NCBI GenBank assembly: GCA_947492995.1
Contig: CANLOU010000002.1
Location: forward strand, 682,001 to 746,000
Source of the DNA: an uncultured Litoreibacter sp.
Lineage (GTDB): Bacteria > Pseudomonadota > Alphaproteobacteria > Rhodobacterales > Rhodobacteraceae
Direction: 5' to 3'
Length of the DNA: 64,000 nucleotides
How positions within the stretch are numbered: position 1 is the stretch's first letter; each line of letters starts with the position of its first letter. Shown here piece by piece: positions 1 through 64,000 of this stretch. A model generated the notes under the pieces. That model was not told the origin of the DNA, made no database searches, and saw only the letters and a program-made list of their open reading frames with translations. The position numbers and the translations under genes were made by a program.

Positions 1-403
1 GGTCGATTGCTTCATGGCTGTTCTGACCGGGGCCACCGACATGGGGCGTGGCGACCAGCTTGCCTTTGGTGGAGTAGCACCAGGAATGATAGGGGCAGCG
101 GATGGCGCCTTCGATCTTGCGTGGCTCGGACACGAGGATCATGCCGCGATGACGGCAAGTATTCTGAAAGACGCGGACTATGCCATCCTTGTCGCGGATC
201 AACAGCAGCGGCAGACCAAGGAATTCGATGGGTTTCGCGTCGCCATTCGCTGGAACGTCGGCGCCAACGGCAAGGCCTGCCCAGGTGGCGTGAAGCACCG
301 CGTCGCGTTCCTCTGCAAAGACGGTCTCATCAATGTAATGCGCGTTTGGCAGGCCGTTTGCGACCGCCACAGGGCGTTGAGCGCGGGAGAGGTCAGTGGT
401 CAT
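1..403 (-). CDS. Rieske-type ring-hydroxylating oxygenase alpha subunit, N-terminal part (runs off left edge)
   Basis: The reverse strand reads from an ATG at 403 without a stop to the window edge, giving 134 residues that begin MTTDLSRAQRP. The translation contains the Rieske [2Fe-2S] ligand pattern C-x-H (CRHRGM) and C-x2-H (CPYHSW) in the expected order and spacing. Family knowledge: such proteins are the large subunits of non-haem iron oxygenases acting on aromatics or quaternary amines (choline, glycine betaine, stachydrine types). The catalytic iron-binding C-terminal domain lies outside the window, so the substrate cannot be inferred. It is transcribed away from the EF-hand gene on its right. 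Confidence 0.88.
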   Translation of the reverse strand, partial: MTTDLSRAQRPVAVANGLPNAHYIDETVFAEERDAVLHATWAGLAVGADVPANGDAKPIEFLGLPLLLIRDKDGIVRVFQNTCRHRGMILVSEPRKIEGAIRCPYHSWCYSTKGKLVATPHVGGPGQNSHEAID

Positions 404-779
404 GGGCAAGCTCCGAGATCGCGGCGACTGATTAATCATGTCACGATTCGACGGTTCTTGAGTTGTCGCACCGCGACAAAGGTTTTCTCACTGCGACTCG
501 ATTTACAATGAATTGCGCGGGATTGGAGATGCAGGAAAACCGCCGATTGCCCCATTTTTTATGGGTCAAACTCTGCCGACGGGGAAAAACCTCACGCAAT
601 CGAGGTGGTTTGGGCGGCTCGGCGCTTGGATGGAATTGCCGAATTGGCGACGGATTGCGGGTTTTTGGAATAGCCGTCGAAAGACGCTGACAGGGGCAGG
701 GTGGGCTCACATGTTGTGCCTCGAAGTCACCAACGAAGGTGGCCTCGTGACCCTAAACAACCACACTAGGAGACCTAAG
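404..779. other. Divergent intergenic region between the Rieske gene and the EF-hand gene
   Basis: This 376-nt stretch separates two divergent genes and must hold both promoters. The short open frames here (for example 441-710 on the minus strand) have no family-like sequence and no convincing ribosome binding site, so I call no gene. No tRNA, terminator or repeat is evident. Confidence 0.5.
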
Positions 780-1016
780 ATGAAAAAGGTTCTGATCACG
801 ACAACTGCTGTTTTTGCTCTGTCCGGCGCCGTGTTCGCGGCTGTGGCCGATGTTGACACCGATGGCGACGGCGTCGCGTCCTTTACCGAACTGTTGGCTG
901 TCTACCCAACCCTGACCGAAGAAGGTTTCAGCGCAATTGACGCAAATGGCGACGGCGTTGTGGATGAAGCCGAGATGACCGCCGCGGTCGAAGGTGGCCT
1001 GATCCCCGAGACCTAA
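780..1016 (+). CDS. Small exported EF-hand calcium-binding protein
   Basis: A 78-aa protein starting at 780, preceded by AGGAG at 768-772. Residues 1 to about 21 form a signal peptide (MKKVLITTTAVFALSGAVFA). Two EF-hand loops follow: residues 26-37 (DTDGDGVASFTE) and 54-65 (DANGDGVVDEAE), both with Asp at loop positions 1, 3 (or Asn) and 5 and Glu at position 12. It is therefore a secreted or periplasmic Ca2+-binding mini-protein with paired hands. The longer frame beginning upstream at 513 is rejected because the signal peptide and SD fix the start. Neighbours give no functional clue. Confidence 0.88.
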   Translation: MKKVLITTTAVFALSGAVFAAVADVDTDGDGVASFTELLAVYPTLTEEGFSAIDANGDGVVDEAEMTAAVEGGLIPET

Positions 1017-1281
1017 ACCTTTCCCAAATGGCTGACGTCTTCCCAAGAGATTTCAGCCCAAGGGCGCGCCAAGGGTCTTCTATGATCTGCCTCGGGAAAG
1101 GTCTGAGGCGCGCCTGACGACGGCAAACCCCTTTTGCTGTCGGGCAGCACCGTTGGACCGTCCGACCTCCCCGGATGTGTCCGCCCCCTTTTGGCTTTCG
1201 GGCCAGACAGGATGGGTTCGGGTACAAGGACGCGTCCTTCGAGGCCAGAGCCGGGGCAACCCTGCTCTGGTCGCTGTCTGT

Positions 1282-1845
1282 TTACGTGGTGCCGCGCGCC
1301 AAGGCGGCCACGCCGGTCCGCGCAACCTCGACCAACCCAAGCGGGTGCATCAGGTCGGCAAAAGCATCAATTTTCTCGGATGTGCCGGTCATCTCGAAGA
1401 TGAAGCTTTCTAAGGTGCTGTCGACCACGTTGGCGCGAAAAATTTCAGCCAAGCGCAGCATTTCGATCCGTTTGTCACCGGAGCCAGCCACCTTGAACAG
1501 CGCGAGTTCCCGTTCGACGCTTGGGCCTTCCTCAGTCAGATCATGCACGTCATGCACCGGCACCATACGGCCAAGCTGCGCCTTGATCTGCTGAATGACC
1601 TCGGGTGTGCCCGTGGTCACAACGGTGATCCGGGACCGGTGCCCTTCATGGTCGATCTCGGCCACGGTCAAGCTGTCGATATTGTAGCCACGGCCCGAAA
1701 ACAGGCCGATGACCCGCGCCAGAACACCCGCCTCGTTGGTCACGATCACCGCCAGCGTATGGGTTTCGATCACATCGGCATTGGGGTCCTTCAAATCGTA
1801 AGCCGACTTGCGGGAGGTGCCTTGTTTAATGTTCAGCGGGGACAT
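1282..1845 (-). CDS. ilvH: Acetolactate synthase small (regulatory) subunit
   Basis: 187 aa. An ACT domain near residues 27-105 (THTLAVIVTNEAGVLARVIGLFSGRGYNIDSLTV) is followed by the ALS small-subunit C-terminal domain ending PLGLVEVARTGVAALARG. Family role: it binds the catalytic subunit and confers valine feedback inhibition on the first common step of Val/Leu/Ile synthesis. A roughly 15-residue N-terminal extension precedes the ACT domain. It is last in a three-gene minus-strand operon, 33 nt after the unknown 154-aa gene, and is presumably controlled by the leader at 4145-4260. ilvN is the alternative symbol for the same family. Confidence 0.95.
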   Translation of the reverse strand: MSPLNIKQGTSRKSAYDLKDPNADVIETHTLAVIVTNEAGVLARVIGLFSGRGYNIDSLTVAEIDHEGHRSRITVVTTGTPEVIQQIKAQLGRMVPVHDVHDLTEEGPSVERELALFKVAGSGDKRIEMLRLAEIFRANVVDSTLESFIFEMTGTSEKIDAFADLMHPLGLVEVARTGVAALARGTT

Positions 1846-1878
1846 GATTACCGTCTTTCAGTTGTTCGTTGTTTGCTC

Positions 1879-2343
1879 TTAAAGGCGCGATGTTGCGTCA
1901 TAAAATCCTGTACCATCGACGTAATGGACACCTTTGGCCGTCGCGTGGAGCCAATCGAGGAACGGCTCCAGATCACGTTGGACCTGATCGTCATCGCGGC
2001 CCTCGGCCGTGATTGCCAGGACCACCAGTTCATTTGTCTTTGCCAGCTCGGCGTTTATGTCGGGCGAGCCGCCGGATTTCTCGGTTTTGGCCAGCTCTAT
2101 TTCCTGTTCGAACACGGACTGCCCTGACTCGCCGTCAAAGCCCTTGGCGGTTTGCGACGGGTTGTAGAGCTCGAATTGCATCAGATCTTCGCCGCCGAGA
2201 AATATCTCGCCGTACACGGGGGAGGCGTCTTCGCGTTCCTCTACCTCTACAGTGTAGTCGCCTTTCAAGTCGCTCAGAGCGGCTTCCCATATTGCCGGGT
2301 CTGGGAGGCCGTTTTGACCGAAGAAGTAGATGTTTTGTGCCAT
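1879..2343 (-). CDS. Unknown protein encoded between the acetolactate synthase subunits
   Basis: 154 aa, beginning MAQNIYFFGQNGLPDPAIW. It is acidic, with no signal peptide, membrane segment or cysteine. The start codon lies 3 nt after the ilvI stop, so translation is almost certainly coupled. I do not recognise the family. The middle (about residues 75-100: EQEIELAKTEKSGGSPDINAELAKTNE) looks helical and charged, and the C-terminal third has a compact LVVLAITAEGRDDD segment. Position inside the ilv operon suggests co-expression with acetolactate synthase, but nothing in the sequence shows a role in the pathway. Confidence 0.8.
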   Translation of the reverse strand: MAQNIYFFGQNGLPDPAIWEAALSDLKGDYTVEVEEREDASPVYGEIFLGGEDLMQFELYNPSQTAKGFDGESGQSVFEQEIELAKTEKSGGSPDINAELAKTNELVVLAITAEGRDDDQVQRDLEPFLDWLHATAKGVHYVDGTGFYDATSRL

Positions 2344-2346
2344 GAC

Positions 2347-4104
2347 CTAAACCAAAACTGCCCCGGTGGTGCCGATTGCGTCTGCAACACCAGCGTCGCC
2401 CATGAGCATTTCATTATGCGGCGCGCCGGACGGGATCATCGGATAGCAGTTTTCATGCTTCTCGACGAGACAGTCGAAAACAACCGGTCCGTCATGTTTG
2501 AGCATCTCCATGATTGCGTCGTCCAGATCGGACGGATCCGCACAGGTTATCCCTTTTGCACCAAAGGCTTGTGCCAACAACATGAAGTCAGGCAAGGCCT
2601 CCGACCAACTTTGCGAATAGCGGTTGCCATGCAGCAGGTCTTGCCATTGGCGCACCATGCCAAGCCGCTCATTGTTCAGGATGAACTGTTTCACCGGCAG
2701 ATCATATTGCCGCGCCGTGCCCATTTCCTGCATGTTCATCAGCCAAGAGGCTTCCCCGGCCACATTGATGACCAACGCATCGGGATGTGCAACTTGCACG
2801 CCAATGGAGGCGGGGCAGCCGTAGCCCATGGTGCCGAGGCCCCCCGAGGTCATCCAGCGGTTGGGGTCCTCGAAGCCCAGATACTGAGCGGCCCACATCT
2901 GGTGCTGGCCAACTTCCGTGGTGATATAGCGGTCCTTGCGGCCTTTGGTCAGGGCCTCAAGGCGTTGCAGCGCATATTGTGGTTTGATAACTTTTTCGGA
3001 ATTTTTGTAGGAAAGACAACGCACTGCGCGCCAATCCTCAATCTGTGACCACCATTTTGCGAGCCCGTCGGCATTGGTCTTGCGTCCGCGAGACTTCCAG
3101 ACCCGCAGCATGTCCTCCAACACATGGGCAACATCGCCAATGATGGGCACATCCACGTGGATCACCTTGTTGATCGAGGACGGATCAATATCAATATGGG
3201 CCTTCTTCGACTTTGGCGAGAACGCGTCAATGCGCCCAGTGATCCGGTCGTCAAACCGCGCCCCGATGTTAATCATCAGGTCACAGCCATGCATGGCCAT
3301 ATTGGCCTCGTACAGGCCGTGCATGCCCAGCATGCCCATCCACTGATCGCCTGACGCGGGGAAAGCGCCAAGGCCCATCAAAGTAGAGGTGATCGGAAAG
3401 TTGGTTTCCTTCACAAGATCGCGCAGCAGCGCAGTGGCGCTGTCGCCGGAGTTAATGACGCCTCCGCCCGAATAGATGATCGGGCGTTTGGCGGTTTCCA
3501 TCAGCTTCACCAGATCTGTGATCGCGTCGATGTCGCCTTTGAGCTTGGGCGCGTAATGCCCCGTGCTGGCCTTGTTCTTCTCGGTATATTTGCCCTTGGC
3601 AAATTGCACGTCTTTGGGGATGTCGATCAGGACCGGGCCTGGGCGACCGTTGGTTGCGACGTGGAAGGCCTCGTGCAGGACACCCGCCAACTTGTCAGTG
3701 TCTTTCACAAGGTAATTGTGTTTCGTGCAGGGGCGGGTGATGCCGATAGTGTCTGCCTCTTGGAAGGCGTCGGTGCCGATCATGAACGTCGGCACCTGCG
3801 CGGACAGCACAATGATCGGGACCGAGTCCAACAACGCGTCCGTCAAACCTGTGACGGTATTTGTGGCCCCAGGCCCCGAGGTTACAAGCACAACACCCGG
3901 CTTGCCTGTGGAGCGCGCGTAGCCTTCAGCGGCATGGGCCGCGCCTTGTTCGTGACGCACAAGGATGTGCTTGATTTTCTCTTGCTGAAACAACTCGTCA
4001 TAGATCGGTAGCGCAGCACCACCGGGATAGCCAAAGATCGTGTCCACGCCCTGATCTATCAAGGCTTGAACGACCATTTCTGCTCCGGTCATTTGGCGTG
4101 TCAT
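2347..4104 (-). CDS. ilvI: Acetolactate synthase large (catalytic) subunit
   Basis: 585 aa, full length for the ThDP-dependent AHAS family. It condenses pyruvate with pyruvate or 2-oxobutyrate in the first common step of branched-chain amino acid synthesis. The catalytic Glu of the N-terminal ThDP domain is in ILVRHEQGAAHAAEGYAR. The C-terminal cofactor motif reads VINVAGEASWLMNMQEMG...FILNN, with Glu where many family members have Asp (GDGS); I recall GEAS in alphaproteobacterial homologues but cannot check this. It is first in the operon with the 154-aa unknown gene and ilvH, and its 5' leader carries an attenuator. The symbol ilvB would also be acceptable. Confidence 0.96.
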   Translation of the reverse strand: MTRQMTGAEMVVQALIDQGVDTIFGYPGGAALPIYDELFQQEKIKHILVRHEQGAAHAAEGYARSTGKPGVVLVTSGPGATNTVTGLTDALLDSVPIIVLSAQVPTFMIGTDAFQEADTIGITRPCTKHNYLVKDTDKLAGVLHEAFHVATNGRPGPVLIDIPKDVQFAKGKYTEKNKASTGHYAPKLKGDIDAITDLVKLMETAKRPIIYSGGGVINSGDSATALLRDLVKETNFPITSTLMGLGAFPASGDQWMGMLGMHGLYEANMAMHGCDLMINIGARFDDRITGRIDAFSPKSKKAHIDIDPSSINKVIHVDVPIIGDVAHVLEDMLRVWKSRGRKTNADGLAKWWSQIEDWRAVRCLSYKNSEKVIKPQYALQRLEALTKGRKDRYITTEVGQHQMWAAQYLGFEDPNRWMTSGGLGTMGYGCPASIGVQVAHPDALVINVAGEASWLMNMQEMGTARQYDLPVKQFILNNERLGMVRQWQDLLHGNRYSQSWSEALPDFMLLAQAFGAKGITCADPSDLDDAIMEMLKHDGPVVFDCLVEKHENCYPMIPSGAPHNEMLMGDAGVADAIGTTGAVLV

Positions 4105-4144
4105 CGTGCTGTTCTCCGTTTACGTCTTCGTTTCTATTTGCCCA

Positions 4145-4172
4145 CAAAAAAGCCCCCGTTTTTGGCGGGGGC
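4145..4172 (-). terminator. Intrinsic terminator of the ilv leader (attenuator)
   Basis: Read on the minus strand, a 7-bp stem GCCCCCG / CGGGGGC (4166-4172 with 4152-4158) with a 7-nt loop is followed directly by six U residues (4146-4151). It lies about 40 nt upstream of the ilvI start and downstream of the leader peptide, so it would stop transcription before the operon. Confidence 0.9.
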
Positions 4173-4260
4173 GCATGGTTACCGGTCTGGTTGTCGACTT
4201 ATCGACCCATGCGCTGATATCCTACAATGACTAGTACGTGCGCCACATCAGGCTCCTTCG
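4171..4260 (-). promoter_or_regulatory. ilv attenuator leader with candidate antiterminator
   Basis: Within the leader mRNA, GCGCATGG inside the leader peptide gene (4207-4214) is perfectly complementary to CCATGCGC at 4171-4178. That second segment shares its last two bases with the 5' arm of the terminator, so the two structures compete. Another short stem, GTCGA / TCGAC, sits between them around the leader stop codon. This fits ribosome-position-dependent attenuation. The structure is inferred from complementarity only. Confidence 0.72.
4199..4246 (-). CDS. ilv leader peptide
   Basis: A GTG-started 15-codon frame reads MAHVLVIVGYQRMGR and ends in TAA. An AAGGAG element stands 6 nt upstream (4251-4257). 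Codons 4-8 are GTA CTA GTC ATT GTA, five consecutive branched-chain residues (Val-Leu-Val-Ile-Val), three of them A-ending codons unusual for this GC-rich genome. This is the composition expected of a control peptide for the branched-chain operon downstream. An overlapping ATG at 4248 would give only MWRTY, so the GTG frame is preferred. Confidence 0.82.
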   Translation of the reverse strand: MAHVLVIVGYQRMGR

Positions 4261-4401
4261 AGATTGGCAAGACACTAACATTGTGGAATCGGGGGTCAAC
4301 AGCCAAAACGCTGAATAATCTGTCTTGAGGTGGCTTTTTATTGTATTTTTGTTACCCAAAGGGCGCAAGTTTCGGAATATGAGTGAAAATGGAGGGCTAA
4401 A

Positions 4402-4788
4402 ATGGCTCGGATGACACAAGTAACCCCGTTTTTGATGGCCAAGGACTTCAAGGCCGAGGTGGCATTCTTTCGCGATGTGTTGGGGTTTGAGGTGGGCTTT
4501 CTAGGAGAAGACCCGGATTATGCCTTTATGCACCGCGACGGCGTTGCCGTGCGGCTGCTACAAGGGACTGATTTTCACGACTGGTTAGACCGCGAAGACA
4601 TGCAAATGGTCTATTTTGATGTTGATGACATTGATGGGCTCTATGCCGAGCTGAAGCCGGCCTTGGACCAATTGCCAGATGGCCGCGTGAACCCGCCCTT
4701 TGACCGGTTCTACGGCCAGCGCGAATTCCATGTCCGCGACGAGGGCCCGTATTTACTAATGTTTGGCCAAGGCATATCCACCTCTTAA
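4402..4788 (+). CDS. VOC (glyoxalase/bleomycin-resistance) superfamily protein
   Basis: 128 aa starting MARMTQVTPFLMAKDFKAEVAFFRDVLGFEVGF, a typical betaalphabetabetabeta module opening, and ending with the second half (VYFDVDDIDGLYAELKP ... FYGQREFHVRDEGPYLLMFG). A GGAGG stands about 10 nt upstream. The family includes lyases, dioxygenases and antibiotic-binding proteins, so substrate and reaction cannot be assigned from sequence. It precedes the two Lin0512 genes by 16 nt and is probably in the same transcript, diverging from the ilv operon. Confidence 0.85.
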   Translation: MARMTQVTPFLMAKDFKAEVAFFRDVLGFEVGFLGEDPDYAFMHRDGVAVRLLQGTDFHDWLDREDMQMVYFDVDDIDGLYAELKPALDQLPDGRVNPPFDRFYGQREFHVRDEGPYLLMFGQGISTS

Positions 4789-4804
4789 CAAGGTAGGGAA
4801 GCAA

Positions 4805-5155
4805 ATGGCCAAGACACGGATATTGAACGAGTTCGGCATGGGGTCATCCCTGCGCCGCACGGATTACACGGAAGCCGCGTTGCGCGCGATTAAGGACGCA
4901 CTTTGGCACAACTCGGTGAGTGTCGCGCCTGCGTTTGGGTTCCCAAAGGAGGCGATGCTGATTGATGTGGAGGTGGGCGTTCAGGAGCCTGACCGCGTCG
5001 ACACCTCGAAACTGCTGGACGTGTTCCCCTATGGTCAGCCGCAGATCAACGTTGTCAAAGGCGGCCTGGATGTGCCAAAACCCGATGGCTCTGGCGTCAC
5101 AGTCATCGCTAACGCTGCCATCTGCGTCAGCTTTGATATGGAGCCGGCCCAATGA
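4805..5155 (+). CDS. Lin0512 family protein, copy 1
   Basis: 116 aa from the ATG at 4805 (GGTAGGGAAG just upstream); the longer frame from 4763 overlaps the VOC gene and is not used. The sequence (LNEFGMGSSLRRTDYTEAALRAIKDALWHNSVSVAPAFGF) matches the Lin0512 family pattern. No catalytic function is established for this family that I can state. It overlaps the second Lin0512 gene by 4 nt (ATGA), so the two are translationally coupled. The copies differ mainly in the N-terminal acid (NEFGMGSS here, LEMGMGND in copy 2), suggesting a heteromer of diverged subunits. Confidence 0.85.
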   Translation: MAKTRILNEFGMGSSLRRTDYTEAALRAIKDALWHNSVSVAPAFGFPKEAMLIDVEVGVQEPDRVDTSKLLDVFPYGQPQINVVKGGLDVPKPDGSGVTVIANAAICVSFDMEPAQ

Positions 5156-5517
5156 ACGAGGAACGACTGATCCTAGAGATGGGCATGGGCAACGACCTAT
5201 ACGGCATGGATTACACCAAGGCCGCGAAGCGGGCCATTCAAGATGCGCTGCATCACTCGTCGATTGTGATGTTCAAGTCGCTCGGCATCTCTCACGAGGA
5301 AATGCGGGTGCAGGTGACGATTGGCGTGCAGGAGCCGGACAAGCTGGACATTGCGGCACTTGTCGCTGAACTGCCGAGGGGCAGGGCGGAGGTGACCGGA
5401 GCGCTTGGCGGGTTGAATGTGCATGACCCGGACAACGACCAAACCCATGTGATTGCGACCGCGGCGGTTGAGGCCTACGTGCCGATGGACCAGTCCAAGT
5501 GGAAACTTTCCGATTAG
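5152..5517 (+). CDS. Lin0512 family protein, copy 2
   Basis: 121 aa, beginning MNEERLILEMGMGNDLYGMDYTKAAKRAIQDALHHSSI, which is close to the family consensus. It shares the whole-length pattern with copy 1, including VQEPD, a central GGL(N/D)V turn and a terminal hydrophobic strand (VIATAAVEAYV). It overlaps copy 1 by 4 nt and its stop overlaps the convergent dsbB stop by 4 nt. Function unknown; position after a VOC protein hints at a small-molecule metabolic role but proves nothing. Confidence 0.88.
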   Translation: MNEERLILEMGMGNDLYGMDYTKAAKRAIQDALHHSSIVMFKSLGISHEEMRVQVTIGVQEPDKLDIAALVAELPRGRAEVTGALGGLNVHDPDNDQTHVIATAAVEAYVPMDQSKWKLSD

Positions 5518-5972
5518 TTCCGGCGGGCGGCGGCCATCCAGATGATGGCCAGAACCAACGACAAGATCGCGTTCCAACCCGCCATTGAGATGCCAGCCAA
5601 CTGCCACGCAATGTCGTCACAGCGCACCACAGGTGCGGCCAGGATGTTCTCCAGCAGCTCGTCAACGCTTAGGTCCCCGATGGGCCCCGATGTGCAGGAG
5701 CTGGGGCCTTCCCACCAGCCTTGCTCGACCCCGGCGTGGAATGCGCCAATTGCCGCCGTCAGAAGGGCCGCGACTGCGCCAAGCCAGGCTATGGCGCGTA
5801 TACGCAATGCAATGCAAAGCGCGGCGAATAAGATGGCGGCTGCATGCGGCCAGCGCTGCCAGATACACATTTTGCAGGGCGGATAGCCCGCCAGCTGGAA
5901 CAAAAACGCACCACCAAGCAGCGCGGCGGACCCGGCGGCGGCGATCAGCACAAGGCGCGTATGCGTCGTCAT
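5514..5972 (-). CDS. dsbB: Disulfide bond formation protein DsbB family
   Basis: 152 aa with four predicted membrane segments. The first periplasmic cysteine pair is in PPCKMCIWQRW (CxxC) and the second is C...C in SSCTSGP...VVRCDD, the arrangement used by DsbB to pass electrons from DsbA to quinone. Family role: reoxidation of the periplasmic thiol oxidase. It overlaps the upstream DedA-type gene by 4 nt, so the two form one minus-strand operon. Confidence 0.92.
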   Translation of the reverse strand: MTTHTRLVLIAAAGSAALLGGAFLFQLAGYPPCKMCIWQRWPHAAAILFAALCIALRIRAIAWLGAVAALLTAAIGAFHAGVEQGWWEGPSSCTSGPIGDLSVDELLENILAAPVVRCDDIAWQLAGISMAGWNAILSLVLAIIWMAAARRN

Positions 5973-6547
5973 ATGTATTTCACCGCAAAGAAGCCCGCCA
6001 ACAGCACCACAACGAACAATGTGAAGACGAGGCCAAGCCGTTTTTCGATGAAGTCACGCACCGGCTCTCCGAATTTCCATAGCAGGCCCGCGATGATGAA
6101 GAAGCGGATGCCGCGTGCGATGATCGAGGTGACAATGAATGTCATAAGCGGCATGCCCGTCCAGCCGGACATGATCGTGATGACCTTGTATGGGAACGGC
6201 GTGATGCCCGCCACAAGGACCGCCCAGAACCCCATATCGTTGAAACGTTGATTGAATTCGGCGATGCGGTCGGTTTTGCCCAATGCCTCCAGAATTGGTC
6301 GGCCCAACCAATCGAACGCGAGGGCACCGATCGCATAGCCCAACAGCCCTCCAAGAACCGATGCCGCGAGGCAGACGCCCGCGATTAAGAACGCGCGGTG
6401 CGGCATGGCGATAATCATAGGGATCATCAGCAAATCAGGGGGGATCGGAAAGACCGAACTTTCGATGAACGCGACGAAAGCAAGCGCCCACAGCGCATTG
6501 GGATGCGCGGATAGCGACATCGTCCAGTCATAGAGACGCTTAATCAT
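5969..6547 (-). CDS. DedA/YqaA-type integral membrane protein
   Basis: 192 aa with several hydrophobic helices and the DedA/SNARE-associated signature: an early FIESSVFPIPPDLL re-entrant segment and a later ITPFPYKVITIMSGWTGM segment with the conserved polar/Pro residues. Family knowledge links these proteins to lipid-carrier transport and membrane homeostasis; the YqaA branch is less understood. It is first in a two-gene operon with dsbB and diverges from the metallopeptidase gene. Confidence 0.87.
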   Translation of the reverse strand: MIKRLYDWTMSLSAHPNALWALAFVAFIESSVFPIPPDLLMIPMIIAMPHRAFLIAGVCLAASVLGGLLGYAIGALAFDWLGRPILEALGKTDRIAEFNQRFNDMGFWAVLVAGITPFPYKVITIMSGWTGMPLMTFIVTSIIARGIRFFIIAGLLWKFGEPVRDFIEKRLGLVFTLFVVVLLAGFFAVKYI

Positions 6548-6621
6548 TGGCCTGCCTGCTTTTTCTTTTTAGGGTATATGCTCACGGGTACCCCATTGGG
6601 GTCAAGTCAAAGGAGCGTTCT

Positions 6622-7479
6622 ATGCAGTGGCGGGGACGGCGTGGAAGCCGCAATATCGAAGACAGACGCGGCAAGAGAACGGTTGGCAAGGCAGGCGGCG
6701 TAGGCGGACTTGGCCTAGTCGCCATTCTGGTGATTGGCTACTTCCTTGGCATTGATGTGACGCCGCTGTTGCAAGATAACGGACTGGGAGCCCAGCAAGA
6801 GCAGTCCGTAAGCCAGGAGATCACGCCTGCAGACCGAGATGCGGGCCAATTCGTCTCCGTTGTGTTGGCAGACACCGAAGAGGTATGGGCCGAGATTTTC
6901 CGCGATCAGGTGGGCGAGCCCTACAATCCCGCGACTTTGGTGCTGTTCAAAGGGGCCACGCAAAGCCCTTGCGGCGGCGCGTCAGGCGCATCGGGGCCGT
7001 TTTACTGCCCGGCGGACAAGAAGGCCTATCTGGACACGGATTTCTTTGTGACATTGGAGCGCCGCATGGGGGCAGGTGGTGACTTTGCCGCCGCCTATGT
7101 TGTCGCCCACGAGATCGCACATCACGTGCAAAACGAGTTGGGCATCTTGATGCAAGCCAACCGCATCCGCCAACAATCAAACCAGGCCGACAGCAACGCG
7201 ATCTCGGTTCGCATCGAATTGCAGGCGGACTGCTTCGCTGGCCTGTGGGCGCGATACGCGCAGGCGCGGTTTGCCTCACTTGAGCAGGGCGACCTGCAAG
7301 AGGCGGTCAACGCGGCCAAGCAGATTGGTGACGATACCTTGCAGCGCAACGCAGGCCGCCGCCCCAATCCGCACACTTTTACCCATGGCACGTCGGCGCA
7401 GCGGCAGCGCTGGTTTGCGAAAGGGTATGAGACCGCGACTATTCAGGCTTGCGACACATTCGGCGCCCGCCAGCTTTAG
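6622..7479 (+). CDS. YpfJ-type neutral zinc metallopeptidase
   Basis: 285 aa from the ATG at 6622, which follows AAAGGAG; the frame extends to 6547 but those residues are not family-like. The N-terminus is MQWRGRRGSRNIEDRRG, then one membrane anchor (about residues 35-55, VGGLGLVAILVIGYFLGI). The catalytic HExxH is HEIAHHVQ, with downstream SNAISVRIELQADCFAGLWA providing the third ligand region. The pattern is that of the YpfJ/KPN_02809 putative zinc metallopeptidases. The substrate is unknown. An IDVTPLL segment follows the anchor, as usual in the family. Confidence 0.92.
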   Translation: MQWRGRRGSRNIEDRRGKRTVGKAGGVGGLGLVAILVIGYFLGIDVTPLLQDNGLGAQQEQSVSQEITPADRDAGQFVSVVLADTEEVWAEIFRDQVGEPYNPATLVLFKGATQSPCGGASGASGPFYCPADKKAYLDTDFFVTLERRMGAGGDFAAAYVVAHEIAHHVQNELGILMQANRIRQQSNQADSNAISVRIELQADCFAGLWARYAQARFASLEQGDLQEAVNAAKQIGDDTLQRNAGRRPNPHTFTHGTSAQRQRWFAKGYETATIQACDTFGARQL

Positions 7480-7559
7480 AAAACTGCGTGGTTGATAGTT
7501 GCAAAACAGACTGCCACTACTTCTGCCAACGATATGTAACGTGTTTCTGGGAGGACATC

Positions 7560-8597
7560 ATGAAAACACTCGTAACTTCGACCCTCGCTGGCGCAATGGC
7601 GCTGGGTATGACGGCCACCTTTGCATTTGCTCAGGACGTGACGCTGCGCTGCCAACATTTCCTGTCACCAAAGGCCAGTGTGCCCGCCCGGTTCATGCAG
7701 CCTTGGGCCGACAAAGTGATGGCGGACTCGGATGGACGTATCAAAGTCGAGCTTTACCCTGCGATGCAGCTGGGGGGCAAACCGCCCGCGCTTTACGACC
7801 AAATCCGTGACGGCGTGATCGACTGCGGCTGGGCGCTGCCGGGCTACACCCCCGGACGCTTCCCCGAAAGCGAGGCATTTGAGCTGCCCTTCATGACATC
7901 CATGAGCGCCGAGGCGTCTTCCAAGGCCTTGTGGGACTATTCACAAAAATACCTGCTCGACCGTATGGGCGACATTCATTTGATGGCGATGCACCTGCAC
8001 GGCCCGGGCGTTGTCCACACAAAGGGCGACCCCATCGCGTCACCTGCTGACTTTGCCGGGCTGAAACTGCGTGGCCCATCCCGCCAAGCCAATGCGCTGC
8101 TTGAAGCCTTGGGCGCCACGCCCGTCGGAATTCCCGTGCCCGCATTCCCTGAAGCGCTGTCAAAGGGCGTGGTAGACGGTGGGGTTATCCCTTGGGAGAT
8201 TGTGCCGCCGCTGAAAGTCCACGAGCTTGCCGACAGCCATACGCAGATCGGTGGCGATCGTGCGCTCTATAATACCGTGTTTATTTGGGGCATGAACAAA
8301 GCCGTCTACGACGGTTTGCCCGATGATCTGAAGGCTGTGATCGACGCCAATTCCGGCGTGGAGGTATCTGGTCTTGCGGGGCGCGCAATGGACGAGGGCG
8401 ACGAAGTCGGCGAACAAGTCACCGCCGGAACCGATAACAGCATTGTAACGCTTGACGATGCTGCCGTTGCCGAAATGCGCGCTATTGGCGAAAAGCAAAC
8501 CGACGCCTGGATTGCAGAGATGGCTGATGCAGGTCTGGACGGGGCCGCTATGGTCGCGGATGCTCAGGCTCTCGTTGCCAAATACGCCGACAACTGA
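7560..8597 (+). CDS. dctP: TRAP transporter substrate-binding protein (DctP type)
   Basis: 345 aa. The signal peptide is MKTLVTSTLAGAMALGMTATFAFA, cut before QDVTLRCQHFL. The mature protein shows the DctP fold signatures, including LRGPSRQANALLEALGATPVGIPVPAFPEALSKGVVDGGVIPWE, containing the carboxylate-binding region of solute-binding proteins. A GGGAGG SD is at 7549-7554; the longer frame from 7449 is ignored. It is the first gene of a TRAP operon; a terminator just downstream probably raises its level over the membrane subunits. The substrate is unknown, likely an organic acid. Confidence 0.95.
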   Translation: MKTLVTSTLAGAMALGMTATFAFAQDVTLRCQHFLSPKASVPARFMQPWADKVMADSDGRIKVELYPAMQLGGKPPALYDQIRDGVIDCGWALPGYTPGRFPESEAFELPFMTSMSAEASSKALWDYSQKYLLDRMGDIHLMAMHLHGPGVVHTKGDPIASPADFAGLKLRGPSRQANALLEALGATPVGIPVPAFPEALSKGVVDGGVIPWEIVPPLKVHELADSHTQIGGDRALYNTVFIWGMNKAVYDGLPDDLKAVIDANSGVEVSGLAGRAMDEGDEVGEQVTAGTDNSIVTLDDAAVAEMRAIGEKQTDAWIAEMADAGLDGAAMVADAQALVAKYADN

Positions 8598-8618
8598 GCG
8601 TTGCGAAAGATGTCATCA

Positions 8619-8649
8619 AAGGCCCCGGACATGTGCCGGGGCCTTTTTT
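8619..8649 (+). terminator. Intrinsic terminator after dctP
   Basis: The perfect 8-bp stem GGCCCCGG (8621-8628) / CCGGGGCC (8636-8643), 7-nt loop and six T (8644-8649) lie 21 nt after the dctP stop and only 16 nt before the flavin monooxygenase start. Downstream genes would need read-through, as there is little room for a new promoter. Confidence 0.93.
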
Positions 8650-8665
8650 GGTTTATGAGGTTGGG

Positions 8666-9913
8666 ATGACCGTTCTGATTTCCGGCGCAGGTATCGGCGG
8701 GTTAACCCTTGCCCTCAGCCTGCATCAACAAGGCATTCCGTTCCGCCTGTTCGAGGCCGTGCGCGATCTGCGCCCGCTCGGCGTCGGGATCAACCTGCAA
8801 CCGCATGCCGTGCGCGAGCTGTTTGCTCTTGGGCTAGAGCCGGACCTTGACCGAATTGGGTTGCGCACGCAGGAGTTGGCCTATTTCTCAGCACAGGGGC
8901 AGCGCATCTGGTCGGAGCCGCGCGGCACATTGGCTGGATATAAATGGCCGCAGTTTTCCGTGCATCGCGGCGGCCTGCAGATGGCGCTATACGATGCACT
9001 TGTCGCGCGCTGCGGCGACGCGGTGTTGCACACGGGTCATGCGCTTCAGGACTGGCAAGAGGGAGCTGACGGCATCACTGCGACGCTTTGCAACCGCGAA
9101 ACAGGGCTGGGGTTAGGGACAGCGGATGGGAGCGTGTTGGTCATCGCCGAGGGTATCAATTCGACGGGCCGCGCGAAGCTCTACCCTGAGGAAGGGCCCG
9201 CCCAATGGGGCGGCACGATGATGTGGCGCGGCATCACCCATGGCGCGCCCTTTCTGACAGGTGCCAGCGTGACCATGACCGGGCGAAGAGACCTCAAATT
9301 CGTGGCCTATCCGATTGGGCAGACTGACGATGGCCGCGCGATCATCAACTGGATCGCCGACATGACCATGCCGCCTGATTATCACTGGCGTGTTCAGGAC
9401 TGGAACCGTGAAGGGGAACGCACCGAGTTTGCCAGAAACTTCGAGGATTGGTCTTTTGACTGGCTCGACATCCCAGATGTGATTGAAAACGCCCAAGGCA
9501 TTTGGGAATACCCAATGGTGGATCGCGATCCCTTGGATCAATGGACATTCGGACAGGCGACGCTGTTAGGGGACGCCGCACATGCAATGTACCCGATTGG
9601 CTCGAACGGCGCGTCGCAATGCATTTTGGACGCGCGGCATCTGACGGCGTCCTTCATCAAGCATGGCTTGACCGAAGACGCGCTGCAGGCATACGAAACG
9701 GAACGGCGACCTAAGACCAATGCGCTGGTTCTGGCAAACCGGGGCGACGGGCCGGACAAGATACTCGACATTGTGGCCGCCCGCGCACCGAATGGCTTTG
9801 CGCATATTAACGAAATCATGTCGGAAGCTGAGTTGGACCGCATGGCAAAAGACTATAAAGCGGTTGCGGGAATGGACATTGATGCGTTGAACGCATCTGC
9901 GCTCATTGTGTGA
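8666..9913 (+). CDS. FAD-dependent aromatic-type monooxygenase
   Basis: 415 aa from the ATG at 8666. The N-terminal Rossmann dinucleotide motif is VLISGAGIGG, and the C-terminal FAD-ribityl motif is LLGDAAHAMYPIGSNGASQ. These define single-component flavin hydroxylases of the PHBH/UbiH/salicylate-hydroxylase superfamily. The substrate cannot be read from the sequence. Its place between the binding protein and membrane subunits of a TRAP transporter suggests it acts on the imported compound. The frame can extend to 8633, but that part covers the terminator. Confidence 0.9.
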   Translation: MTVLISGAGIGGLTLALSLHQQGIPFRLFEAVRDLRPLGVGINLQPHAVRELFALGLEPDLDRIGLRTQELAYFSAQGQRIWSEPRGTLAGYKWPQFSVHRGGLQMALYDALVARCGDAVLHTGHALQDWQEGADGITATLCNRETGLGLGTADGSVLVIAEGINSTGRAKLYPEEGPAQWGGTMMWRGITHGAPFLTGASVTMTGRRDLKFVAYPIGQTDDGRAIINWIADMTMPPDYHWRVQDWNREGERTEFARNFEDWSFDWLDIPDVIENAQGIWEYPMVDRDPLDQWTFGQATLLGDAAHAMYPIGSNGASQCILDARHLTASFIKHGLTEDALQAYETERRPKTNALVLANRGDGPDKILDIVAARAPNGFAHINEIMSEAELDRMAKDYKAVAGMDIDALNASALIV

Positions 9914-9931
9914 GGTGAGGGGCCGTCAGAC

Positions 9932-10516
9932 ATGACACTTGCAAAATCTGCAGAGGCGCGGGTGGGCCGCGTTCTGGAACATCTGGCGCGCTGGCTTGCC
10001 TATGCAGGTGGGGCCATATTGGTGGCCATGGCCTTGGTGACGGTCTTTTCTGTTCTCGGGCGGGCGCTGCTGTCAGTAGGCCTTGGGCCAATTCGCGGCG
10101 ATTTCGAAATGGTCGAGGCAGGCTGCGCCATTGCAATTTTCGCCTTTCTGCCGTGGTGTCAGCTGCGCCGCGGGCATGTAACCGTGGATGTGTTGGTCGA
10201 CCGGGTCGGTGGGCGTTTCAAACTGTTCATGGGATTATTGGGCGACCTCGCCGTAACGGTGATTTCCGGCCTGATCCTTTGGCGGCTTTATCTAGGGTTC
10301 GGAGAAAAATTCCCCTTCGGAGAGGCCGGCTTTCGCGACGCGTTTGGCATGGGGGCGAAGCCTTTCTTCCCCGAAACCACTTACGAGTTGGAATTGCCGG
10401 TCTGGATTCCATTTGGTCTGGCCACCATCGGGGCCACCCTTTTCTTTGTGGTCAGCGTGTACACGGTCTGGCGCGCGTTGAATTGGGTGATTGACGGCAA
10501 GGAAACCGCAGCATGA
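9932..10516 (+). CDS. dctQ: TRAP transporter small membrane subunit (DctQ type)
   Basis: 194 aa with four hydrophobic helices (about residues 25-50, 70-90, 105-125, 155-180) and the DctQ hallmark CQLRRGHVTVDVLVDR after helix 2. It pairs with the large subunit to form the membrane part of the Na+-driven TRAP transporter. It begins 18 nt after the monooxygenase and overlaps dctM by 4 nt. An insert of about 25 residues between helices 3 and 4 (GEKFPFGEAGFRDAFGMG) is longer than in minimal DctQ proteins. Confidence 0.92.
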   Translation: MTLAKSAEARVGRVLEHLARWLAYAGGAILVAMALVTVFSVLGRALLSVGLGPIRGDFEMVEAGCAIAIFAFLPWCQLRRGHVTVDVLVDRVGGRFKLFMGLLGDLAVTVISGLILWRLYLGFGEKFPFGEAGFRDAFGMGAKPFFPETTYELELPVWIPFGLATIGATLFFVVSVYTVWRALNWVIDGKETAA

Positions 10517-11865
10517 GCGGCCTCGATCTTGCTCTGTCAGGCTTTGGCGTCATGTTGGTCGCGATTTTTCTGCGCGTGCCGATTGGCGCGGCGATGTTTG
10601 CGACGGGGTTTATCGGGACATGGATCGTTCTGGGGCGGCCCTCCGCCACGCTTAGCCAGATGAAGACGCTGACCTATGACACGTTTTCAAGCTATTCGCT
10701 GACAATCGTGCCGCTGTTTTTGCTGATGGGGCAGTTCGCCACCAAGTCAGGGATGAGCGCGGCCTTGTTCAACGCCGCTTCCGATTGGTTGGGGCACCGC
10801 AAAGGCGGCGTGGCCATGGCCGCAGTCGGCGCGTGTGCGGGGTTTGGTGCGGTCTGCGGCTCGTCGCTGGCGACGGCGTCGACCATGGGGCAGGTGGCCT
10901 TGCCTGAGATGCGCAAGCGTGGCTACTCGGATGCCTTGAGCACGGGTGTGCTGGCAGCGGGTGGCACATTGGGCATCTTGATCCCTCCGTCGATTATTCT
11001 TGTAATCTACGCGATCCTGACAGAGCAAAATATCGTCAAGATGTTCATCGCGGCCTTGCTGCCCGGCTTGCTGGCGGCCGCCGGATATATGTTGACCGTC
11101 GCGATCTATGTGCGCCTGAAGCCAGGGTCCGGCCCGGTCGCCGAGCGAAAACCCATCGCCGCACGGTTCCGCAATTTGGCCAAGGTTTGGCCTGTCGTCG
11201 TCATCTTCGCGCTGGTGATGGGCGGCATCGCTGCCGATTGGAATTGGTTCAAGCCCGGCGTCCAAGCGCTGTTCACCCCAACAGAGGGCGCCGCCGTTGG
11301 CGCCGTAGCAACGGGGATTTACGGTGTGGCGACGGGCGGCCTGAATTGGCAGGGCTTTCTGGAGTCAGTGCTTGAGACGGCGCAGGCCAGCGCGATGATA
11401 TTCTTCATCATTTTTGGGGCACAGGTGTTCAACTCGTTTCTCGCCTTCACGCAGGCACCGCAAGCCCTAGCTGAGTGGGTGCAGGTGCAGGGCTATGCGC
11501 CCATGACCATCCTCATTGCGATGCTTGCCTGCTATCTCATTTTTGGCTGCGTTATGGACAGCCTGTCGATGATCCTGCTGACGATCCCGATTTTCTTTCC
11601 AATCATTGAGGTGCTGGATTTCGGTCTGACACTGGAGCAAACCGCCATTTGGTTCGGTATCCTGACTTTGATCGTTGTGGAGGTCGGGCTTATCACGCCG
11701 CCAGTAGGCATGAACCTGTTCATCATCAACCAGGTGGGGCGAGACATCCCGATCACCCAGACCTACCGTGGCGTGTTGCCGTTCGTGGCTTCCGATCTGG
11801 TGCGGGTGGTGATCCTTGTGGCCTTTCCGGCCATCACGTTGTGGCTGGTTGGCGTGATGTTTTAG
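10513..11865 (+). CDS. dctM: TRAP transporter large permease subunit (DctM type)
   Basis: 450 aa, strongly hydrophobic throughout with about 12 membrane segments. DctM signatures include VPLFLLMGQFATKSGMS, GAVCGSSLATASTMGQVALPEM and GTLGILIPPSIILVIYAI near the transport core, then VEVGLITPPVGMNLFIIN in the second half. It imports the ligand delivered by DctP using the Na+ gradient. Its stop overlaps the convergent glutathione peroxidase stop by 4 nt. Confidence 0.95.
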   Translation: MSGLDLALSGFGVMLVAIFLRVPIGAAMFATGFIGTWIVLGRPSATLSQMKTLTYDTFSSYSLTIVPLFLLMGQFATKSGMSAALFNAASDWLGHRKGGVAMAAVGACAGFGAVCGSSLATASTMGQVALPEMRKRGYSDALSTGVLAAGGTLGILIPPSIILVIYAILTEQNIVKMFIAALLPGLLAAAGYMLTVAIYVRLKPGSGPVAERKPIAARFRNLAKVWPVVVIFALVMGGIAADWNWFKPGVQALFTPTEGAAVGAVATGIYGVATGGLNWQGFLESVLETAQASAMIFFIIFGAQVFNSFLAFTQAPQALAEWVQVQGYAPMTILIAMLACYLIFGCVMDSLSMILLTIPIFFPIIEVLDFGLTLEQTAIWFGILTLIVVEVGLITPPVGMNLFIINQVGRDIPITQTYRGVLPFVASDLVRVVILVAFPAITLWLVGVMF

Positions 11866-12380
11866 CTTTTGACAAGTAGCTTCTCGACAGCTCGCGTAAT
11901 GGCGGCGCTTTGGGGCTTGGTGTTGGAGCCGTAGGTGTCAACAACGTCGCCGTTGCCGTCGAGTAGGATCTTGTTGAAGTTCCAATTCGGCACGAACCCT
12001 TTTTCTTGTTTGACCCATTGATAGAACGGGTGGGCATCCTCGCCTCTTACCTTCTCGATCATCGTCATCGGAATGTTGAGGTTGAAATTGATCGCGCAGA
12101 AAGATTTCACCTGGTCGCCGGTGGCAAGTTCCTGATTGAAATCATCTGATGGCACCGCCAACACGACTAAGCCTTGATCTCGGTATTGGTCGTAAAGGGC
12201 CTGCAGGCCGTCATATTGGTAGGTGAAGCCACAAAGAGAGGCCGTGTTGACCACCAAGACGGGTTGGCCCTTCCAATCTTCCAGATCAATTTGTCCACCG
12301 TCGATGGACGGAAAGGTAAACGCTGCAAGCCAGCCGGTTGAAAAAAGGAGGGAGAAAACGGTCAGGAAAGGAAGGCGCAT
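11862..12380 (-). CDS. Glutathione peroxidase family protein, exported
   Basis: 172 aa. The first 20 residues (MRLPFLTVFSLLFSTGWLAA) look like a signal peptide, which suggests a periplasmic enzyme. The peroxidatic motif is VVNTASLCGFTYQYDGLQALY with Cys rather than selenocysteine, and the second active-site motif is PNWNFNKILLDGNG (Trp and Asn of the catalytic tetrad). The Gln of the usual SNQF block is replaced here by VPSDDFNQE, a variation seen in CysGPx subgroups. Likely role: peroxide reduction with thioredoxin-like or glutathione donors. AAAGGA precedes the start. Confidence 0.9.
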   Translation of the reverse strand: MRLPFLTVFSLLFSTGWLAAFTFPSIDGGQIDLEDWKGQPVLVVNTASLCGFTYQYDGLQALYDQYRDQGLVVLAVPSDDFNQELATGDQVKSFCAINFNLNIPMTMIEKVRGEDAHPFYQWVKQEKGFVPNWNFNKILLDGNGDVVDTYGSNTKPQSAAITRAVEKLLVKS

Positions 12381-12562
12381 ATCGGGTCCTTTGGCGTGTT
12401 ACCTGTTGTATACGGCAGCACACCTACATTGGTTTCATTTTCACGTGAAGAAAATAGCAGTCAGGTCCTGTTTTCGGCGAAAGGATGAATTGACGACGCC
12501 GCCCAGCTTGGCTACACCGCCGCTACCTCTTATGGCGGCTACCTCGCCATGATCGAAACGGG

Positions 12563-12646
12563 GCCCGAGTGGTGGAATGGTAGACACGATGGATTCAAAA
12601 TCCATTGCCGCGAGGCGTGCCGGTTCAAGTCCGGCCTCGGGTACCA
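12563..12646 (+). tRNA. tRNA-Leu (anticodon CAA)
   Basis: 84 nt including an encoded CCA (12644-12646). The acceptor stem GCCCGAG (12563-12569) pairs with CTCGGGT with a terminal G-U; the discriminator is A. The anticodon stem ATGGA/TCCAT holds the 7-nt loop TTCAAAA, giving anticodon CAA (reads UUG). The extended variable arm typical of class II Leu tRNA follows, and the T arm carries GGTTCAAGTCC. Confidence 0.97.
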
Positions 12647-13545
12647 ACCTTATCCTAAAATTTGTGACGGAATTCCTGGCTGCGCAGTGCGGTCTGATGC
12701 GCCTTTTCCTGATCGTGGAAAAAATGAGGCATTCGATTGTCATTGCCCGCAAACAGGCATCAATCTTTGAAATATTTGTTCATTGTTCACAGTTTCTGCT
12801 CAATGGCGTTCATTTCAGGTCAGCTTACCTAAGGTTAAGAAAACACTCACAGATTGCGATTCGGAGGCATCACGGCACCTTGTGAGAACAATCAAAGGCC
12901 ACCTGTGCGATTGTACACGAATTGGATCAAGTCGCTGCGTAAGGATTTGACATTGGTTAACACGCTCTGTCGCGACTAATTTTGTGGTGGGCCAAATCTG
13001 TCCAAAGGCATGCGCTTTTCATTCCACCTTGTCGAAAATTTATCAAAAATTTCAAAAAAAGTTAACGAAATTAGAGTTTTAGAAAGGATTATCTTGGAGA
13101 TAATCTTTGTCACAATTTGGCCGAAATTCGGCAAACCTACCGGCATCCGGCCCAAAAAATGGGTCCTGACGGTCCCAGAAATGACGGGGAAAATGATTGA
13201 GAATGCGACATACAGCCCGTTTTTGGCCATTTTTCGCTTTTTTTAGAGCGTGCCATTGGCTAAATCTGGCTCACACCCATCTGGGGGGTGAAGACATAGG
13301 CCACGGGGGCGGCCGCATGACATTACGCATCTCTGCCGGATGCGGGAAATGGTTTAGTGCGACTGCCAGTGTGTGCGTTTGGGTGACCAAGCCGATACAC
13401 GAGCAAGCTCTCAACCTTCTGGGCAAAGACCCGGATCCCCTCATCATGGCGAACGCGAAATTCTCGTGCGACCGCAACGATTGGCCCCTGTTTTCACTCA
13501 GCACGGGTTCGAGATGAATGAATTGCCTGTTGAGGAAACAAACGA
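12647..13545. other. Gene-poor stretch between tRNA-Leu and the RTX locus
   Basis: About 900 nt with no supportable gene. The part from about 12960 to 13250 is clearly AT-richer than the surroundings (runs such as AAAATTTATCAAAAATTTCAAAAAAAG near 13038). Short open frames exist on both strands here but none has an SD and a plausible protein sequence. I found no repeat of the tRNA 3' end that would mark an integration site. It may hold the promoter and long 5' leader of the RTX locus. Confidence 0.5.
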
Positions 13546-13692
13546 ATGGCAACTTTTATGACTGCAATGCTGATGATGGCTGCCTTGGGCAGTCTTTTGG
13601 CGTTCGGTCACGTCTCTGCCGTGAACGCACATATCACTAGTAAAAAGCTTTCTGGGTCGGATGTGCAACGACCCGACACAGAAAGCCTGTAA
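13546..13692 (+). CDS. Small 48-aa protein with export signal upstream of the RTX gene
   Basis: Starts at 13546 with GAGGAA about 9 nt upstream; reads MATFMTAMLMMAALGSLLAF, then GHVSAVNAHITSKKLSG and DVQRPDTESL. The first 20-28 residues are a hydrophobic Met-rich helix ending in VSAVNA, which resembles a signal peptide or a single membrane anchor. The stop lies 10 nt before the RTX start, and its final codons contain the RTX gene's SD (AAGGAG). No family recognised. It may be a genuine small protein, or a translated leader that couples to the giant gene. Confidence 0.55.
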   Translation: MATFMTAMLMMAALGSLLAFGHVSAVNAHITSKKLSGSDVQRPDTESL

Positions 13693-13702
13693 GGAGAACA
13701 CC

Positions 13703-16700
13703 ATGCCTAACGTATTACTTGATTTTGAAGACCTCCACAGAGGCGACATCGTAAACGGTCAGTACAGCGCGGACGGCGTTACGATTTCATCTATCAACCA
13801 CGACGGTTCGGTGGACGCTCACAACCCACCCATGGTGTTCGACACGTCCAACCCGACAGGCGGTGACAGCGACCTTGCTACCCACAACATGGGCAACGTC
13901 TTGATCTTTTCCGAGGACGGCGACAGCAACGACCCAGATGACAACGCATCTGGCGGTATCTTCTCATTCGACTTTGCCGAACCGACAGAGGTTTTGAACT
14001 TCCGCGTTCTTGACATCGAAGAAGGCGGTTCTGTTCGTTTGTACAACGAAGAAGGCCACCTGATTAAAACGGTCCACATTCCGGTCACAGGCAATAACGG
14101 CCAGGCGACAGTCCACATCAACACGGACGACGTTGCACGTATGGAAGTCCAGTTGAACGGCTCTGGTGCTATCGACGGTGTTTGCTTCTGCACAACCGAC
14201 CCAGAGGATGATCTGGACGGCGTGGTATCGGGCGACAACGGCGCTGATGTAATCGACGCTGGCTACGAAGGCGACCCGGACGGTGACATGATTGATGCCG
14301 GCGACGCGATTCTGCCTGGCGAAGCTGCCGATGACGATATCGTGGATGCGTTGGGCGGTGATGACGTTATCACGTCTGGCGCTGGCGATGACGAAGTCTT
14401 CGCTGGGTCCGGCAACGACACTGTCGATGGCGGCGCGGGCGATGACATCATCTTCGGCGACAGCAACTACGATGGCAGCCAAGGCGGCGGTTCCACAGTC
14501 CGGGAGAGCCTGAACTGGTCCGACAACCAAGGCAACATCACAGGCTTTACACAAGACACGGGCAACGTGAATGTGACGTTCTCGGTTCTGACCGAGGAAG
14601 GATCCGCGGACACATCCTTTGAGTCCGATACACAATACGTTGCTGGCATCGACTCCGGCTCGGAAACCATCAACGACAACAGCTCGCTGTATTCGGTGAC
14701 AAACGGGCAGGGCAACGATACGGCGTATCGCCTGCAGTATTCGGCACCTGTCGAAGACGTTTCGTTCCGCATCAATGACATTGATGGCGACGGCCGTGTA
14801 ACGGTCCGCGCCTACGACGCGAATGGTAACGCGATTACCGTAAACCTGACCAACCCTGGCAGCGCGCTGACGCTGTCGAACACAGACGGTGTGTCCGGCG
14901 CGGATACTGCGGACAGCAATGGTGGTTACGCGCCTGATACCGCCCCGAACTACTCGGTCGAGGTAAACATCCCTGGCCCGGTTGCACGGATCGAAATCCT
15001 TCACGTGCAGAACGGCCCGAACAACTCCGGTATCAACGTCACAGACGTCTTCTACGACGTGCCGGTTGTCGATACTGGCGCAGACGGCAATGACACATTG
15101 CGCGGTGGTGACGGCAACGACACCATCTTTGGCGAAGGCGGTAATGACCGTCTGGAAGGCCAAGCGGGCGACGACACCCTCAACGGCGGTGCTGGTCGTG
15201 ACGTTATCCTTGGTGGTGCTGGCGACGACACTGCTGACGGCGGCGACGGCAACGATGAAATCTGGATGGGCACTGGCAATGACTTTGCTGAAGGTGGCGC
15301 GGGCAATGACTGGATGCACGGCCAAGGCGGCGATGACACCCTGTCCGGCGGTGACGGCGATGACATGTTGTTCGGCGAAGCTGGCAACGACACGCTGATC
15401 GGTGGCGACGGTGCGGATGCAATCAAAGGCGGCGACGGTCGTGACACTATTCTTGGCGGCAACGATGGTGACACCGTTGATGGCGGCTCGGGCGGCGACG
15501 ACTACGACGTTCTGGACCTGTCCGGCGAAGGCCCATTCCGCATTGTAAACGAGACTGTGGACGCCGACGGCAACTCGACATCGGGTACTGTTGAATTCCT
15601 CGATAGCGATGGCAACGTCACTGGTTCGCTGGAATTTACCGAAATCGAAGAAATCATTGGCGACCGTGTGAACCAAGGTCCAACGGCCAACAATGACACC
15701 GCCGAAGTGGACGAAGATGACAGCGTTGTCATCGACGTGCTGGGCAACGACACAGACCCTGAGGGTGATGACCTGACAATCGTCGAGGCGTCCTCTCCTG
15801 ATGGGGATGTGACGGTTAACCCCGACGGGACAATTACCTTCACACCTGCTGAGAACTTCAACGGTGACACAACGATCACCTACGAGATCGAAGATGAAGC
15901 CGGGAATACCTCCACAGCGACAGTTGCTGTGACCGTGAACCCGATCAATGACGCACCTGACGCCGTCAACGATACTGCTGAAACTGATGAGGAAACCCCA
16001 GTCACTATCAACGTGTTGGACAACGACACGGATGTTGATGGCGACACACTTGAAATCACGGCCGCCTCTGTTCCTGCAGATCAAGGCACCGTTGAGATCG
16101 TTGGTGGTCAGCTTGTGTTTACACCCGCTGAGAACTTCACAGGCGAGGCCACGATTTCTTACTCCATCACCGATGGCAATGGCGGCACAGATGTGGCCGA
16201 GGTTGCGGTCACGGTGAACAACGTCAACGACGGCCCTGTTGCGGTTGACGACATTGCCGAAACTGATGAGGACACACCGGTCACCATCGACGTTCTGGAC
16301 AATGACGAAGACGTGGACGGCGATGACCTGACCATCACTGGCGCAACTGTGCCGGCTGACCAAGGTACTGTTGAAATCGTTGGCAACGAGCTGGTCTTCA
16401 CACCTGCCGAAAACTTCAACGGCCCAGCAACCATCACCTACACCGTTTCCGACGGCAATGGTGGCACGGATGAGGGTCAAGCCCTCGTCAATGTGGGCGC
16501 AGTCAATGACGGCCCAACGGCCGTGGATGATGTCGCTGAAACCGATGAGGACACACCCGTCACCATCGACGTTGTTGGCAATGACGAAGATCCCGATGGC
16601 GATGACCTGACGATCACAGCGGCCTCCGTTCCGGCGGACCAAGGCACTGTTGAAATCGTTGGCAACGAGTTGGTCTTCACACCTGCTGAAAACTTCAACG

Positions 16701-19700
16701 GCGACGTGACCATCAGTTATTCGATCACTGACGGAAACGGCGGCACGTCTTCCGCTGAGGTTGCCGTAACAGTGAATCCAGTCAACGACGACCCGGTCGC
16801 GGTGGACGACATCGAGACCACCGACGAAGACGTTGCGGTTGTTGTCGATTTGCTTGGCAATGACACCGACGTGGATGGCGATGATTTGACCATCGCCTCG
16901 GTCAGCGTTGATCCTGCTGAAGGCACTGTGGTCGACAATGGCGACGGTACCGTCACATTCACACCAGCGCCGAACTTCAACGGCCCAGTCACGATCACCT
17001 ACACTGTCTCCGACGGTAACGGTGGCACCGATGACGGCGAAGCCGTTGTCAATGTGGGCGCGGTCAACGACGCACCTATCGCGGTTGACGATACAGCTGA
17101 AACCGATGAGGACACCCCGGTCACCATCGACGTGCTGGACAATGACAGCGACCCGGATGGCGACGACATCTCCATCATTTCAGCAACCGTTCCGGCAGAC
17201 CAAGGGACTGTCGAGATCGTCGATAACGAGCTGCTCTTCACACCGGCACCTGATTTTGAGGGTGACGCGACCATCACTTACACCATCTCTGATGGCATGG
17301 GCCTGACGGACACTGGTGAAGTCGCCGTGACCGTGAACCCGGTTGATGACGCACCGGTCACTGTTGATGATCTGGCGGAAACTGATGAGGACACGCCTGT
17401 CACCATCGACCCATTGGCCAACGACAGCGATCCAGACGGTGATGAATTGTCAATCGCAGGCATCCCGGTTGCTGAAAACGGCACCGTGACGGTGAACCCA
17501 GACGGTACAATCGAGTACACGCCTGATCCTGACTTCAACGGCACCGACACTATCACCTATGTCGCAACGGACCCCGATGGGAACGAGACACCAGGCACGA
17601 TTATCGTGACTGTTGCTCCGATCAACGACGATCCGGTTGCTGTAGATGATGCGGCCACCACCGATGAGGACACAGCTGTCACCATCGATTTGATCGGCAA
17701 CGACACAGATGTGGACGGCGATCCGCTGACACTCGGCTCGGTCTCGGTCCCTGCGGACCAAGGCACCGTGGTCGACAATGGCGACGGCACCGTAACCTTC
17801 ACACCTGCGCCAGACTTCAACGGCGAGGCGACCATCACCTACACGGTCGAAGACGGCCAAGGTGGCTCTGATGAAGGTCAGGCGATTGTCACTGTCGACT
17901 CGGTCAATGATGGCCCGGACGCGGTGGATGACAGCGACACAACTGACGAGGATACACCAATCACCGTCGATCTACTGGCTAATGACAGCGATCCAGAAGG
18001 CGATGCGCTGACAGTCACCAACGCAACCGTACCTGCCGACCAAGGCACGCTGGTTGACAATGGCGACGGCACCGTGACCTTCACGCCTGCTGACAACTTC
18101 AACGGCGAAGCGACTATCAGCTACGAAATCTCCGATGGCAACGGCGGGACAGACACAGCTGAGCACACCATCACTGTCACTCCGGTCAACGATGATCCGG
18201 TTGCCAATGATGACGACGTGGTTGTGGACGAGGACGACAGCGTTGTTATCTCGCCTTTGGGCAATGACACGGATGTGGACGGCGACACGATCACCATCGA
18301 GAGCTTCACGCAGCCAGAAAACGGCACGCTGACGGACAATGGCGATGGTACGTTCACCTATGAGCCCGACGATGGCTACAACGGTCCGGACTCGTTCACC
18401 TATACTGTCTCTGACGGTAACGGTGGCACCGACACGGCTACCGTCAACATCACCGTCACACCAGTGAATGATGATGTGGTCGCCGAGGACGACAGCGAAA
18501 ACACAACGATCCTATCTCCTGTTGTGATCTCGGTGCTGGCCAATGACAGCGACCCGGATGGCGATGACCTGTCGGTTGACAGCTTCACTCAGCCTGCGGC
18601 AGGCGGCACGGTCACCGACAATGGTGACGGGACGCTGACCTTCACACCAGATGGGACTGTCGATGGCGAGGTGACGTTCGAATACACCGTCACTGACGGC
18701 AATGGCAGCTTCGACACTGCGACTGTGACGGTTCTGATCCGTGACGGTATCGTTGAAGGCACAGCGGGCGACGACCTGATCGAAGCCGGCACATATCTCG
18801 ACGATCCTGAGGGCGACGTGGTTGATGGTGGCGACGAGTTCCTGCCGGGCGAAGGCCCTGAGGATGACATCATCCTTGCTGGCGACGGCAACGACACTGT
18901 CAATGCAGGCCTCGGCGATGACGAAGTCTACGGCGAAGATGGCGACGACGTTCTGAACGGCGGCGCAGGTGACGACTACCTGTCCGGCGGCGAAGGCGAC
19001 GACATCATCTCTGGTGGCGACGGCAACGACACGCTTGATGCGGGTCAAGGCGCGGACCAATTGTTCGGCGAGGACGGCGATGACCTCCTGCTGGGAGGAC
19101 CGGGCACTGATCTGCTGGACGGTGGCACGGGTAACGACACCATCCTGGGCGGCAACAATGACGACACCATCATTGGTGGTCAGGGCGACGACGTCATCGA
19201 AGGCAACGACGGTAACGACGACATCCGCGGCAACCAAGGTGAAGACACCATCGACGGTGGATTGGGTGACGACACAATCAACGCTGGTAACGATAATGAT
19301 ACAGTCGACGGCGGCGAAGGTAATGACACCATCCAAGGTGGCGACGGCGACGACACGCTGATCGGTGGCTTGGGCAATGACGACATCCAAGGCAATGACG
19401 GTGACGATATCATCGAAGGTAACGAAGGCGACGACGTCCTGTGGGGCGGCGCTGGCAACGACACCATTGATGGCGGCGACGGCAATGACAATGTCATGGG
19501 CGGCTCCGGTGACGACGTGGTTGATCTGGGCGATGGTGACGACATCGCGCAAACCGGTTCTGGCGATGACACGGTCATCGGTGGTCTGGGCAACGACACC
19601 ATCGAGACCAATGACGGCAACGACACGGTTGAGGGTGGCGATGGTAACGATGTCATCAACACGTCCGGCCATGCACCGTTGCCTGATCTGGGTTACCCAG

Positions 19701-21025
19701 GTCTGTTCCCATCCGATCCTAACCCGAATGATGACATCGACTTCGTAGACGGCGGTGCTGGTGACGACACCATCACAACCGGCGACGACGCTGACACCAT
19801 CCTCGGCGGCACCGGCAACGATACAATCGACGGTGGGCTTGATGCCGACACCATCGACGGTGGCGATGGCAATGACCGGATCGTAGGCGGCGAAGGCTCC
19901 GACGTGATCGATGGCGGCGCTGGTGACGATACAATCTACGCGGGTATCGACCCCGACTTGGGTCTGCCGGACAACCTGGACATCCCGGATGACACCGATC
20001 TGGTGCCAAACAACGGCATGGACATCGTCAATGGCGGCGACGGCAACGACACCATCTTCGGTGCTGATGACGACGACGTTCTGAACGGCGACGCTGGTGA
20101 TGACTTCATCGACGGCGGCATCGACGACGACACCATCACAGGTGGCACCGGCAACGACACGATCATTGGTGGCGAAGGCTCTGACACGCTGTCGGGTGGC
20201 GACGATGAGGACACGTTCCTTGTTGGGGCTGGCGAAGGTATCGGCGACGTGGTCGATGGTGGCGACGGCGGTGTTGACAACGACACGCTGGACCTGACTG
20301 GTTCCGGCCCGTTGCGGATCGTTGGCGAGACTGTAGATGCTGATGGCAACTCAACCTCCGGTACTGTCGAGTTCCTCGACGGTGTGGGCGGCGATGTGAT
20401 CGGCACGCTCGAGTTCTCTGAAATCGAGAACATCGTACCGTGCTTCACACCGGGTACCTCGATTGCCACGCCACGTGGTGAGATGTTGGTCGAAGACCTG
20501 CAGGTCGGCGACAAGATCATCACCCGTGACAACGGCATTCAGGAAATCCGCTGGATCGGCGCCAAGCGCATGGACGGCCGCGAGTTGCAAACCAACCCGC
20601 ATCTGCAGCCTGTCCTGATCCAGAAGGGTTCCCTTGGGAACGGCCTGCCAGAGCGTGATATGCTGGTCAGCCCGAACCACCGGATGCTGGTCAACAACGA
20701 CCGCGTGTCGCTGTACTTCGAGGAGAATGAGGTTCTGGTATCTGCCAAGCACCTGGTGAACCCAAGCGAAGGTGTTCAGACCATCAACTCGATGGGCACG
20801 ACCTACATCCACTTCATGTTCGACAACCACGAGGTTGTGCTGTCGAACGGTGCTTGGACCGAGAGCTTCCAGCCGGGTGATTACTCGCTGAAAGGTATCG
20901 GCAACGCTCAACGGAACGAGATCTTTGAACTCTTCCCAGAGTTGCAGGGTGAAGCTGGCCGCGAGGCATATGCCTCCGCCCGCCTGACACTGAAGAAGCA
21001 CGAAGCACGGATGTTGTTCAAATAA
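13703..21025 (+). CDS. Giant RTX / tandem-95 repeat protein with C-terminal Hint domain
   Basis: 2440 aa from the ATG at 13703 (AAGGAGAACACC upstream). Order: beta-rich N-terminal domain (1-165); short RTX block (about 174-253); second beta domain (260-453); RTX block 2 (458-600); 50-residue linker (604-655); eleven tandem-95/cadherin-like repeats of about 92 residues (657-1681); RTX block 3 (1683-2191); linker copy 2 (2195-2246); Hint domain from Cys2247 (CFTPGTSIATPRGE ... SPNHRM); C-terminal tail. There is no N-terminal signal peptide. RTX nonapeptides GGxGxDxxx bind Ca2+ and indicate type I secretion; no ABC exporter or membrane fusion protein is encoded nearby. Hint domains can self-cleave at their N-terminal Cys. 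Likely role: calcium-folded surface or extracellular protein. Strongly acidic throughout. Confidence 0.93.
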   Translation: MPNVLLDFEDLHRGDIVNGQYSADGVTISSINHDGSVDAHNPPMVFDTSNPTGGDSDLATHNMGNVLIFSEDGDSNDPDDNASGGIFSFDFAEPTEVLNFRVLDIEEGGSVRLYNEEGHLIKTVHIPVTGNNGQATVHINTDDVARMEVQLNGSGAIDGVCFCTTDPEDDLDGVVSGDNGADVIDAGYEGDPDGDMIDAGDAILPGEAADDDIVDALGGDDVITSGAGDDEVFAGSGNDTVDGGAGDDIIFGDSNYDGSQGGGSTVRESLNWSDNQGNITGFTQDTGNVNVTFSVLTEEGSADTSFESDTQYVAGIDSGSETINDNSSLYSVTNGQGNDTAYRLQYSAPVEDVSFRINDIDGDGRVTVRAYDANGNAITVNLTNPGSALTLSNTDGVSGADTADSNGGYAPDTAPNYSVEVNIPGPVARIEILHVQNGPNNSGINVTDVFYDVPVVDTGADGNDTLRGGDGNDTIFGEGGNDRLEGQAGDDTLNGGAGRDVILGGAGDDTADGGDGNDEIWMGTGNDFAEGGAGNDWMHGQGGDDTLSGGDGDDMLFGEAGNDTLIGGDGADAIKGGDGRDTILGGNDGDTVDGGSGGDDYDVLDLSGEGPFRIVNETVDADGNSTSGTVEFLDSDGNVTGSLEFTEIEEIIGDRVNQGPTANNDTAEVDEDDSVVIDVLGNDTDPEGDDLTIVEASSPDGDVTVNPDGTITFTPAENFNGDTTITYEIEDEAGNTSTATVAVTVNPINDAPDAVNDTAETDEETPVTINVLDNDTDVDGDTLEITAASVPADQGTVEIVGGQLVFTPAENFTGEATISYSITDGNGGTDVAEVAVTVNNVNDGPVAVDDIAETDEDTPVTIDVLDNDEDVDGDDLTITGATVPADQGTVEIVGNELVFTPAENFNGPATITYTVSDGNGGTDEGQALVNVGAVNDGPTAVDDVAETDEDTPVTIDVVGNDEDPDGDDLTITAASVPADQGTVEIVGNELVFTPAENFNGDVTISYSITDGNGGTSSAEVAVTVNPVNDDPVAVDDIETTDEDVAVVVDLLGNDTDVDGDDLTIASVSVDPAEGTVVDNGDGTVTFTPAPNFNGPVTITYTVSDGNGGTDDGEAVVNVGAVNDAPIAVDDTAETDEDTPVTIDVLDNDSDPDGDDISIISATVPADQGTVEIVDNELLFTPAPDFEGDATITYTISDGMGLTDTGEVAVTVNPVDDAPVTVDDLAETDEDTPVTIDPLANDSDPDGDELSIAGIPVAENGTVTVNPDGTIEYTPDPDFNGTDTITYVATDPDGNETPGTIIVTVAPINDDPVAVDDAATTDEDTAVTIDLIGNDTDVDGDPLTLGSVSVPADQGTVVDNGDGTVTFTPAPDFNGEATITYTVEDGQGGSDEGQAIVTVDSVNDGPDAVDDSDTTDEDTPITVDLLANDSDPEGDALTVTNATVPADQGTLVDNGDGTVTFTPADNFNGEATISYEISDGNGGTDTAEHTITVTPVNDDPVANDDDVVVDEDDSVVISPLGNDTDVDGDTITIESFTQPENGTLTDNGDGTFTYEPDDGYNGPDSFTYTVSDGNGGTDTATVNITVTPVNDDVVAEDDSENTTILSPVVISVLANDSDPDGDDLSVDSFTQPAAGGTVTDNGDGTLTFTPDGTVDGEVTFEYTVTDGNGSFDTATVTVLIRDGIVEGTAGDDLIEAGTYLDDPEGDVVDGGDEFLPGEGPEDDIILAGDGNDTVNAGLGDDEVYGEDGDDVLNGGAGDDYLSGGEGDDIISGGDGNDTLDAGQGADQLFGEDGDDLLLGGPGTDLLDGGTGNDTILGGNNDDTIIGGQGDDVIEGNDGNDDIRGNQGEDTIDGGLGDDTINAGNDNDTVDGGEGNDTIQGGDGDDTLIGGLGNDDIQGNDGDDIIEGNEGDDVLWGGAGNDTIDGGDGNDNVMGGSGDDVVDLGDGDDIAQTGSGDDTVIGGLGNDTIETNDGNDTVEGGDGNDVINTSGHAPLPDLGYPGLFPSDPNPNDDIDFVDGGAGDDTITTGDDADTILGGTGNDTIDGGLDADTIDGGDGNDRIVGGEGSDVIDGGAGDDTIYAGIDPDLGLPDNLDIPDDTDLVPNNGMDIVNGGDGNDTIFGADDDDVLNGDAGDDFIDGGIDDDTITGGTGNDTIIGGEGSDTLSGGDDEDTFLVGAGEGIGDVVDGGDGGVDNDTLDLTGSGPLRIVGETVDADGNSTSGTVEFLDGVGGDVIGTLEFSEIENIVPCFTPGTSIATPRGEMLVEDLQVGDKIITRDNGIQEIRWIGAKRMDGRELQTNPHLQPVLIQKGSLGNGLPERDMLVSPNHRMLVNNDRVSLYFEENEVLVSAKHLVNPSEGVQTINSMGTTYIHFMFDNHEVVLSNGAWTESFQPGDYSLKGIGNAQRNEIFELFPELQGEAGREAYASARLTLKKHEARMLFK
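15075..15500 (+). repeat. RTX nonapeptide array (block 2)
   Basis: Codes for consecutive GGxGxDxxx units (GGDGNDTIFGEGGNDRLEGQ and onward). Ca2+ ions bind between parallel beta-roll turns in such arrays. At DNA level the unit is 27 nt, rich in GGCGACGGCAACGAC-like blocks, a target for slippage or recombination. Confidence 0.92.
15670..18745 (+). repeat. Eleven tandem-95-type (cadherin-like) repeats
   Basis: Eleven units of about 279 nt (about 92 residues) with consensus NDxPxAVDDxAETDEDTPV, then a DVLxNDxDxDGDxLTI segment, an FTPAxNFNG segment and a terminal ITYTVSDGNGGTD. Units 2-4 and 6 are most alike; 7, 10 and 11 are divergent. Such repeats occur in large adhesins and bind Ca2+ at the acidic DxDxDGD turns. 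Confidence 0.92.
18750..20275 (+). repeat. Long RTX nonapeptide array (block 3)
   Basis: About 510 residues of near-continuous GG(D/N)GxDxxx units, interrupted by two non-RTX inserts (around 19660-19740, PLPDLGYPGLFPSDPNP, and around 19945-20010, DPDLGLPDNLDIPDD). It is much longer than blocks 1 and 2. The inserts share a Pro/Leu/Asp-rich character. Confidence 0.92.
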
Positions 21026-21037
21026 TATGCAGCTATT

Positions 21038-21063
21038 CGGGCGGCTCCTTCTGGGGTCGCCCG
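21038..21063 (+). terminator. Hairpin after the RTX gene
   Basis: CGGGCG (21038-21043) pairs with CGCCCG (21058-21063), 12 nt after the stop codon. No T-run follows, so on its own it is weak; it stands before the stronger terminator at 21085. Confidence 0.55.
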
Positions 21064-21084
21064 GACAGATTATTTAGCGAGTAC

Positions 21085-21115
21085 GGGCCGTTCCTTATTG
21101 GGGCGGCCCTTTTTT
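21085..21115 (+). terminator. Intrinsic terminator after the RTX gene
   Basis: GGGCCG (21085-21090) and CGGCCC (21104-21109) form a stem followed by six T (21110-21115). It lies between the RTX gene and the convergent nucleotidyltransferase gene. Confidence 0.85.
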
Positions 21116-21125
21116 GCGGATTGCG

Positions 21126-21716
21126 TTATCGTGCGCGCCAAGCGGCCCATGCTTCAGCCGTGTCCAAATCCAACGTCGCATGTGAGGCGGGCAGGGCGAC
21201 GTAATCCACCTGTTCGGGATACGTCTTTAGGACAGAACGGCCGCTTTCATCACCCTTTAACGCCAGAAGATCGTTGAAAAACCTGCGTGGAAAGATCGCA
21301 GGGCTTCCGGGTGTGCCGTCGTTGTCGGTCGCGCGCAAAATGCGCGTGGGATCTTTGAGGTGTGCGGCTAGGAGGGCATTGATGTCAGCGGCAGTAAGGT
21401 CCGGCATATCAGCGGGCATGACCAAAGTCGCCGTAGCGTCCTCGCTGATCGCGTTGAGTCCAGCAACGATGGAGGACGCCATGCCATCCTTGGCATCTGC
21501 ATTTGTCACCCCTTGATATGATATACCTTTGAGGGCCGCGATGCGGTCCGGCCTGTCTGCTGGCAAAACGACTACCAAGCTCTCAATCGAGCTGGATTTC
21601 AGCATAAGCGCACGGTCGCGGAGAAGAGGCATCCCACGCACCGACATGGTCAACTTGTCAGCGCCTTGCATCCGTGTTGACGCACCTGCGGCAAGCAAAA
21701 TTGCCGCGATGGTCAA
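21126..21716 (-). CDS. MobA/MocA-like nucleotidyltransferase
   Basis: 196 aa using a TTG start at 21716, which overlaps the SMR stop codon (TTGA). The protein opens TIAAILLAAGASTRMQGADKL, the NTP-binding glycine loop plus Lys of MobA/MocA-type transferases, and has the acidic metal motif in LVMPADMPDLT. Family members attach CMP or GMP to molybdopterin or activate sugars. The frame continues to 21860 without family-like sequence, and no ATG or GTG fits, so TTG with translational coupling is the best choice. Convergent with the RTX gene. Confidence 0.85.
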   Translation of the reverse strand: MTIAAILLAAGASTRMQGADKLTMSVRGMPLLRDRALMLKSSSIESLVVVLPADRPDRIAALKGISYQGVTNADAKDGMASSIVAGLNAISEDATATLVMPADMPDLTAADINALLAAHLKDPTRILRATDNDGTPGSPAIFPRRFFNDLLALKGDESGRSVLKTYPEQVDYVALPASHATLDLDTAEAWAAWRAR

Positions 21717-22048
21717 TGGATGGCGCTTTTGGAAAACAGGTGGATCACGACGATGCCAGCGACAATCATGCTCAGTCCGATGAAGGCGGGCGCGTCGAGC
21801 TTTTGGCCGAAGTAAAAATAGCCGATGCAGGCAATGAGGACCACACCAAGGCCCGACCAAATGGCGTACATGATACCCACCGGCATGTATTTCAGCGTCA
21901 GCGCCAACAGATAAAATGAAATTGCGTAAGCAAAGACGACCAGCACCGACGGCCAGAAACGCGTGAATTGCTGGCTGGCCTGCAGGGACGATGTGCCGAT
22001 GGTTTCCGCAATGACAGCGATGATGAGGTAGAGATAATGCTTGGGCAT
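21713..22048 (-). CDS. Small multidrug resistance (SMR) family efflux protein
   Basis: 111 aa with four membrane helices. The conserved membrane-embedded Glu of SMR transporters is in helix 1 (LIIAVIAETIGTSSLQAS), and helix 3 carries MPVGIMYAIWSGLGVVLI. Start chosen at 22048 because of GGAGCG just upstream; the frame reaches 22099. Family members exchange cationic drugs, or guanidinium in the Gdx branch, for protons; the branch is not clear here. Translationally coupled to the nucleotidyltransferase gene, an unusual pairing. Confidence 0.92.
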   Translation of the reverse strand: MPKHYLYLIIAVIAETIGTSSLQASQQFTRFWPSVLVVFAYAISFYLLALTLKYMPVGIMYAIWSGLGVVLIACIGYFYFGQKLDAPAFIGLSMIVAGIVVIHLFSKSAIH

Positions 22049-22097
22049 AGGGCGCTCCGTTTCGGCCAGCCTATCTTGCGTATTGTATGGAGGGAAC

Positions 22098-22128
22098 AAA
22101 AAAGGCCAACCGAATGGGTTGGCCTTTT
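22098..22128 (-). terminator. Bidirectional-looking intrinsic terminator after icd
   Basis: Perfect 8-bp stem GGCCAACC (22104-22111) / GGTTGGCC (22117-22124). On the minus strand the hairpin is followed by six U (from 22103 down), which ends the icd transcript; on the plus strand four T follow. Confidence 0.9.
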
Positions 22129-22147
22129 ATTGTTGCTTTCAAATGAC

Positions 22148-23356
22148 TTACATCGCTTTGTTTAGGTTCTCGTCGATTTTTTCCAAGAACCCTTCGGTCG
22201 TCAGCCAGCTTTGATCGGGGCCAACGAGGAGCGCCAAATCTTTGGTCATGGACCCGCTTTCGACCGTGTCTACGACGACGCGCTCTAGGGTCGACGCAAA
22301 TTTAGCCAGCTCCTTGTTGTCGTCGAGCTTTGCGCGGTGCTTGAGCGCGCCGGTCCATGCGTAGATGGAGGCGATCGAATTTGTTGATGTCGCTTCGCCA
22401 TTCTGGTGCTGGCGGTAATGGCGGGTGACGGTGCCGTGGGCGGCTTCGGCTTCGACGATTTTGCCGTCGGGCGTCATCAGTTGGGACGTCATTAGTCCAA
22501 GCGATCCAAAGCCTTGCGCGACGGTGTCGGATTGCACGTCACCGTCGTAGTTTTTGCAGGCCCAGACAAATTTGCCAGACCATTTCATGGCGGAGGCGAC
22601 CATGTCGTCGATCAACCGGTGTTCGTACCAAATCTCGGCTTCTTCGAATTTCTCTTTGAATTCAGCGTCGTAGATTTCCTGAAACAGGTCTTTGAAGCGG
22701 CCGTCATAGGCTTTGAGGATGGTGTTTTTGGTCGAAAGATAGACCGGCCAACCCAAATTTAAGCCGTAGTTGAAGGACGCGCGGGCGAAATCGGCGATGG
22801 AGGCGTCGAGGTTATACATGCCCATGGCGACACCAGCGGCAGGCGCGTTAAACACTTCTTTTTCAATGACTTGCCCGTCGTCGCCCACGAATTTCATGGT
22901 CAGCTTTCCGGGGCCGGGCATCAGGAAGTCGGTGGCTTTGTACTGGTCGCCAAAAGCGTGTCGCCCAATGACAATCGGGTCGGTCCAGCCGGGCACCAAA
23001 CGCGGTACGTTTGAGCAGATGATCGGCGCCCGGAACACGACGCCGCCAAGGATGTTGCGGATGGTGCCATTGGGGCTGCGCCACATCTCTTTGAGGCCAA
23101 ATTCTTCGACGCGCTGTTCGTCGGGAGTGATGGTTGCGCATTTCACTCCGACGCCAATTTCTTTAATCTTTTCAGCAGCATCTATGGTGATTTGGTCGTT
23201 CGTCTCATCGCGCACTTCCATGCCAAGATCGTAATAGAGTAGGTCCACATCGAGGTAGGGAAGGATCAGTTTTTTCTTGATGAAATCCCACATGATGCGG
23301 GTCATTTCGTCGCCGTCGAGCTCGACGATGGGGTTGTCTACCTTGATCTTGGACAT
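22148..23356 (-). CDS. icd: NADP-dependent isocitrate dehydrogenase
   Basis: 402 aa from the ATG at 23356 (AGGGAGACC upstream); the frame extends to 23455 but the extension is not family-like. It starts [23 protein letters not shown], the eukaryote-like homodimeric IDH opening also usual in Rhodobacterales. The substrate loop is [19 protein letters not shown] and the metal-binding Asp is in [22 protein letters not shown]. It oxidises isocitrate to 2-oxoglutarate in the TCA cycle. A terminator lies 20 nt downstream. Confidence 0.97.
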
Positions 23357-23551
23357 GGGCGGTCTCCCTTCTGCGCGAGCGCTGAAAATGTGGTCGTCAG
23401 CCGCGTGATAGCTGATGTTTGACAGGTTTGGAAGGCGATCTGAGGATGCTGGCACACGGGCGACAGGGCCGGTTTCCTGCTATGTGGAAACCATGTGTAT
23501 TTTATATGTATTTCATGTGTATCATTTTGCTAACGCCGCCTTAACGCGTCA

Positions 23552-24136
23552 TCAGGTCCGGCCCGCGAACCACGCGTCGATGGCGGTCTTGAGATGTTGC
23601 CAAAGGGCAGGGGCGCCACGTGCCACTTTTGCCCCGACGCGGGTTTCCAACTGTTCGGCGGTTACGTTGTATTCCGGCCAAGTGCCGCCCTCGGTTTCCA
23701 AGTTCGAAATGACGGGCTGCACCCGGTCAACGGATTTGGCGAAAACGGCGTCGTCGGTTTCAGCGGCTTCAAATTCATCCCAAAGGGCGCGGAACGTCGT
23801 TTGCTGGTCGGGGGGGAGCAGTCCGAAGATGCGATCTGCTGCCAGACGCTCTATGCGGTCCTGCTCAACCGGGTCATGCGTGCCGTGGATCGGATTGTCA
23901 CCGGCATCAATTTCGACAAGGTCATGGATCAACAGCATTTTGATGACGCGGTTTATGTCGATGGGGCGGGTCGCGTGTTCCGCCAAGATCAGCGCGTAGA
24001 GCGCGATGTGCCACGAATGTTCAGCAGAATTTTCACGACGAGACGCATCACATAAGGTTGTGCCGCGCAGAACAGATTTCAGCCGATCCGCTTCGATCAA
24101 GAACTGCAATTGCGCAGAGATTCGGTCATCACTCAT
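23552..24136 (-). CDS. HD-domain phosphohydrolase (HDDC2/YfbR-like)
   Basis: 194 aa from the ATG at 24136 (AAAGGA upstream). The HD metal site is visible: H in ENSAEHSWHIALYALIL, HD in KMLLIHDLVEIDAGD and a later Asp in VFAKSVDRVQPV. This order matches 5'-deoxynucleotidase-like HD proteins (YfbR/HDDC2), which dephosphorylate deoxynucleoside monophosphates. Substrate not proven. Monocistronic; divergent from the giant DUF7507 gene. Confidence 0.88.
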   Translation of the reverse strand: MSDDRISAQLQFLIEADRLKSVLRGTTLCDASRRENSAEHSWHIALYALILAEHATRPIDINRVIKMLLIHDLVEIDAGDNPIHGTHDPVEQDRIERLAADRIFGLLPPDQQTTFRALWDEFEAAETDDAVFAKSVDRVQPVISNLETEGGTWPEYNVTAEQLETRVGAKVARGAPALWQHLKTAIDAWFAGRT

Positions 24137-24556
24137 GGGGTAATTTTTCCTTTGGCGTCCGGTGTGAGGTATCGAGTAACCACTACGGGTTCGCAGCAAA
24201 TTTTTATTCTATCTCGCAAGCTCATTAGCGTGCTGCAAAAAACGATGGCAAGGTCCTCTTGCAACTCAGCCAATATAAAGAAAATTTTAGGACTTGTCGT
24301 TCTATACCGCGAGTTCAATGCCGTCAGACTGACGGGAGTTCTGGTTAATTCCCCTACAAGTGGTGGTTTTCCTTAATTTACATGGAACATGTGGTGGCGT
24401 AATTTCTGTGAAAATTCGACGACCCAGCCAGTTGTTTGCCCGTGCCAGGCCCATTTCAGGGTCATTCTTTGAAGGTCTTGGCTGTGTAACTGAACCGGAT
24501 TTAGACGACAAAGCTGCCCGAGACCAACTTGGGAGCGTAGAGGGATCGAGAATTAT
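24137..24556. other. Divergent intergenic region upstream of the giant repeat protein
   Basis: 420 nt that must hold the promoter of the HD gene and that of the giant surface protein. It is moderately AT-rich between 24170 and 24300. A 66-codon GTG frame (24360-24560) overlaps the giant start by ATGA but is not family-like and is not called. Confidence 0.5.
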
Positions 24557-27500
24557 ATGACCAAGTTAATAGACGCGGTTCACCGCGTGGCCTTTGGCTG
24601 TATGTCCTTGCTTGCTGTCGGCTTTGCTGCGGGGCTGGGTTTGACTACCTCTGCGGCGCAGGCGACCACGTTTACCACCACGGTTCCGGGCACCACGATC
24701 ACCTTGCCGGAAGACTATCCGGAGGCCGGCGGCGTTGCGATCGTCATGGTGGGTATCAACGGCAACGTCTATTATCAGTTCTCGGACCCTGAAAACGCGT
24801 TTGTCGGGTTCAACAACCGCGCCAACCGGGACGAGTTGGAGGGCAACCCCTTCACCGTCAACGATCCGATTACGTTGAATTGCGGGTTTAGTAGCTGCCG
24901 GGACTATTTTGGCGGCGGTCTGGCGCGTGTCCATATTCGGTTCTCGGCCTATGATGGCGACACGCAGGTCGGCGGCTTTGACCAAAATGACATCACATTG
25001 CGCGTCAACGGCTTTGACGTAGGCAACTGGTCTGGGCGCACGACGGAGCGCACAAACACCAACGGGACCGTGTCACAGGGCTTTGTGAACGGGTTCGGGA
25101 ACAACACATTCAATACGGGCTGGTTCGATTCCACCAACCCCGCCTTGCTGAACAGCTTGCTGGACACCGGCACGACCACAACGCAGGTGTTCGACCGCGA
25201 CCCCAACGACAACTACTGGGACTTCCAGCGCGGCCCGCGGCTGAGCCGTGACGAGATCCGGACCGTTGCACCGGGCTACACCATCGAAAAAACCGCAAAC
25301 CCGCTGACCTATTCTGATGTCGACGACACGGTTCAATACACCTACCAGATCGCCAATATCGGATCGGTCTTCATCCGCAACCTCTCGGTTGAAGATGACA
25401 AGATCGACGAGGGGGCGAACCCTATCGTCTGTGACAAAACCACCATCGAGCCGCGCCCGTTTGGCGATGCGCGTGGGCCTGACACCGCGACATGTACCGT
25501 GACCTACACGGTCACGCAGGACGACATAGACAACGGCTCTGTCGTCAACACGGCGATCGGCGAAGGCGACCCTGACGAGGGGGTTTTGGGGGCCGTGTCA
25601 GACGACGCGATCATCACCGGGCCAGCCGCCGACCCAAGTCTGAATGTCGTAAAGACATCCGTGCTGGACGGTGGCGGACCGGGGTTCGGGGCGGCGGGGA
25701 CGACCGTGCCCTACGTCATCACCGCCACCAATGACGGCAACGTCACGTTAACAGACGTGGTGCTGACGGACGATTTGATCCCGTCGTTTTCATGCACCAT
25801 TCCCGAGCTGGAACCGGGCGAGAGCGACAGCTGCTCGGTTGACTACACCGTTTTGCAATCCGACGTGGACGCGTTTGCGGTCTCGGGCACCGAACTTGTC
25901 AACACAGGCCGCGGGCGGGCGACCGCGGCGCGCGGCCCCAACCCGACGGGTTTCGGACCGGGCGAATTTGACGAAGACCAAATCCCGGGCCAACCGGCGG
26001 CCCCGTCCTTCACGCTGGCCAAGACCGCCCTGACCGGAACCTACGCCGCCGTCAACGACACGTTGCAATACAATGTCGAGATCACCAACACGGGCAACGT
26101 CACCTTCCCGCAGGCCCCGACCGTGACCGACAGCCTTGGCGTCCCCGTCAACTGCCCGGCAGGCCCTGTGGCGCCCAACACGTCGATCACCTGTACCGTC
26201 AGCTATGACGTGTCGCAGGGCGACATCAATGACGGGCAGGTGGACAACACCGTGACGGCCGACATCACCGTGGGCGGCGTGGCCGCGCCGACCCAGACGG
26301 CAAGCGCAACCGTCACCGCCACCCGCACGACGGGGCTGAGTTTGGTCAAACAGTTGGCGGCGAGCTCGCCCACCAGCTTTGACGACATCAACCAGACGAT
26401 CAGCTACGAATATGTGCTGACCAACACCGGCAACGTCACCCTGGAGACCCCGAGCGTGACGGATGACAACGTCACCGTGGCCTGCGGGCCGACGGAGATT
26501 TTGCCGGACACCTCAATCACTTGTACCGCCACCGACAGCACCGAGCAGGAAGACCTGGACGCAGGCGGGCTGACCAACGAGGCGACAGCGCAGGCCATCA
26601 CCGCGGGTCTCGCCGGTGGCGACACGGTGACCTCCACCACGGAAACGCTGACCGTGCCAGCGGTGCTGGAACCCGCCCTGACGCTGTTGAAGGAAGGGCC
26701 AGCCACCCCGCCGGCCTTCACCCTGAACGAAGAGGTCATCTACACCTACACCGTGACCAACAGCGGCAATGTGGCATTGACCGGCAACATCACCGTCACC
26801 GACGACAAGATCGGCACCTTCGCATGTTTTGATGGCCCGCTGGCGCGGGGGGCGTCGGACAGCTGCACGGCCAGCTATTTCCTCGACGCAGATGACCTGG
26901 GGTCGGGCATTGTCACCAACACGGCGACCGCCACGGATGGCACTGTGACGTCCCCGTCCAGCAGCGTCACGATCTCGAACGCGGCGACGCCCGAGGTCAC
27001 CATTGCCAAGGCGGCGTTGACCAGCCCGATTGGCGCGACGGATACCTCTGTTACCTATGAGTTCACCGTGACCAACACGGGGACCGCGACGCTGGTCGAG
27101 GCGTTTTCGCCGATCACCATCAACGATGCCAAGCTGCCGGGCGGGGCCCTTGCCTGCCCGATGCCGCCGCCGTTCGTTTTGATCCCAACCGCATCCTATA
27201 CCTGCCAGGGTACCTATACCGGCGTCTCGCAAGAAGAGCGTGATGCTGGCGAGGTGGTCAATGTGGCGACCGCATCCTTCCCCTTCAGCTCGGGCGGGGT
27301 GACGCAGACGATCACGTCGGACAGCGCGACCGCCACGACGCCGATCACCGAGGACCTGAATTTCACCTTCACAAAGGACCAAGATGGCGACGACACGTTC
27401 CTCGCGGTCAATGAGGTGCTGGACTACACATTCACGGTGACCAACACGGGCAACGTCACGATTGCGTCTATCAGCATCACCGACACCAAAATCGCCAATG

Positions 27501-30500
27501 TTGTCTGCCCGATTGCTGATCTGGCTCCGGGCGACAGCGACACCTGTAGCGCGCAGTACACGGTCATGCAGGCAGACGTGGACGCGGGCACGATTGTCAA
27601 CAACGCGACCGCAACTGGGGCGAGCGATCAGGGATCGCAATTTACGCCGCCTGTGGCCACGGACACCTCGACGCTTGATCCGGCGGGCGACATCAGCAGT
27701 CTGGTTGTCACCAAGTCCCCCAATGTCGCGGCCTTCGCTGCGGCGGGCGAGATCATCACCTACACAATCGACGTTTTCAATGACGGCACCAAGACGCTGA
27801 CGAACACGACGGTCACCGACATTCTGGACCCAACCTATAGCTGCACGATCCCAACGATTGCGCCGATGACGAATTTCGACCTGTGCAGCTTCACCTATGA
27901 GGTGCAGCAATCCGACATTGATGCCGGTCAGATCGACAACATGGCCGCCGCCGCAAATGCGGCCCTGCCGACGCCGTCCGAAAGCCCGATTGTGACCGTA
28001 CCGGGACCGGCTCGCGAAGCAGAGCTGGAAATCGAGAAAGTTGCCCGCAGCGGCTACACCAATGTGGGCGACGACATTGTCTTCGACATCCGCGTCCGCA
28101 ACACCGGCAACGTCACCATGACGGGCGTCAACGTGGAAGACGCATCGGTCTTTTCGCCAGCGCAGACCTGTGCGGTCGGTGACATTGCGCCCGGCTTTGA
28201 CCAGATTGTGTGCTCGCTGACATATACCGTGGACCAGGACGATCTGGACCGTGGTTTTGTGGACAATACCGCGACAGTTGCAGGCGTTGGGGCGGATGGC
28301 ACCTCGATCAATGAAAGCGCCGACGAGCGGTCAGACGGGCCTGCCGCCAACCCGATGATTTCGGTCGACAAGGTTGCCGCACAGCCGAGTTACACCAGCG
28401 CGACCGACAGCTTCGATTTCACCTTCACCGTGACCAATACCGGCAATGTGACCCTGACCAATATCGAGCTGGTCGACACAGATGCCGACGGCGAAACCTT
28501 CCGCTGTTTCGTGGACAACCTGCCGCCACTGCCTGCCGCGAACAGCACGGCCGTGTGTACAGGCGGCGCGGCGATGGCGTTCACCAAGACGTTTGACCAA
28601 GCCGATGTTGACGCGGGCAGTTACACCAACACCGCCGTTGTGACGGGCGAAAGCCTTGTGGGCGGCGTGGGCGTGACAGATGACGACCCCGAGACCGTGA
28701 CCGGTCCGGTGCAGACCCTGACCCTTGATCTGGACAAGCGCGAAACCTTTGGCGCGACCTTTGCCGAGGTGGGCGAGATCATCACCTACGAATATGACGT
28801 CACCAACACCTCGAACATCACGGTGACGGGCGCAATCACGATCAGCGACAGCGTGACGTCGCGCAGCCCGGCGGTCGACGTGCCGGTAAGCTGCCCCGCG
28901 ATCCCCGCGGGCGGGCTTGCCCCGGGCGATGTGCTGACCTGCGAGGCCAGCTATGTCGTGACGCAGGAAGATCTGGACAACAACGCGGTAACCAACTCGG
29001 CCACGGCGTCGGTGTCGCAACGGATAAATGGCGGGGCGACCCTGACGGTCAGCACCTCGGCCCCCGACAGCGAAACTGTCAATGCCGCGCAAGCGCCCGA
29101 ATTCGAGCTGAGCAAAGCCATCAAGGCGGGGTCCGCGACCACCTACACCAATGTCGGCGACGAGGTGACGTTTGAATACACCGTGACCAACACCGGCAAC
29201 ATCACCCTGACCCAGCCCATCACTGTTACAGACGACCAGATTACGGCCACCACCACCTGCGGTCCATTGCCCATCGCCCCGGGCGACAGCGTGACCTGCG
29301 AGCTGGTTTGGACGGCCGAGCAGCAAGACATCAATGACGGGCAGATCACCAATATCGCCACGGCGTCGAGCCCCGAAGTGCCGCTGGACGCCAGCGACGA
29401 CTTTACCACGGCGGCCCTGCAGCAGCCGGGGCTTGCGATGGTCAAGACCAACACCGGCGGCAGCTTCGTGTTCACGCCGCCCCCCGGGCCGTTTGACGAC
29501 CTGACCTATGACTACGTCATCACCAACACGGGCAACACCAGCATCGACACCGCGTTGATCTCCGTGAATGACAGCCGCATTTCCACCGTCACATGCCCAG
29601 CGGGCGGCGGCATTCTGGAACCCCTGCGCATTGACCCGACCGCGCAATATGTGTGTACGGCGACCTACCGGGTGACCTTCAACGACAGCCAATTGGGCGA
29701 GGTCACCAACCTTGCAACCGCCACCGATGGCACGACCACCAGCCCGCAAGTGGCGGAAACCGTCCCCTCGGATGCGGTGCCATCCCTCGACATTGTCAAA
29801 AGCGTCATCAGCGGCGCGGATTTCGACGAAGTGGGCGACGAGGTCGTCTACGAATTTGCGGTGACCAACACCACCAATGGCGGCGGCGCGACCTTCACCG
29901 AACCGGTCAACATCGTGGATGACAAGATCGGCGCGGAATTTGAGTGCTTTGCACCGACCCCGGCCAACCCGTTCAACCCGACAGAGACCGAAACCTGCCA
30001 GGCCAGCTACTTCATCACGCAAGCTGATCTGGACGCGGGCGAGGTGGTGAATGAAGCCACCGCCAACACCATCTTTGCGCCGTTGAGCGACAACCCCGTG
30101 ACCGTTGTGTCCGCCCCGGACACCGCAACCATTGGCGGCATCGAAGACCCCGAGCTGACGGTCGTCAAATCGGTGACGGGCGGCGACGTAGACCCAGCGG
30201 TCGGCGACACCATCCAATACACGATTGTGACGCAGAACACCGGTAACCAGACCATCCGCCAGGTGATGGTGTCGGACCCGAAAATCCCGGTGCTGACCTG
30301 TACCGTGGATGATGGGGCAGGGGCCCAGGTGCCGGCACCGGCCAATGTGGTGCTGCTGCCCGACGAGATTTTGACCTGCGTGGGCGATTACGAAGTGACG
30401 CAAGTGGATCTTGACGCCCAGCAGGTGGTCAACATTGCCTCCGCCATGGGCAACGACCCTGACGGGCAAAACGTCCCGGCCAGCGATGAAAACACCTTTG

Positions 30501-33500
30501 AGGCGGTCGCCCCTCCGGCGCCGGTTCTGACGGTCACCAAACGTGTGGACCCCGTGCCTTTGTCGGGTGACCCGGCCTATGCCGGCGTCGATCAAGTTGT
30601 GAATTTTATCATCGAAGTGACTAATAACGGCAATGTCACCGTGGACAGCATCTCGGTGGTCGACACGGCCACTACCGTCAATGCACCGACGCCGGCCACC
30701 TGCGATGTGGGGACGTTGGCCCCGGGCGAGACGTTTGACAGCTGCATGTTCTCGGTCGTGGTCACGCAGGACGAGATTGATGACGGATCGTTCGACAACA
30801 CGGGCACAGCCACCGGAACGCCGCGCCCGGGCGGCTCGGTCGAGGGCGACGTGACCATCACCGTGGTCGGCCCCGAAGCGGAGCCCGCCTTTGCGATGTC
30901 GAAAACCGCGGATGTCAGCGAATTCAACGCGGTCGGTGATGAAATCACCTACACCTATATCGTCGGCAACGCGGGCAACGTGACGCTGTTTGCGCCGCCG
31001 CTGCTGGAAGATGACAAGATCGGCACCGTGACATGCCCGGCGTTCGGGCCATCCGGTCTGGCCCCGCTGGACTTTGTGGAATGTACGGCGGTCTACACCG
31101 TCACGCAGGACAACGTGGACGCGGGATTTGTCACCAACGTGGCCACCGTGCGAAGCACCGAAGTCACCACTCCCGAAGAAGCGACAGAGACCGTGGAGGC
31201 CGTGCGCGCGCCGTCGATGACGCTGCTCAAGACGCCTTCGATCACGGTAGATGCCGCCGAGGGCGATGTCATCGAATACACCTACACCGTCACAAACACT
31301 GGCAATACCCGTCTGTTCGACGTGGCCGTGACCGACGCGCAGACCAGCGCAGACGGCACCAACGCGCTGACCATTGCGGGCGACCAGCTGGTGACGGATA
31401 CAGGCGAGCTAAACAATTCGACCGATGGCGGCGCGAATGGCAGCTGGGACGTTCTGGCCCCCGGTGACGTGGTTGAATTCACCGCCAGCTACAGTGTCAC
31501 CCAAGCGGATGTGGATGCGGGCAATCCGCTGACCAATGATGCGGGCGTCAGCGCGACCGGGCCACCGGGCACCGAGGTCGACCCCGAAACGGCCAGCGTC
31601 TCTGTTCCGGTCGAAGAGGCCACTCCGCTGTTGGAGGCGGTCAAACTGATCGCCAATTCCACGGGCTCCGAGGCCGGAGACACCGTCACATTCTCCATCA
31701 CGGTGACCAACACGGGCAATGTGACGCTTGATGCGCCGGAACTGACCGACACGCTGACACGCACCGATGGGACGCCCCTGAGCGTCACCACCGGGCCGGA
31801 CTGGGACACTGTCGATACCGGGCTTGCGGGCCAGCTGGACGTTGACGAGACATGGACCTACGAGGCGACGTACATCCTTGAGCAGGCCGATATTGATGCC
31901 GGTGGTGTGGCCAACCAAATTCTTGCCGAAAGCGCCGGGCCAGACGGAACACCGACGCAGGATCAATCCGGCAATGGCCTGCCAGGTGGCGATGACGCCC
32001 CGACGGTGTTCTCGGTCCCTGCGGCACCTGCGATATCGGGCGAGAAAACCATCACCTCGACCACCGTTGCGGTCGGCGAGTTGGTCACTTTCAGGATTGT
32101 TGTGACCAATGACGGCAACGTCACCTTGACCGGCGTGAATGCCGATGACGACACGCTGACACGGTCTGACCCCGCAAACACCCCGCTGGCTTTGAACTCT
32201 GGGCCAAGTTTCCAGTCGTCAAGCGAAGGCTCGCCGTCGGGCACGCTGTTACCGCAGGAATCTGCCACCTATGTGGCCAGCTACCGTTTGGTGCAGGAAG
32301 ACATTGATGCAGGCGGCATCTCGAACACCGCCACCGTTGTTGGCCAGCCGCCGCTTGGCGCGCCGATCAGCGATGTGACCGATAATGGGGATGATGGCGA
32401 CGGCAACACCGAGGATGACCCGACAGAGCTGGTGATCGAGGCGGACCCGGTCTTGTCCATTGCCAAAACGCTGGCCGCTGGCGAGCCGGGCAATTTCGAC
32501 ACCTTGAACCAAGAAATCTTCTTTGACTTCACCATCACCAACGAGGGCAACGTCACGTTGGACGGGCCCTTTACCGTCGCCGATGCGTTGATCGAAGCGC
32601 AAGGAAATGCGGTGACCTGTCCGGCCGGGCCGTTGGCCCCGATGGGCGAGCTGGTTTGCACGGGGTCCTACTTTGTTGAGCAAGATGACCTTGACGAGGG
32701 CTCGCTGACCAATGCGGCGACCGGCTCTGACGAAGGGACTGACACGCAAAGCCCCGAGGACACGATCACGGTTCCGGCGTTGCAGAACCCATCCATGGCT
32801 GTGGTCAAGGAAGCCGAAGATGTTCCGCCTGCCAATTTCGATGTCGGGCTGGAAGTTGAATACACCTACACAGTCACCAATGACGGCAACACCACGCTGA
32901 CCGACGAGATCACGATTGACGACAACCTGATCGACACGGTCGTGTGCGAAGACCTGCCGGCCGGTGGCCTGATCCCGGGCGAAAGCATCACATGTCTTGG
33001 CACCTATGAGGTGACAGCCGATGATGTGACGCTGTTTACGGTGACCAACCTTGCCTCTTCGACAAGCGGCCCGACCACCAGCCCGCTGGTGTCGGAAACC
33101 ATCCCCAATGATGCCGAGCCGTCGATCAGCATCGTGAAGACGGCTGAGGCAGGGGCGAGCTTCTCGGAAGTTGACGACCCGATCACCTATACGTTCGAGG
33201 TGACAAATGACGGCACACAGGCGTTCGGCAACGACATTTTGATCTTCGACGACAAGCTTGATGGTGGCGAAACCGGGCTGGCCTGCCCATTGCCTGACGG
33301 CGACGACACGCTGAGCGCGGGCCAGACGGTTATTTGCGAATTCACCTATCTGGTCACCCAGGAGGATCTGGACGCGGGCGAGGTGGTCAACGAGGCCTTC
33401 GCGCAGACCACATTTGGCGATCCTGACGACCCGACGCCGGTGACCTCGGCCCCAACGACCGAAACGGTTGATGCGGACACGATGCCCGCGATGACTTTGA

Positions 33501-36500
33501 CCAAAGTGTCGAACCCGAACCCCGCCGGACCGGTGGACAGCACTGTGACCTACACGCTGGTGGCCACAAACACGGGCAACCAAACCCTGAACACGGTGGT
33601 GGTGTCGGACCCTCGCCTGCCGGATCTGGTCTGCGAGGCGGCGACGCTGGGACGCGGCGAAGAACTGCGTTGCGTCGAAGACTACACCGTGACCCAGGCC
33701 GATATTGATGCGGGCGGCATTTCAAACACCGCTGGCGTCACGGGCCAAAACCCGCAAGGGGACCCGGTCGGTGGACCCGATGATCCGATCACGGCGACGG
33801 AAGAAACAGATGTCCCGGACGCGGCACCTGCCGTCACAGTCGAAAAGACCGCAAGCCCGTCCACATTGGGCCCCGTTGGCAGCTTTGTGACCTACAGCTT
33901 CCGCATCGAAAACACCGGTACAACCACGCTGGCCTCGATCCTTGTCGATGATGTGCTGGACACCGGCCCCGCCTGCGAAATCACTTCGCTGGCACCTTTG
34001 GGCGTGGATGATTTCACCTGCTCCTTCATGCTGGAGGTCACGCAGGCCATGGTCGACGCGGGTGAGGTGGAAAACACCGTCACCGTGACCGCAACGGACG
34101 TTTTGGGCAATGATGCCGATGCCAATGACACCGTTGTCACGGACGGGCCCGACAGGGTTCCGGCGCTGGAGGCCACCAAGATCGCCACAACCACGGGGCA
34201 GGCCGTTGGCGAAACCGTCACCTATTTCCTGAGCGTCGAGAACACCGGCAACGTCACGCTGCAATTCCCGGACATCACCGACACGATGAGACGCAATAAC
34301 GGCTCGCCCACCGCGTTGGACGCCCCGTTTGCCTTGACCTCGGGCGATTTGGATGAGGACGGCTTGCTGGATGTGGACGAGACATGGGTGTTCACCGCGC
34401 AACATGAAATAACGCAAAGCGACGTCAATGCAGGCGGGTTCTCCAACGTGGCCGTTGTGACCGCGGATGGGCCACCCGGCACGGACCCGGAAGAGGACAC
34501 CGCAGATGACGGCGACGACAGCGACGGCAATTCCGACGACGACCCGACCGAATTCAACATCACCGCAGAGCCGCAGATTACAACGGTCAAGGCCGTCACC
34601 GGCACCCCGGGCAGCGCGGCAGGTGAATTTGTCAGCTGGTCAATCACAGCGCGCAACACCGGCAATGTGGACATCACGGATGTCGACATCGCCGACACGC
34701 TGACGCGCGCAGATGGAACCAACATCACGCCGGTGCCTGCGCCGGTGAACACCTCGGGCACGACCGACCTGCCTGCTGGCGCGGAAATCGTCTGGACGCT
34801 GACCTATGAGCTGACCCAGGACGATATTGACGCGGGCGGCCTGTCCAACTCGGCCACCGTCACGGGCGAGGCGCCAAATGGCGACACGGTCGAAGACGTG
34901 TCCTCAGATGACGACCCGTTTGATGGCAACAATGACGACGATCCGACAGAGCTGGTGATCCCGGCGGCCCCGGGGCTTGATGTTGTCAAGGCATTGACCA
35001 CCCCGGGCGCGCGCGAGGGCGACACGATTGCCTTTGACATTACCGTCGCCAACACCGGCAACTTGACCCTGACGGGCGTGAGCGTTGCAGACAACCTGTC
35101 GCGTATCGGCGGCGGTGCCCTGACGCCTGACAGCGTGACCTTCCAACCCGTTCCGGGCGGCTCGCCGGAAGGCACGATCGAAGTGGGTGAGAGCGCCACT
35201 TACGAGGTACTTTACACCTTGGTCTTGGCGGATGTGGATGCCGGGGGCGTCTCGAACTCCGCCGTTGCAACGGGGACGACACCGCTGGGCGCGACGCTTT
35301 CGGACACATCGCGTGACGACGACCCTGCTGACGGCAACGACATTGATGACCCCACCCTTGCGGTCATTGCGCCTGCGCCGGAAAACACGCTGACCAAAGT
35401 GTCGAGCGAGATCACTGTGCTTTTCCCGACGGTCTATCAGGTGACCTTCACCATCACCGCGACCAACACCGGCAATATCACCCAAACCGGCTACCAGATC
35501 ACCGACGACCTGTCTGACTTTGAAGGCAGTGCGACAGTGCTGCGTGACGCCCCTTTCGGGATTGCGGTGCGGACCTCTGGCTTTACGGATGGCTCTGTCA
35601 ATGCAGGATTTGACGGGGCAACCGATCCGGACACGCTGGCGGGCAACCCGACACTGGCGCCGGGCGAAAGCGGCACGGTCGAAATCGACGTGGTCTTTCA
35701 GGTCGATCCCGGCACGTCTGTGGGGGAGAACACCGCGAATGTGACCTCTGCGGAGCTGGCGACGCCGACGCCGTCCAATTCGGCAATCGTGCCGATTGTG
35801 GACACCGATGGTGACGGGTCGCCTGACGGGTTCGAAGGATGCACACCGCTGAGCGAGAATGATCGCGATGGCGACGGGATTTGTGACGCAGAAGACTTTG
35901 ACCCCACGGGCTATTTCTACTGCGAGGATGACGGGCGGATATTGCCCGGCGGCTCGATCTCGGTGACCGGGCCTGCGGGCACGCAGACCGGCGTCGGGTT
36001 CTCCAACAACATTCGCATTGTTCAGGACGGTGCGCTGGGGCAGTTCTCGTTCTTCGTGACACGACCGGGCACCTACACGCTGAACGCGACCTATCCGCCA
36101 TTGGGCGTGCAAAGCACGACCCGGCTGACATCGGGCCTTGTGGATGCAACGACGCTGTTGCCTGCCAACCCGGCGTCGCTTGGCGGCTCGGAAGTGGGCA
36201 ATTCAAACGTGCTGTCCGACTTCTCGGCGGGGGGGAACACGTTCTACACCTCCTTCACTTTTGAGGCCGGAGACCCGCTGATTATCAACAACAACCTGCC
36301 GCTGGAAAACTGTCAGGGCATCCCTGATATTCTGGCGACCAAGCAGGCGGATCGCGACAGCGCGGTCTTTGGCGAGACCGTCAATTTCACGCTGAGCTTC
36401 ACCAACAACACGTCAAACACGCTGAACAATGTCAGCTATGTCGATCTGTTGCCTGCGGGCATGTTGTACACGCCCGGCACCGGCGCAGTTGACGGCGTAT

Positions 36501-37297
36501 TGATCGAGCCTGCGGTCGCAGGCTTGCGATTGTCATGGGACGGCCAGACGATTGCGCCCTCTCAGACGGTCAATGTGACGCTCAGCGCGCGCGTGGTCGC
36601 CAATGGCAGCTACGGTGAATTGATTAACCGCGCCTTCATGACGGATGCGGCGGGCAACCAGTTGTCCAACACCGCGACCGCCGTTGTCAGGATCGAGCCG
36701 GAACATGTGTTCGATTGCGCCGACATCATCGGCAAAGTCTATGATGACCGTAACCAGAACGGGTATCAGGACCAAGGGGAACCCGGCCTGCCGGGGGTGC
36801 GTTTGGCGACCGTCAAAGGCTACCTGATTACCACGGATGAATATGGCCGCTACCACGTGCCCTGCGCGGAGCTGCCCAGCGATATCGGGTCCAACTTCTC
36901 GCTGAAGCTGGATACGCGGACCTTGCCGACGGGCTACCGCGTAACAACCGAAAACCCACGGGTCATTCGGGTCACGGCAGGTAAGTTTGCCAAGCTGAAC
37001 TTTGGCGCGGCGCTGTCAAATGTTGTGGATGTGGATCTGACCGCCAAAGCCTTCAACGCCGATGGGACACCCGCGGCGGGGCTTGTACGCGGCGTCGATC
37101 AATTGATTGACCGGATCAAGGTGACGCCGTCGGTGCTGCGGCTCAGCTACATCATGCGGGACGGCGACACCAAACTTGCAAGGGCGCGGCTGAAAGCCGT
37201 CGAACAACTGATCCGCGAGAGATGGCGCGGAGGCGGCAGGTACAAGCTCAATATCGAACGCACCATCAAACGCGCAGTGAAAGGAGCGGACCAATGA
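24557..37297 (+). CDS. Giant exported protein with 29 DUF7507/DUF11-type Ig-like repeats
   Basis: 4246 aa. A signal peptide (about residues 1-36, ending TTSAAQA) is followed by an unknown beta-rich domain (37-239, with a C-x4-C). Then come 29 repeats of about 121 residues (240-3748), a TSP3-like Ca2+ segment (DTDGDGSPDGFEG ... DRDGDGICDAEDFDP, from 3749), a beta domain, one canonical DUF11 domain (about 3922-4052), an SdrD-B-like domain (about 4055-4155, IGKVYDDRNQNGYQDQGEPG) and a basic Arg/Lys-rich tail. Every repeat keeps Lys, Asp and Asn positions that suggest intramolecular isopeptide bonds. It overlaps the outer-membrane barrel gene by 4 nt. Likely a surface fibre or adhesin. The SD before the start is weak (GAGGG 12 nt away). 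Confidence 0.93.
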   Translation: MTKLIDAVHRVAFGCMSLLAVGFAAGLGLTTSAAQATTFTTTVPGTTITLPEDYPEAGGVAIVMVGINGNVYYQFSDPENAFVGFNNRANRDELEGNPFTVNDPITLNCGFSSCRDYFGGGLARVHIRFSAYDGDTQVGGFDQNDITLRVNGFDVGNWSGRTTERTNTNGTVSQGFVNGFGNNTFNTGWFDSTNPALLNSLLDTGTTTTQVFDRDPNDNYWDFQRGPRLSRDEIRTVAPGYTIEKTANPLTYSDVDDTVQYTYQIANIGSVFIRNLSVEDDKIDEGANPIVCDKTTIEPRPFGDARGPDTATCTVTYTVTQDDIDNGSVVNTAIGEGDPDEGVLGAVSDDAIITGPAADPSLNVVKTSVLDGGGPGFGAAGTTVPYVITATNDGNVTLTDVVLTDDLIPSFSCTIPELEPGESDSCSVDYTVLQSDVDAFAVSGTELVNTGRGRATAARGPNPTGFGPGEFDEDQIPGQPAAPSFTLAKTALTGTYAAVNDTLQYNVEITNTGNVTFPQAPTVTDSLGVPVNCPAGPVAPNTSITCTVSYDVSQGDINDGQVDNTVTADITVGGVAAPTQTASATVTATRTTGLSLVKQLAASSPTSFDDINQTISYEYVLTNTGNVTLETPSVTDDNVTVACGPTEILPDTSITCTATDSTEQEDLDAGGLTNEATAQAITAGLAGGDTVTSTTETLTVPAVLEPALTLLKEGPATPPAFTLNEEVIYTYTVTNSGNVALTGNITVTDDKIGTFACFDGPLARGASDSCTASYFLDADDLGSGIVTNTATATDGTVTSPSSSVTISNAATPEVTIAKAALTSPIGATDTSVTYEFTVTNTGTATLVEAFSPITINDAKLPGGALACPMPPPFVLIPTASYTCQGTYTGVSQEERDAGEVVNVATASFPFSSGGVTQTITSDSATATTPITEDLNFTFTKDQDGDDTFLAVNEVLDYTFTVTNTGNVTIASISITDTKIANVVCPIADLAPGDSDTCSAQYTVMQADVDAGTIVNNATATGASDQGSQFTPPVATDTSTLDPAGDISSLVVTKSPNVAAFAAAGEIITYTIDVFNDGTKTLTNTTVTDILDPTYSCTIPTIAPMTNFDLCSFTYEVQQSDIDAGQIDNMAAAANAALPTPSESPIVTVPGPAREAELEIEKVARSGYTNVGDDIVFDIRVRNTGNVTMTGVNVEDASVFSPAQTCAVGDIAPGFDQIVCSLTYTVDQDDLDRGFVDNTATVAGVGADGTSINESADERSDGPAANPMISVDKVAAQPSYTSATDSFDFTFTVTNTGNVTLTNIELVDTDADGETFRCFVDNLPPLPAANSTAVCTGGAAMAFTKTFDQADVDAGSYTNTAVVTGESLVGGVGVTDDDPETVTGPVQTLTLDLDKRETFGATFAEVGEIITYEYDVTNTSNITVTGAITISDSVTSRSPAVDVPVSCPAIPAGGLAPGDVLTCEASYVVTQEDLDNNAVTNSATASVSQRINGGATLTVSTSAPDSETVNAAQAPEFELSKAIKAGSATTYTNVGDEVTFEYTVTNTGNITLTQPITVTDDQITATTTCGPLPIAPGDSVTCELVWTAEQQDINDGQITNIATASSPEVPLDASDDFTTAALQQPGLAMVKTNTGGSFVFTPPPGPFDDLTYDYVITNTGNTSIDTALISVNDSRISTVTCPAGGGILEPLRIDPTAQYVCTATYRVTFNDSQLGEVTNLATATDGTTTSPQVAETVPSDAVPSLDIVKSVISGADFDEVGDEVVYEFAVTNTTNGGGATFTEPVNIVDDKIGAEFECFAPTPANPFNPTETETCQASYFITQADLDAGEVVNEATANTIFAPLSDNPVTVVSAPDTATIGGIEDPELTVVKSVTGGDVDPAVGDTIQYTIVTQNTGNQTIRQVMVSDPKIPVLTCTVDDGAGAQVPAPANVVLLPDEILTCVGDYEVTQVDLDAQQVVNIASAMGNDPDGQNVPASDENTFEAVAPPAPVLTVTKRVDPVPLSGDPAYAGVDQVVNFIIEVTNNGNVTVDSISVVDTATTVNAPTPATCDVGTLAPGETFDSCMFSVVVTQDEIDDGSFDNTGTATGTPRPGGSVEGDVTITVVGPEAEPAFAMSKTADVSEFNAVGDEITYTYIVGNAGNVTLFAPPLLEDDKIGTVTCPAFGPSGLAPLDFVECTAVYTVTQDNVDAGFVTNVATVRSTEVTTPEEATETVEAVRAPSMTLLKTPSITVDAAEGDVIEYTYTVTNTGNTRLFDVAVTDAQTSADGTNALTIAGDQLVTDTGELNNSTDGGANGSWDVLAPGDVVEFTASYSVTQADVDAGNPLTNDAGVSATGPPGTEVDPETASVSVPVEEATPLLEAVKLIANSTGSEAGDTVTFSITVTNTGNVTLDAPELTDTLTRTDGTPLSVTTGPDWDTVDTGLAGQLDVDETWTYEATYILEQADIDAGGVANQILAESAGPDGTPTQDQSGNGLPGGDDAPTVFSVPAAPAISGEKTITSTTVAVGELVTFRIVVTNDGNVTLTGVNADDDTLTRSDPANTPLALNSGPSFQSSSEGSPSGTLLPQESATYVASYRLVQEDIDAGGISNTATVVGQPPLGAPISDVTDNGDDGDGNTEDDPTELVIEADPVLSIAKTLAAGEPGNFDTLNQEIFFDFTITNEGNVTLDGPFTVADALIEAQGNAVTCPAGPLAPMGELVCTGSYFVEQDDLDEGSLTNAATGSDEGTDTQSPEDTITVPALQNPSMAVVKEAEDVPPANFDVGLEVEYTYTVTNDGNTTLTDEITIDDNLIDTVVCEDLPAGGLIPGESITCLGTYEVTADDVTLFTVTNLASSTSGPTTSPLVSETIPNDAEPSISIVKTAEAGASFSEVDDPITYTFEVTNDGTQAFGNDILIFDDKLDGGETGLACPLPDGDDTLSAGQTVICEFTYLVTQEDLDAGEVVNEAFAQTTFGDPDDPTPVTSAPTTETVDADTMPAMTLTKVSNPNPAGPVDSTVTYTLVATNTGNQTLNTVVVSDPRLPDLVCEAATLGRGEELRCVEDYTVTQADIDAGGISNTAGVTGQNPQGDPVGGPDDPITATEETDVPDAAPAVTVEKTASPSTLGPVGSFVTYSFRIENTGTTTLASILVDDVLDTGPACEITSLAPLGVDDFTCSFMLEVTQAMVDAGEVENTVTVTATDVLGNDADANDTVVTDGPDRVPALEATKIATTTGQAVGETVTYFLSVENTGNVTLQFPDITDTMRRNNGSPTALDAPFALTSGDLDEDGLLDVDETWVFTAQHEITQSDVNAGGFSNVAVVTADGPPGTDPEEDTADDGDDSDGNSDDDPTEFNITAEPQITTVKAVTGTPGSAAGEFVSWSITARNTGNVDITDVDIADTLTRADGTNITPVPAPVNTSGTTDLPAGAEIVWTLTYELTQDDIDAGGLSNSATVTGEAPNGDTVEDVSSDDDPFDGNNDDDPTELVIPAAPGLDVVKALTTPGAREGDTIAFDITVANTGNLTLTGVSVADNLSRIGGGALTPDSVTFQPVPGGSPEGTIEVGESATYEVLYTLVLADVDAGGVSNSAVATGTTPLGATLSDTSRDDDPADGNDIDDPTLAVIAPAPENTLTKVSSEITVLFPTVYQVTFTITATNTGNITQTGYQITDDLSDFEGSATVLRDAPFGIAVRTSGFTDGSVNAGFDGATDPDTLAGNPTLAPGESGTVEIDVVFQVDPGTSVGENTANVTSAELATPTPSNSAIVPIVDTDGDGSPDGFEGCTPLSENDRDGDGICDAEDFDPTGYFYCEDDGRILPGGSISVTGPAGTQTGVGFSNNIRIVQDGALGQFSFFVTRPGTYTLNATYPPLGVQSTTRLTSGLVDATTLLPANPASLGGSEVGNSNVLSDFSAGGNTFYTSFTFEAGDPLIINNNLPLENCQGIPDILATKQADRDSAVFGETVNFTLSFTNNTSNTLNNVSYVDLLPAGMLYTPGTGAVDGVLIEPAVAGLRLSWDGQTIAPSQTVNVTLSARVVANGSYGELINRAFMTDAAGNQLSNTATAVVRIEPEHVFDCADIIGKVYDDRNQNGYQDQGEPGLPGVRLATVKGYLITTDEYGRYHVPCAELPSDIGSNFSLKLDTRTLPTGYRVTTENPRVIRVTAGKFAKLNFGAALSNVVDVDLTAKAFNADGTPAAGLVRGVDQLIDRIKVTPSVLRLSYIMRDGDTKLARARLKAVEQLIRERWRGGGRYKLNIERTIKRAVKGADQ
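25273..35800 (+). repeat. Array of 29 DUF7507-type repeats
   Basis: Units of about 330-420 nt. Each opens with a strand ending in Lys (IEKTA, VVKSV), then (Y/F)xxxVTNTGNVT, a central (V/I)(T/S/E)D, usually a Cys pair flanking LAPG, then VTQxDxDAG and (V/L)xNxATA. Units 18-20 and 26-29 form a second subtype: no Cys pair, an inserted DTLTRxDGT segment, and in most an acidic DDPTEL tail. Units 6, 14 and 23 resemble each other, as do 7, 15 and 24, suggesting a super-repeat of 8-9 units. Confidence 0.9.
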
Positions 37298-40200
37298 AGA
37301 ACCCAAATCTGATCCGCCCCGTCCTTGCCAGCAGCTCTTTGCTTGCCTTGACGCTGCCCGCAATGGGCCAGAGCTTTGATGTAGATTGCACCTTGCAGGG
37401 CGGCGTGCTGCCCGCCGGGTGTGACCTGCCAAATGATGACACTGTGGTGATCGTCGATGTCGGTGCAAATACCGAAATCGACAATGACACCGTCTTGTTG
37501 GGCGACGAAGGGTTCTTCATTTCCATTGATGGGGAAGCTGTCGCGGGCGACAAGCGTGTCGAGGATCTGAGCCGCAAGACCGATATTGCGCTGTCCGAGG
37601 CGGATGTTCAGGTCAAATTTGACGGGTTGGGCGCAGAACCTGCGCTGAACCTTGCCATCACCGGCACCGCCCGCGAATACAAACCCGGGGACCGGATCAC
37701 CTTCCGCTCGAAAACCAACTACCCCGCCTATATCACGCGCGGCGAAGTGCGCATCGTGGATTATTCGGGGCGCTCCGGCCCTCGGGTGGTTGCTGTGGTT
37801 CCGGTCGAGCCCAACGGAACAGTCACCGTTGTCATGCCTGAGGGGGACAATCTGGGCGCCATTCACCGCGTCTATGACGCGCGCGGGCGGTTTGACGAGA
37901 CGGAAAATCTGGGCCTAAATCAACGCGATGATCGTGGCGAATTGGCTGCCAACGAAGAGGGCGCAGATCGCACTGCGGTCAGCCGCATTCCAGTGTCGGG
38001 CGGCGCGGTCACGGTCTATGGCACCGGTGTGCGCCCGGGCGCGACGGTGACCACATTGGGCGAGACGCTGACGCCAGCGCCGGATGGCAGCTTTGTGGTG
38101 CAGCGAATTTTGCCCGCGGGTGACGCGGATGTGGATGTCCGTATCTCCGGCGCAGGCGAAGACGTCTATCTGCAGCGCGGGGTCAATATCCCCAATTCCG
38201 AATGGTTTGGTGTGGCGACCGTCGATCTGACCTTTGGATACCGTGCGGATGGCGGCAAGAATGCCGCTGGCGGGGCGTTTGAGAAGTATTACGATCGAGG
38301 CCGTCTGGCCTTCTACACAAAGGGCAAAACCAAAGGCGGTTGGGAGATCACGGCAAGCGCCGACACCGGCGAGGACGAGCTGTCGGAAATTTTCCGCAAT
38401 CTCGACAGGAAGGACCCGCGCCATTTGTTGCTGCGGCTCGACAGCGACAAGGCCTATCCGGTTTACGGCGACGACAGCACGATTGTCGAAGACGCGCCGA
38501 CCTCTGGGAAATTCTACTTCCGTGCGGAGAAGGACGGGAACTTCCTTCAATGGGGCAACTACAAAGGTAACATCACCGGGTCCGAGTTCCTGCGCAACGA
38601 GCGCACGCTTTATGGCTTTCAGGGCCATTACGCCACCCAGGCGCAAACGGAAAAGGGCGAGGCGCGCGCCTCGCTTGATGTCTATGCCGCGCAGCCCGAC
38701 AACCTGCCGGGGCGCGATGTGTTTCGCGGCACTGGCGGCTCGGTCTATTTCCTGCAGCGTCAGGACCTGTCCATTGGGTCGGAAACCATCAGCGTCGAGA
38801 TACGTGACCCCGACACCAACCGCGTGATTGATCGCCAAACGCTGGTATATGGCCGCGATTATGACATCAATTACCTGCAGGGCGTGGTCACGCTGAACCG
38901 GCCTTTGACGGGGGCTGTTGGCGGGGGCACGGTTGTGACCGACCCGCTGGGCGAAAACACGGTGCTGCTGACGGTGAACTACGAATTCACGCCGACTGCA
39001 GGCACCGTGGACGGCTATGCCTATGGTGGCCGGGCGCAGGTTTGGGCCACAGACAACCTGCGGTTGGGGGTCACCGGTTTGGTGGAGCAGACCGACATCG
39101 CGGATCAAAAAGCCTATGGCGCGGATCTGCGATATGAGCTGACCGACAACACGTTTCTGGAGTTCGAATATGCCAGAACTGAAGGGCCGGGATTTGGCCA
39201 ATCATTTTCGTCTGATGGCGGCCTGATTGTTACCAATACCAACGCCGTCGGCGGCACGGGGGAGGCCTATCTGGCCCGTGGCCAATTTGAATTTGGCGAC
39301 CTCAAGCCCGGCCTCAACGGGCGCGCGAGCTTTTATGCGGAACGGCGGAGCGCGGGCTTCTCCACGCTGGATTACCAAACCTCGACTGACGAGCGGCTTT
39401 ACGGTTTGGCGGTTGAATTCGAGCCAAGCGAGCGGCTGAGCTGGCGGCTGTATTACGACGATTTTGCGGATGACGCGGGCAAGACCGTGCGCGAAGGCGG
39501 GGCCGAGCTGACCTACAAAATGTCAGACCGCATCATATGGGATTTCGGGATCGAGCATCTCGACAAGAACATTCCCGGCGATGCCGACGAGACCGGACGC
39601 CGGACCGACATAGCCGTCCGCCTGACATCCATCGAAAGCGAACGGCTGGAATGGTACGTTTTTGCACAAGGCACCGTTGAGCACAGCGGCGGGCTGACCA
39701 AGAACAACCGGGTCGGGGCAGGGATCAAATACCAGTTTGCACAGAACTGGACCTTTGAGGGCGAGATTTCTGACGGATCGACGGGCGTCGGTGCGCTTGC
39801 CTTGTTCTCCTACGAGAATGACCAAAACACCTCGGCCTATTTCGGCTACACGCTCGATCCGCGCCGCGACTTCAACGGCGTGACCCTGGCGGGCAAGGAT
39901 CGCGGACAATTCATTGCCGGTGGCCGCCGCAAGCTGGGCCGCGATGTCGAGGTTTACGCAGAAAACACCTATGATCTGTTCGGGGTACACCGGTCCCTGA
40001 CGTCAACCTATGGCGTTGACTACGCGCGGAGTGAATATCTGAGCTATTCCATATCCGCCGAGATCGGCAAGATTGATGACCCCGCCGGGGATTTTGACCG
40101 AACAGCATTGTCGTTCGGCGTCAGCTATGAAGATCAGCAGGGGCTGTCGGCCCGTGCGCGGCTGGAATACCGCAACGATCGCGGCATCATTTCTGGCACC

Positions 40201-40839
40201 CGGCGCGACGGCGACACCATCGCCGCCTCCGCAACGGTCCGCTACAAAATTGATGAAGAGCAACGGCTGCTCTTCAGCTTCGACGCCAGCTATACCGACA
40301 CGGACGGATCGTCGATCCCGGATGGGCGCTACGCCGAAATCTCGCTGGGCTACGCGTATCGGCCCATCGAAAATGACCGCCTGAACGTTTTGGCGAAATA
40401 CACCTACCTGCATGACCTGTATGGCCAAGAGGTAGATGGAACCAACACCCCAGGCGCGCGCCAGAAAAGCCATGTGCTATCGGTTGACGCATCCTATGAT
40501 CTTGACCGTCAATGGACCGTCGGCGGCAAGGTCGGGCTGCGGTATTCGGAAAGCTCGCCAAGTGCAGGCGTTGCCTTCCAAAGCAACGATGCCTGGCTGG
40601 TGGTCGCAAATGCGCGGTACCACGTCACCCATAAATGGGACGTCTTGCTTGAGGGGCGGATCTTGAAGGCAGAGCAGGCCGGAACCACCGAGTACGGGCT
40701 ACTGGCGGCGGCGTATCGCCACTTTGGCAATAACTACAAGGTCGGTGTGGGATATAATTTCGGCAAGTTCTCGGATGACCTGACCGATCTGACATTTGAC
40801 GACCGGGGCTTGTTCATCAACTTGATCGCCAAGTTTTAG
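37294..40839 (+). CDS. Large outer-membrane beta-barrel protein, partner of the giant repeat protein
   Basis: 1181 aa from the ATG at 37294, overlapping the previous stop (ATGA) and preceded by AAAGGAGCG. Signal peptide 1 to about 25 (ends LPAMGQ). The N-terminal 310 residues are periplasm-type beta domains (ITFRSKTNYPAYITRGEV; VTVYGTGVRPGATVTTLGE). From about residue 315 to the end, alternating amphipathic strands with aromatic girdles dominate (RLAFYTKGKTKGGWEITASA; WRLYYDDFADDAG). The chain ends LFINLIAKF, with the terminal Phe of BAM-assembled barrels. A GRDYDINYLQGVVTLNRPL motif sits near 519-541. No catalytic motif seen. Coupled expression suggests it anchors, exports or displays the giant protein. 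Family not firmly recognised. Confidence 0.85.
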   Translation: MKNPNLIRPVLASSSLLALTLPAMGQSFDVDCTLQGGVLPAGCDLPNDDTVVIVDVGANTEIDNDTVLLGDEGFFISIDGEAVAGDKRVEDLSRKTDIALSEADVQVKFDGLGAEPALNLAITGTAREYKPGDRITFRSKTNYPAYITRGEVRIVDYSGRSGPRVVAVVPVEPNGTVTVVMPEGDNLGAIHRVYDARGRFDETENLGLNQRDDRGELAANEEGADRTAVSRIPVSGGAVTVYGTGVRPGATVTTLGETLTPAPDGSFVVQRILPAGDADVDVRISGAGEDVYLQRGVNIPNSEWFGVATVDLTFGYRADGGKNAAGGAFEKYYDRGRLAFYTKGKTKGGWEITASADTGEDELSEIFRNLDRKDPRHLLLRLDSDKAYPVYGDDSTIVEDAPTSGKFYFRAEKDGNFLQWGNYKGNITGSEFLRNERTLYGFQGHYATQAQTEKGEARASLDVYAAQPDNLPGRDVFRGTGGSVYFLQRQDLSIGSETISVEIRDPDTNRVIDRQTLVYGRDYDINYLQGVVTLNRPLTGAVGGGTVVTDPLGENTVLLTVNYEFTPTAGTVDGYAYGGRAQVWATDNLRLGVTGLVEQTDIADQKAYGADLRYELTDNTFLEFEYARTEGPGFGQSFSSDGGLIVTNTNAVGGTGEAYLARGQFEFGDLKPGLNGRASFYAERRSAGFSTLDYQTSTDERLYGLAVEFEPSERLSWRLYYDDFADDAGKTVREGGAELTYKMSDRIIWDFGIEHLDKNIPGDADETGRRTDIAVRLTSIESERLEWYVFAQGTVEHSGGLTKNNRVGAGIKYQFAQNWTFEGEISDGSTGVGALALFSYENDQNTSAYFGYTLDPRRDFNGVTLAGKDRGQFIAGGRRKLGRDVEVYAENTYDLFGVHRSLTSTYGVDYARSEYLSYSISAEIGKIDDPAGDFDRTALSFGVSYEDQQGLSARARLEYRNDRGIISGTRRDGDTIAASATVRYKIDEEQRLLFSFDASYTDTDGSSIPDGRYAEISLGYAYRPIENDRLNVLAKYTYLHDLYGQEVDGTNTPGARQKSHVLSVDASYDLDRQWTVGGKVGLRYSESSPSAGVAFQSNDAWLVVANARYHVTHKWDVLLEGRILKAEQAGTTEYGLLAAAYRHFGNNYKVGVGYNFGKFSDDLTDLTFDDRGLFINLIAKF

Positions 40840-40847
40840 AAAATTGA

Positions 40848-40891
40848 GCGGCTGCGCCGCATATGATGTTTTGTGGGGGCTCTGCCCCCAC
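40848..40891. terminator. Two hairpins between convergent genes
   Basis: GCGGC/GCCGC (40848-40860) and GTGGGGGC/GCCCCCAC (40873-40891, 3-nt loop) lie between the barrel gene and the convergent glycosylase gene. The second is strong but lacks a clean T-run directly after it; TTTTT appears only from 40904. Confidence 0.6.
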
Positions 40892-40897
40892 GCCCCC

Positions 40898-40923
40898 GGG
40901 ATATTTTTGGAACAATGATAGGG
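40898..40923 (+). repeat. Intergenic repeat, copy 1
   Basis: A 26-nt block, GGGATATTTTTGGAACAATG plus ATAGGG, is identical to 56977-57002 on the opposite strand. Both copies follow a GC-rich hairpin and lie just outside a gene end. It resembles a REP-like intergenic element. Confidence 0.8.
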
Positions 40924-42129
40924 TCAGGCGCGCAGCCAATCTGTGGCGAAGGTGATGTGTTTGCTTTTGGCCAGCCGCGCGGTGCGTTGCAATGCGTTTT
41001 CAAGACGCTTGAGCCGGGCAGGGATCGTCCTCACCCCGGGTTCGGGCCAGAATGCCTTGATATGCATCGTCTCTGACGCGCGATCGCATTTCATATCAAT
41101 GCGGCCGATCAGCTGGTCGCCCTCCATGACCGGAAAAACGTAATATCCGTAAATCCGTTTTGCCTCCGGGACGAAAACCTCGATCCGGTAATGAAAGCCA
41201 AAAAGATGTTCGGCGCGTTTTCGGTCGCGCAACGCGGGGTCGAAAGGCGACATAACCCGAATTTGGGACGTTGGAGGTGGCGTTTGGTTGAGCTGTTGCA
41301 GCGTATCGGCGCGGACAAAGACGGGCCTTAGGCTATGGTCATGGCCTTCAAGATTGACCTCCTGGATCGCGCCGCTTTTGAGCGCCGCGCTGCACCACGC
41401 TTTTGCTTCGGTCTTGGTGGTCAGGTCCCAGAAATTGGCCAGCTCTGTAGCCGTTGCAAAGCCCAACCGGTCCAAGGCGGAGGCACAGGCCCAATCGACC
41501 GTGTCTTCGATGTGAGTGCGCGCGTTCAGGTATTCGGGCGGGATCACATTTTCGGTCAGGTCATAATATTTGCGAAAGCCTTTGCGGTGACAGACCGACA
41601 GATCGCCCTTGCGCCACAGATATTCGAGCGCGGTCTTTGACGGATGCCAATCCCACCACCCGCCAGAGCCGCGTTTTTCACCAGCCCCTACATCGGCAGA
41701 ACAGCACGGCCCGTGATCGGCAATCTGGCGCAGCACGGCGTCGAATTTGTCTTCAAACCCGTCACGGCGCCAATTCTTGAAATTGGCGCGGGTCTTGACC
41801 GCGCTGCGCTCCATCTTGTGACGCCAATGGGGGAAAAACCGCATGGAGATGATCGACGCGTCATGGGTCCAATGCTCAAACGCCATGCGGTCCCGCGTCA
41901 CCACGGGGTCCAGAAACGGCTGGCGGTAGCTTTGCCTGCGGGCCTGCAGGATCATGTGATGCGCACGCGCGACCGTATTGATGCTGTCGACCTGAACAAA
42001 GCCCAGATCATCAATCAGGCGGGCCAGATCAGGGCCCTTGCCCGACCCGCTGGGGCGGCCCGACAACCCGTGCCGGTCCAAAAACAGATGACGCGCGATC
42101 TTGTTTGGCAGAACGGGGATGGCGGGCAT
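40924..42129 (-). CDS. Winged-helix DNA glycosylase of the AlkX/YcaQ family
   Basis: 401 aa, full length for the HTH_42 family. It contains the QxD catalytic motif in LIDDLGFVQVDSINTVARAHH, which in this family marks the AlkX/YcaQ branch (QxQ in AlkZ), and the conserved HWTHDASII and LLSPFDP-like MSPFDPALRDRKRAEHLFGFHYRIE region. Family knowledge: members excise N-alkylated bases or unhook interstrand crosslinks. The start overlaps nothing; the SDR gene diverges from it with about 98 nt between. Substrate range is inferred only. Confidence 0.88.
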   Translation of the reverse strand: MPAIPVLPNKIARHLFLDRHGLSGRPSGSGKGPDLARLIDDLGFVQVDSINTVARAHHMILQARRQSYRQPFLDPVVTRDRMAFEHWTHDASIISMRFFPHWRHKMERSAVKTRANFKNWRRDGFEDKFDAVLRQIADHGPCCSADVGAGEKRGSGGWWDWHPSKTALEYLWRKGDLSVCHRKGFRKYYDLTENVIPPEYLNARTHIEDTVDWACASALDRLGFATATELANFWDLTTKTEAKAWCSAALKSGAIQEVNLEGHDHSLRPVFVRADTLQQLNQTPPPTSQIRVMSPFDPALRDRKRAEHLFGFHYRIEVFVPEAKRIYGYYVFPVMEGDQLIGRIDMKCDRASETMHIKAFWPEPGVRTIPARLKRLENALQRTARLAKSKHITFATDWLRA

Positions 42130-42227
42130 GGCGGGCCTCCGATTGGCGGGATTTTGCGATACTGCGCCAGCGGGGCCTTTCGCGCCACCCGGAACCTGCT
42201 AGTTTCATCCAAAAGAGGGGCGTGAGC

Positions 42228-42983
42228 ATGGAACAGACAGTGGCACTGGTCAGCGGCGGAGCATCGGGTCTTGGCGCGGCCGCAGCACGTGCGATAATTG
42301 GCGCAGGCGGGCGGGCGGTGCTGTTGGACCGCGACGCAGAGCGCGGGGCTGCATTGGCGCGCGATCTGGGCGACGCTGCCAGATTTGCGCAAACCGACGT
42401 GACGGATGAAGGCTCGGTGCAGACGGCCCGCGACTGGGCGCTGACCGAATTTGGCGCAATCACGGCGGTGGTCAATTGCGCGGGCATCGCCATAGCAAGC
42501 AAAACGGTGGGGCGCGAGGGCGCGCATCCTCTGGCCGATTTCCAACGCTCCATCGACATCAACCTTGTGGGCAGCTTCAACGTGGCGCGGCTGGCGGCTG
42601 AGGCGATGCAGGACAACGCCGCCGACAAAGACGGGCAGCGCGGCGTGATTATTCACACCGCGTCCGTTGCGGCTTTTGAGGGCCAGAAAGGGCAAGCGGC
42701 CTATGCCGCCTCCAAAGGCGGCATCGCTGGCATGGTGCTGCCGATGGCCCGCGATATGGCGGGGCAAGGCATTCGGGTGATGGCGATTGCGCCGGGGCTG
42801 TTTCTGACCCCGATGCTGGAGGGTCTGCCCGAGGCCGCGCAGGAGGCGCTTGCCTCCCAGCCGCTGTTCCCCAAACGGCTTGGCCACCCAGAGGAATTTG
42901 GCGCGATGGTGAACACCATCATTGCCTCGCCTTACCTCAATGGCTCGGTCATTCGTCTGGATGGGGGCATTCGGCTGCCATGA
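42228..42983 (+). CDS. SDR-family dehydrogenase (3-hydroxyacyl-CoA dehydrogenase type 2-like)
   Basis: 251 aa from the ATG at 42228 (AAGAGGGG upstream); the upstream frame overlaps the glycosylase start and is not used. The cofactor motif is VSGGASGLGAAAA, the NAG motif is VVNCAGIA, the catalytic Ser is in IIHTASVAAFEGQ and the YxxxK is YAASK. The overall pattern (INLVGSFNVARLAAEAM; GIRVMAIAPGLFLTPM) resembles HSD10-type 3-hydroxyacyl-CoA dehydrogenases. It overlaps the monooxygenase gene by 4 nt, so the two probably act in one pathway. Confidence 0.9.
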   Translation: MEQTVALVSGGASGLGAAAARAIIGAGGRAVLLDRDAERGAALARDLGDAARFAQTDVTDEGSVQTARDWALTEFGAITAVVNCAGIAIASKTVGREGAHPLADFQRSIDINLVGSFNVARLAAEAMQDNAADKDGQRGVIIHTASVAAFEGQKGQAAYAASKGGIAGMVLPMARDMAGQGIRVMAIAPGLFLTPMLEGLPEAAQEALASQPLFPKRLGHPEEFGAMVNTIIASPYLNGSVIRLDGGIRLP

Positions 42984-44170
42984 AGGCGGTGATCGTCGGC
43001 GCAGGGATCGGGGGGCTGGCCGCAGGGCTGGCGATGACCCGCGCGGGCTGGGAGGTGGAGCTGCTGGAGCAGGCCCCGGCGCTGGAAGAGGTGGGCGCGG
43101 GGGTGCAGATCAGCCCCAACGGGGTGAAGGCGCTGCGCGCATTAGGGGTGATGGACGCGCTTGAGCTGGCCGTCTTTGAGCCTGAGACCATCACCATGGC
43201 GATGGGGCGCAGCGGACGCCAAGTTTTCGCGCTGCCCATGAAAGGATTTGCCGCCGACAGGTGGGGGGCGCGGTTCTTGCAGGTCCACCGCGCTGATTTG
43301 CAGGATGCTTTGGCAACCCAACTGGGCAAGGAGGCGGGATTGGTCATCCGCACCGATGCAAAGGCTACGGGCTACGTGCGCGAACGCGGCGGGGCCAGCG
43401 TCTATCTGGAAAGCGGGGAGCGGGTTTTTGGCAATTTGGTTATTGGGGCGGACGGTCTGCATTCGGTGATCCGGGCGCAACTGGCGGGCGCGGACCGGGC
43501 GCGGTTCACGGGCAATGTGGCATGGCGCTGCGTGGTCCCGGTTGACGCGTTGGGGGAGGACGCACCGCCGCCCAGCGGCTGCGTTTGGGCGGGCTCCGGC
43601 AAGCACGCGGTGACCACCCGCATTCGCGGCGGCACCATGGTCAATTTCGTGGGCATCGTGGAACAGGACGATTGGCAGGAGGAAGGCTGGGCGATCACCG
43701 GCAGCCGCGAGGCAGCTTTGCGCGACTTTGAAGGCTGGGTGCCGCAGGTCACATCAACGATCCAGGCGGCAACGCGCCTCAACCGTTGGGCCTTGTATGA
43801 CCGGCCAGCCCTTGCCACTTGGTCTGACGGTCCGGTCGCTTTGCTGGGGGACGCCGCACATCCGATGTTGCCGTCAATGGCGCAGGGCGCGGTGCAGGCA
43901 TTGGAAGACGCGGTGGTTCTTGGCCTGTGTTTGTCGGCTGAAGCGGACAAACTGGACGCGTTGCAGCGCTATTTCGATCTGCGCATCAATCGCGTAACCA
44001 AGATCCAGCGCCGGTCCGCCGACAATCTGGCGTTGTTTCACAAACGTGGCGGGCTTCGGCAGGTGGCGTCATATGCCCCGATTTGGGCGGCGTCACGCCT
44101 TGCGCCAACCCTGATCCACGCGCGGCAAGACTGGATTTACAGCTATGACCCAGCGACGGCGTTGGGCTAA
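42980..44170 (+). CDS. FAD-dependent monooxygenase (salicylate/6-hydroxynicotinate hydroxylase-like)
   Basis: 396 aa. Three superfamily motifs are present: GxGxxG in VIVGAGIGGLAAG, DG in VIGADGLHSVIR and GD in ALLGDAAHPMLPSMAQGAVQALED. A QISPNG segment near residue 40 is typical of the salicylate-hydroxylase-like branch. The substrate is not determined. It is coupled to the SDR gene, and its stop overlaps the convergent glucokinase stop by 4 nt. It is only distantly similar to the flavin monooxygenase at 8666. Confidence 0.9.
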   Translation: MKAVIVGAGIGGLAAGLAMTRAGWEVELLEQAPALEEVGAGVQISPNGVKALRALGVMDALELAVFEPETITMAMGRSGRQVFALPMKGFAADRWGARFLQVHRADLQDALATQLGKEAGLVIRTDAKATGYVRERGGASVYLESGERVFGNLVIGADGLHSVIRAQLAGADRARFTGNVAWRCVVPVDALGEDAPPPSGCVWAGSGKHAVTTRIRGGTMVNFVGIVEQDDWQEEGWAITGSREAALRDFEGWVPQVTSTIQAATRLNRWALYDRPALATWSDGPVALLGDAAHPMLPSMAQGAVQALEDAVVLGLCLSAEADKLDALQRYFDLRINRVTKIQRRSADNLALFHKRGGLRQVASYAPIWAASRLAPTLIHARQDWIYSYDPATALG

Positions 44171-45135
44171 TGCGCTTCCAAATAGGTGGCGCAGCCCGTT
44201 AGGGCGGCAAAGTCATCCTCGATCACATGCACCGCAAAGTTTTGCATGAAACCGGCAAACCGCCCCTTGTCCCTGAACGCGTCCAGAAAGCCCAGTGCCG
44301 CAAAATGCGGAGAGAACGCGCGCGCCACGCCGCCTGCAAAATAAACGCCGCCAAAGGGCAGCTGGATCAGTGACAGGTTGCCTGCCACGGTGCCCAGCAT
44401 GCGCACAAACATCTGCGCGGCCTCCTGCGCCACCGGGTCGGACCCGTTCTCGAACCCTTGCATGATGTCGGCGGCACGTTTTTCGGATGGGGCGCCCTTG
44501 GCATCTGAAAGCCAGGCATAGACCCGCTCAAATCCGCGCCCTGACAACATATCTTCCACCGCCGGGAAGCCGTGCGATGTTTGAAAATGCCGGATCAAGG
44601 CCAGTTCTTCCTCGGAGGTCACGGGAAGATTGGCGTGGCCCGCTTCGGCGGCGGGGACAAACCTGCCACCGGGCGTCTCATAGACGGGCGCGATGTTGAA
44701 CCCCGTGCCAACGCCGATCACCAGCTTTGCCGCAGCCGCATCAGGGGCGGGTCCAGCGATCAGATTGCGCACGCTGCCCTCGGGCAGATGCCCGATCGCA
44801 TGGCCTTGCGCCTGCAAATCATTGAGCAAGGCGACCTCTTCAGCCTGAGTGGCGCGCGCCAAAGCGGCCTCGTCGATTTCCCAATCAAGATTGGTCATCG
44901 TGCCGCGGCCGTTTTTGACAGGACCTGCAAGGGCCACGCAGGCCCCTTTGCAATCGACGCCGTCCTCTTGCGCAATGAAGGCGCGCAACACCGTCTCAAG
45001 ACCTGCGTAATCGGCATTGTGGTACTTGCGGACGGTCTCGGTCAAAAGCCGGGTGCCTTCGGCCAACGCAACACGGGTGTTGGTGCCGCCTATATCGGCG
45101 ACAAGAGTGTATGTATTGGATGCACGTTTGCTCAT
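44167..45135 (-). CDS. glk: Glucokinase
   Basis: 322 aa of the bacterial Glk family. It opens TYTLVADIGGTNTRVAL, the phosphate-binding loop; LAGPVKNGRGTMTNLDWEID is the sugar-binding region with the catalytic Asp area, and VIGVGTGFNIAPVY and GGVYFAGGVA are the second ATP motif regions. It phosphorylates glucose released by the alpha- and beta-glucosidases encoded next door. It is third in the minus-strand operon with the LacI repressor and GH1 genes (9 nt after GH1). Confidence 0.94.
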   Translation of the reverse strand: MSKRASNTYTLVADIGGTNTRVALAEGTRLLTETVRKYHNADYAGLETVLRAFIAQEDGVDCKGACVALAGPVKNGRGTMTNLDWEIDEAALARATQAEEVALLNDLQAQGHAIGHLPEGSVRNLIAGPAPDAAAAKLVIGVGTGFNIAPVYETPGGRFVPAAEAGHANLPVTSEEELALIRHFQTSHGFPAVEDMLSGRGFERVYAWLSDAKGAPSEKRAADIMQGFENGSDPVAQEAAQMFVRMLGTVAGNLSLIQLPFGGVYFAGGVARAFSPHFAALGFLDAFRDKGRFAGFMQNFAVHVIEDDFAALTGCATYLEAH

Positions 45136-45144
45136 GTTTGGTCC

Positions 45145-46458
45145 TTAGCGTCCCAGGGCGCGGGCAAGGGCGTGATAGGATGCTTTGGGCCTGCGCTCAA
45201 GCGTCTCAAAGTCGACATGCACCAAACCGAAGCGTTTTTCGTAGCCCAGCGACCATTCATAATTATCGAGAAGGGACCAGAACGTGTAGCCAGCCAGCGG
45301 AACGCCGTCCCCAATGGCGCGCTGCGCGGCGGCAATATGCTGGTTGAGGTAGTCAATGCGTTCCACGTCGTCGCGCCCGATCAGGTCGGCATTCGACATG
45401 CCGTTTTCCGTCACATAAAGCGGCAGGCCTTTGGTGTAGGTTTGGTCCACCCAAGTCAGGAAATGGTGCAGGCCGTCAGGGTAGATTTCCCACCCCATCT
45501 GCGTCTTGGGCAAGGGGCCGTCGACGTAGTCATATCCCGGCCATGGGCCCTCATTCGCGCCAATCAGCTTGCGGGTGTAATAGTTCAAGCCGACCCAATC
45601 CAACGGCTGGCCAATCAGCTCGAAATCATTTTCCCATCCCGACGGCATGTGTGGGGCTAGCCCTTCCATCACGTCGTCGGGGTAGGCGCCGTTGAAAATC
45701 CCGCCAAGGAAGAACCGGTTATAGATGCCGTCGTAAAGCTGCGCGGCTTTGGCGGCGGCAGGTGTCGTGTCGGCTGGCGCGGCATACTCGAAATTGCACA
45801 CGGCCCCGAGGTTTTTCACTCCCAAGGCGCGCATCGCCTGTATCGCGCGTCCGTGGCTCGTCAGGACGTGGTGCATGGCATGAGCCGTCGCGCGGATGTC
45901 GCGCAATCCCGGGGCGTGATGCCCTTCGAAATGGCTCAGCCAGCCCACGCACCACGGCTCGTTGATGGGCGCGACCGAGAACACTCTATCCCCGATCCGC
46001 TCCATCACCACGGTCGCAAAATCCGCGAACCAGTGCGAAATATCGGGGTTCCGCCAGCCGCCCATATCGGCCAAGGCCACCGGAAGTTCCCAATGATACA
46101 AGGTCGCTTGCGGCTTCAGCCCCCGCTCCAGCATGGCGTCCACCAGCCGGTCGTAGAAATCCAGGCCCTCGGCGTTCACCGGGCCACGCCCCTCGGGCAT
46201 CACCCGTGCCCAGGAGGTCGAAAACCGGTAGGCGTCCAGCCCCATGTCTCGTGCAAGGTCCAGATCTTCTTCAAAGCGGTGGTAGTGGTCGCAGGCCAAC
46301 TGGCCATGCTCGGCGCGCACCACGTTGCCGGGGGTGGCGGCAAACGTGTCCCAATGTGTCTGACCCGCGCCGCCAAACCCGTGCCCCTCGATCTGGTAGG
46401 ACGAGGTTGCGGCGGAAAACAGAAAGCCCTCCGGGAAGTCGGATCGTTTGAAATCCAT
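45145..46458 (-). CDS. Family 1 glycoside hydrolase (beta-glucosidase)
   Basis: 437 aa from the ATG at 46458; 16 extra upstream codons are read as non-coding because they overlap the repressor's end. It opens FPEGFLFSAATSSYQIEGHG, the GH1 N-terminal signature. The acid/base Glu is in VAPINEPWCVGW and the nucleophile Glu in YVTENGMSN. No signal peptide, so it acts in the cytoplasm on imported beta-glucosides. It starts 4 nt after the LacI-type gene. Confidence 0.95.
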   Translation of the reverse strand: MDFKRSDFPEGFLFSAATSSYQIEGHGFGGAGQTHWDTFAATPGNVVRAEHGQLACDHYHRFEEDLDLARDMGLDAYRFSTSWARVMPEGRGPVNAEGLDFYDRLVDAMLERGLKPQATLYHWELPVALADMGGWRNPDISHWFADFATVVMERIGDRVFSVAPINEPWCVGWLSHFEGHHAPGLRDIRATAHAMHHVLTSHGRAIQAMRALGVKNLGAVCNFEYAAPADTTPAAAKAAQLYDGIYNRFFLGGIFNGAYPDDVMEGLAPHMPSGWENDFELIGQPLDWVGLNYYTRKLIGANEGPWPGYDYVDGPLPKTQMGWEIYPDGLHHFLTWVDQTYTKGLPLYVTENGMSNADLIGRDDVERIDYLNQHIAAAQRAIGDGVPLAGYTFWSLLDNYEWSLGYEKRFGLVHVDFETLERRPKASYHALARALGR

Positions 46459-46462
46459 CGTC

Positions 46463-47494
46463 TCAGGCTTTCTTCGGGGCAGGGCCGGTGGATTGGCCGA
46501 CAACAAGTTCGGCCTCCCACAATTCGGCGACAGGGGGCGCGTCGGGGTTTTGGATCACGCCGATCAGCAATTCAGCGCACCGTCTGCCCGCGTCACGGAC
46601 GGAGGACCGGGTCGCCGTGAAAATTGGCTCTCCCTCGCCATTGGGCATATAAGAAATGGCGTCATCAAAACAGATAATAGAGACGTCTTTTCCAACAGTT
46701 AGCGCGCGTTCTTCGATTGCGCGGCGCGCCCCCAGCGCAGGCACGATGGACGAGGCGATAAAGGCCGTGGGTGGATGGTCCGCCGCCAACAGCTCCTTCG
46801 TTGCGGCGTAGCCGAAAGGTTCCGTCATCTCGGCAGAGCGCATGATTGCGGGGTCCGGCATGATCCCCGCGCTCTGTAAGGCGTCCTCATAGCCGTGACG
46901 GCGCCGCTGCGCAAAATCCATCCGCTCAAGTCCGTTGATAAGCCCGATGCGTCTGTGACCCAAATTCAGCAAGAATTCTGTGGCGCGGGAAAAGGCGCGT
47001 TTATTGTTTACATCCAAATGGTTGTAGCTCGACGTTGCATCTGTCGACCGCCCGTGGACAAAGAATGGTATCTTGAGATCTTGCAGCAACGCGATGCGCG
47101 GGTCGTTCTGCGTCGGGCCATGTACGATGACCCCGTCCACCGACCCTTTGCGGGCCAATTCGGAATAGGCGCGGATTTCATTGTCGTCATTCACGACCGA
47201 CAACAACATGTCATACCCATGCGTGGAGTAGACCTCACCGGCGCCTGCGATGAAGTCGCTAAAGACGATATTCACCATTTCATGTTGGGTCGAGAAGGGG
47301 ATCACATGGCCGATCAGCATGGACTTGCCGGTGGCAAGCGATTTGGCCTTCTGATTGGGGCGATAATTGTGGTGGTCCGCGAAGTCCTGAATGCGCTTGC
47401 GGGTTGTCTCATTGACCTCCGGGTATCCGTTCAACGCGCGGCTCACCGTCGTTTGGGACAGGCCCAGTTGTTGCGAGAGTTCACGAAGGTTCAT
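46463..47494 (-). CDS. aglR: LacI-family repressor of the alpha-glucoside genes (AglR-like)
   Basis: 343 aa. The helix-turn-helix is MNLRELSQQLGLSQTTVSRALNG followed by the hinge region VNETTRKRIQDFADHHNYRPNQKAKSLATG. The sugar-binding periplasmic-binding-like domain runs from about residue 60. It is the first gene of the minus-strand operon and diverges from aglE. A CCAAAGCGCTTTGA half of the operator pair lies 13 nt upstream of its start, suggesting autoregulation. The name follows the position next to aglEFGAK. Confidence 0.9.
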   Translation of the reverse strand: MNLRELSQQLGLSQTTVSRALNGYPEVNETTRKRIQDFADHHNYRPNQKAKSLATGKSMLIGHVIPFSTQHEMVNIVFSDFIAGAGEVYSTHGYDMLLSVVNDDNEIRAYSELARKGSVDGVIVHGPTQNDPRIALLQDLKIPFFVHGRSTDATSSYNHLDVNNKRAFSRATEFLLNLGHRRIGLINGLERMDFAQRRRHGYEDALQSAGIMPDPAIMRSAEMTEPFGYAATKELLAADHPPTAFIASSIVPALGARRAIEERALTVGKDVSIICFDDAISYMPNGEGEPIFTATRSSVRDAGRRCAELLIGVIQNPDAPPVAELWEAELVVGQSTGPAPKKA

Positions 47495-47507
47495 CTGATA
47501 CTGCTGC

Positions 47508-47521
47508 CCAAAGCGCTTTGA
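47508..47521. promoter_or_regulatory. LacI-type operator 1
   Basis: CCAAAGCGCTTTGA, 13 of 14 positions matching the perfect palindrome at 47660-47673. It lies 13 nt upstream of the aglR start, a position suited to autorepression. Confidence 0.85.
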
Positions 47522-47622
47522 GATTGGACGTTATTGGTAAAGAGGAAATGGGGACTGGTCAAAGCCCCAAATCAAATTTTCCGAAATTTTTGGATAAAGC
47601 CTCAGAAAATGGGACCTTCCAA

Positions 47623-47628
47623 TTGACA
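47623..47628 (+). promoter_or_regulatory. Candidate -35 element for aglE
   Basis: A consensus TTGACA sits 31 nt before operator 2. A clear -10 is not visible; the region about 17 nt downstream (CACCTT) is a weak match. The operator would fall near the transcription start. Confidence 0.45.
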
Positions 47629-47659
47629 GATTGTGAACGCTAGGTCACCTTTGCGTCAT

Positions 47660-47673
47660 CCAAAGCGCTTTGG
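47660..47673. promoter_or_regulatory. LacI-type operator 2
   Basis: Perfect 14-bp palindrome CCAAAGCGCTTTGG, 69 nt upstream of the aglE start. With operator 1 it forms a pair 152 nt apart flanking the divergent promoters. Confidence 0.9.
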
Positions 47674-47742
47674 AAGTGATTCCCCAAGGCGCAGGTGATG
47701 ACATGACGGTGCAAGAAATCGCACCACCAAAGGGAGGAAATC

Positions 47743-49098
47743 ATGACAAATCAATTCTTTACTGGCGTTGCCGCTTTGGCGCTGATGAGCACGACGGCGC
47801 TGGCCGACGGCCATCTGCCATTTGCTCCGGGTGAGGGCGCTTTCAGCTGGGATAGCTACACTGCATTTGCAGACGCCAACGACTTCGCTGGTCAGACCGT
47901 CGAAATCACAGGTCCATGGACCGGCAATGAAAAGGAAAAGTTCGACGCGGTTGTGGCGTATTTCACCGAAGCCACGGGTGCGGCGGTCAACTATTCCGGT
48001 TCCGACAGCTTTGAGCAGGACATCGTGGTCTCCACCCGCGCGGGGTCCGCGCCAAACCTCGCCGTCTTCCCACAGCCCGGCCTTGCAGCCGATCTGGCAA
48101 GCCAAGGCCTGCTGACACCGTTGCCAGAAGGCACAGATGACTGGATCGCATCGAACTTTGCCGCTGGCCCTTCTTGGGTTGATCTGGGCACATATGCCGA
48201 TGCAGATGGGAACGACCAAACCTTCGGCATGTTCTACCGTGTCGACCTGAAATCGCTGGTTTGGTATTCGCCAGACGCCTTTGACGAGGCCGGCTACGAG
48301 ATCCCCGAAACCATGGAAGACCTCAAGGCGCTGACCGACGAGATCGTCGCTGCAGGCGAAACGCCTTGGTGCATTGGTCTGGGTTCCGGTGCCGCAACGG
48401 GCTGGCCTGCGACCGACTGGGTCGAAGACATGATGCTGCGCACCAACTCGCCGGCGGATTACGACGCTTGGGTCGCCAACGAGATGAAGTTTGATGACCC
48501 CAAAGTCATCGCAGCCATCGAAGAGTTTGGCGCATTCGCCCGCAATGACGACTATGTCGATGGCGGCGCCTCCGCAGTGGCCAACACGGATTTCCGTGAC
48601 AGCCCAACCGGCCTGTTTGCAATCCCGCCAAAATGCTACATGCACCGTCAGGCGTCCTTCATCCCGGCCTTCTTCCCTGAAGGCACAGTTGTCGGCGAAG
48701 ACGCGGATTTCTTCTACTTCCCCGCCTATGCCGAAAAAGACCTCGGCAAGCCGGTGCTGGGGGCAGGGACATTGTTCGCGATCACCTCGCCATCAGACGC
48801 AACAACCGCGTTCCTTGAGTTCCTGAAGCTGCCCATCGCGCATGAGGCATGGATGGCCCAAGGCGGCTTCCTGACGGCGCATGGCGGCGTGAACCTGGAA
48901 ACCTATATCGACGACAGCCTGCGGGCGCAGGGCGCAATCTTGCAGAACGCCACAACGTTCCGCTTTGACGCATCCGACCTGATGCCAGCCGAGATCGGCG
49001 CGGGCGCGTTCTGGACAGGCATGGTTGACTACACCACCGGCAAATCTGCCGCTGATGTCGCCAAGGCCATTCAGGAACGCTGGGACGCTTTGAACTAA
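47743..49098 (+). CDS. aglE: Alpha-glucoside ABC transporter, substrate-binding protein
   Basis: 451 aa. Signal peptide MTNQFFTGVAALALMSTTALA then DGHLPFAPGEGAFSW. The mature protein has the bacterial extracellular solute-binding (family 1) layout with VEITGPWTGNEKEKFDAVVAYF near the N-terminus and W/Y-rich sugar-stacking regions. SD AGGGAGG precedes the start. It is first in the agl operon and followed by a stable hairpin, which fits its expected excess over the permeases. Confidence 0.93.
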   Translation: MTNQFFTGVAALALMSTTALADGHLPFAPGEGAFSWDSYTAFADANDFAGQTVEITGPWTGNEKEKFDAVVAYFTEATGAAVNYSGSDSFEQDIVVSTRAGSAPNLAVFPQPGLAADLASQGLLTPLPEGTDDWIASNFAAGPSWVDLGTYADADGNDQTFGMFYRVDLKSLVWYSPDAFDEAGYEIPETMEDLKALTDEIVAAGETPWCIGLGSGAATGWPATDWVEDMMLRTNSPADYDAWVANEMKFDDPKVIAAIEEFGAFARNDDYVDGGASAVANTDFRDSPTGLFAIPPKCYMHRQASFIPAFFPEGTVVGEDADFFYFPAYAEKDLGKPVLGAGTLFAITSPSDATTAFLEFLKLPIAHEAWMAQGGFLTAHGGVNLETYIDDSLRAQGAILQNATTFRFDASDLMPAEIGAGAFWTGMVDYTTGKSAADVAKAIQERWDALN

Positions 49099-49120
49099 GC
49101 AGCCCCGACGACACAACACC

Positions 49121-49145
49121 GACCCCGGCAGCGCATGCCGGGGTC
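49121..49145 (+). promoter_or_regulatory. Intercistronic hairpin between aglE and aglF
   Basis: A perfect 10-bp stem GACCCCGGCA (49121-49130) / TGCCGGGGTC (49136-49145) with a 5-nt loop, without a T-run. It is likely an mRNA-stabilising or attenuating structure protecting the aglE message, not a full terminator. Confidence 0.75.
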
Positions 49146-49177
49146 ACCCCATCACCTGATCACGGGAGGGATCAGCC

Positions 49178-50158
49178 ATGTCACCCATCATTCAAGGCAT
49201 GTTGACGATTGTAATCGGCGTCGGCGGCTGCATTGGTTATTTCTGGGCCTCGAACATGGTCCTCGACAAGGTGATCTTCCCCGCCCAATCCAAGAACCCG
49301 GGCCGCAACATTAACCGCGCCAACATGGTGCGCCCTTGGCTGTTCCTGTTTCCCGCGATGTTCGCGCTGGGCCTCTACCTCGTCTACCCCGTCATCGGAT
49401 CCTTCTGGCGCTCGCTGTTCAACCGCTCCGGCGATGAATTCATCGCGCTGGGAAATTACTCGGCCCTGGCTCAGGATCCGACCTTCCGCACCGCATTCTT
49501 CAACAACTTCATGTGGATGCTCGTTGTGCCCGCGGCGTCGACCTTCTTTGGCCTGCTGGTGGCGCAGCTGACCGACCGCCTGAAATGGGGCAATATCGCC
49601 AAGTCGCTGATCTTCATGCCAATGGCGATTTCCTTCGTCGGCGCGTCGCTGATCTGGCGCTTCATGTATGCCAACAATCCCGACATCGGCTTGATAAACG
49701 CGATCCGCTTCGCCATGGGGGCCACTGACGCGCTGGATGTGTTGCAGCTGCAATTCTGGAACAACTTCTTTTTGATGGTGATCCTGATCTGGATTCAGAC
49801 CGGGTTTGCCATGGTGATCCTGTCCGGCGCTTTGCGCGGCATCCCCGAGGAAACCATCGAGGCGGCAATCATCGACGGCGCAAACCCGTTCCAGATTTTC
49901 TTCAAGATCAAGGTCCCGCAAATCATGGGCACGATCGTCGTGGTCTGGACCACGATCACGATTCTGGTGCTCAAGGTGTTCGACATCGTCTACACCATGA
50001 CAGGCGGCAATTTCGGCACCGAAATCCTGCCGTCTTACATGATGAGTTACATGTTTAGGGACGACGGGCGCGCCACGGCCGTGGCCTTTGTCATCATGAT
50101 TATCGTGTTGCCGGTGATGATCTGGAACATTCGTCAAGCAAGAGCGGAGATGAAGTAA
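49178..50158 (+). CDS. aglF: Alpha-glucoside ABC transporter, permease subunit
   Basis: 326 aa. Six or more membrane helices; the EAA loop that contacts the ATPase is EETIEAAIIDGANPFQIFFKIKVPQI. The N-terminus has an extra helix (IQGMLTIVIGVGGCIGYFWAS) before the usual MalF-type start WLFLFPAMFALGLYLVYPVI. SD GGGAGG precedes the start. Stop TAA shares one base with the aglG ATG. Confidence 0.94.
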   Translation: MSPIIQGMLTIVIGVGGCIGYFWASNMVLDKVIFPAQSKNPGRNINRANMVRPWLFLFPAMFALGLYLVYPVIGSFWRSLFNRSGDEFIALGNYSALAQDPTFRTAFFNNFMWMLVVPAASTFFGLLVAQLTDRLKWGNIAKSLIFMPMAISFVGASLIWRFMYANNPDIGLINAIRFAMGATDALDVLQLQFWNNFFLMVILIWIQTGFAMVILSGALRGIPEETIEAAIIDGANPFQIFFKIKVPQIMGTIVVVWTTITILVLKVFDIVYTMTGGNFGTEILPSYMMSYMFRDDGRATAVAFVIMIIVLPVMIWNIRQARAEMK

Positions 50159-51279
50159 TGGATAACATCGCAGGGACCAAATCCTCGCTCAACTGGGCCG
50201 TACAAATCTCGGTCATCTTGTTGGTCATCATCTGGCTGATCCCGACCGTGGGTCTGCTGGTGTCATCGTTCCGCGACCGCGACGCGATCACCAATTCCGG
50301 CTGGTGGCTGTCTGCGCTGCCCGTGGAACAGAACTTCGCCGTCAAGGCCGAGGGCGAGCCGGTCTCGCGGGACGGGGTCAATGTCCTTGAAGGCAATGTC
50401 TTTGGCGAAGGCTCCGGCACCGTCTCCAAATTTGGCGGCCGTCGTGCGGCACCTGATGCGTTCACACCGGGCGAGGTCGCCGACCTGAGCAGGGACCGCA
50501 GTCTGGTCGTGCAGGAAAACGGCGACTACGTCTACACATCCCCGACCGAGATCAGCCGCGCGCCGACTGTTTACTTTGCGTCCGCGCAGCCGGCCGAGTT
50601 TTCGATGGTCAATTATGAGACCATTATGGGCTCCGCCAATATGGACCGCGCGTTTATCAACACGCTGACGGTGACGATCCCCGCCACCATAATCCCGATC
50701 CTGATTGCGGCCTTCGCGGCCTATGCGCTGGCATGGATGGAATTCCCGGGCAGGGGCTTGCTCATCGCCATGGTGGTCGGCCTCTTGGTGGTGCCGCTGC
50801 AACTGGCGCTCGTGCCCATGCTCAAGCTGCACAACGCTATGGGGGTCGGGCAGTCTTTCCTTGGCATCTGGATGGCGCATACCGGTTTCGGGCTGCCGCT
50901 CGCCATTTATCTGCTCCGAAATTATATGGTCGGGCTGCCACGCGACATTATTGAGTCCGCCAAGGTGGACGGGGCCACGGATTTTCAGGTCTTCACCAAG
51001 ATCGTGCTGCCGCTCAGCTTCCCGGCGCTGGCCTCTTTCGCCATCTTCCAGTTCCTGTGGACATGGAACGACCTGCTGGTCGCCAAGGTGTTCTTGCCGT
51101 CAAATTCGGAAAGCTGGGTGATGACCGTCAAAATTGCCGATGATCTGCTTGGCTCACGCGGAGGCGATTGGGGCATTCTCGCCGCCGCCGCCTTCATTTC
51201 AATCGCGGTGCCGCTGATCGTCTTCTTCACCATGCAACGCTATCTGGTGCGCGGCCTGCTGGCCGGCTCCGTAAAGTAG
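50158..51279 (+). CDS. aglG: Alpha-glucoside ABC transporter, permease subunit
   Basis: 373 aa. One N-terminal helix is followed by a long periplasmic segment (about residues 40-150, including NVFGEGSGTVSKFGG) before the MalG-type core helices. The EAA loop is PRDIIESAKVDGATDFQVFTKIVLPL. The long periplasmic insert distinguishes it from shorter MalG-type permeases. Forms a heterodimer with AglF. Confidence 0.94.
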   Translation: MDNIAGTKSSLNWAVQISVILLVIIWLIPTVGLLVSSFRDRDAITNSGWWLSALPVEQNFAVKAEGEPVSRDGVNVLEGNVFGEGSGTVSKFGGRRAAPDAFTPGEVADLSRDRSLVVQENGDYVYTSPTEISRAPTVYFASAQPAEFSMVNYETIMGSANMDRAFINTLTVTIPATIIPILIAAFAAYALAWMEFPGRGLLIAMVVGLLVVPLQLALVPMLKLHNAMGVGQSFLGIWMAHTGFGLPLAIYLLRNYMVGLPRDIIESAKVDGATDFQVFTKIVLPLSFPALASFAIFQFLWTWNDLLVAKVFLPSNSESWVMTVKIADDLLGSRGGDWGILAAAAFISIAVPLIVFFTMQRYLVRGLLAGSVK

Positions 51280-51289
51280 GGTCATCACC

Positions 51290-52957
51290 ATGACGCAACA
51301 TACACCCACACTCGCCATTGAGGCCAAGTCTATGGAAGGCTGGTGGAAAGGTGCCGTGATCTATCAGATCTACCCGCGCTCCTACCAAGACAGCAACGGC
51401 GACGGCATCGGCGATCTGAACGGCATCACCATGCGGCTGCCCTATATCAAGTCGCTGGGGGTGGACGCCATCTGGATCAGCCCGTTCTTCACGTCGCCCA
51501 TGAAGGATTTCGGCTATGACGTGTCGGATTATTGTGACGTCGACCCGATGTTTGGGCACCTGTCCGACTTCGATGCGCTGATTGAGACGGCGCACCAGCT
51601 GGGCCTGAAGGTGATGATCGACCTTGTGCTCAGCCACACGTCAAACCAGCACCCGTGGTTTCAGGAGTCTCTGCAGGACAAAACCAACGACAAGGCCAAC
51701 TGGTATGTCTGGGCCGACCCCAAGCCCGATGGCACGCCGCCCAACAACTGGCTGTCGATCTTCGGCGGCCCGGCATGGCATTGGCACGGGGGTAGGGAGC
51801 AGTATTACCTGCACAACTTCCTCGCCTCCCAGCCCGACCTGAATTTTCACGAGCCGGCGGTGCAGGACGTACTGCTGGACACAACGCGGTTCTGGCTTGA
51901 TCGCGGGGTGGACGGTTTCCGTCTCGACACGGTTAACTTCTACTTCGCCGACAAGGCGCTTAGGGACAATCCGGCACTGCCGCCCGAGGCCCGGAACGCA
52001 ACCATCGCGCCTTCCGTAAATCCCTACAACCACCAGGAACATCTGTATTCCAAGAACCAGCCCGAAAACATCGCCTTCCTGAAACGGTTCCGGGCGCTGC
52101 TGGATGAATACCCGGGCCGCGCCGCCGTGGGCGAGGTCGGCGATGCGCAGCTTGGTCTCGAAATTCTTGGCGAATACACTGAGGGCGATGACCGCATCCA
52201 CATGTGCTACGCGTTCGAGTTCCTCTCCGCCGAGCGGCTGACCGCCAGCAGGGTGGTCGACACTCTGACGCGCCTCGACACACACGCGCCCACAGGCTGG
52301 GCCTGCTGGGCGTTCTCCAACCACGACGTGCAGCGCCACGTCACCCGCTGGAACCTGACACCCGCCGCCAAGCGGCTTTATATCACCATGTTGATGTCGC
52401 TCAGAGGCTCCGCCTGCCTTTACCAAGGCGAGGAACTGGGCCTGCCCGAAGCGGACGTCGCTTTTGGGGACCTGCAGGACCCCTACGGCATCGAGTTTTG
52501 GCCCGAATTCAAGGGCCGCGACGGCTGCCGCACGCCGATGGTGTGGGAGCAGTCCAATCAGAACGGCGGCTTCTCCGATGGCCACCCATGGCTGCCAGTC
52601 AGTGCAGATCATCTGAACCGATCTGTCGCTACACAGGAGGCCGACCCGACCACCGAGCTGCACCATTACCGCCGCGCCATCGGGTTCCGCCGCACACACC
52701 CGGCGCTGATCCATGGCGATCACAGCAATCTGAAGGCCAGTGGCGATGTGCTCAGCTTCATACGCAAGGAAGGTCAGCAGGCCATATTCTGCGCCTTCAA
52801 CATGTCCGACACGCCGTCCACCATTGATATGCCGGAAGGCGAGTGGCAGCCCATTGGCGCCGAGCTTGGCGTCACCGGTCCCGCAGCGGACGGCAAATTA
52901 CATCTAGGCCCGTGGCAGCCCTGCTTCGCGCTGTCTTTGAGCCCATCCTTAAATTAA
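51290..52957 (+). CDS. aglA: Alpha-glucosidase, GH13 family
   Basis: 555 aa without signal peptide, so cytoplasmic. GH13 regions are in order: DLVLSHTSNQHPWF (region I), GVDGFRLDTVNFYF (nucleophile Asp), AVGEVGD (acid/base Glu) and WAFSNHDVQRH (third Asp). It hydrolyses imported alpha-glucosides such as maltose, trehalose or sucrose to glucose; which one is not visible. It sits 10 nt after aglG, with the ATPase gene following. Confidence 0.95.
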   Translation: MTQHTPTLAIEAKSMEGWWKGAVIYQIYPRSYQDSNGDGIGDLNGITMRLPYIKSLGVDAIWISPFFTSPMKDFGYDVSDYCDVDPMFGHLSDFDALIETAHQLGLKVMIDLVLSHTSNQHPWFQESLQDKTNDKANWYVWADPKPDGTPPNNWLSIFGGPAWHWHGGREQYYLHNFLASQPDLNFHEPAVQDVLLDTTRFWLDRGVDGFRLDTVNFYFADKALRDNPALPPEARNATIAPSVNPYNHQEHLYSKNQPENIAFLKRFRALLDEYPGRAAVGEVGDAQLGLEILGEYTEGDDRIHMCYAFEFLSAERLTASRVVDTLTRLDTHAPTGWACWAFSNHDVQRHVTRWNLTPAAKRLYITMLMSLRGSACLYQGEELGLPEADVAFGDLQDPYGIEFWPEFKGRDGCRTPMVWEQSNQNGGFSDGHPWLPVSADHLNRSVATQEADPTTELHHYRRAIGFRRTHPALIHGDHSNLKASGDVLSFIRKEGQQAIFCAFNMSDTPSTIDMPEGEWQPIGAELGVTGPAADGKLHLGPWQPCFALSLSPSLN

Positions 52958-52971
52958 GGGGAGAAACAACC

Positions 52972-54069
52972 ATGGCAGACCTGAAACTCACCAATGTCGA
53001 AAAGACCTATGGTGGCACCGTCAATGTCCTCAAAGACATCAACCTTGATATCCAGACAGGCGAGCTAATCGTCTTCGTGGGTCCCTCGGGCTGCGGCAAG
53101 TCCACGCTTTTGCGCATGATCGCGGGGCTTGAGAAGATCACCGGAGGCGAGCTGCAAATCGACGGCGAGGTGATGAACGACGTGCCACCCGCGATGCGCG
53201 GCATCGCGATGGTGTTCCAGTCCTACGCGCTTTACCCGCATATGACCGTGCGCGACAACATGGCCTTCGCGCTGAAACTCGCCAAGAAAACGCCCGACGA
53301 AATAGACGCGGCCGTGAACCGGGCCGCCAAGGTGCTGCAGCTCGACGAATATCTCGACCGTCTGCCCAAGGCGCTGTCAGGCGGCCAACGCCAGCGGGTT
53401 GCCATTGGGCGCTCCATCGTGCGCGACCCAAAGGTCTATCTGTTTGACGAGCCGCTTTCCAACCTCGACGCCTCGCTGCGGGTCGCAACCCGTATCGAAA
53501 TCGCGCAGCTGAAAGAAAGCATGCCGAATTCCACCATGATCTACGTCACCCACGATCAGGTGGAGGCCATGACGCTCGCCTCCCGCATTGTTGTGCTGGC
53601 CAACAAAGGCATCGCGCAGGTCGGATCGCCGCTAGAGCTGTACGAGACCCCGGAAAACGAGTTCGTGGCGCAATTCATTGGCTCACCCGCGATGAACCTG
53701 CTTGCGGGCGAGGTCACCAAGACCGGTAAGGTCACGGAAGTCACGCTGGCCGAAGGTGCAGGGGCAATCAAAGCCAACATCCCCACCAACGCGGATGACA
53801 AGGGCCTGAAGGTCAATGTCGGCATCCGCCCCGAAGACATGGTGCAGACCGACGCCAAGACCTACGCCTATCAGGGCGAGGTGCAAATTTCCGAAAAGCT
53901 GGGTGAGGTGACACAGTTTTACTTCAAACCATCGGCCGAAGGGCACGAGCCGGTCATTGCCAAGCTGGCGGGCATCCATAACGGGATGCGGGGGCAGCAC
54001 ATGAATATGACCGCGGACCCGTCCAAGGTGCATCTCTTCGCGAATGGCACCTCGCTGCTGTATCGTTAA
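52972..54069 (+). CDS. aglK: Alpha-glucoside ABC transporter, ATP-binding subunit
   Basis: 365 aa from the ATG at 52972 (AAGGGGAGAAAC upstream); the frame starting at 52843 lies in the aglA end. Walker A is GPSGCGKST, the signature is LSGGQRQRVAIGRS, Walker B is VYLFDEPLSNLD and the switch His is in YVTHDQVEAM. A C-terminal regulatory TOBE-type domain follows (from about residue 235). Last gene of the agl operon. Confidence 0.96.
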   Translation: MADLKLTNVEKTYGGTVNVLKDINLDIQTGELIVFVGPSGCGKSTLLRMIAGLEKITGGELQIDGEVMNDVPPAMRGIAMVFQSYALYPHMTVRDNMAFALKLAKKTPDEIDAAVNRAAKVLQLDEYLDRLPKALSGGQRQRVAIGRSIVRDPKVYLFDEPLSNLDASLRVATRIEIAQLKESMPNSTMIYVTHDQVEAMTLASRIVVLANKGIAQVGSPLELYETPENEFVAQFIGSPAMNLLAGEVTKTGKVTEVTLAEGAGAIKANIPTNADDKGLKVNVGIRPEDMVQTDAKTYAYQGEVQISEKLGEVTQFYFKPSAEGHEPVIAKLAGIHNGMRGQHMNMTADPSKVHLFANGTSLLYR

Positions 54070-54088
54070 GCCGGAATAATCAGGTGTC

Positions 54089-54108
54089 GGGGCGCCGCTA
54101 AGCGCCCC
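54089..54108. terminator. Hairpin between aglK and the tail-collar gene
   Basis: GGGGCGC (54089-54095) / GCGCCCC (54102-54108) with a 6-nt loop, between two convergent genes. No T-run on either strand, so termination would be weak or factor-dependent. Confidence 0.6.
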
Positions 54109-54123
54109 AACCTTGCGTGGGCC

Positions 54124-54753
54124 TTAATTGCGTGATGGGAAAATACCCTGTGTCGCGACGCACCAGCTCATCGTGAGATAAGGGTCCTGAATGTTGAAGG
54201 ACTGGCTGCCACCTGTGCTGCTGATCGCACCTGAATTCAGCTGTTTTCCTGGCGTGGCTGGGCCATCATGATAGATCGGCGTCTGCCCTGCGGCCTGATC
54301 GCTCTTGGCAAGGAAATCGTTGCCTGGGCCCCATTGGTCGGCCAGCGGATCGGTCACAACGTTCATGATGTGGTTATGTGCCGGCAATTGTGCGCTCGAC
54401 AGCGCGATGTTTTCGGTGCCGCCTCTTTGGCCCATCTGATAGCTTTGCCCCCCGGGCCGGGCGCCCGCTCCAACCGCTGCACGTCCGCGCAGGTCAGGCA
54501 GGGCAAATGTCGTCCGTCCGTCACCGCCGTAAATGGTGCCAAGTAGCGAGAACAATGCGGAGTTGGCGCTGATCGGCAGCAATGCTCCGTTTGCTGGGGC
54601 CCAGCCACGGGGGCAGAAGTTGAACCCGAACAAGGACACTTGGCCCAGCAACGGCTCAGCTTGTGCTTGGGCCGCATTGGTGGCCCCAAAAGACAACGAA
54701 ACTGCCGTCGCAGCCCCGAGGATTGAAAGTTTGCTCATTTTTAGAATGGTCAT
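54124..54753 (-). CDS. Exported phage tail-collar domain protein
   Basis: 209 aa. Signal peptide about residues 1-32 (MTILKMSKLSILGAATAVSL ... AQAQA). The mature part has the tail-collar signature: LGQVSLFGFNFCPRGWAPANGALLPIS, then LFSLLGTIYGGDGRTTFALPDLRGR and a GxxxxMGQRGGTE stretch. Family members include tail fibres and the Mdp-type proteins linked to microcystin stress; a signal peptide makes this an extracytoplasmic protein, not a phage part. No other phage genes nearby. AAGGGAAG stands upstream. Confidence 0.87.
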   Translation of the reverse strand: MTILKMSKLSILGAATAVSLSFGATNAAQAQAEPLLGQVSLFGFNFCPRGWAPANGALLPISANSALFSLLGTIYGGDGRTTFALPDLRGRAAVGAGARPGGQSYQMGQRGGTENIALSSAQLPAHNHIMNVVTDPLADQWGPGNDFLAKSDQAAGQTPIYHDGPATPGKQLNSGAISSTGGSQSFNIQDPYLTMSWCVATQGIFPSRN

Positions 54754-55158
54754 GGTCGTCTTCCCTTCTTAATGTGAAGGGGGAAATAAAATATAATCAA
54801 GTCAATTGGTTAACAAAGGTATTGGCACTGCAAATTATATTTCACACATCTTCCCCCACGTATCCGAATACCTCCGGACAGGCTTACGTTGACGTTAGGT
54901 TAATGCTTGTGTCAATTCATTTCGCACCAGCTCATTGTAACTTCTTGCGCTGGATCGAAAAAAAATCAGATCGACGGTCGGTAAATAGGCACCTCACATC
55001 ACCTGTGCTCGAAAAGAAGCAGCCTGCGTGGCTTTGATGGTCGTCGGGCATCGTGCCGGTCGCGAAGTCGCGCGAAAGGGGGCAAAAATATAGCGCAGAA
55101 TGCCACTGGACTGTTAGCGCTAACGGGTCTACATGATCGACAAAGCAGGAGAGCAGAT
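54754..55158. other. Divergent intergenic region upstream of edd
   Basis: 405 nt, AT-rich near the tail-collar end. It contains the palindrome at 55113-55124, 34 nt before the edd start. No gene is supportable. Confidence 0.55.
55113..55124. promoter_or_regulatory. Palindromic operator upstream of edd
   Basis: GTTAGCGCTAAC, a perfect 12-bp palindrome with flanks T..G (TGTTAGCGCTAACG). This is of the LacI-family operator type with a central CG; it differs from the agl operators, so a separate regulator is expected. It overlaps the likely edd promoter region. Confidence 0.75.
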
Positions 55159-56964
55159 ATGACACTGAACCCGACCATTGAAGCCGTGACCGACCGCATC
55201 ATCAAGCGGTCCGGTGCAGCCCGCAGCACGTATCTTGCGCGCATGGCCGAGGCCGCCGAGGAAGGCCCGCGTCGTGGCCATCTGACATGCGGAAATCAGG
55301 CGCATGCCTATGCCGCCATGGCCGGTGACAAGGATGCGTTGGTGGCTGAGCAGGCTCCAAATCTTGGGATCATCACCAGCTATAATGACATGCTCTCCGC
55401 GCATCAGCCGTTTGAAACATATCCCAACTTTATCAAGGACGTAGCGCGCAAACATAATGCAACCGCGCAGGTCGCGGGCGGGGTGCCTGCGATGTGCGAC
55501 GGCGTCACGCAGGGCCAGGTCGGGATGGAGCTCAGCCTGTTTTCGCGCGACGTCATCGCGCTGTCGGCTGGCGTGGCCTTAAGCCACAACACGTTTGATG
55601 CCGCCGTGTATCTGGGCGTCTGTGACAAGATCGTCCCCGGGCTTGTGATCGCGGCCGCCACCTTTGGCTATCTGCCCGGTATTTTCCTGCCGGCAGGCCC
55701 GATGACCTCCGGCATCCCGAATGACGAGAAAACCTCCGTCCGCAAGGCCTTCGCCAAAGGCGAGGTGGATCGCGCGACCCTGATGAAGGCGGAGATGGCC
55801 TCTTACCACGGCCCCGGCACCTGCACCTTCTACGGCACCGCCAATTCCAACCAGATGTTGATGGAATTCATGGGGCTGCACCTTCCCGGCGCCTCTTTCG
55901 TCAATCCCGGCACTGAAATGCGCGACGCGCTGACCGCCTATGGCACCAAGCGCGCCCTCGAAATTACCAAACTGGGCAACCAGTACACGCCCGTTTGCGA
56001 CATTCTGGACGAGCGCACTTTCGTCAACGGCCTGGTCGGCCTGATGGCCACGGGTGGCTCGACCAATCTGGTCATCCACATCATCGCCATGGCGCGCGCC
56101 GCAGGCGTGCTGCTGGAGCTTGAAGATCTCTCCGACATCTCCGCCGCCACGCCTTTGATGGCGCGCGTCTATCCCAACGGGCTGGCCGATGTGAACCATT
56201 TCCACGCCGCCGGCGGGCTGACCTACATGATCGGCGAACTCCTCGCGGCGGGCCTGCTGCACCCGGATACAAAAACGGTTTATGGCAATGGTCTCAAGGA
56301 CTACCATGCCGAACCTCACCTAAAAGGCGAGACGCTGAGCTGGGGCAAAGGTGCGACCAAATCGGAAAACGAAAAAATCCTGCGCCCCGCCGCCAACCCT
56401 TTCAGCAAAGATGGCGGCCTCAAGCAGCTGTCAGGCAATCTGGGCCGCGCGGTGATCAAAACTTCCGCCGTTGACCCGGAACGGCACATCATCGAAGCCC
56501 CCGCCCGTGTCTTTTCCAGCCAGCAGGACGTCAAGGACGCATGGCGCGCCCACAAGCTGGACCGCGATTGCGTCATCGTGGTCCGCTTCCAGGGCCCCAA
56601 GGCCAATGGCATGCCCGAATTGCACGGGCTCACCCCAACCCTCAGCGTGCTGCAGGATCGCGGCTTCAACGTGGCGCTTGTCACCGATGGCCGTATGTCT
56701 GGCGCATCCGGCAAAGTGCCCGCCGCCATCCATGTCAGCCCCGAGGCCGTTGATGGCGGCCTGATCGCCAAAATCCATGACGGGGACATGATCCGGCTCG
56801 ATGCCGTCAATGGCACGCTCGAAGTGCTTGCAGACGACATTGAGGCCCGCGCGCCAGCGGCTCCCGACCTCAGCAACAATGGCCACGGCATCGGCCGCGA
56901 GCTGTTCGAGACCTTCCGCCAAACCGTCGGCCGCGCAGATACGGGGGCAGGGGTGGTGGTCTAA
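55159..56964 (+). CDS. edd: Phosphogluconate dehydratase
   Basis: 601 aa, standard length for the Edd/IlvD superfamily. The Fe-S cluster cysteines appear in the [12 protein letters not shown] block and in [18 protein letters not shown]; the C-terminal signature is [24 protein letters not shown]. It converts 6-phosphogluconate to KDPG, the committing step of the Entner-Doudoroff pathway. SD GCAGGAGAG stands upstream. eda follows 79 nt later on the same strand. Confidence 0.96.
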
Positions 56965-56976
56965 CGCGCAACATCT

Positions 56977-57002
56977 CCCTATCATTGTTCCAAAAATATC
57001 CC
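56977..57002 (-). repeat. Intergenic repeat, copy 2
   Basis: Reverse-strand 26-nt match to 40898-40923, in the edd-eda gap. In its own orientation it follows a GC-rich imperfect stem (GCCGG/CCGGC, 57004-57022), as copy 1 does. Confidence 0.8.
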
Positions 57003-57043
57003 CGCCGGAGGCACAGCCCGGCAAAAACAAGGACATACTTCTA

Positions 57044-57685
57044 ATGACCCCGCTCCAAGCCAGCCAAAAAGCCCTAGAGATCTGCCAACTCGCGCCCATC
57101 GTGCCGGTCATTGTGGTCGATGACATCTCTCATGCGGCGCCCTTGGCCAAAGCGCTGGTCGCAGGCGGCTTGCCCGCCCTTGAGGTCACGCTCAGAACCC
57201 CCGCGGCACTTGAGGCCATCGCCGAAATGGCCAAGGTGCAAGGCGGCGTCGTGGGCGCGGGGACCTTGATGACCCCCGCCGATGTGATTGCCGCAAAAGA
57301 TGCAGGGGCCACTTTCGGCGTCTCTCCGGGGGCCACCGACCGCTTGCTTGATGCCTGCGAGGATGCAGACCTGCCGCTGCTTCCGGGCGCCGCAACTGCC
57401 ACCGAGGCCATGCGCCTGTTGGAACGTGGCTATTCCATGCTGAAATTCTTCCCGGCCGAAGCCTCAGGCGGCGCAGCCGCCCTCAAAGGTATCGGTGCGC
57501 CGATCCCGCAGGTCAAATTCTGCCCCACGGGCGGTGTGTCGATGGAAAACGCGACGGACTATCTGAGCCTGTCCAACGTGGTCTGCGCTGGTGGCTCCTG
57601 GGTCGCCCCCAAAGACAAGATGGCTGCAGGCGACTGGGCGGGCATTGAAGCTCTGGCGCGCGAGGCAGCTGCGCTGCCTCGCTAA
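57044..57685 (+). CDS. eda: KDPG/KHG aldolase
   Basis: 213 aa from the ATG at 57044 (AAGGAC upstream); the frame from 56801 is inside edd and ignored. Catalytic Glu is in LPALEVTLRTPAAL and the Schiff-base Lys in MLKFFPAEASGG. It splits KDPG into pyruvate and glyceraldehyde 3-phosphate. The 3' end of the gene overlaps a perfect inverted repeat (57661-57681). Confidence 0.96.
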   Translation: MTPLQASQKALEICQLAPIVPVIVVDDISHAAPLAKALVAGGLPALEVTLRTPAALEAIAEMAKVQGGVVGAGTLMTPADVIAAKDAGATFGVSPGATDRLLDACEDADLPLLPGAATATEAMRLLERGYSMLKFFPAEASGGAAALKGIGAPIPQVKFCPTGGVSMENATDYLSLSNVVCAGGSWVAPKDKMAAGDWAGIEALAREAAALPR

Positions 57686-57706
57686 CGATTTTTCGACGAA
57701 AAATCG
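57661..57706. terminator. Two perfect hairpins at the eda / mttB convergence
   Basis: CGAGGCAGC/GCTGCCTCG (57661-57681, 3-nt loop) overlaps the last eda codons, and CGATTTTTC/GAAAAATCG (57686-57706, 3-nt loop) follows. The second stem holds T5/A5 tracts and could act on both strands, before the convergent methyltransferase gene ending at 57708. Confidence 0.7.
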
Positions 57707-57707
57707 G

Positions 57708-59267
57708 CTACGCCAAATGAATGGTGAACCGTTTGCGGATCGCCGCGTCCAGCATTGGGTCGAACTCCGCCTCTGACGGGGCCGCCAGAATGGCGTCTTT
57801 GCGCGCCACGGCGTTCTCCAAAAGATCCGGCTTGTCCTTCTCCGCCCATTCCTTGGGCGACGTCCGGTCGCCCAGGGCGGGGTAGACGTAATTCGATTCC
57901 ATCAGGCTCAGCGTCTGGTCATGGCCCAGATAGTGACCCGGCCCTTTGCCCGATCCATCGGTGCCCAGACAGGTGGCTTTCATCACCTCCAGCCCCAACG
58001 TGTCGTCGGTCACCTCAATGCCGCGCACGCAGCGCTGCGCTTGTCCAATCAGGTCGTCGCCCAGGATCAGCGACTCGTGGCAAAACCCCAGCAGCGAGGC
58101 ATGCATGCCAGCCGCCTCATATACCATGTTCAGCCCCGACAATCCGGCCATGACGTTGGAACACATCTGTTCCCAGCCCGCCTGCATATCCGGCAGTTTC
58201 GAATCCGAGGCCCCGGCGGCCGCGCCGCCGGGCAGCCCGTAGAACTGATGCATCTGCGCGCAGCCCGCGGTCAGCAGGGCCTGCTCGCCGGACCCCACAG
58301 ACATGGCGCCGGTGCGTAGATCCAACCCGAAGGGCCAGGTGCCAAACACCGCCGGATGCCCCGGCTTGATGGCGTTGACATAGACGATCCCCGCCAGACA
58401 TTCGGCCACCGCCTGCACAATTGCGCCTGCCACGGTGGACGGCGCGGTCGCGCCCGCCATGCCCGCAGATAACAGCAACACTGGCATGCCCGCCTCGATG
58501 CAGACTTCCATGACCGAACAGGCGTCGGTCGCAAATTTCATCGGCGGGACCACAAAGCAGTTGCTGTTCGACATGAAGGGCCGCGCCCGCCACGCCTCTT
58601 CGCTGCCTGCGATCATGTGCAGCAGCTCGACGCAGTCGGGGACAAACGCCGCCTCGGTGAAGGAGGTGCCGATATGTTTCATCGTCCCACGCGTGGTGGC
58701 GTAGACGGTGTTCAAATCCATCTCCGCATTGTCTACGATGTCGCGGCACACCATCGGGCGCTGCAGAAAATGCACATTGTCCAGCACGTTCACAATCTTG
58801 GCGGCGTCAAACAGGTCCTGCACCGTGCTTTCGCGGTAGTCGCGGCCCAGCACGTCGACCATATGCACGGCGGCCCCGGCGGTGCCGTAATGCACTTTGG
58901 TGCCCGACAGCTCCATGTCAAACGCGGCGTTGCGGCCATGCAAGGTGATGTCGCGCCCCGCGACGGCCAGCATGTCTTCGACCAGCGCGCGCGGGAAGCG
59001 CAGCCGCCCGTCGTCGCCCAGCACAGCACCCGCACCGACCATGATGTCGATGCCCGATTGCGGCGCGTCCACCAGCCCGATCTGCTCCAATGCCTGCAAC
59101 GCGGTCTCGTGGATGCGGGCGATGTCGGCGTCGCTCAGGGGTTTGTAGGTGCCGCCCGACATGCCGGGGCGGATCGGGCGCTTGTCTTGGGTCAACGGGG
59201 CTGCGCGCAGGGCAACGCGGGCGGCGCGGCCACCGGCGCGGCGGCCGGTTCTGATCTGTTCAGTCAT
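57708..59267 (-). CDS. Trimethylamine methyltransferase (MttB) family protein, non-pyrrolysine
   Basis: 519 aa from the ATG at 59267, the most family-like start; the frame reaches 59357. It opens RRAGGRAARVALRAAPLTQDKRPIRPGMSGG, usual for this family in roseobacters. The frame has no internal TAG, so it is of the MtgB-like kind that uses quaternary amines such as glycine betaine, not the pyrrolysine MttB. Corrinoid-protein partners are not seen within the window. Substrate unknown. The SD before the start is poor (GAGACCCCC). Confidence 0.85.
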   Translation of the reverse strand: MTEQIRTGRRAGGRAARVALRAAPLTQDKRPIRPGMSGGTYKPLSDADIARIHETALQALEQIGLVDAPQSGIDIMVGAGAVLGDDGRLRFPRALVEDMLAVAGRDITLHGRNAAFDMELSGTKVHYGTAGAAVHMVDVLGRDYRESTVQDLFDAAKIVNVLDNVHFLQRPMVCRDIVDNAEMDLNTVYATTRGTMKHIGTSFTEAAFVPDCVELLHMIAGSEEAWRARPFMSNSNCFVVPPMKFATDACSVMEVCIEAGMPVLLLSAGMAGATAPSTVAGAIVQAVAECLAGIVYVNAIKPGHPAVFGTWPFGLDLRTGAMSVGSGEQALLTAGCAQMHQFYGLPGGAAAGASDSKLPDMQAGWEQMCSNVMAGLSGLNMVYEAAGMHASLLGFCHESLILGDDLIGQAQRCVRGIEVTDDTLGLEVMKATCLGTDGSGKGPGHYLGHDQTLSLMESNYVYPALGDRTSPKEWAEKDKPDLLENAVARKDAILAAPSEAEFDPMLDAAIRKRFTIHLA

Positions 59268-59684
59268 GGTGGGGGTCTCGTGCAAAGGGATGGGGAAGGC
59301 GTCGAAAGAAGCACCCTCAGGGTCGCCCTCGCGCCGCACGGCCCCGACGGGCGCCAATGGTCAGCGTCACCAAAAAGGATTTGCACCGGCGTCTCTGCAT
59401 GTCTCTCTCCCTGCGGCAATCATCGTCAGGGGCGCGCCCCTCATTCTGTCCCATTTGCGGCACTCCGGTCTGTTTGCGTCATCTTCGCGCGGCAGGCCGC
59501 CCCTCGCGTGGATGTGATGGGCGGGGCCGGGCATGAGGCCAAAACCGGCGGGCAACAGCGCATGGGGTGGCCCGCAAACCGGCAGGGGATGGCCGCCTGG
59601 CCCGCGGCTGCGGATAAATCCTGCGGCGTTGTCCGGTGGCGGCATATGCCTTGGCTTGTGAGACAACGAGCAAAGGAAACTCCG
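59268..59684. other. Divergent intergenic region between mttB and the outer-membrane protein
   Basis: 417 nt, GC-rich, holding promoters for two divergent genes. Long open frames cross it on both strands but carry no recognisable sequence. Nothing else found. Confidence 0.5.
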
Positions 59685-60299
59685 ATGAAACATCTGTTGA
59701 AAACATCCGCGGCCCTAAGCGTCCTCAGCGCCTTAGGCGCTGGCGCAGCCCTCGCCGGCAACACCGACCCCGTCATTTTCGATGACACCCCCGAGGTCAT
59801 TTCCCAAGCGGCGCCGTCCTTTGGGACGGATTGGGGCGGTGCCTATGTGGGGGGCCAGCTCGGCTGGGGCGACGTGGACACAAGCGGGGCGGGCCTTGAT
59901 GGCAATGGGGCCATCGGGGGCGTTCATGCGGGCTACCGCTGGGATCTGGGCAGCTATGTGATCGGCGCAGAGCTCGACTACGACGTCACCAATATCGACC
60001 TTGGCGCAAATGTGGGCCAGCTGGACTCCGTGGCGCGGGCCAAGCTGAAGGCCGGTTTTGATGGCGGTCAGGTGCTTTACTACGGCACGCTTGGCGCGGC
60101 TTACGGCGACGTGACGGTGGGCGGGGCCGGTCTGTCAGACACCGGCTATATTGTCGGCGCGGGGGTCGACTATCTGCTCACCGACAATTGGGTGGTCGGC
60201 GGCGAGGTGCTCTACCACGATTTCGGCTCCAATTTCGACGGGTCCGGCGTCGAGGTCGAGGCCACGACCGTGCAGGCGCGTGTGTCCTATAAGTTCTAG
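59685..60299 (+). CDS. Small outer-membrane beta-barrel protein
   Basis: 204 aa from the ATG at 59685 (AAAGGAAAC upstream). Signal peptide MKHLLKTSAALSVLSALGAG ... ALA then GNTDP. Eight-stranded barrel pattern: DWGGAYVGGQLGWGDVD, IGGVHAGYRWDLGSYVIGAELDY, GQVLYYGTLGAAYG, GYIVGAGVDYLLTDNWVVGGEVLYHDF, ending ARVSYKF with terminal Phe. Resembles the Omp25/31-like porin family of alphaproteobacteria. The upstream frame from 58617 is not coding. Confidence 0.9.
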   Translation: MKHLLKTSAALSVLSALGAGAALAGNTDPVIFDDTPEVISQAAPSFGTDWGGAYVGGQLGWGDVDTSGAGLDGNGAIGGVHAGYRWDLGSYVIGAELDYDVTNIDLGANVGQLDSVARAKLKAGFDGGQVLYYGTLGAAYGDVTVGGAGLSDTGYIVGAGVDYLLTDNWVVGGEVLYHDFGSNFDGSGVEVEATTVQARVSYKF

Positions 60300-60321
60300 G
60301 CGGTCTGCCTGCGTTCGGCGG

Positions 60322-61533
60322 CTACCACCTGCCGGACGCACCGCCCCCTCTGGACCTGCCGCCGCCAAAGCCGGACCGGCGTCGTCCGGAGGATGAAAAG
60401 AATGACCGCGACCTGCCGCCCGATGTTTTGGATTGGCTGATCCTCGGGATTGTCACGGTGCTGGTGGCCTTATGGCCGCAGTTTCGGCAGGTGTGATGCA
60501 GCTTTGCGGTGCCTTGGGCGGTGGTGGTGGCCGCCCGGATGACCTGACGGCGCGTTTCATAGGTGTGGTAGCCGCAGTCGGGGCAGGCCTTGTGGCGCGA
60601 AAACAGCGCGGGGTAGCCGATAATGGTGACGTGTTCGTCATGGGTGCAGAACCAGACCCCGTAGTCTTTCGAGTCGATCTTCTCCTCCACCAGCTGCCCA
60701 TGGTCGAGATATTGGTCTTCCTGCTTGTCGCCCAGCCGCAGCATGACGCGGCCGCATTCCGGGCATTTGCGAGGCCGGTTGCGGCTGCCCCACCTTATGC
60801 CAAAGAAGCCCGCAACGCTGCACAGCGTGGCGATGATTGCCGCCAAAACCGGGTTGTAGATGAAGGCTTCATATATCCAGTCGCGGATGCGAAAAAACAG
60901 ATTGGGGCGCATAAAGTCCTGCGCAGGGGCCTGAGCTTCGGGGTGAACAGTCTCGACACGCGGGACGGGTGCAGGGACGGGGTCAGGCACAGGGACAGGG
61001 ACAGGGACAGGGGCAGGGGCCGTGGCTGCGATCCTCAGACGCTGCAAGCTGGCATCGGTGCCAAGCAACAGGCCGCGCTCCAGCCGCCCCTCGGCGAATT
61101 CCGGAATAATCACTTGGTCAATGATGCGCGCGGCAATCGCGTCATACCGGGCAGCGTAGCCGCCGCCCAAAGCGATGCGCAATTCGCGATCCTCAACGGC
61201 AACGATCAGCATGATCCCGTCATTGCTGTCCTTGTCCCCGACGCCCCATGCGTTGAACAGGGCTTGGCCAAAAGCCGCAATATCGGGAAAGGATCCATAC
61301 TCATCGCGGCTGTTGATGGTGACGACGGTCATCTCGTGGTTACGGTCTGCCCGGGCCTGCGCCAGCATGGCCGATAACTCGGCCTCCGTTTCCTGCGACA
61401 AGACATCGGCAAAGTCGTTGACATAGATGCTTTGGTACTCCGGCAGGTCTTGCGCCGCCACCGGGGTCGTTAGGGGGGCCGCAAAAACTGCGGCCACAAT
61501 GAACAAAGCGCTGCGTATCAATCCGGTCACCAC
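60322..61533 (-). CDS. TPM-domain protein with zinc-ribbon tail, copy B
   Basis: 403 aa. Signal peptide about 1-27; TPM domain about residues 30-165 (YVNDFADVLSQETEAELSAML ... DKDSNDGIMLIVAVEDRELRIALGGGYAARYDA). A Pro-rich linker (PAPVPVPVPVPDPVPAPVP) and a membrane helix (AAIIATLCSVAGFFGIRWG) lead to a cytoplasm-type region with three CxxC pairs (CPECGR, CPDCGY, CRNCGH), then a Gly/Ser/Arg-rich tail ending GGGASGRW. TPM domains occur in phosphatase-like and photosystem-repair proteins. Role unknown. Paralogue of the neighbouring gene, 12 nt apart. Confidence 0.88.
   Translation of the reverse strand: MVTGLIRSALFIVAAVFAAPLTTPVAAQDLPEYQSIYVNDFADVLSQETEAELSAMLAQARADRNHEMTVVTINSRDEYGSFPDIAAFGQALFNAWGVGDKDSNDGIMLIVAVEDRELRIALGGGYAARYDAIAARIIDQVIIPEFAEGRLERGLLLGTDASLQRLRIAATAPAPVPVPVPVPDPVPAPVPRVETVHPEAQAPAQDFMRPNLFFRIRDWIYEAFIYNPVLAAIIATLCSVAGFFGIRWGSRNRPRKCPECGRVMLRLGDKQEDQYLDHGQLVEEKIDSKDYGVWFCTHDEHVTIIGYPALFSRHKACPDCGYHTYETRRQVIRAATTTAQGTAKLHHTCRNCGHKATSTVTIPRISQSKTSGGRSRSFFSSSGRRRSGFGGGRSRGGGASGRW
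60989..61012. repeat. Hexanucleotide tandem repeat inside the TPM gene
   Basis: Four perfect copies of ACAGGG in a row (60989-61012), with imperfect copies on both sides. They encode the Pro-Val dipeptides of the linker. Six-base units keep the frame, so copy number can vary without a frameshift. Confidence 0.9.
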
Positions 61534-61545
61534 CTCAAGCCCTGC

Positions 61546-62619
61546 CTACCAGCTGCCCGACGCGCCGCCGCCGCTTGAGGAGCCGCCGCCAAAGCTGGAC
61601 CCGCCGGACCCACCCGACGAGGAGCTTTGCGTCACCCGTGGTATCGACACATCGCGTGACGCCTCATGCCCGCATTGGTGGCAGGTCGATCTCAGCCGCG
61701 CCAATCCCGTGGACGAGGTCGTGGCGCTGCGCAACACCGTCCGCCGTGTGTCGTAGGTGTGGTAGTCGCAGCTGGGGCAGGCTCCAATCTTTGAAAACAT
61801 CTTCGGGAACGCTTTGATCGTTATGTGATCGTCGTATTGGCAGACCCAAACGCCGTAATCTTTTGATTTCAGCTTCTCCTCAAGGATTTGTCCTTCATCC
61901 AGGTATTGGTCCTCCTGCACATCGCCCAGCCGCACCATGATGCGCCCGCATTCAGGGCAGCTTTTGGGCGCGTTGCGCACGCCCCAGCGAATGCCGAAGA
62001 AGGCCAGAAAAGGGGACAGTAACAGGCCGGAAAGACCCACGCCCCAGGCCAGCACCGCGCCGCCGGGGTTGTCCTCGGACCACAGCTGGAAGCGCTCCTT
62101 GAGGCTCAAGGTGCTGGCAGGTCTTGTGTCGATTTGCAGCCGTTGCAGGCTGGCGCGGGTGCCTTTGATGATGCCTTGCTCCATCCGTCCGGCCTTGAAT
62201 TCGGGGACCATGATGCTGTCGATGATGCGCTTGGCGATGCCGTCATATCGTGCGCGGTAGCCCGATCCCAACGCAATGCGCATGTCGCGGTCCTGCACGG
62301 CGACGACAAGCATCAATCCGTCGTTGCGCTCCGCGTTGCCGACGCCCCATTTGTTGAACAACCGTTTGGAAAAGGCGGCAATGTCGCGATGCGCGCCATG
62401 GTCATGGCGGCTTTGGATGGTGACCACGGTCATCTCGTGATCGCGGTCATCCCGCGCGTCCTGAAGCATCTGGGTGATCTCGGCTTCGGCCTGCGGCGAC
62501 AGGACATCTGCAAAGTCGTTTACAAAGACGTTGTCGTAATCCGGCAGGTCCTGCGCCATGGCCGAAAAGGCCGCCGACACAACAAAGGTGAGGCTCAAAA
62601 TAAGGGTAAAAATTCGCAT
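61546..62619 (-). CDS. TPM-domain protein with zinc-ribbon tail, copy A
   Basis: 357 aa. Signal peptide about 1-22 (ends AFSAMA). TPM domain about 24-160 (FVNDFADVLSPQAEAEITQMLQDARDDRDHEMTVVTIQ ... NDGLMLVVAVQDRDMRIALGSGYRARYDG). A membrane helix and three CxxC pairs (CPECGR, CPSCDY, CHQCGH) follow, then a Ser/Gly tail ending GGGASGSW. Same architecture as copy B without the Pro-rich linker. It follows the PEP-mutase-family gene by 2 nt and precedes copy B. Confidence 0.88.
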   Translation of the reverse strand: MRIFTLILSLTFVVSAAFSAMAQDLPDYDNVFVNDFADVLSPQAEAEITQMLQDARDDRDHEMTVVTIQSRHDHGAHRDIAAFSKRLFNKWGVGNAERNDGLMLVVAVQDRDMRIALGSGYRARYDGIAKRIIDSIMVPEFKAGRMEQGIIKGTRASLQRLQIDTRPASTLSLKERFQLWSEDNPGGAVLAWGVGLSGLLLSPFLAFFGIRWGVRNAPKSCPECGRIMVRLGDVQEDQYLDEGQILEEKLKSKDYGVWVCQYDDHITIKAFPKMFSKIGACPSCDYHTYDTRRTVLRSATTSSTGLARLRSTCHQCGHEASRDVSIPRVTQSSSSGGSGGSSFGGGSSSGGGASGSW

Positions 62620-62621
62620 CG

Positions 62622-63419
62622 TTAACTTTCCAATAATCTATCCGCGACATTGCCGGGCAAAGCGGAGCCTAACATGTTCAGGTCGCCCTCGCCAAACATG
62701 GCCAGTGCGGCGTCATGGATCACCCGCTGCGTGGTCCGCGCCAGTGCCGAGCCAAGCGAGATACGCGCCAACCCCGCCGCCGCATAATCCGCGCGGCTGT
62801 ACTTGGCATAAAGCCCCGCCGCTAGCACGTTCACGGGCTTCTTGGTGGCGGCAACAACCCGTTTCAAATCGTCAAAGCTCTTGGGCAGCGGCACGTACAG
62901 CCCGTCGGCGCCCGCCGCGTCAAAGGCCTTGATCCGCCGGATGGCCTCGTCAATGTCGTAGCCACCGGTCATGACGCCGTCGGCCCGCGCAACGAAGAAA
63001 AAGTCGCCCGACACCGCCCGCGCGGCGGCGCTGGCGGCCTTCACGCGCTCGACGGCCAGCTCGAAGTCGTAGAATTTCTCGGACGCGCCAATGGTGTCTT
63101 CGATGCAGATGCCCGCCATGCCGACCTCGGCCGACAGGCGCACGCACTCCGCGCAGTCCTCCGGCGCGGGCCCGTACCCGTCCTCCATGTCTCCCGACAC
63201 CGGCACGCTGACGGCGGCCACCAAATCCTGCGCATGGGCCAAATGCTGGTCCATCGACACCTGTCCGCCATCCGGGACGCCCAGGGTGAAGGCGTATGCC
63301 GCCGAGGAGGTCGCGATGGCCTGCGCGCCCAACCCCGCCAGCATCTTGGCCGACCCCGCGTCCCACGCGTTGGCCATGATGAACGGGTCGCCGGGTGTGT
63401 GAAGTTCTCTGAAACTCAT
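62622..63419 (-). CDS. Isocitrate lyase / PEP mutase family protein
   Basis: 265 aa of the PEP mutase-like TIM-barrel family. It opens ELHTPGDPFIMANAWDAGSAKML; the metal-binding Asp region is in PVSGDMEDGYG and the Glu in AGICIEDTIGAS. The usual KKCGH lyase motif of isocitrate lyase is missing, so it belongs to the oxaloacetate hydrolase / 2-methylisocitrate-lyase-like branch whose reaction cannot be set from sequence. It overlaps the aminotransferase gene by 4 nt. Confidence 0.88.
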   Translation of the reverse strand: MSFRELHTPGDPFIMANAWDAGSAKMLAGLGAQAIATSSAAYAFTLGVPDGGQVSMDQHLAHAQDLVAAVSVPVSGDMEDGYGPAPEDCAECVRLSAEVGMAGICIEDTIGASEKFYDFELAVERVKAASAAARAVSGDFFFVARADGVMTGGYDIDEAIRRIKAFDAAGADGLYVPLPKSFDDLKRVVAATKKPVNVLAAGLYAKYSRADYAAAGLARISLGSALARTTQRVIHDAALAMFGEGDLNMLGSALPGNVADRLLES

Positions 63420-64000
63420 GCCGCCAGGCCTCCTGCAAAATCCAAGACGGTGCCAAGGGCGGCCTCAAAGGCGCGGTCCTCCACCGTCATCGCGACGCGC
63501 ACATGTCCGGTCGCCGCCGCGCCGAAGCTTTCGCCCGGCATCACCGCAATCTTGTGGGTGTCCAGCAGGCGGTTGGCAAAGTCTTCGCCCGACAGCCCCG
63601 TGGCCCGCATGTCCAGCATCAGGTACATCGCCCCGCCCGAGGGCACCAGCTTGACTACGTTTTGCTGCGCAATCAGCGCCTGCGCCAGCTCCCGCCGCCG
63701 CTGGAAGGGCGCGCCAACCTTGGCCTCCAGCTCAGGTCCCGCGTTCAGCGCAAAAAGGGCCGCGTCCTGCACAAATCCGGCCACGCCATAGGTGGTGTGG
63801 GTGGCCAGGTTAATCATCTGCGCGATCACCTCCGCAGGCCCCACGACCCAGCCCACGCGGCTGCCCGTCATGGCGTGGCTTTTGGACATGGAGCCCACCA
63901 CCAATGTGCGCGCCGCCATCCCCTCGATCTCGCGCGGGGAGACATGCGCGCCCTCCCACACCTGCGTGTCATAGACCTCGTCCGACACGCACCACAGGTC
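63416..64000 (-). CDS. PLP-dependent aminotransferase class I/II, C-terminal part (runs off right edge)
   Basis: At least 194 codons of the 3' part; the frame continues open to the window edge (DLWCVSDEVYD), so the internal GTG at 63988 is not a true start. The Schiff-base Lys is in VVGSMSKSHAMTGSRVGW, with the phosphate-binding Arg in the same block. The substrate Arg region is near ATGHVRVAMT. It reads as an aspartate/alanine-type transaminase. First visible gene of an operon with the PEP-mutase-like and TPM genes. Confidence 0.9.
   Translation of the reverse strand, partial: DLWCVSDEVYDTQVWEGAHVSPREIEGMAARTLVVGSMSKSHAMTGSRVGWVVGPAEVIAQMINLATHTTYGVAGFVQDAALFALNAGPELEAKVGAPFQRRRELAQALIAQQNVVKLVPSGGAMYLMLDMRATGLSGEDFANRLLDTHKIAVMPGESFGAAATGHVRVAMTVEDRAFEAALGTVLDFAGGLAA

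Follow-up and report, generated by a model that had tools for sequence, protein, structure and literature searches.

Two adjacent genes of an uncultured Litoreibacter sp. appear to specify a single cell-surface device: a giant fibre together with its own outer-membrane barrel, which would anchor the fibre and probably export it as well. We put the probability of this reading at about 0.68. The genes lie in a 64,000-nucleotide stretch of DNA, all of which was analysed and which is referred to here as the window; the host is a marine bacterium, and the two-gene set has stayed together in many proteobacteria. A dedicated anchor-or-exporter pair had been proposed in the preliminary description from the position of the two genes, and this proposal now draws support from 80 loci, 398 genomes, natural fusions and a swapped gene order.

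Gene layout

The open reading frames and translations agree with the giant of 4246 residues, the barrel protein of 1181 residues and the ATGA overlap between them that were described at the outset; the signal peptides reported on both proteins were likewise found, judged by eye. The features are as follows.

24557-37297, + strand: giant fibre protein gene, 4246 aa (ORF list, translation, Pfam)
24557-24664, + strand: signal peptide of the giant, residues ~1-36 (judged by eye)
24665-25288, + strand: N-terminal tip domain, residues ~37-244 (sequence comparison of giants)
25289-35770, + strand: stalk of 29 DUF7507/CLIPPER_2 Ig-like repeats, residues 245-3738 (Pfam, own repeat model)
35771-36325, + strand: non-repeat stretch, residues 3739-3923, with Asp-rich segment DTDGDGSPDG...DRDGDGICD (sequence)
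36326-36682, + strand: last DUF11 (CLIPPER) domain, residues 3924-4042
36704-37009, + strand: SdrD_B-like domain, putative docking domain, residues 4050-4151 (Pfam, conservation, structure model)
37010-37294, + strand: OmpA-like tail, residues 4152-4246, predicted beta-alpha-beta-alpha-beta (model, profile comparisons)
37294-37297, + strand: ATGA overlap of the giant's stop codon (37295-37297) with the barrel start (translations)
37294-40839, + strand: outer-membrane barrel protein gene, 1181 aa (ORF, translation, structure model)
37294-37368, + strand: barrel-protein signal peptide, residues ~1-25 (judged by eye)
37516-38193, + strand: N-terminal beta-rich region, residues 75-300 (model; no Pfam match in the window protein)
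38194-40836, + strand: predicted barrel, residues 301-1181, with C-terminal Phe (structure model, strand count)

Read from its first start codon, the barrel ORF covers 37222-40839 (+ strand) and 1205 aa; the length of 1181 aa is counted from the ATG at 37294. The pair stands alone in the window: it is preceded by an HD-domain gene and followed by one for an AlkZ-like glycosylase, and both neighbours lie on the opposite strand. A start-to-stop spacing of -4 is seen in 35 of 74 loci, though in each case the start codon closest to where the giant stops was taken, a choice that favours -4, and this figure has therefore been set aside as evidence. Promoter and terminator scans gave nothing of use, and a scan of viral contigs found no relative.

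Stalk and tip of the giant protein

Pfam recognizes 29 DUF7507 stretches in the giant (1653.6 bits against a cut-off of 27; DUF11 was also matched), as many as the Ig-like repeats first counted, while our own repeat model brings the total to 30, with 29 repeats within residues 245-3738 and one at 3928-4032, in the last DUF11 domain. A complete Lys/Asp/Asn isopeptide triad is present in 29 of these 30, the last DUF11 included; taken singly, the Asp is found in 30/30 and the Asn in 29/30, and all 30 repeats have a Lys where one is expected, the Lys having been sought within a 20-residue stretch and lying 15-17 residues before model column 18 in 24/30. Two fixed columns are both Cys in 22 of the 30 repeats. 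The stalk beads are predicted from their sequences to be able to lock themselves through an intramolecular Lys-Asn isopeptide bond. A tandem repeat finder detected no array at the DNA level, because the repeats have diverged. The Asp-rich segment that follows the stalk has what we take to be the look of thrombospondin type 3 calcium motifs.

The tip domain of the window giant recurs in six of the 54 further giants that were compared (58-72% identity), these six being 4019-4348 residues long; in an alignment of four giants, the window's tip shares 66-72% identity with those of the other three. No credible match to it was found in Pfam or by PDB sequence search. A different tip, consisting of DUF6923 and Big_9, is carried by the giant of locus L152.

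The conserved base of the giant

The giant was initially thought to have no obvious anchor and to end in a basic tail. The first of these statements was not supported in detail: the giant has a dedicated end, made up of a conserved SdrD_B-like domain and an OmpA-like tail. The second stands as to charge (19 K+R vs 11 D+E over residues 4150-4246) and falls as to form, for the tail is the end of a conserved module, modelled with a mean pLDDT of 93.4, rather than a free extension. The SdrD_B-like domain is the most conserved part measured, 60 relatives averaging 75% identity to the window. The window's own SdrD_B score, 28.8 bits, is under the Pfam cut-off of 29.7; the family is matched (E <= 10) in 18 of 24 modules, with L156, L157 and L162 exceeding the cut-off. 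Against PDB sequences the module gave weak matches only, the best being an SdrD chain (E 0.18). In the last 971 residues of a Vibrio giant, Pfam found no SdrD_B match, and the domain was discerned there by eye only.

For the tail, comparison with OmpA by hhalign gave 40.7% over 57 columns locally and 7.2% in global mode; tail and OmpA models land on the same residues in L028, L163 and L164, with weak E-values, and OmpA had no Pfam match among the 24 modules. (Ten of the 30 OmpA loci contained stops, and 5 of the remaining 20 were excluded because frame or strand did not agree; the VIA-align rows cover residues 1-233, with the tail falling outside.) The topology predicted for the tail agrees with the alpha/beta fold of OmpA. 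A fibre without any conserved base was also considered, and was rejected in view of the conserved C-terminal module.

The cut point between the two genes shifts from one side of the OmpA domain to the other: in Croceibacterium (L028) this domain closes gene 1, and in Eleftheria (L026) it opens gene 2. Intact OmpA domains are found at the junction in several relatives. OmpA domains bind peptidoglycan, and such junctions would also suit a periplasmic giant tying the outer membrane to the cell wall, with the barrel as no more than its membrane end. At about 4 nm for each Ig bead, however, thirty beads would extend for ~120 nm, far beyond the periplasm, and GHTD, of the peptidoglycan-binding residues GHTD...RA of OmpA domains, is absent from the window tail; we consider a periplasmic tether very improbable.

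The barrel protein

The second protein, described from the start as a large barrel ending in Phe (...INLIAKF), has borne out that description: one Pfam family, the generic barrel family OMP_b-brl, matches over its cut-off (residues 1002-1156, 33.8 bits), and the structure model has a mean pLDDT of 80.5, with stretches of low pLDDT, and a pTM of 0.72. In this model 43 strands of at least 7 residues are predicted from residue 301, 34 of them from residue 555 on. Its profile matched no chain among PDB sequences at E <= 10. Barrel relatives occur in 588 of 593 genome-collection pattern matches, among the matches listed, and generic barrel families match parts of relatives (23 Pfam families are listed for 25 barrel relatives).

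Several plasmid records label barrel relatives 'TonB-dependent receptor', and such labels, along with the generic barrel matches and the tie in Z between SprA and porins seen in the structural comparison below, might suggest an uptake system in which a very large porin or receptor barrel is served by the fibre as a long ligand catcher. TonB-dependent receptor barrels have 22 strands, many fewer than the ~34-43 predicted here, and no plug or TonB-receptor family was matched by Pfam in the window protein (E <= 1) or is among the families listed for 25 relatives, so that identity as a TonB receptor, a closed form of which had been named as a result that would refute the pair, was rejected. The isolation of the pair between its two opposite-strand neighbours also speaks against uptake, which we think improbable.

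Gene order and co-occurrence

Gene order was compared in 80 genome loci holding the barrel, among the matches listed (L001-L020, short copies of other loci, were left out, and alignment A1 excludes L042 and also L048, in which the barrel is broken into two ORFs). An ORF with the C-terminal module lies directly upstream of the barrel in 75 of these, namely 74 plus L115 once a longer start is allowed. Two loci, both labelled Roseicyclus, have the giant directly downstream, the swapped order being seen in full for L152 and in part for the other; in the remaining three the contig starts within the barrel or right at its edge. The partner therefore adjoins the barrel in every one of the 80 loci where the neighbour is visible (77/80). 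By eye, no second conserved gene was seen in the pair loci whose annotation was inspected.

The same pairing appears when whole genomes are counted, though the family, locus and phylum sets partly consist of the same records, so these counts are not independent. Among 149 genomes of the family, the barrel is found in 21, the module in 20 and both in 19. The two genomes with the barrel only are G021, where it meets a contig edge, and G115, where it is a 273-residue remnant; the one with the module only is G070, a weak match (E 4e-5). Twelve of 21 genomes of the genus have both, eight have neither and one, 57% complete, has a barrel fragment alone. Across the phylum (398 genomes, with no more than 2 and 6 candidates scored for each in the searches), the barrel is matched in 61 and the module in 51, all 51 being among the 61; the hypergeometric value of 1e-54 for this co-occurrence is only a guide, since genomes share ancestry. 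Ten of the 61 have the barrel without a module match: four of these are fragments or weak (G369, G334, G340 and G398), and the other six, which belong to family f38, are clear matches to the barrel of the distant type.

Repeats of this kind occurring commonly without the barrel would have weighed against the pair. DUF7507 is found in 28 of the 149 family genomes, nine of them without the barrel and with 1-6 repeat matches each, but 19 of the 20 genomes with the module do have the barrel. Few repeats may also accompany a barrel (one each in G060 and G072, none in G115 and G146), so low repeat counts alone do not separate the genomes with a barrel from those without, and the C-terminal module separates them better. 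One locus, L160, has the module without a stalk and without a barrel beside it. The pairing of giant and barrel is well supported.

Natural fusions and variable fibre length

A stronger argument for the link comes from relatives in which the two proteins form one chain. L151 is a single ORF of 2079 residues that holds repeats, the module (727-948) and the barrel (951-2079), and L155 a single chain running DUF11-SdrD_B-OmpA-barrel. One-ORF forms, judged by contigs and open frames of equal length, occur in 28 of the 61 barrel genomes of the phylum set, and in most of these 28 the module match spans only the DUF11-SdrD_B part. A quick tree was built from 42 barrels, of which 8 bear the label fused (L029 from ORF length and annotation); it requires no fewer than three switches between the fused and split forms. 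Together with the swapped gene order, the fusions give evidence for the link that goes beyond mere position.

Module and barrel distances are also correlated over 61 loci (r 0.83, shared species history included; 0 of 2000 permutations reached as high a value), from alignments A3, made of the window barrel and 61 of the 74 paired ones, and A4, made of the window module and 60 others. Beside this constant module the stalk is highly variable: 55 giants range from 641 to 4348 aa and from 1 to 33 repeats, in a set that includes at least three duplicate pairs (L032/L102, L040/L105 and L041/L123) and in which sequencing errors may account for some of the short or odd starts. A Sulfitobacter plasmid giant is annotated at 18,588 bases. 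A constant base with variable tip and reach is what would be expected of an adhesin whose base must fit a barrel.

Relationship to known systems

DUF7507 is now CLIPPER_2, an Ig-like domain with a predicted self-locking Lys-Asn isopeptide bond (PMC12617251), so neither the stalk domain nor its cross-link is new. The fibrillar adhesins built of CLIPPER and CLIPPER_2 (DUF11 and DUF7507) that are described there resemble the window giant in their tandem repeats, Lys/Asp/Asn residues, frequent disulfides and adhesive tip, and an Acinetobacter example has an OmpA-like anchoring domain; the window fibre differs in having a barrel gene of its own and an SdrD_B-like domain. The terms 'barrel' and 'outer membrane' each gave 0 hits in the main text of that paper, and no description of the barrel family or of the fibre/barrel pair was found in the open-licence literature.

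In working principle the nearest system is TraA/TraB of Myxococcus xanthus, likened here by gene layout and description: as described in PMC3325183 and PMC12045341, traA and traB overlap by four bases and encode a stiff stalk and an outer-membrane barrel, the OmpA domain serving the cell wall. TraA differs in its MYXO-CTERM end and in being likely lipidated, and TraB in its size of about 540 residues and the C-terminal position of its OmpA domain (PMC3325183, PMC12045341). The likeness raises the thought that the window pair is a contact device for cell-cell recognition or membrane exchange instead of simple adhesion; the giant has no NCBIfam match to a MYXO-CTERM tag, there is no sign of polymorphic recognition, and we give this idea little credence.

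Fused relatives resemble autotransporters (T5aSS) in running passenger first and barrel last, and the split forms resemble two-partner secretion (T5bSS) in having a passenger gene and a barrel gene; unlike T5aSS, passenger and barrel are two genes in the window, one-chain forms being those of relatives. Neither window protein has a Pfam match to autotransporter, POTRA, ShlB or haemagglutinin-activity domains, and POTRA and ShlB are also missing from the Pfam families listed for 25 barrel relatives, in agreement with the earlier statement that no POTRA was seen; YadA_anchor is weakly matched in 4 of these 25 (best E 4.6e-5). Type 5 barrels have 12-16 strands, far fewer than are predicted for the window barrel.

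The fusions also bear on the most serious rival, in which the barrel only holds the base of the fibre and the outer membrane is crossed by another route. The OmpA-like tail and the intact OmpA domains of relatives suggest an anchoring base, as does the Acinetobacter adhesin (PMC12617251), and in TraAB the stalk TraA bears its own sorting tag while TraB is the barrel (PMC12045341). Anchoring alone sits less well with stalk and barrel in one chain, barrel last, in the classical autotransporter order, or with the lack of a second conserved gene in the loci inspected by eye, and we judge it rather unlikely.

Two other large barrels were compared by structure. SprA, the T9SS translocon (PMC10994853), is a 36-strand single-chain barrel; its comparison with the window barrel gave an rmsd of 13.0 and 11% identity, and it was tied in Z with small porins; its sequence domain was not matched by Pfam at E <= 1, nor any PDB chain by profile at E <= 10, and no T9SS sorting domain was matched on the giant (Pfam, NCBIfam). 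The top Foldseek match, 8agd_A (E 7.3e-9), is the Deinococcus SlpA / S-layer deinoxanthin-binding complex, likewise a large outer-membrane barrel protein, though a trimeric S-layer protein with a TM-score of about 0.2 and 11% identity to the window barrel. We know of no fibre partner of Deinococcus SlpA.

Proposed mechanism and implications

In the reading that we prefer, a fibre with its own barrel, both proteins would most likely reach the periplasm via Sec, the SdrD_B module would dock on the barrel, and the barrel would keep the fibre base at the outer membrane with the stalk outward. Docking and anchoring are suggested by conservation and fusion, and anchoring by the barrel is likely. Most likely the barrel would also pass the stalk out, like an autotransporter cut in two genes: the fused order suggests to us that the barrel exports the stalk, although export and its direction are suggested less strongly than anchoring, and no known export signature was seen in the pair. 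Its pore would have room for bulky Ig beads, which could explain the size of the barrel.

A bolder proposal, possible but tentative, is that of a new class of outer-membrane secretion, a split autotransporter in which a SprA-sized single-chain barrel would export Ig beads when these are already locked by isopeptide and disulfide bonds and then be plugged by the fibre's own SdrD_B base. If this were true, exporter, plug and anchor would be one complex.

The family to which the barrel belongs is widespread, and one of the largest barrels formed by a single chain may be among its members. PMC12617251 describes isopeptide-locked stalks in Gram-negative bacteria, and no exporter of such stalks was noted there. 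Now that a constant docking-type domain, a barrel to match and natural fusions are known from a fixed set of two genes, the exit and retention of such fibres become directly testable.

Repeat proteins of the window

The giant 4246-aa fibre protein carries an Asp-rich segment (DTDGDGSPDG...DRDGDGICD, window 35771-35910), which we take to resemble thrombospondin type 3 (TSP3) calcium motifs. According to PMC12045341, TSP3 repeats are also present in TraB, the barrel partner of the stalk protein TraA in Myxococcus xanthus. Elsewhere, the window encodes another giant, apparently a distinct surface protein of the RTX type:

13661-21025, +, second giant protein, 2454 aa; 11 stretches are of the cadherin/Big_9 type and 24 of the RTX calcium-binding type, and a Hint_2 domain lies close to its end

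Copies, solitary parts and plasmid-borne versions of the pair

Second copies of the giant-barrel pair were found in three genomes of the window's genus (G540:C3, G542:C3 and G550:C12); their barrels show 57-60% identity to that of the window, and their giants are shorter or cut by the contig end, with open frames of 772-1498 aa. Parts of the pair also stand alone:

L160 (G054:C62), 4983-5720, SdrD_B-tail module, 245 aa, with a signal-peptide-like start
L161 (G115:C18), 4494-5315, barrel C-terminal remnant, 273 aa

The L160 module lacks the stalk, and no barrel was found adjoining it at that locus; an ORF judged by eye to resemble a transposase lies nearby. The L161 remnant is likely a decayed copy.

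A distant version lies on a cyanobacterial plasmid:

L030, 5323-11576, 541-aa ORF (DUF11/SdrD-like by eye) and 1543-aa barrel protein, overlapping by four bases

Among the 23 plasmid records with barrel matches, 20 have at least 80% of the barrel covered; two of the 23 are typed as conjugative and two as mobilizable, and the pair may therefore be transferred between species.
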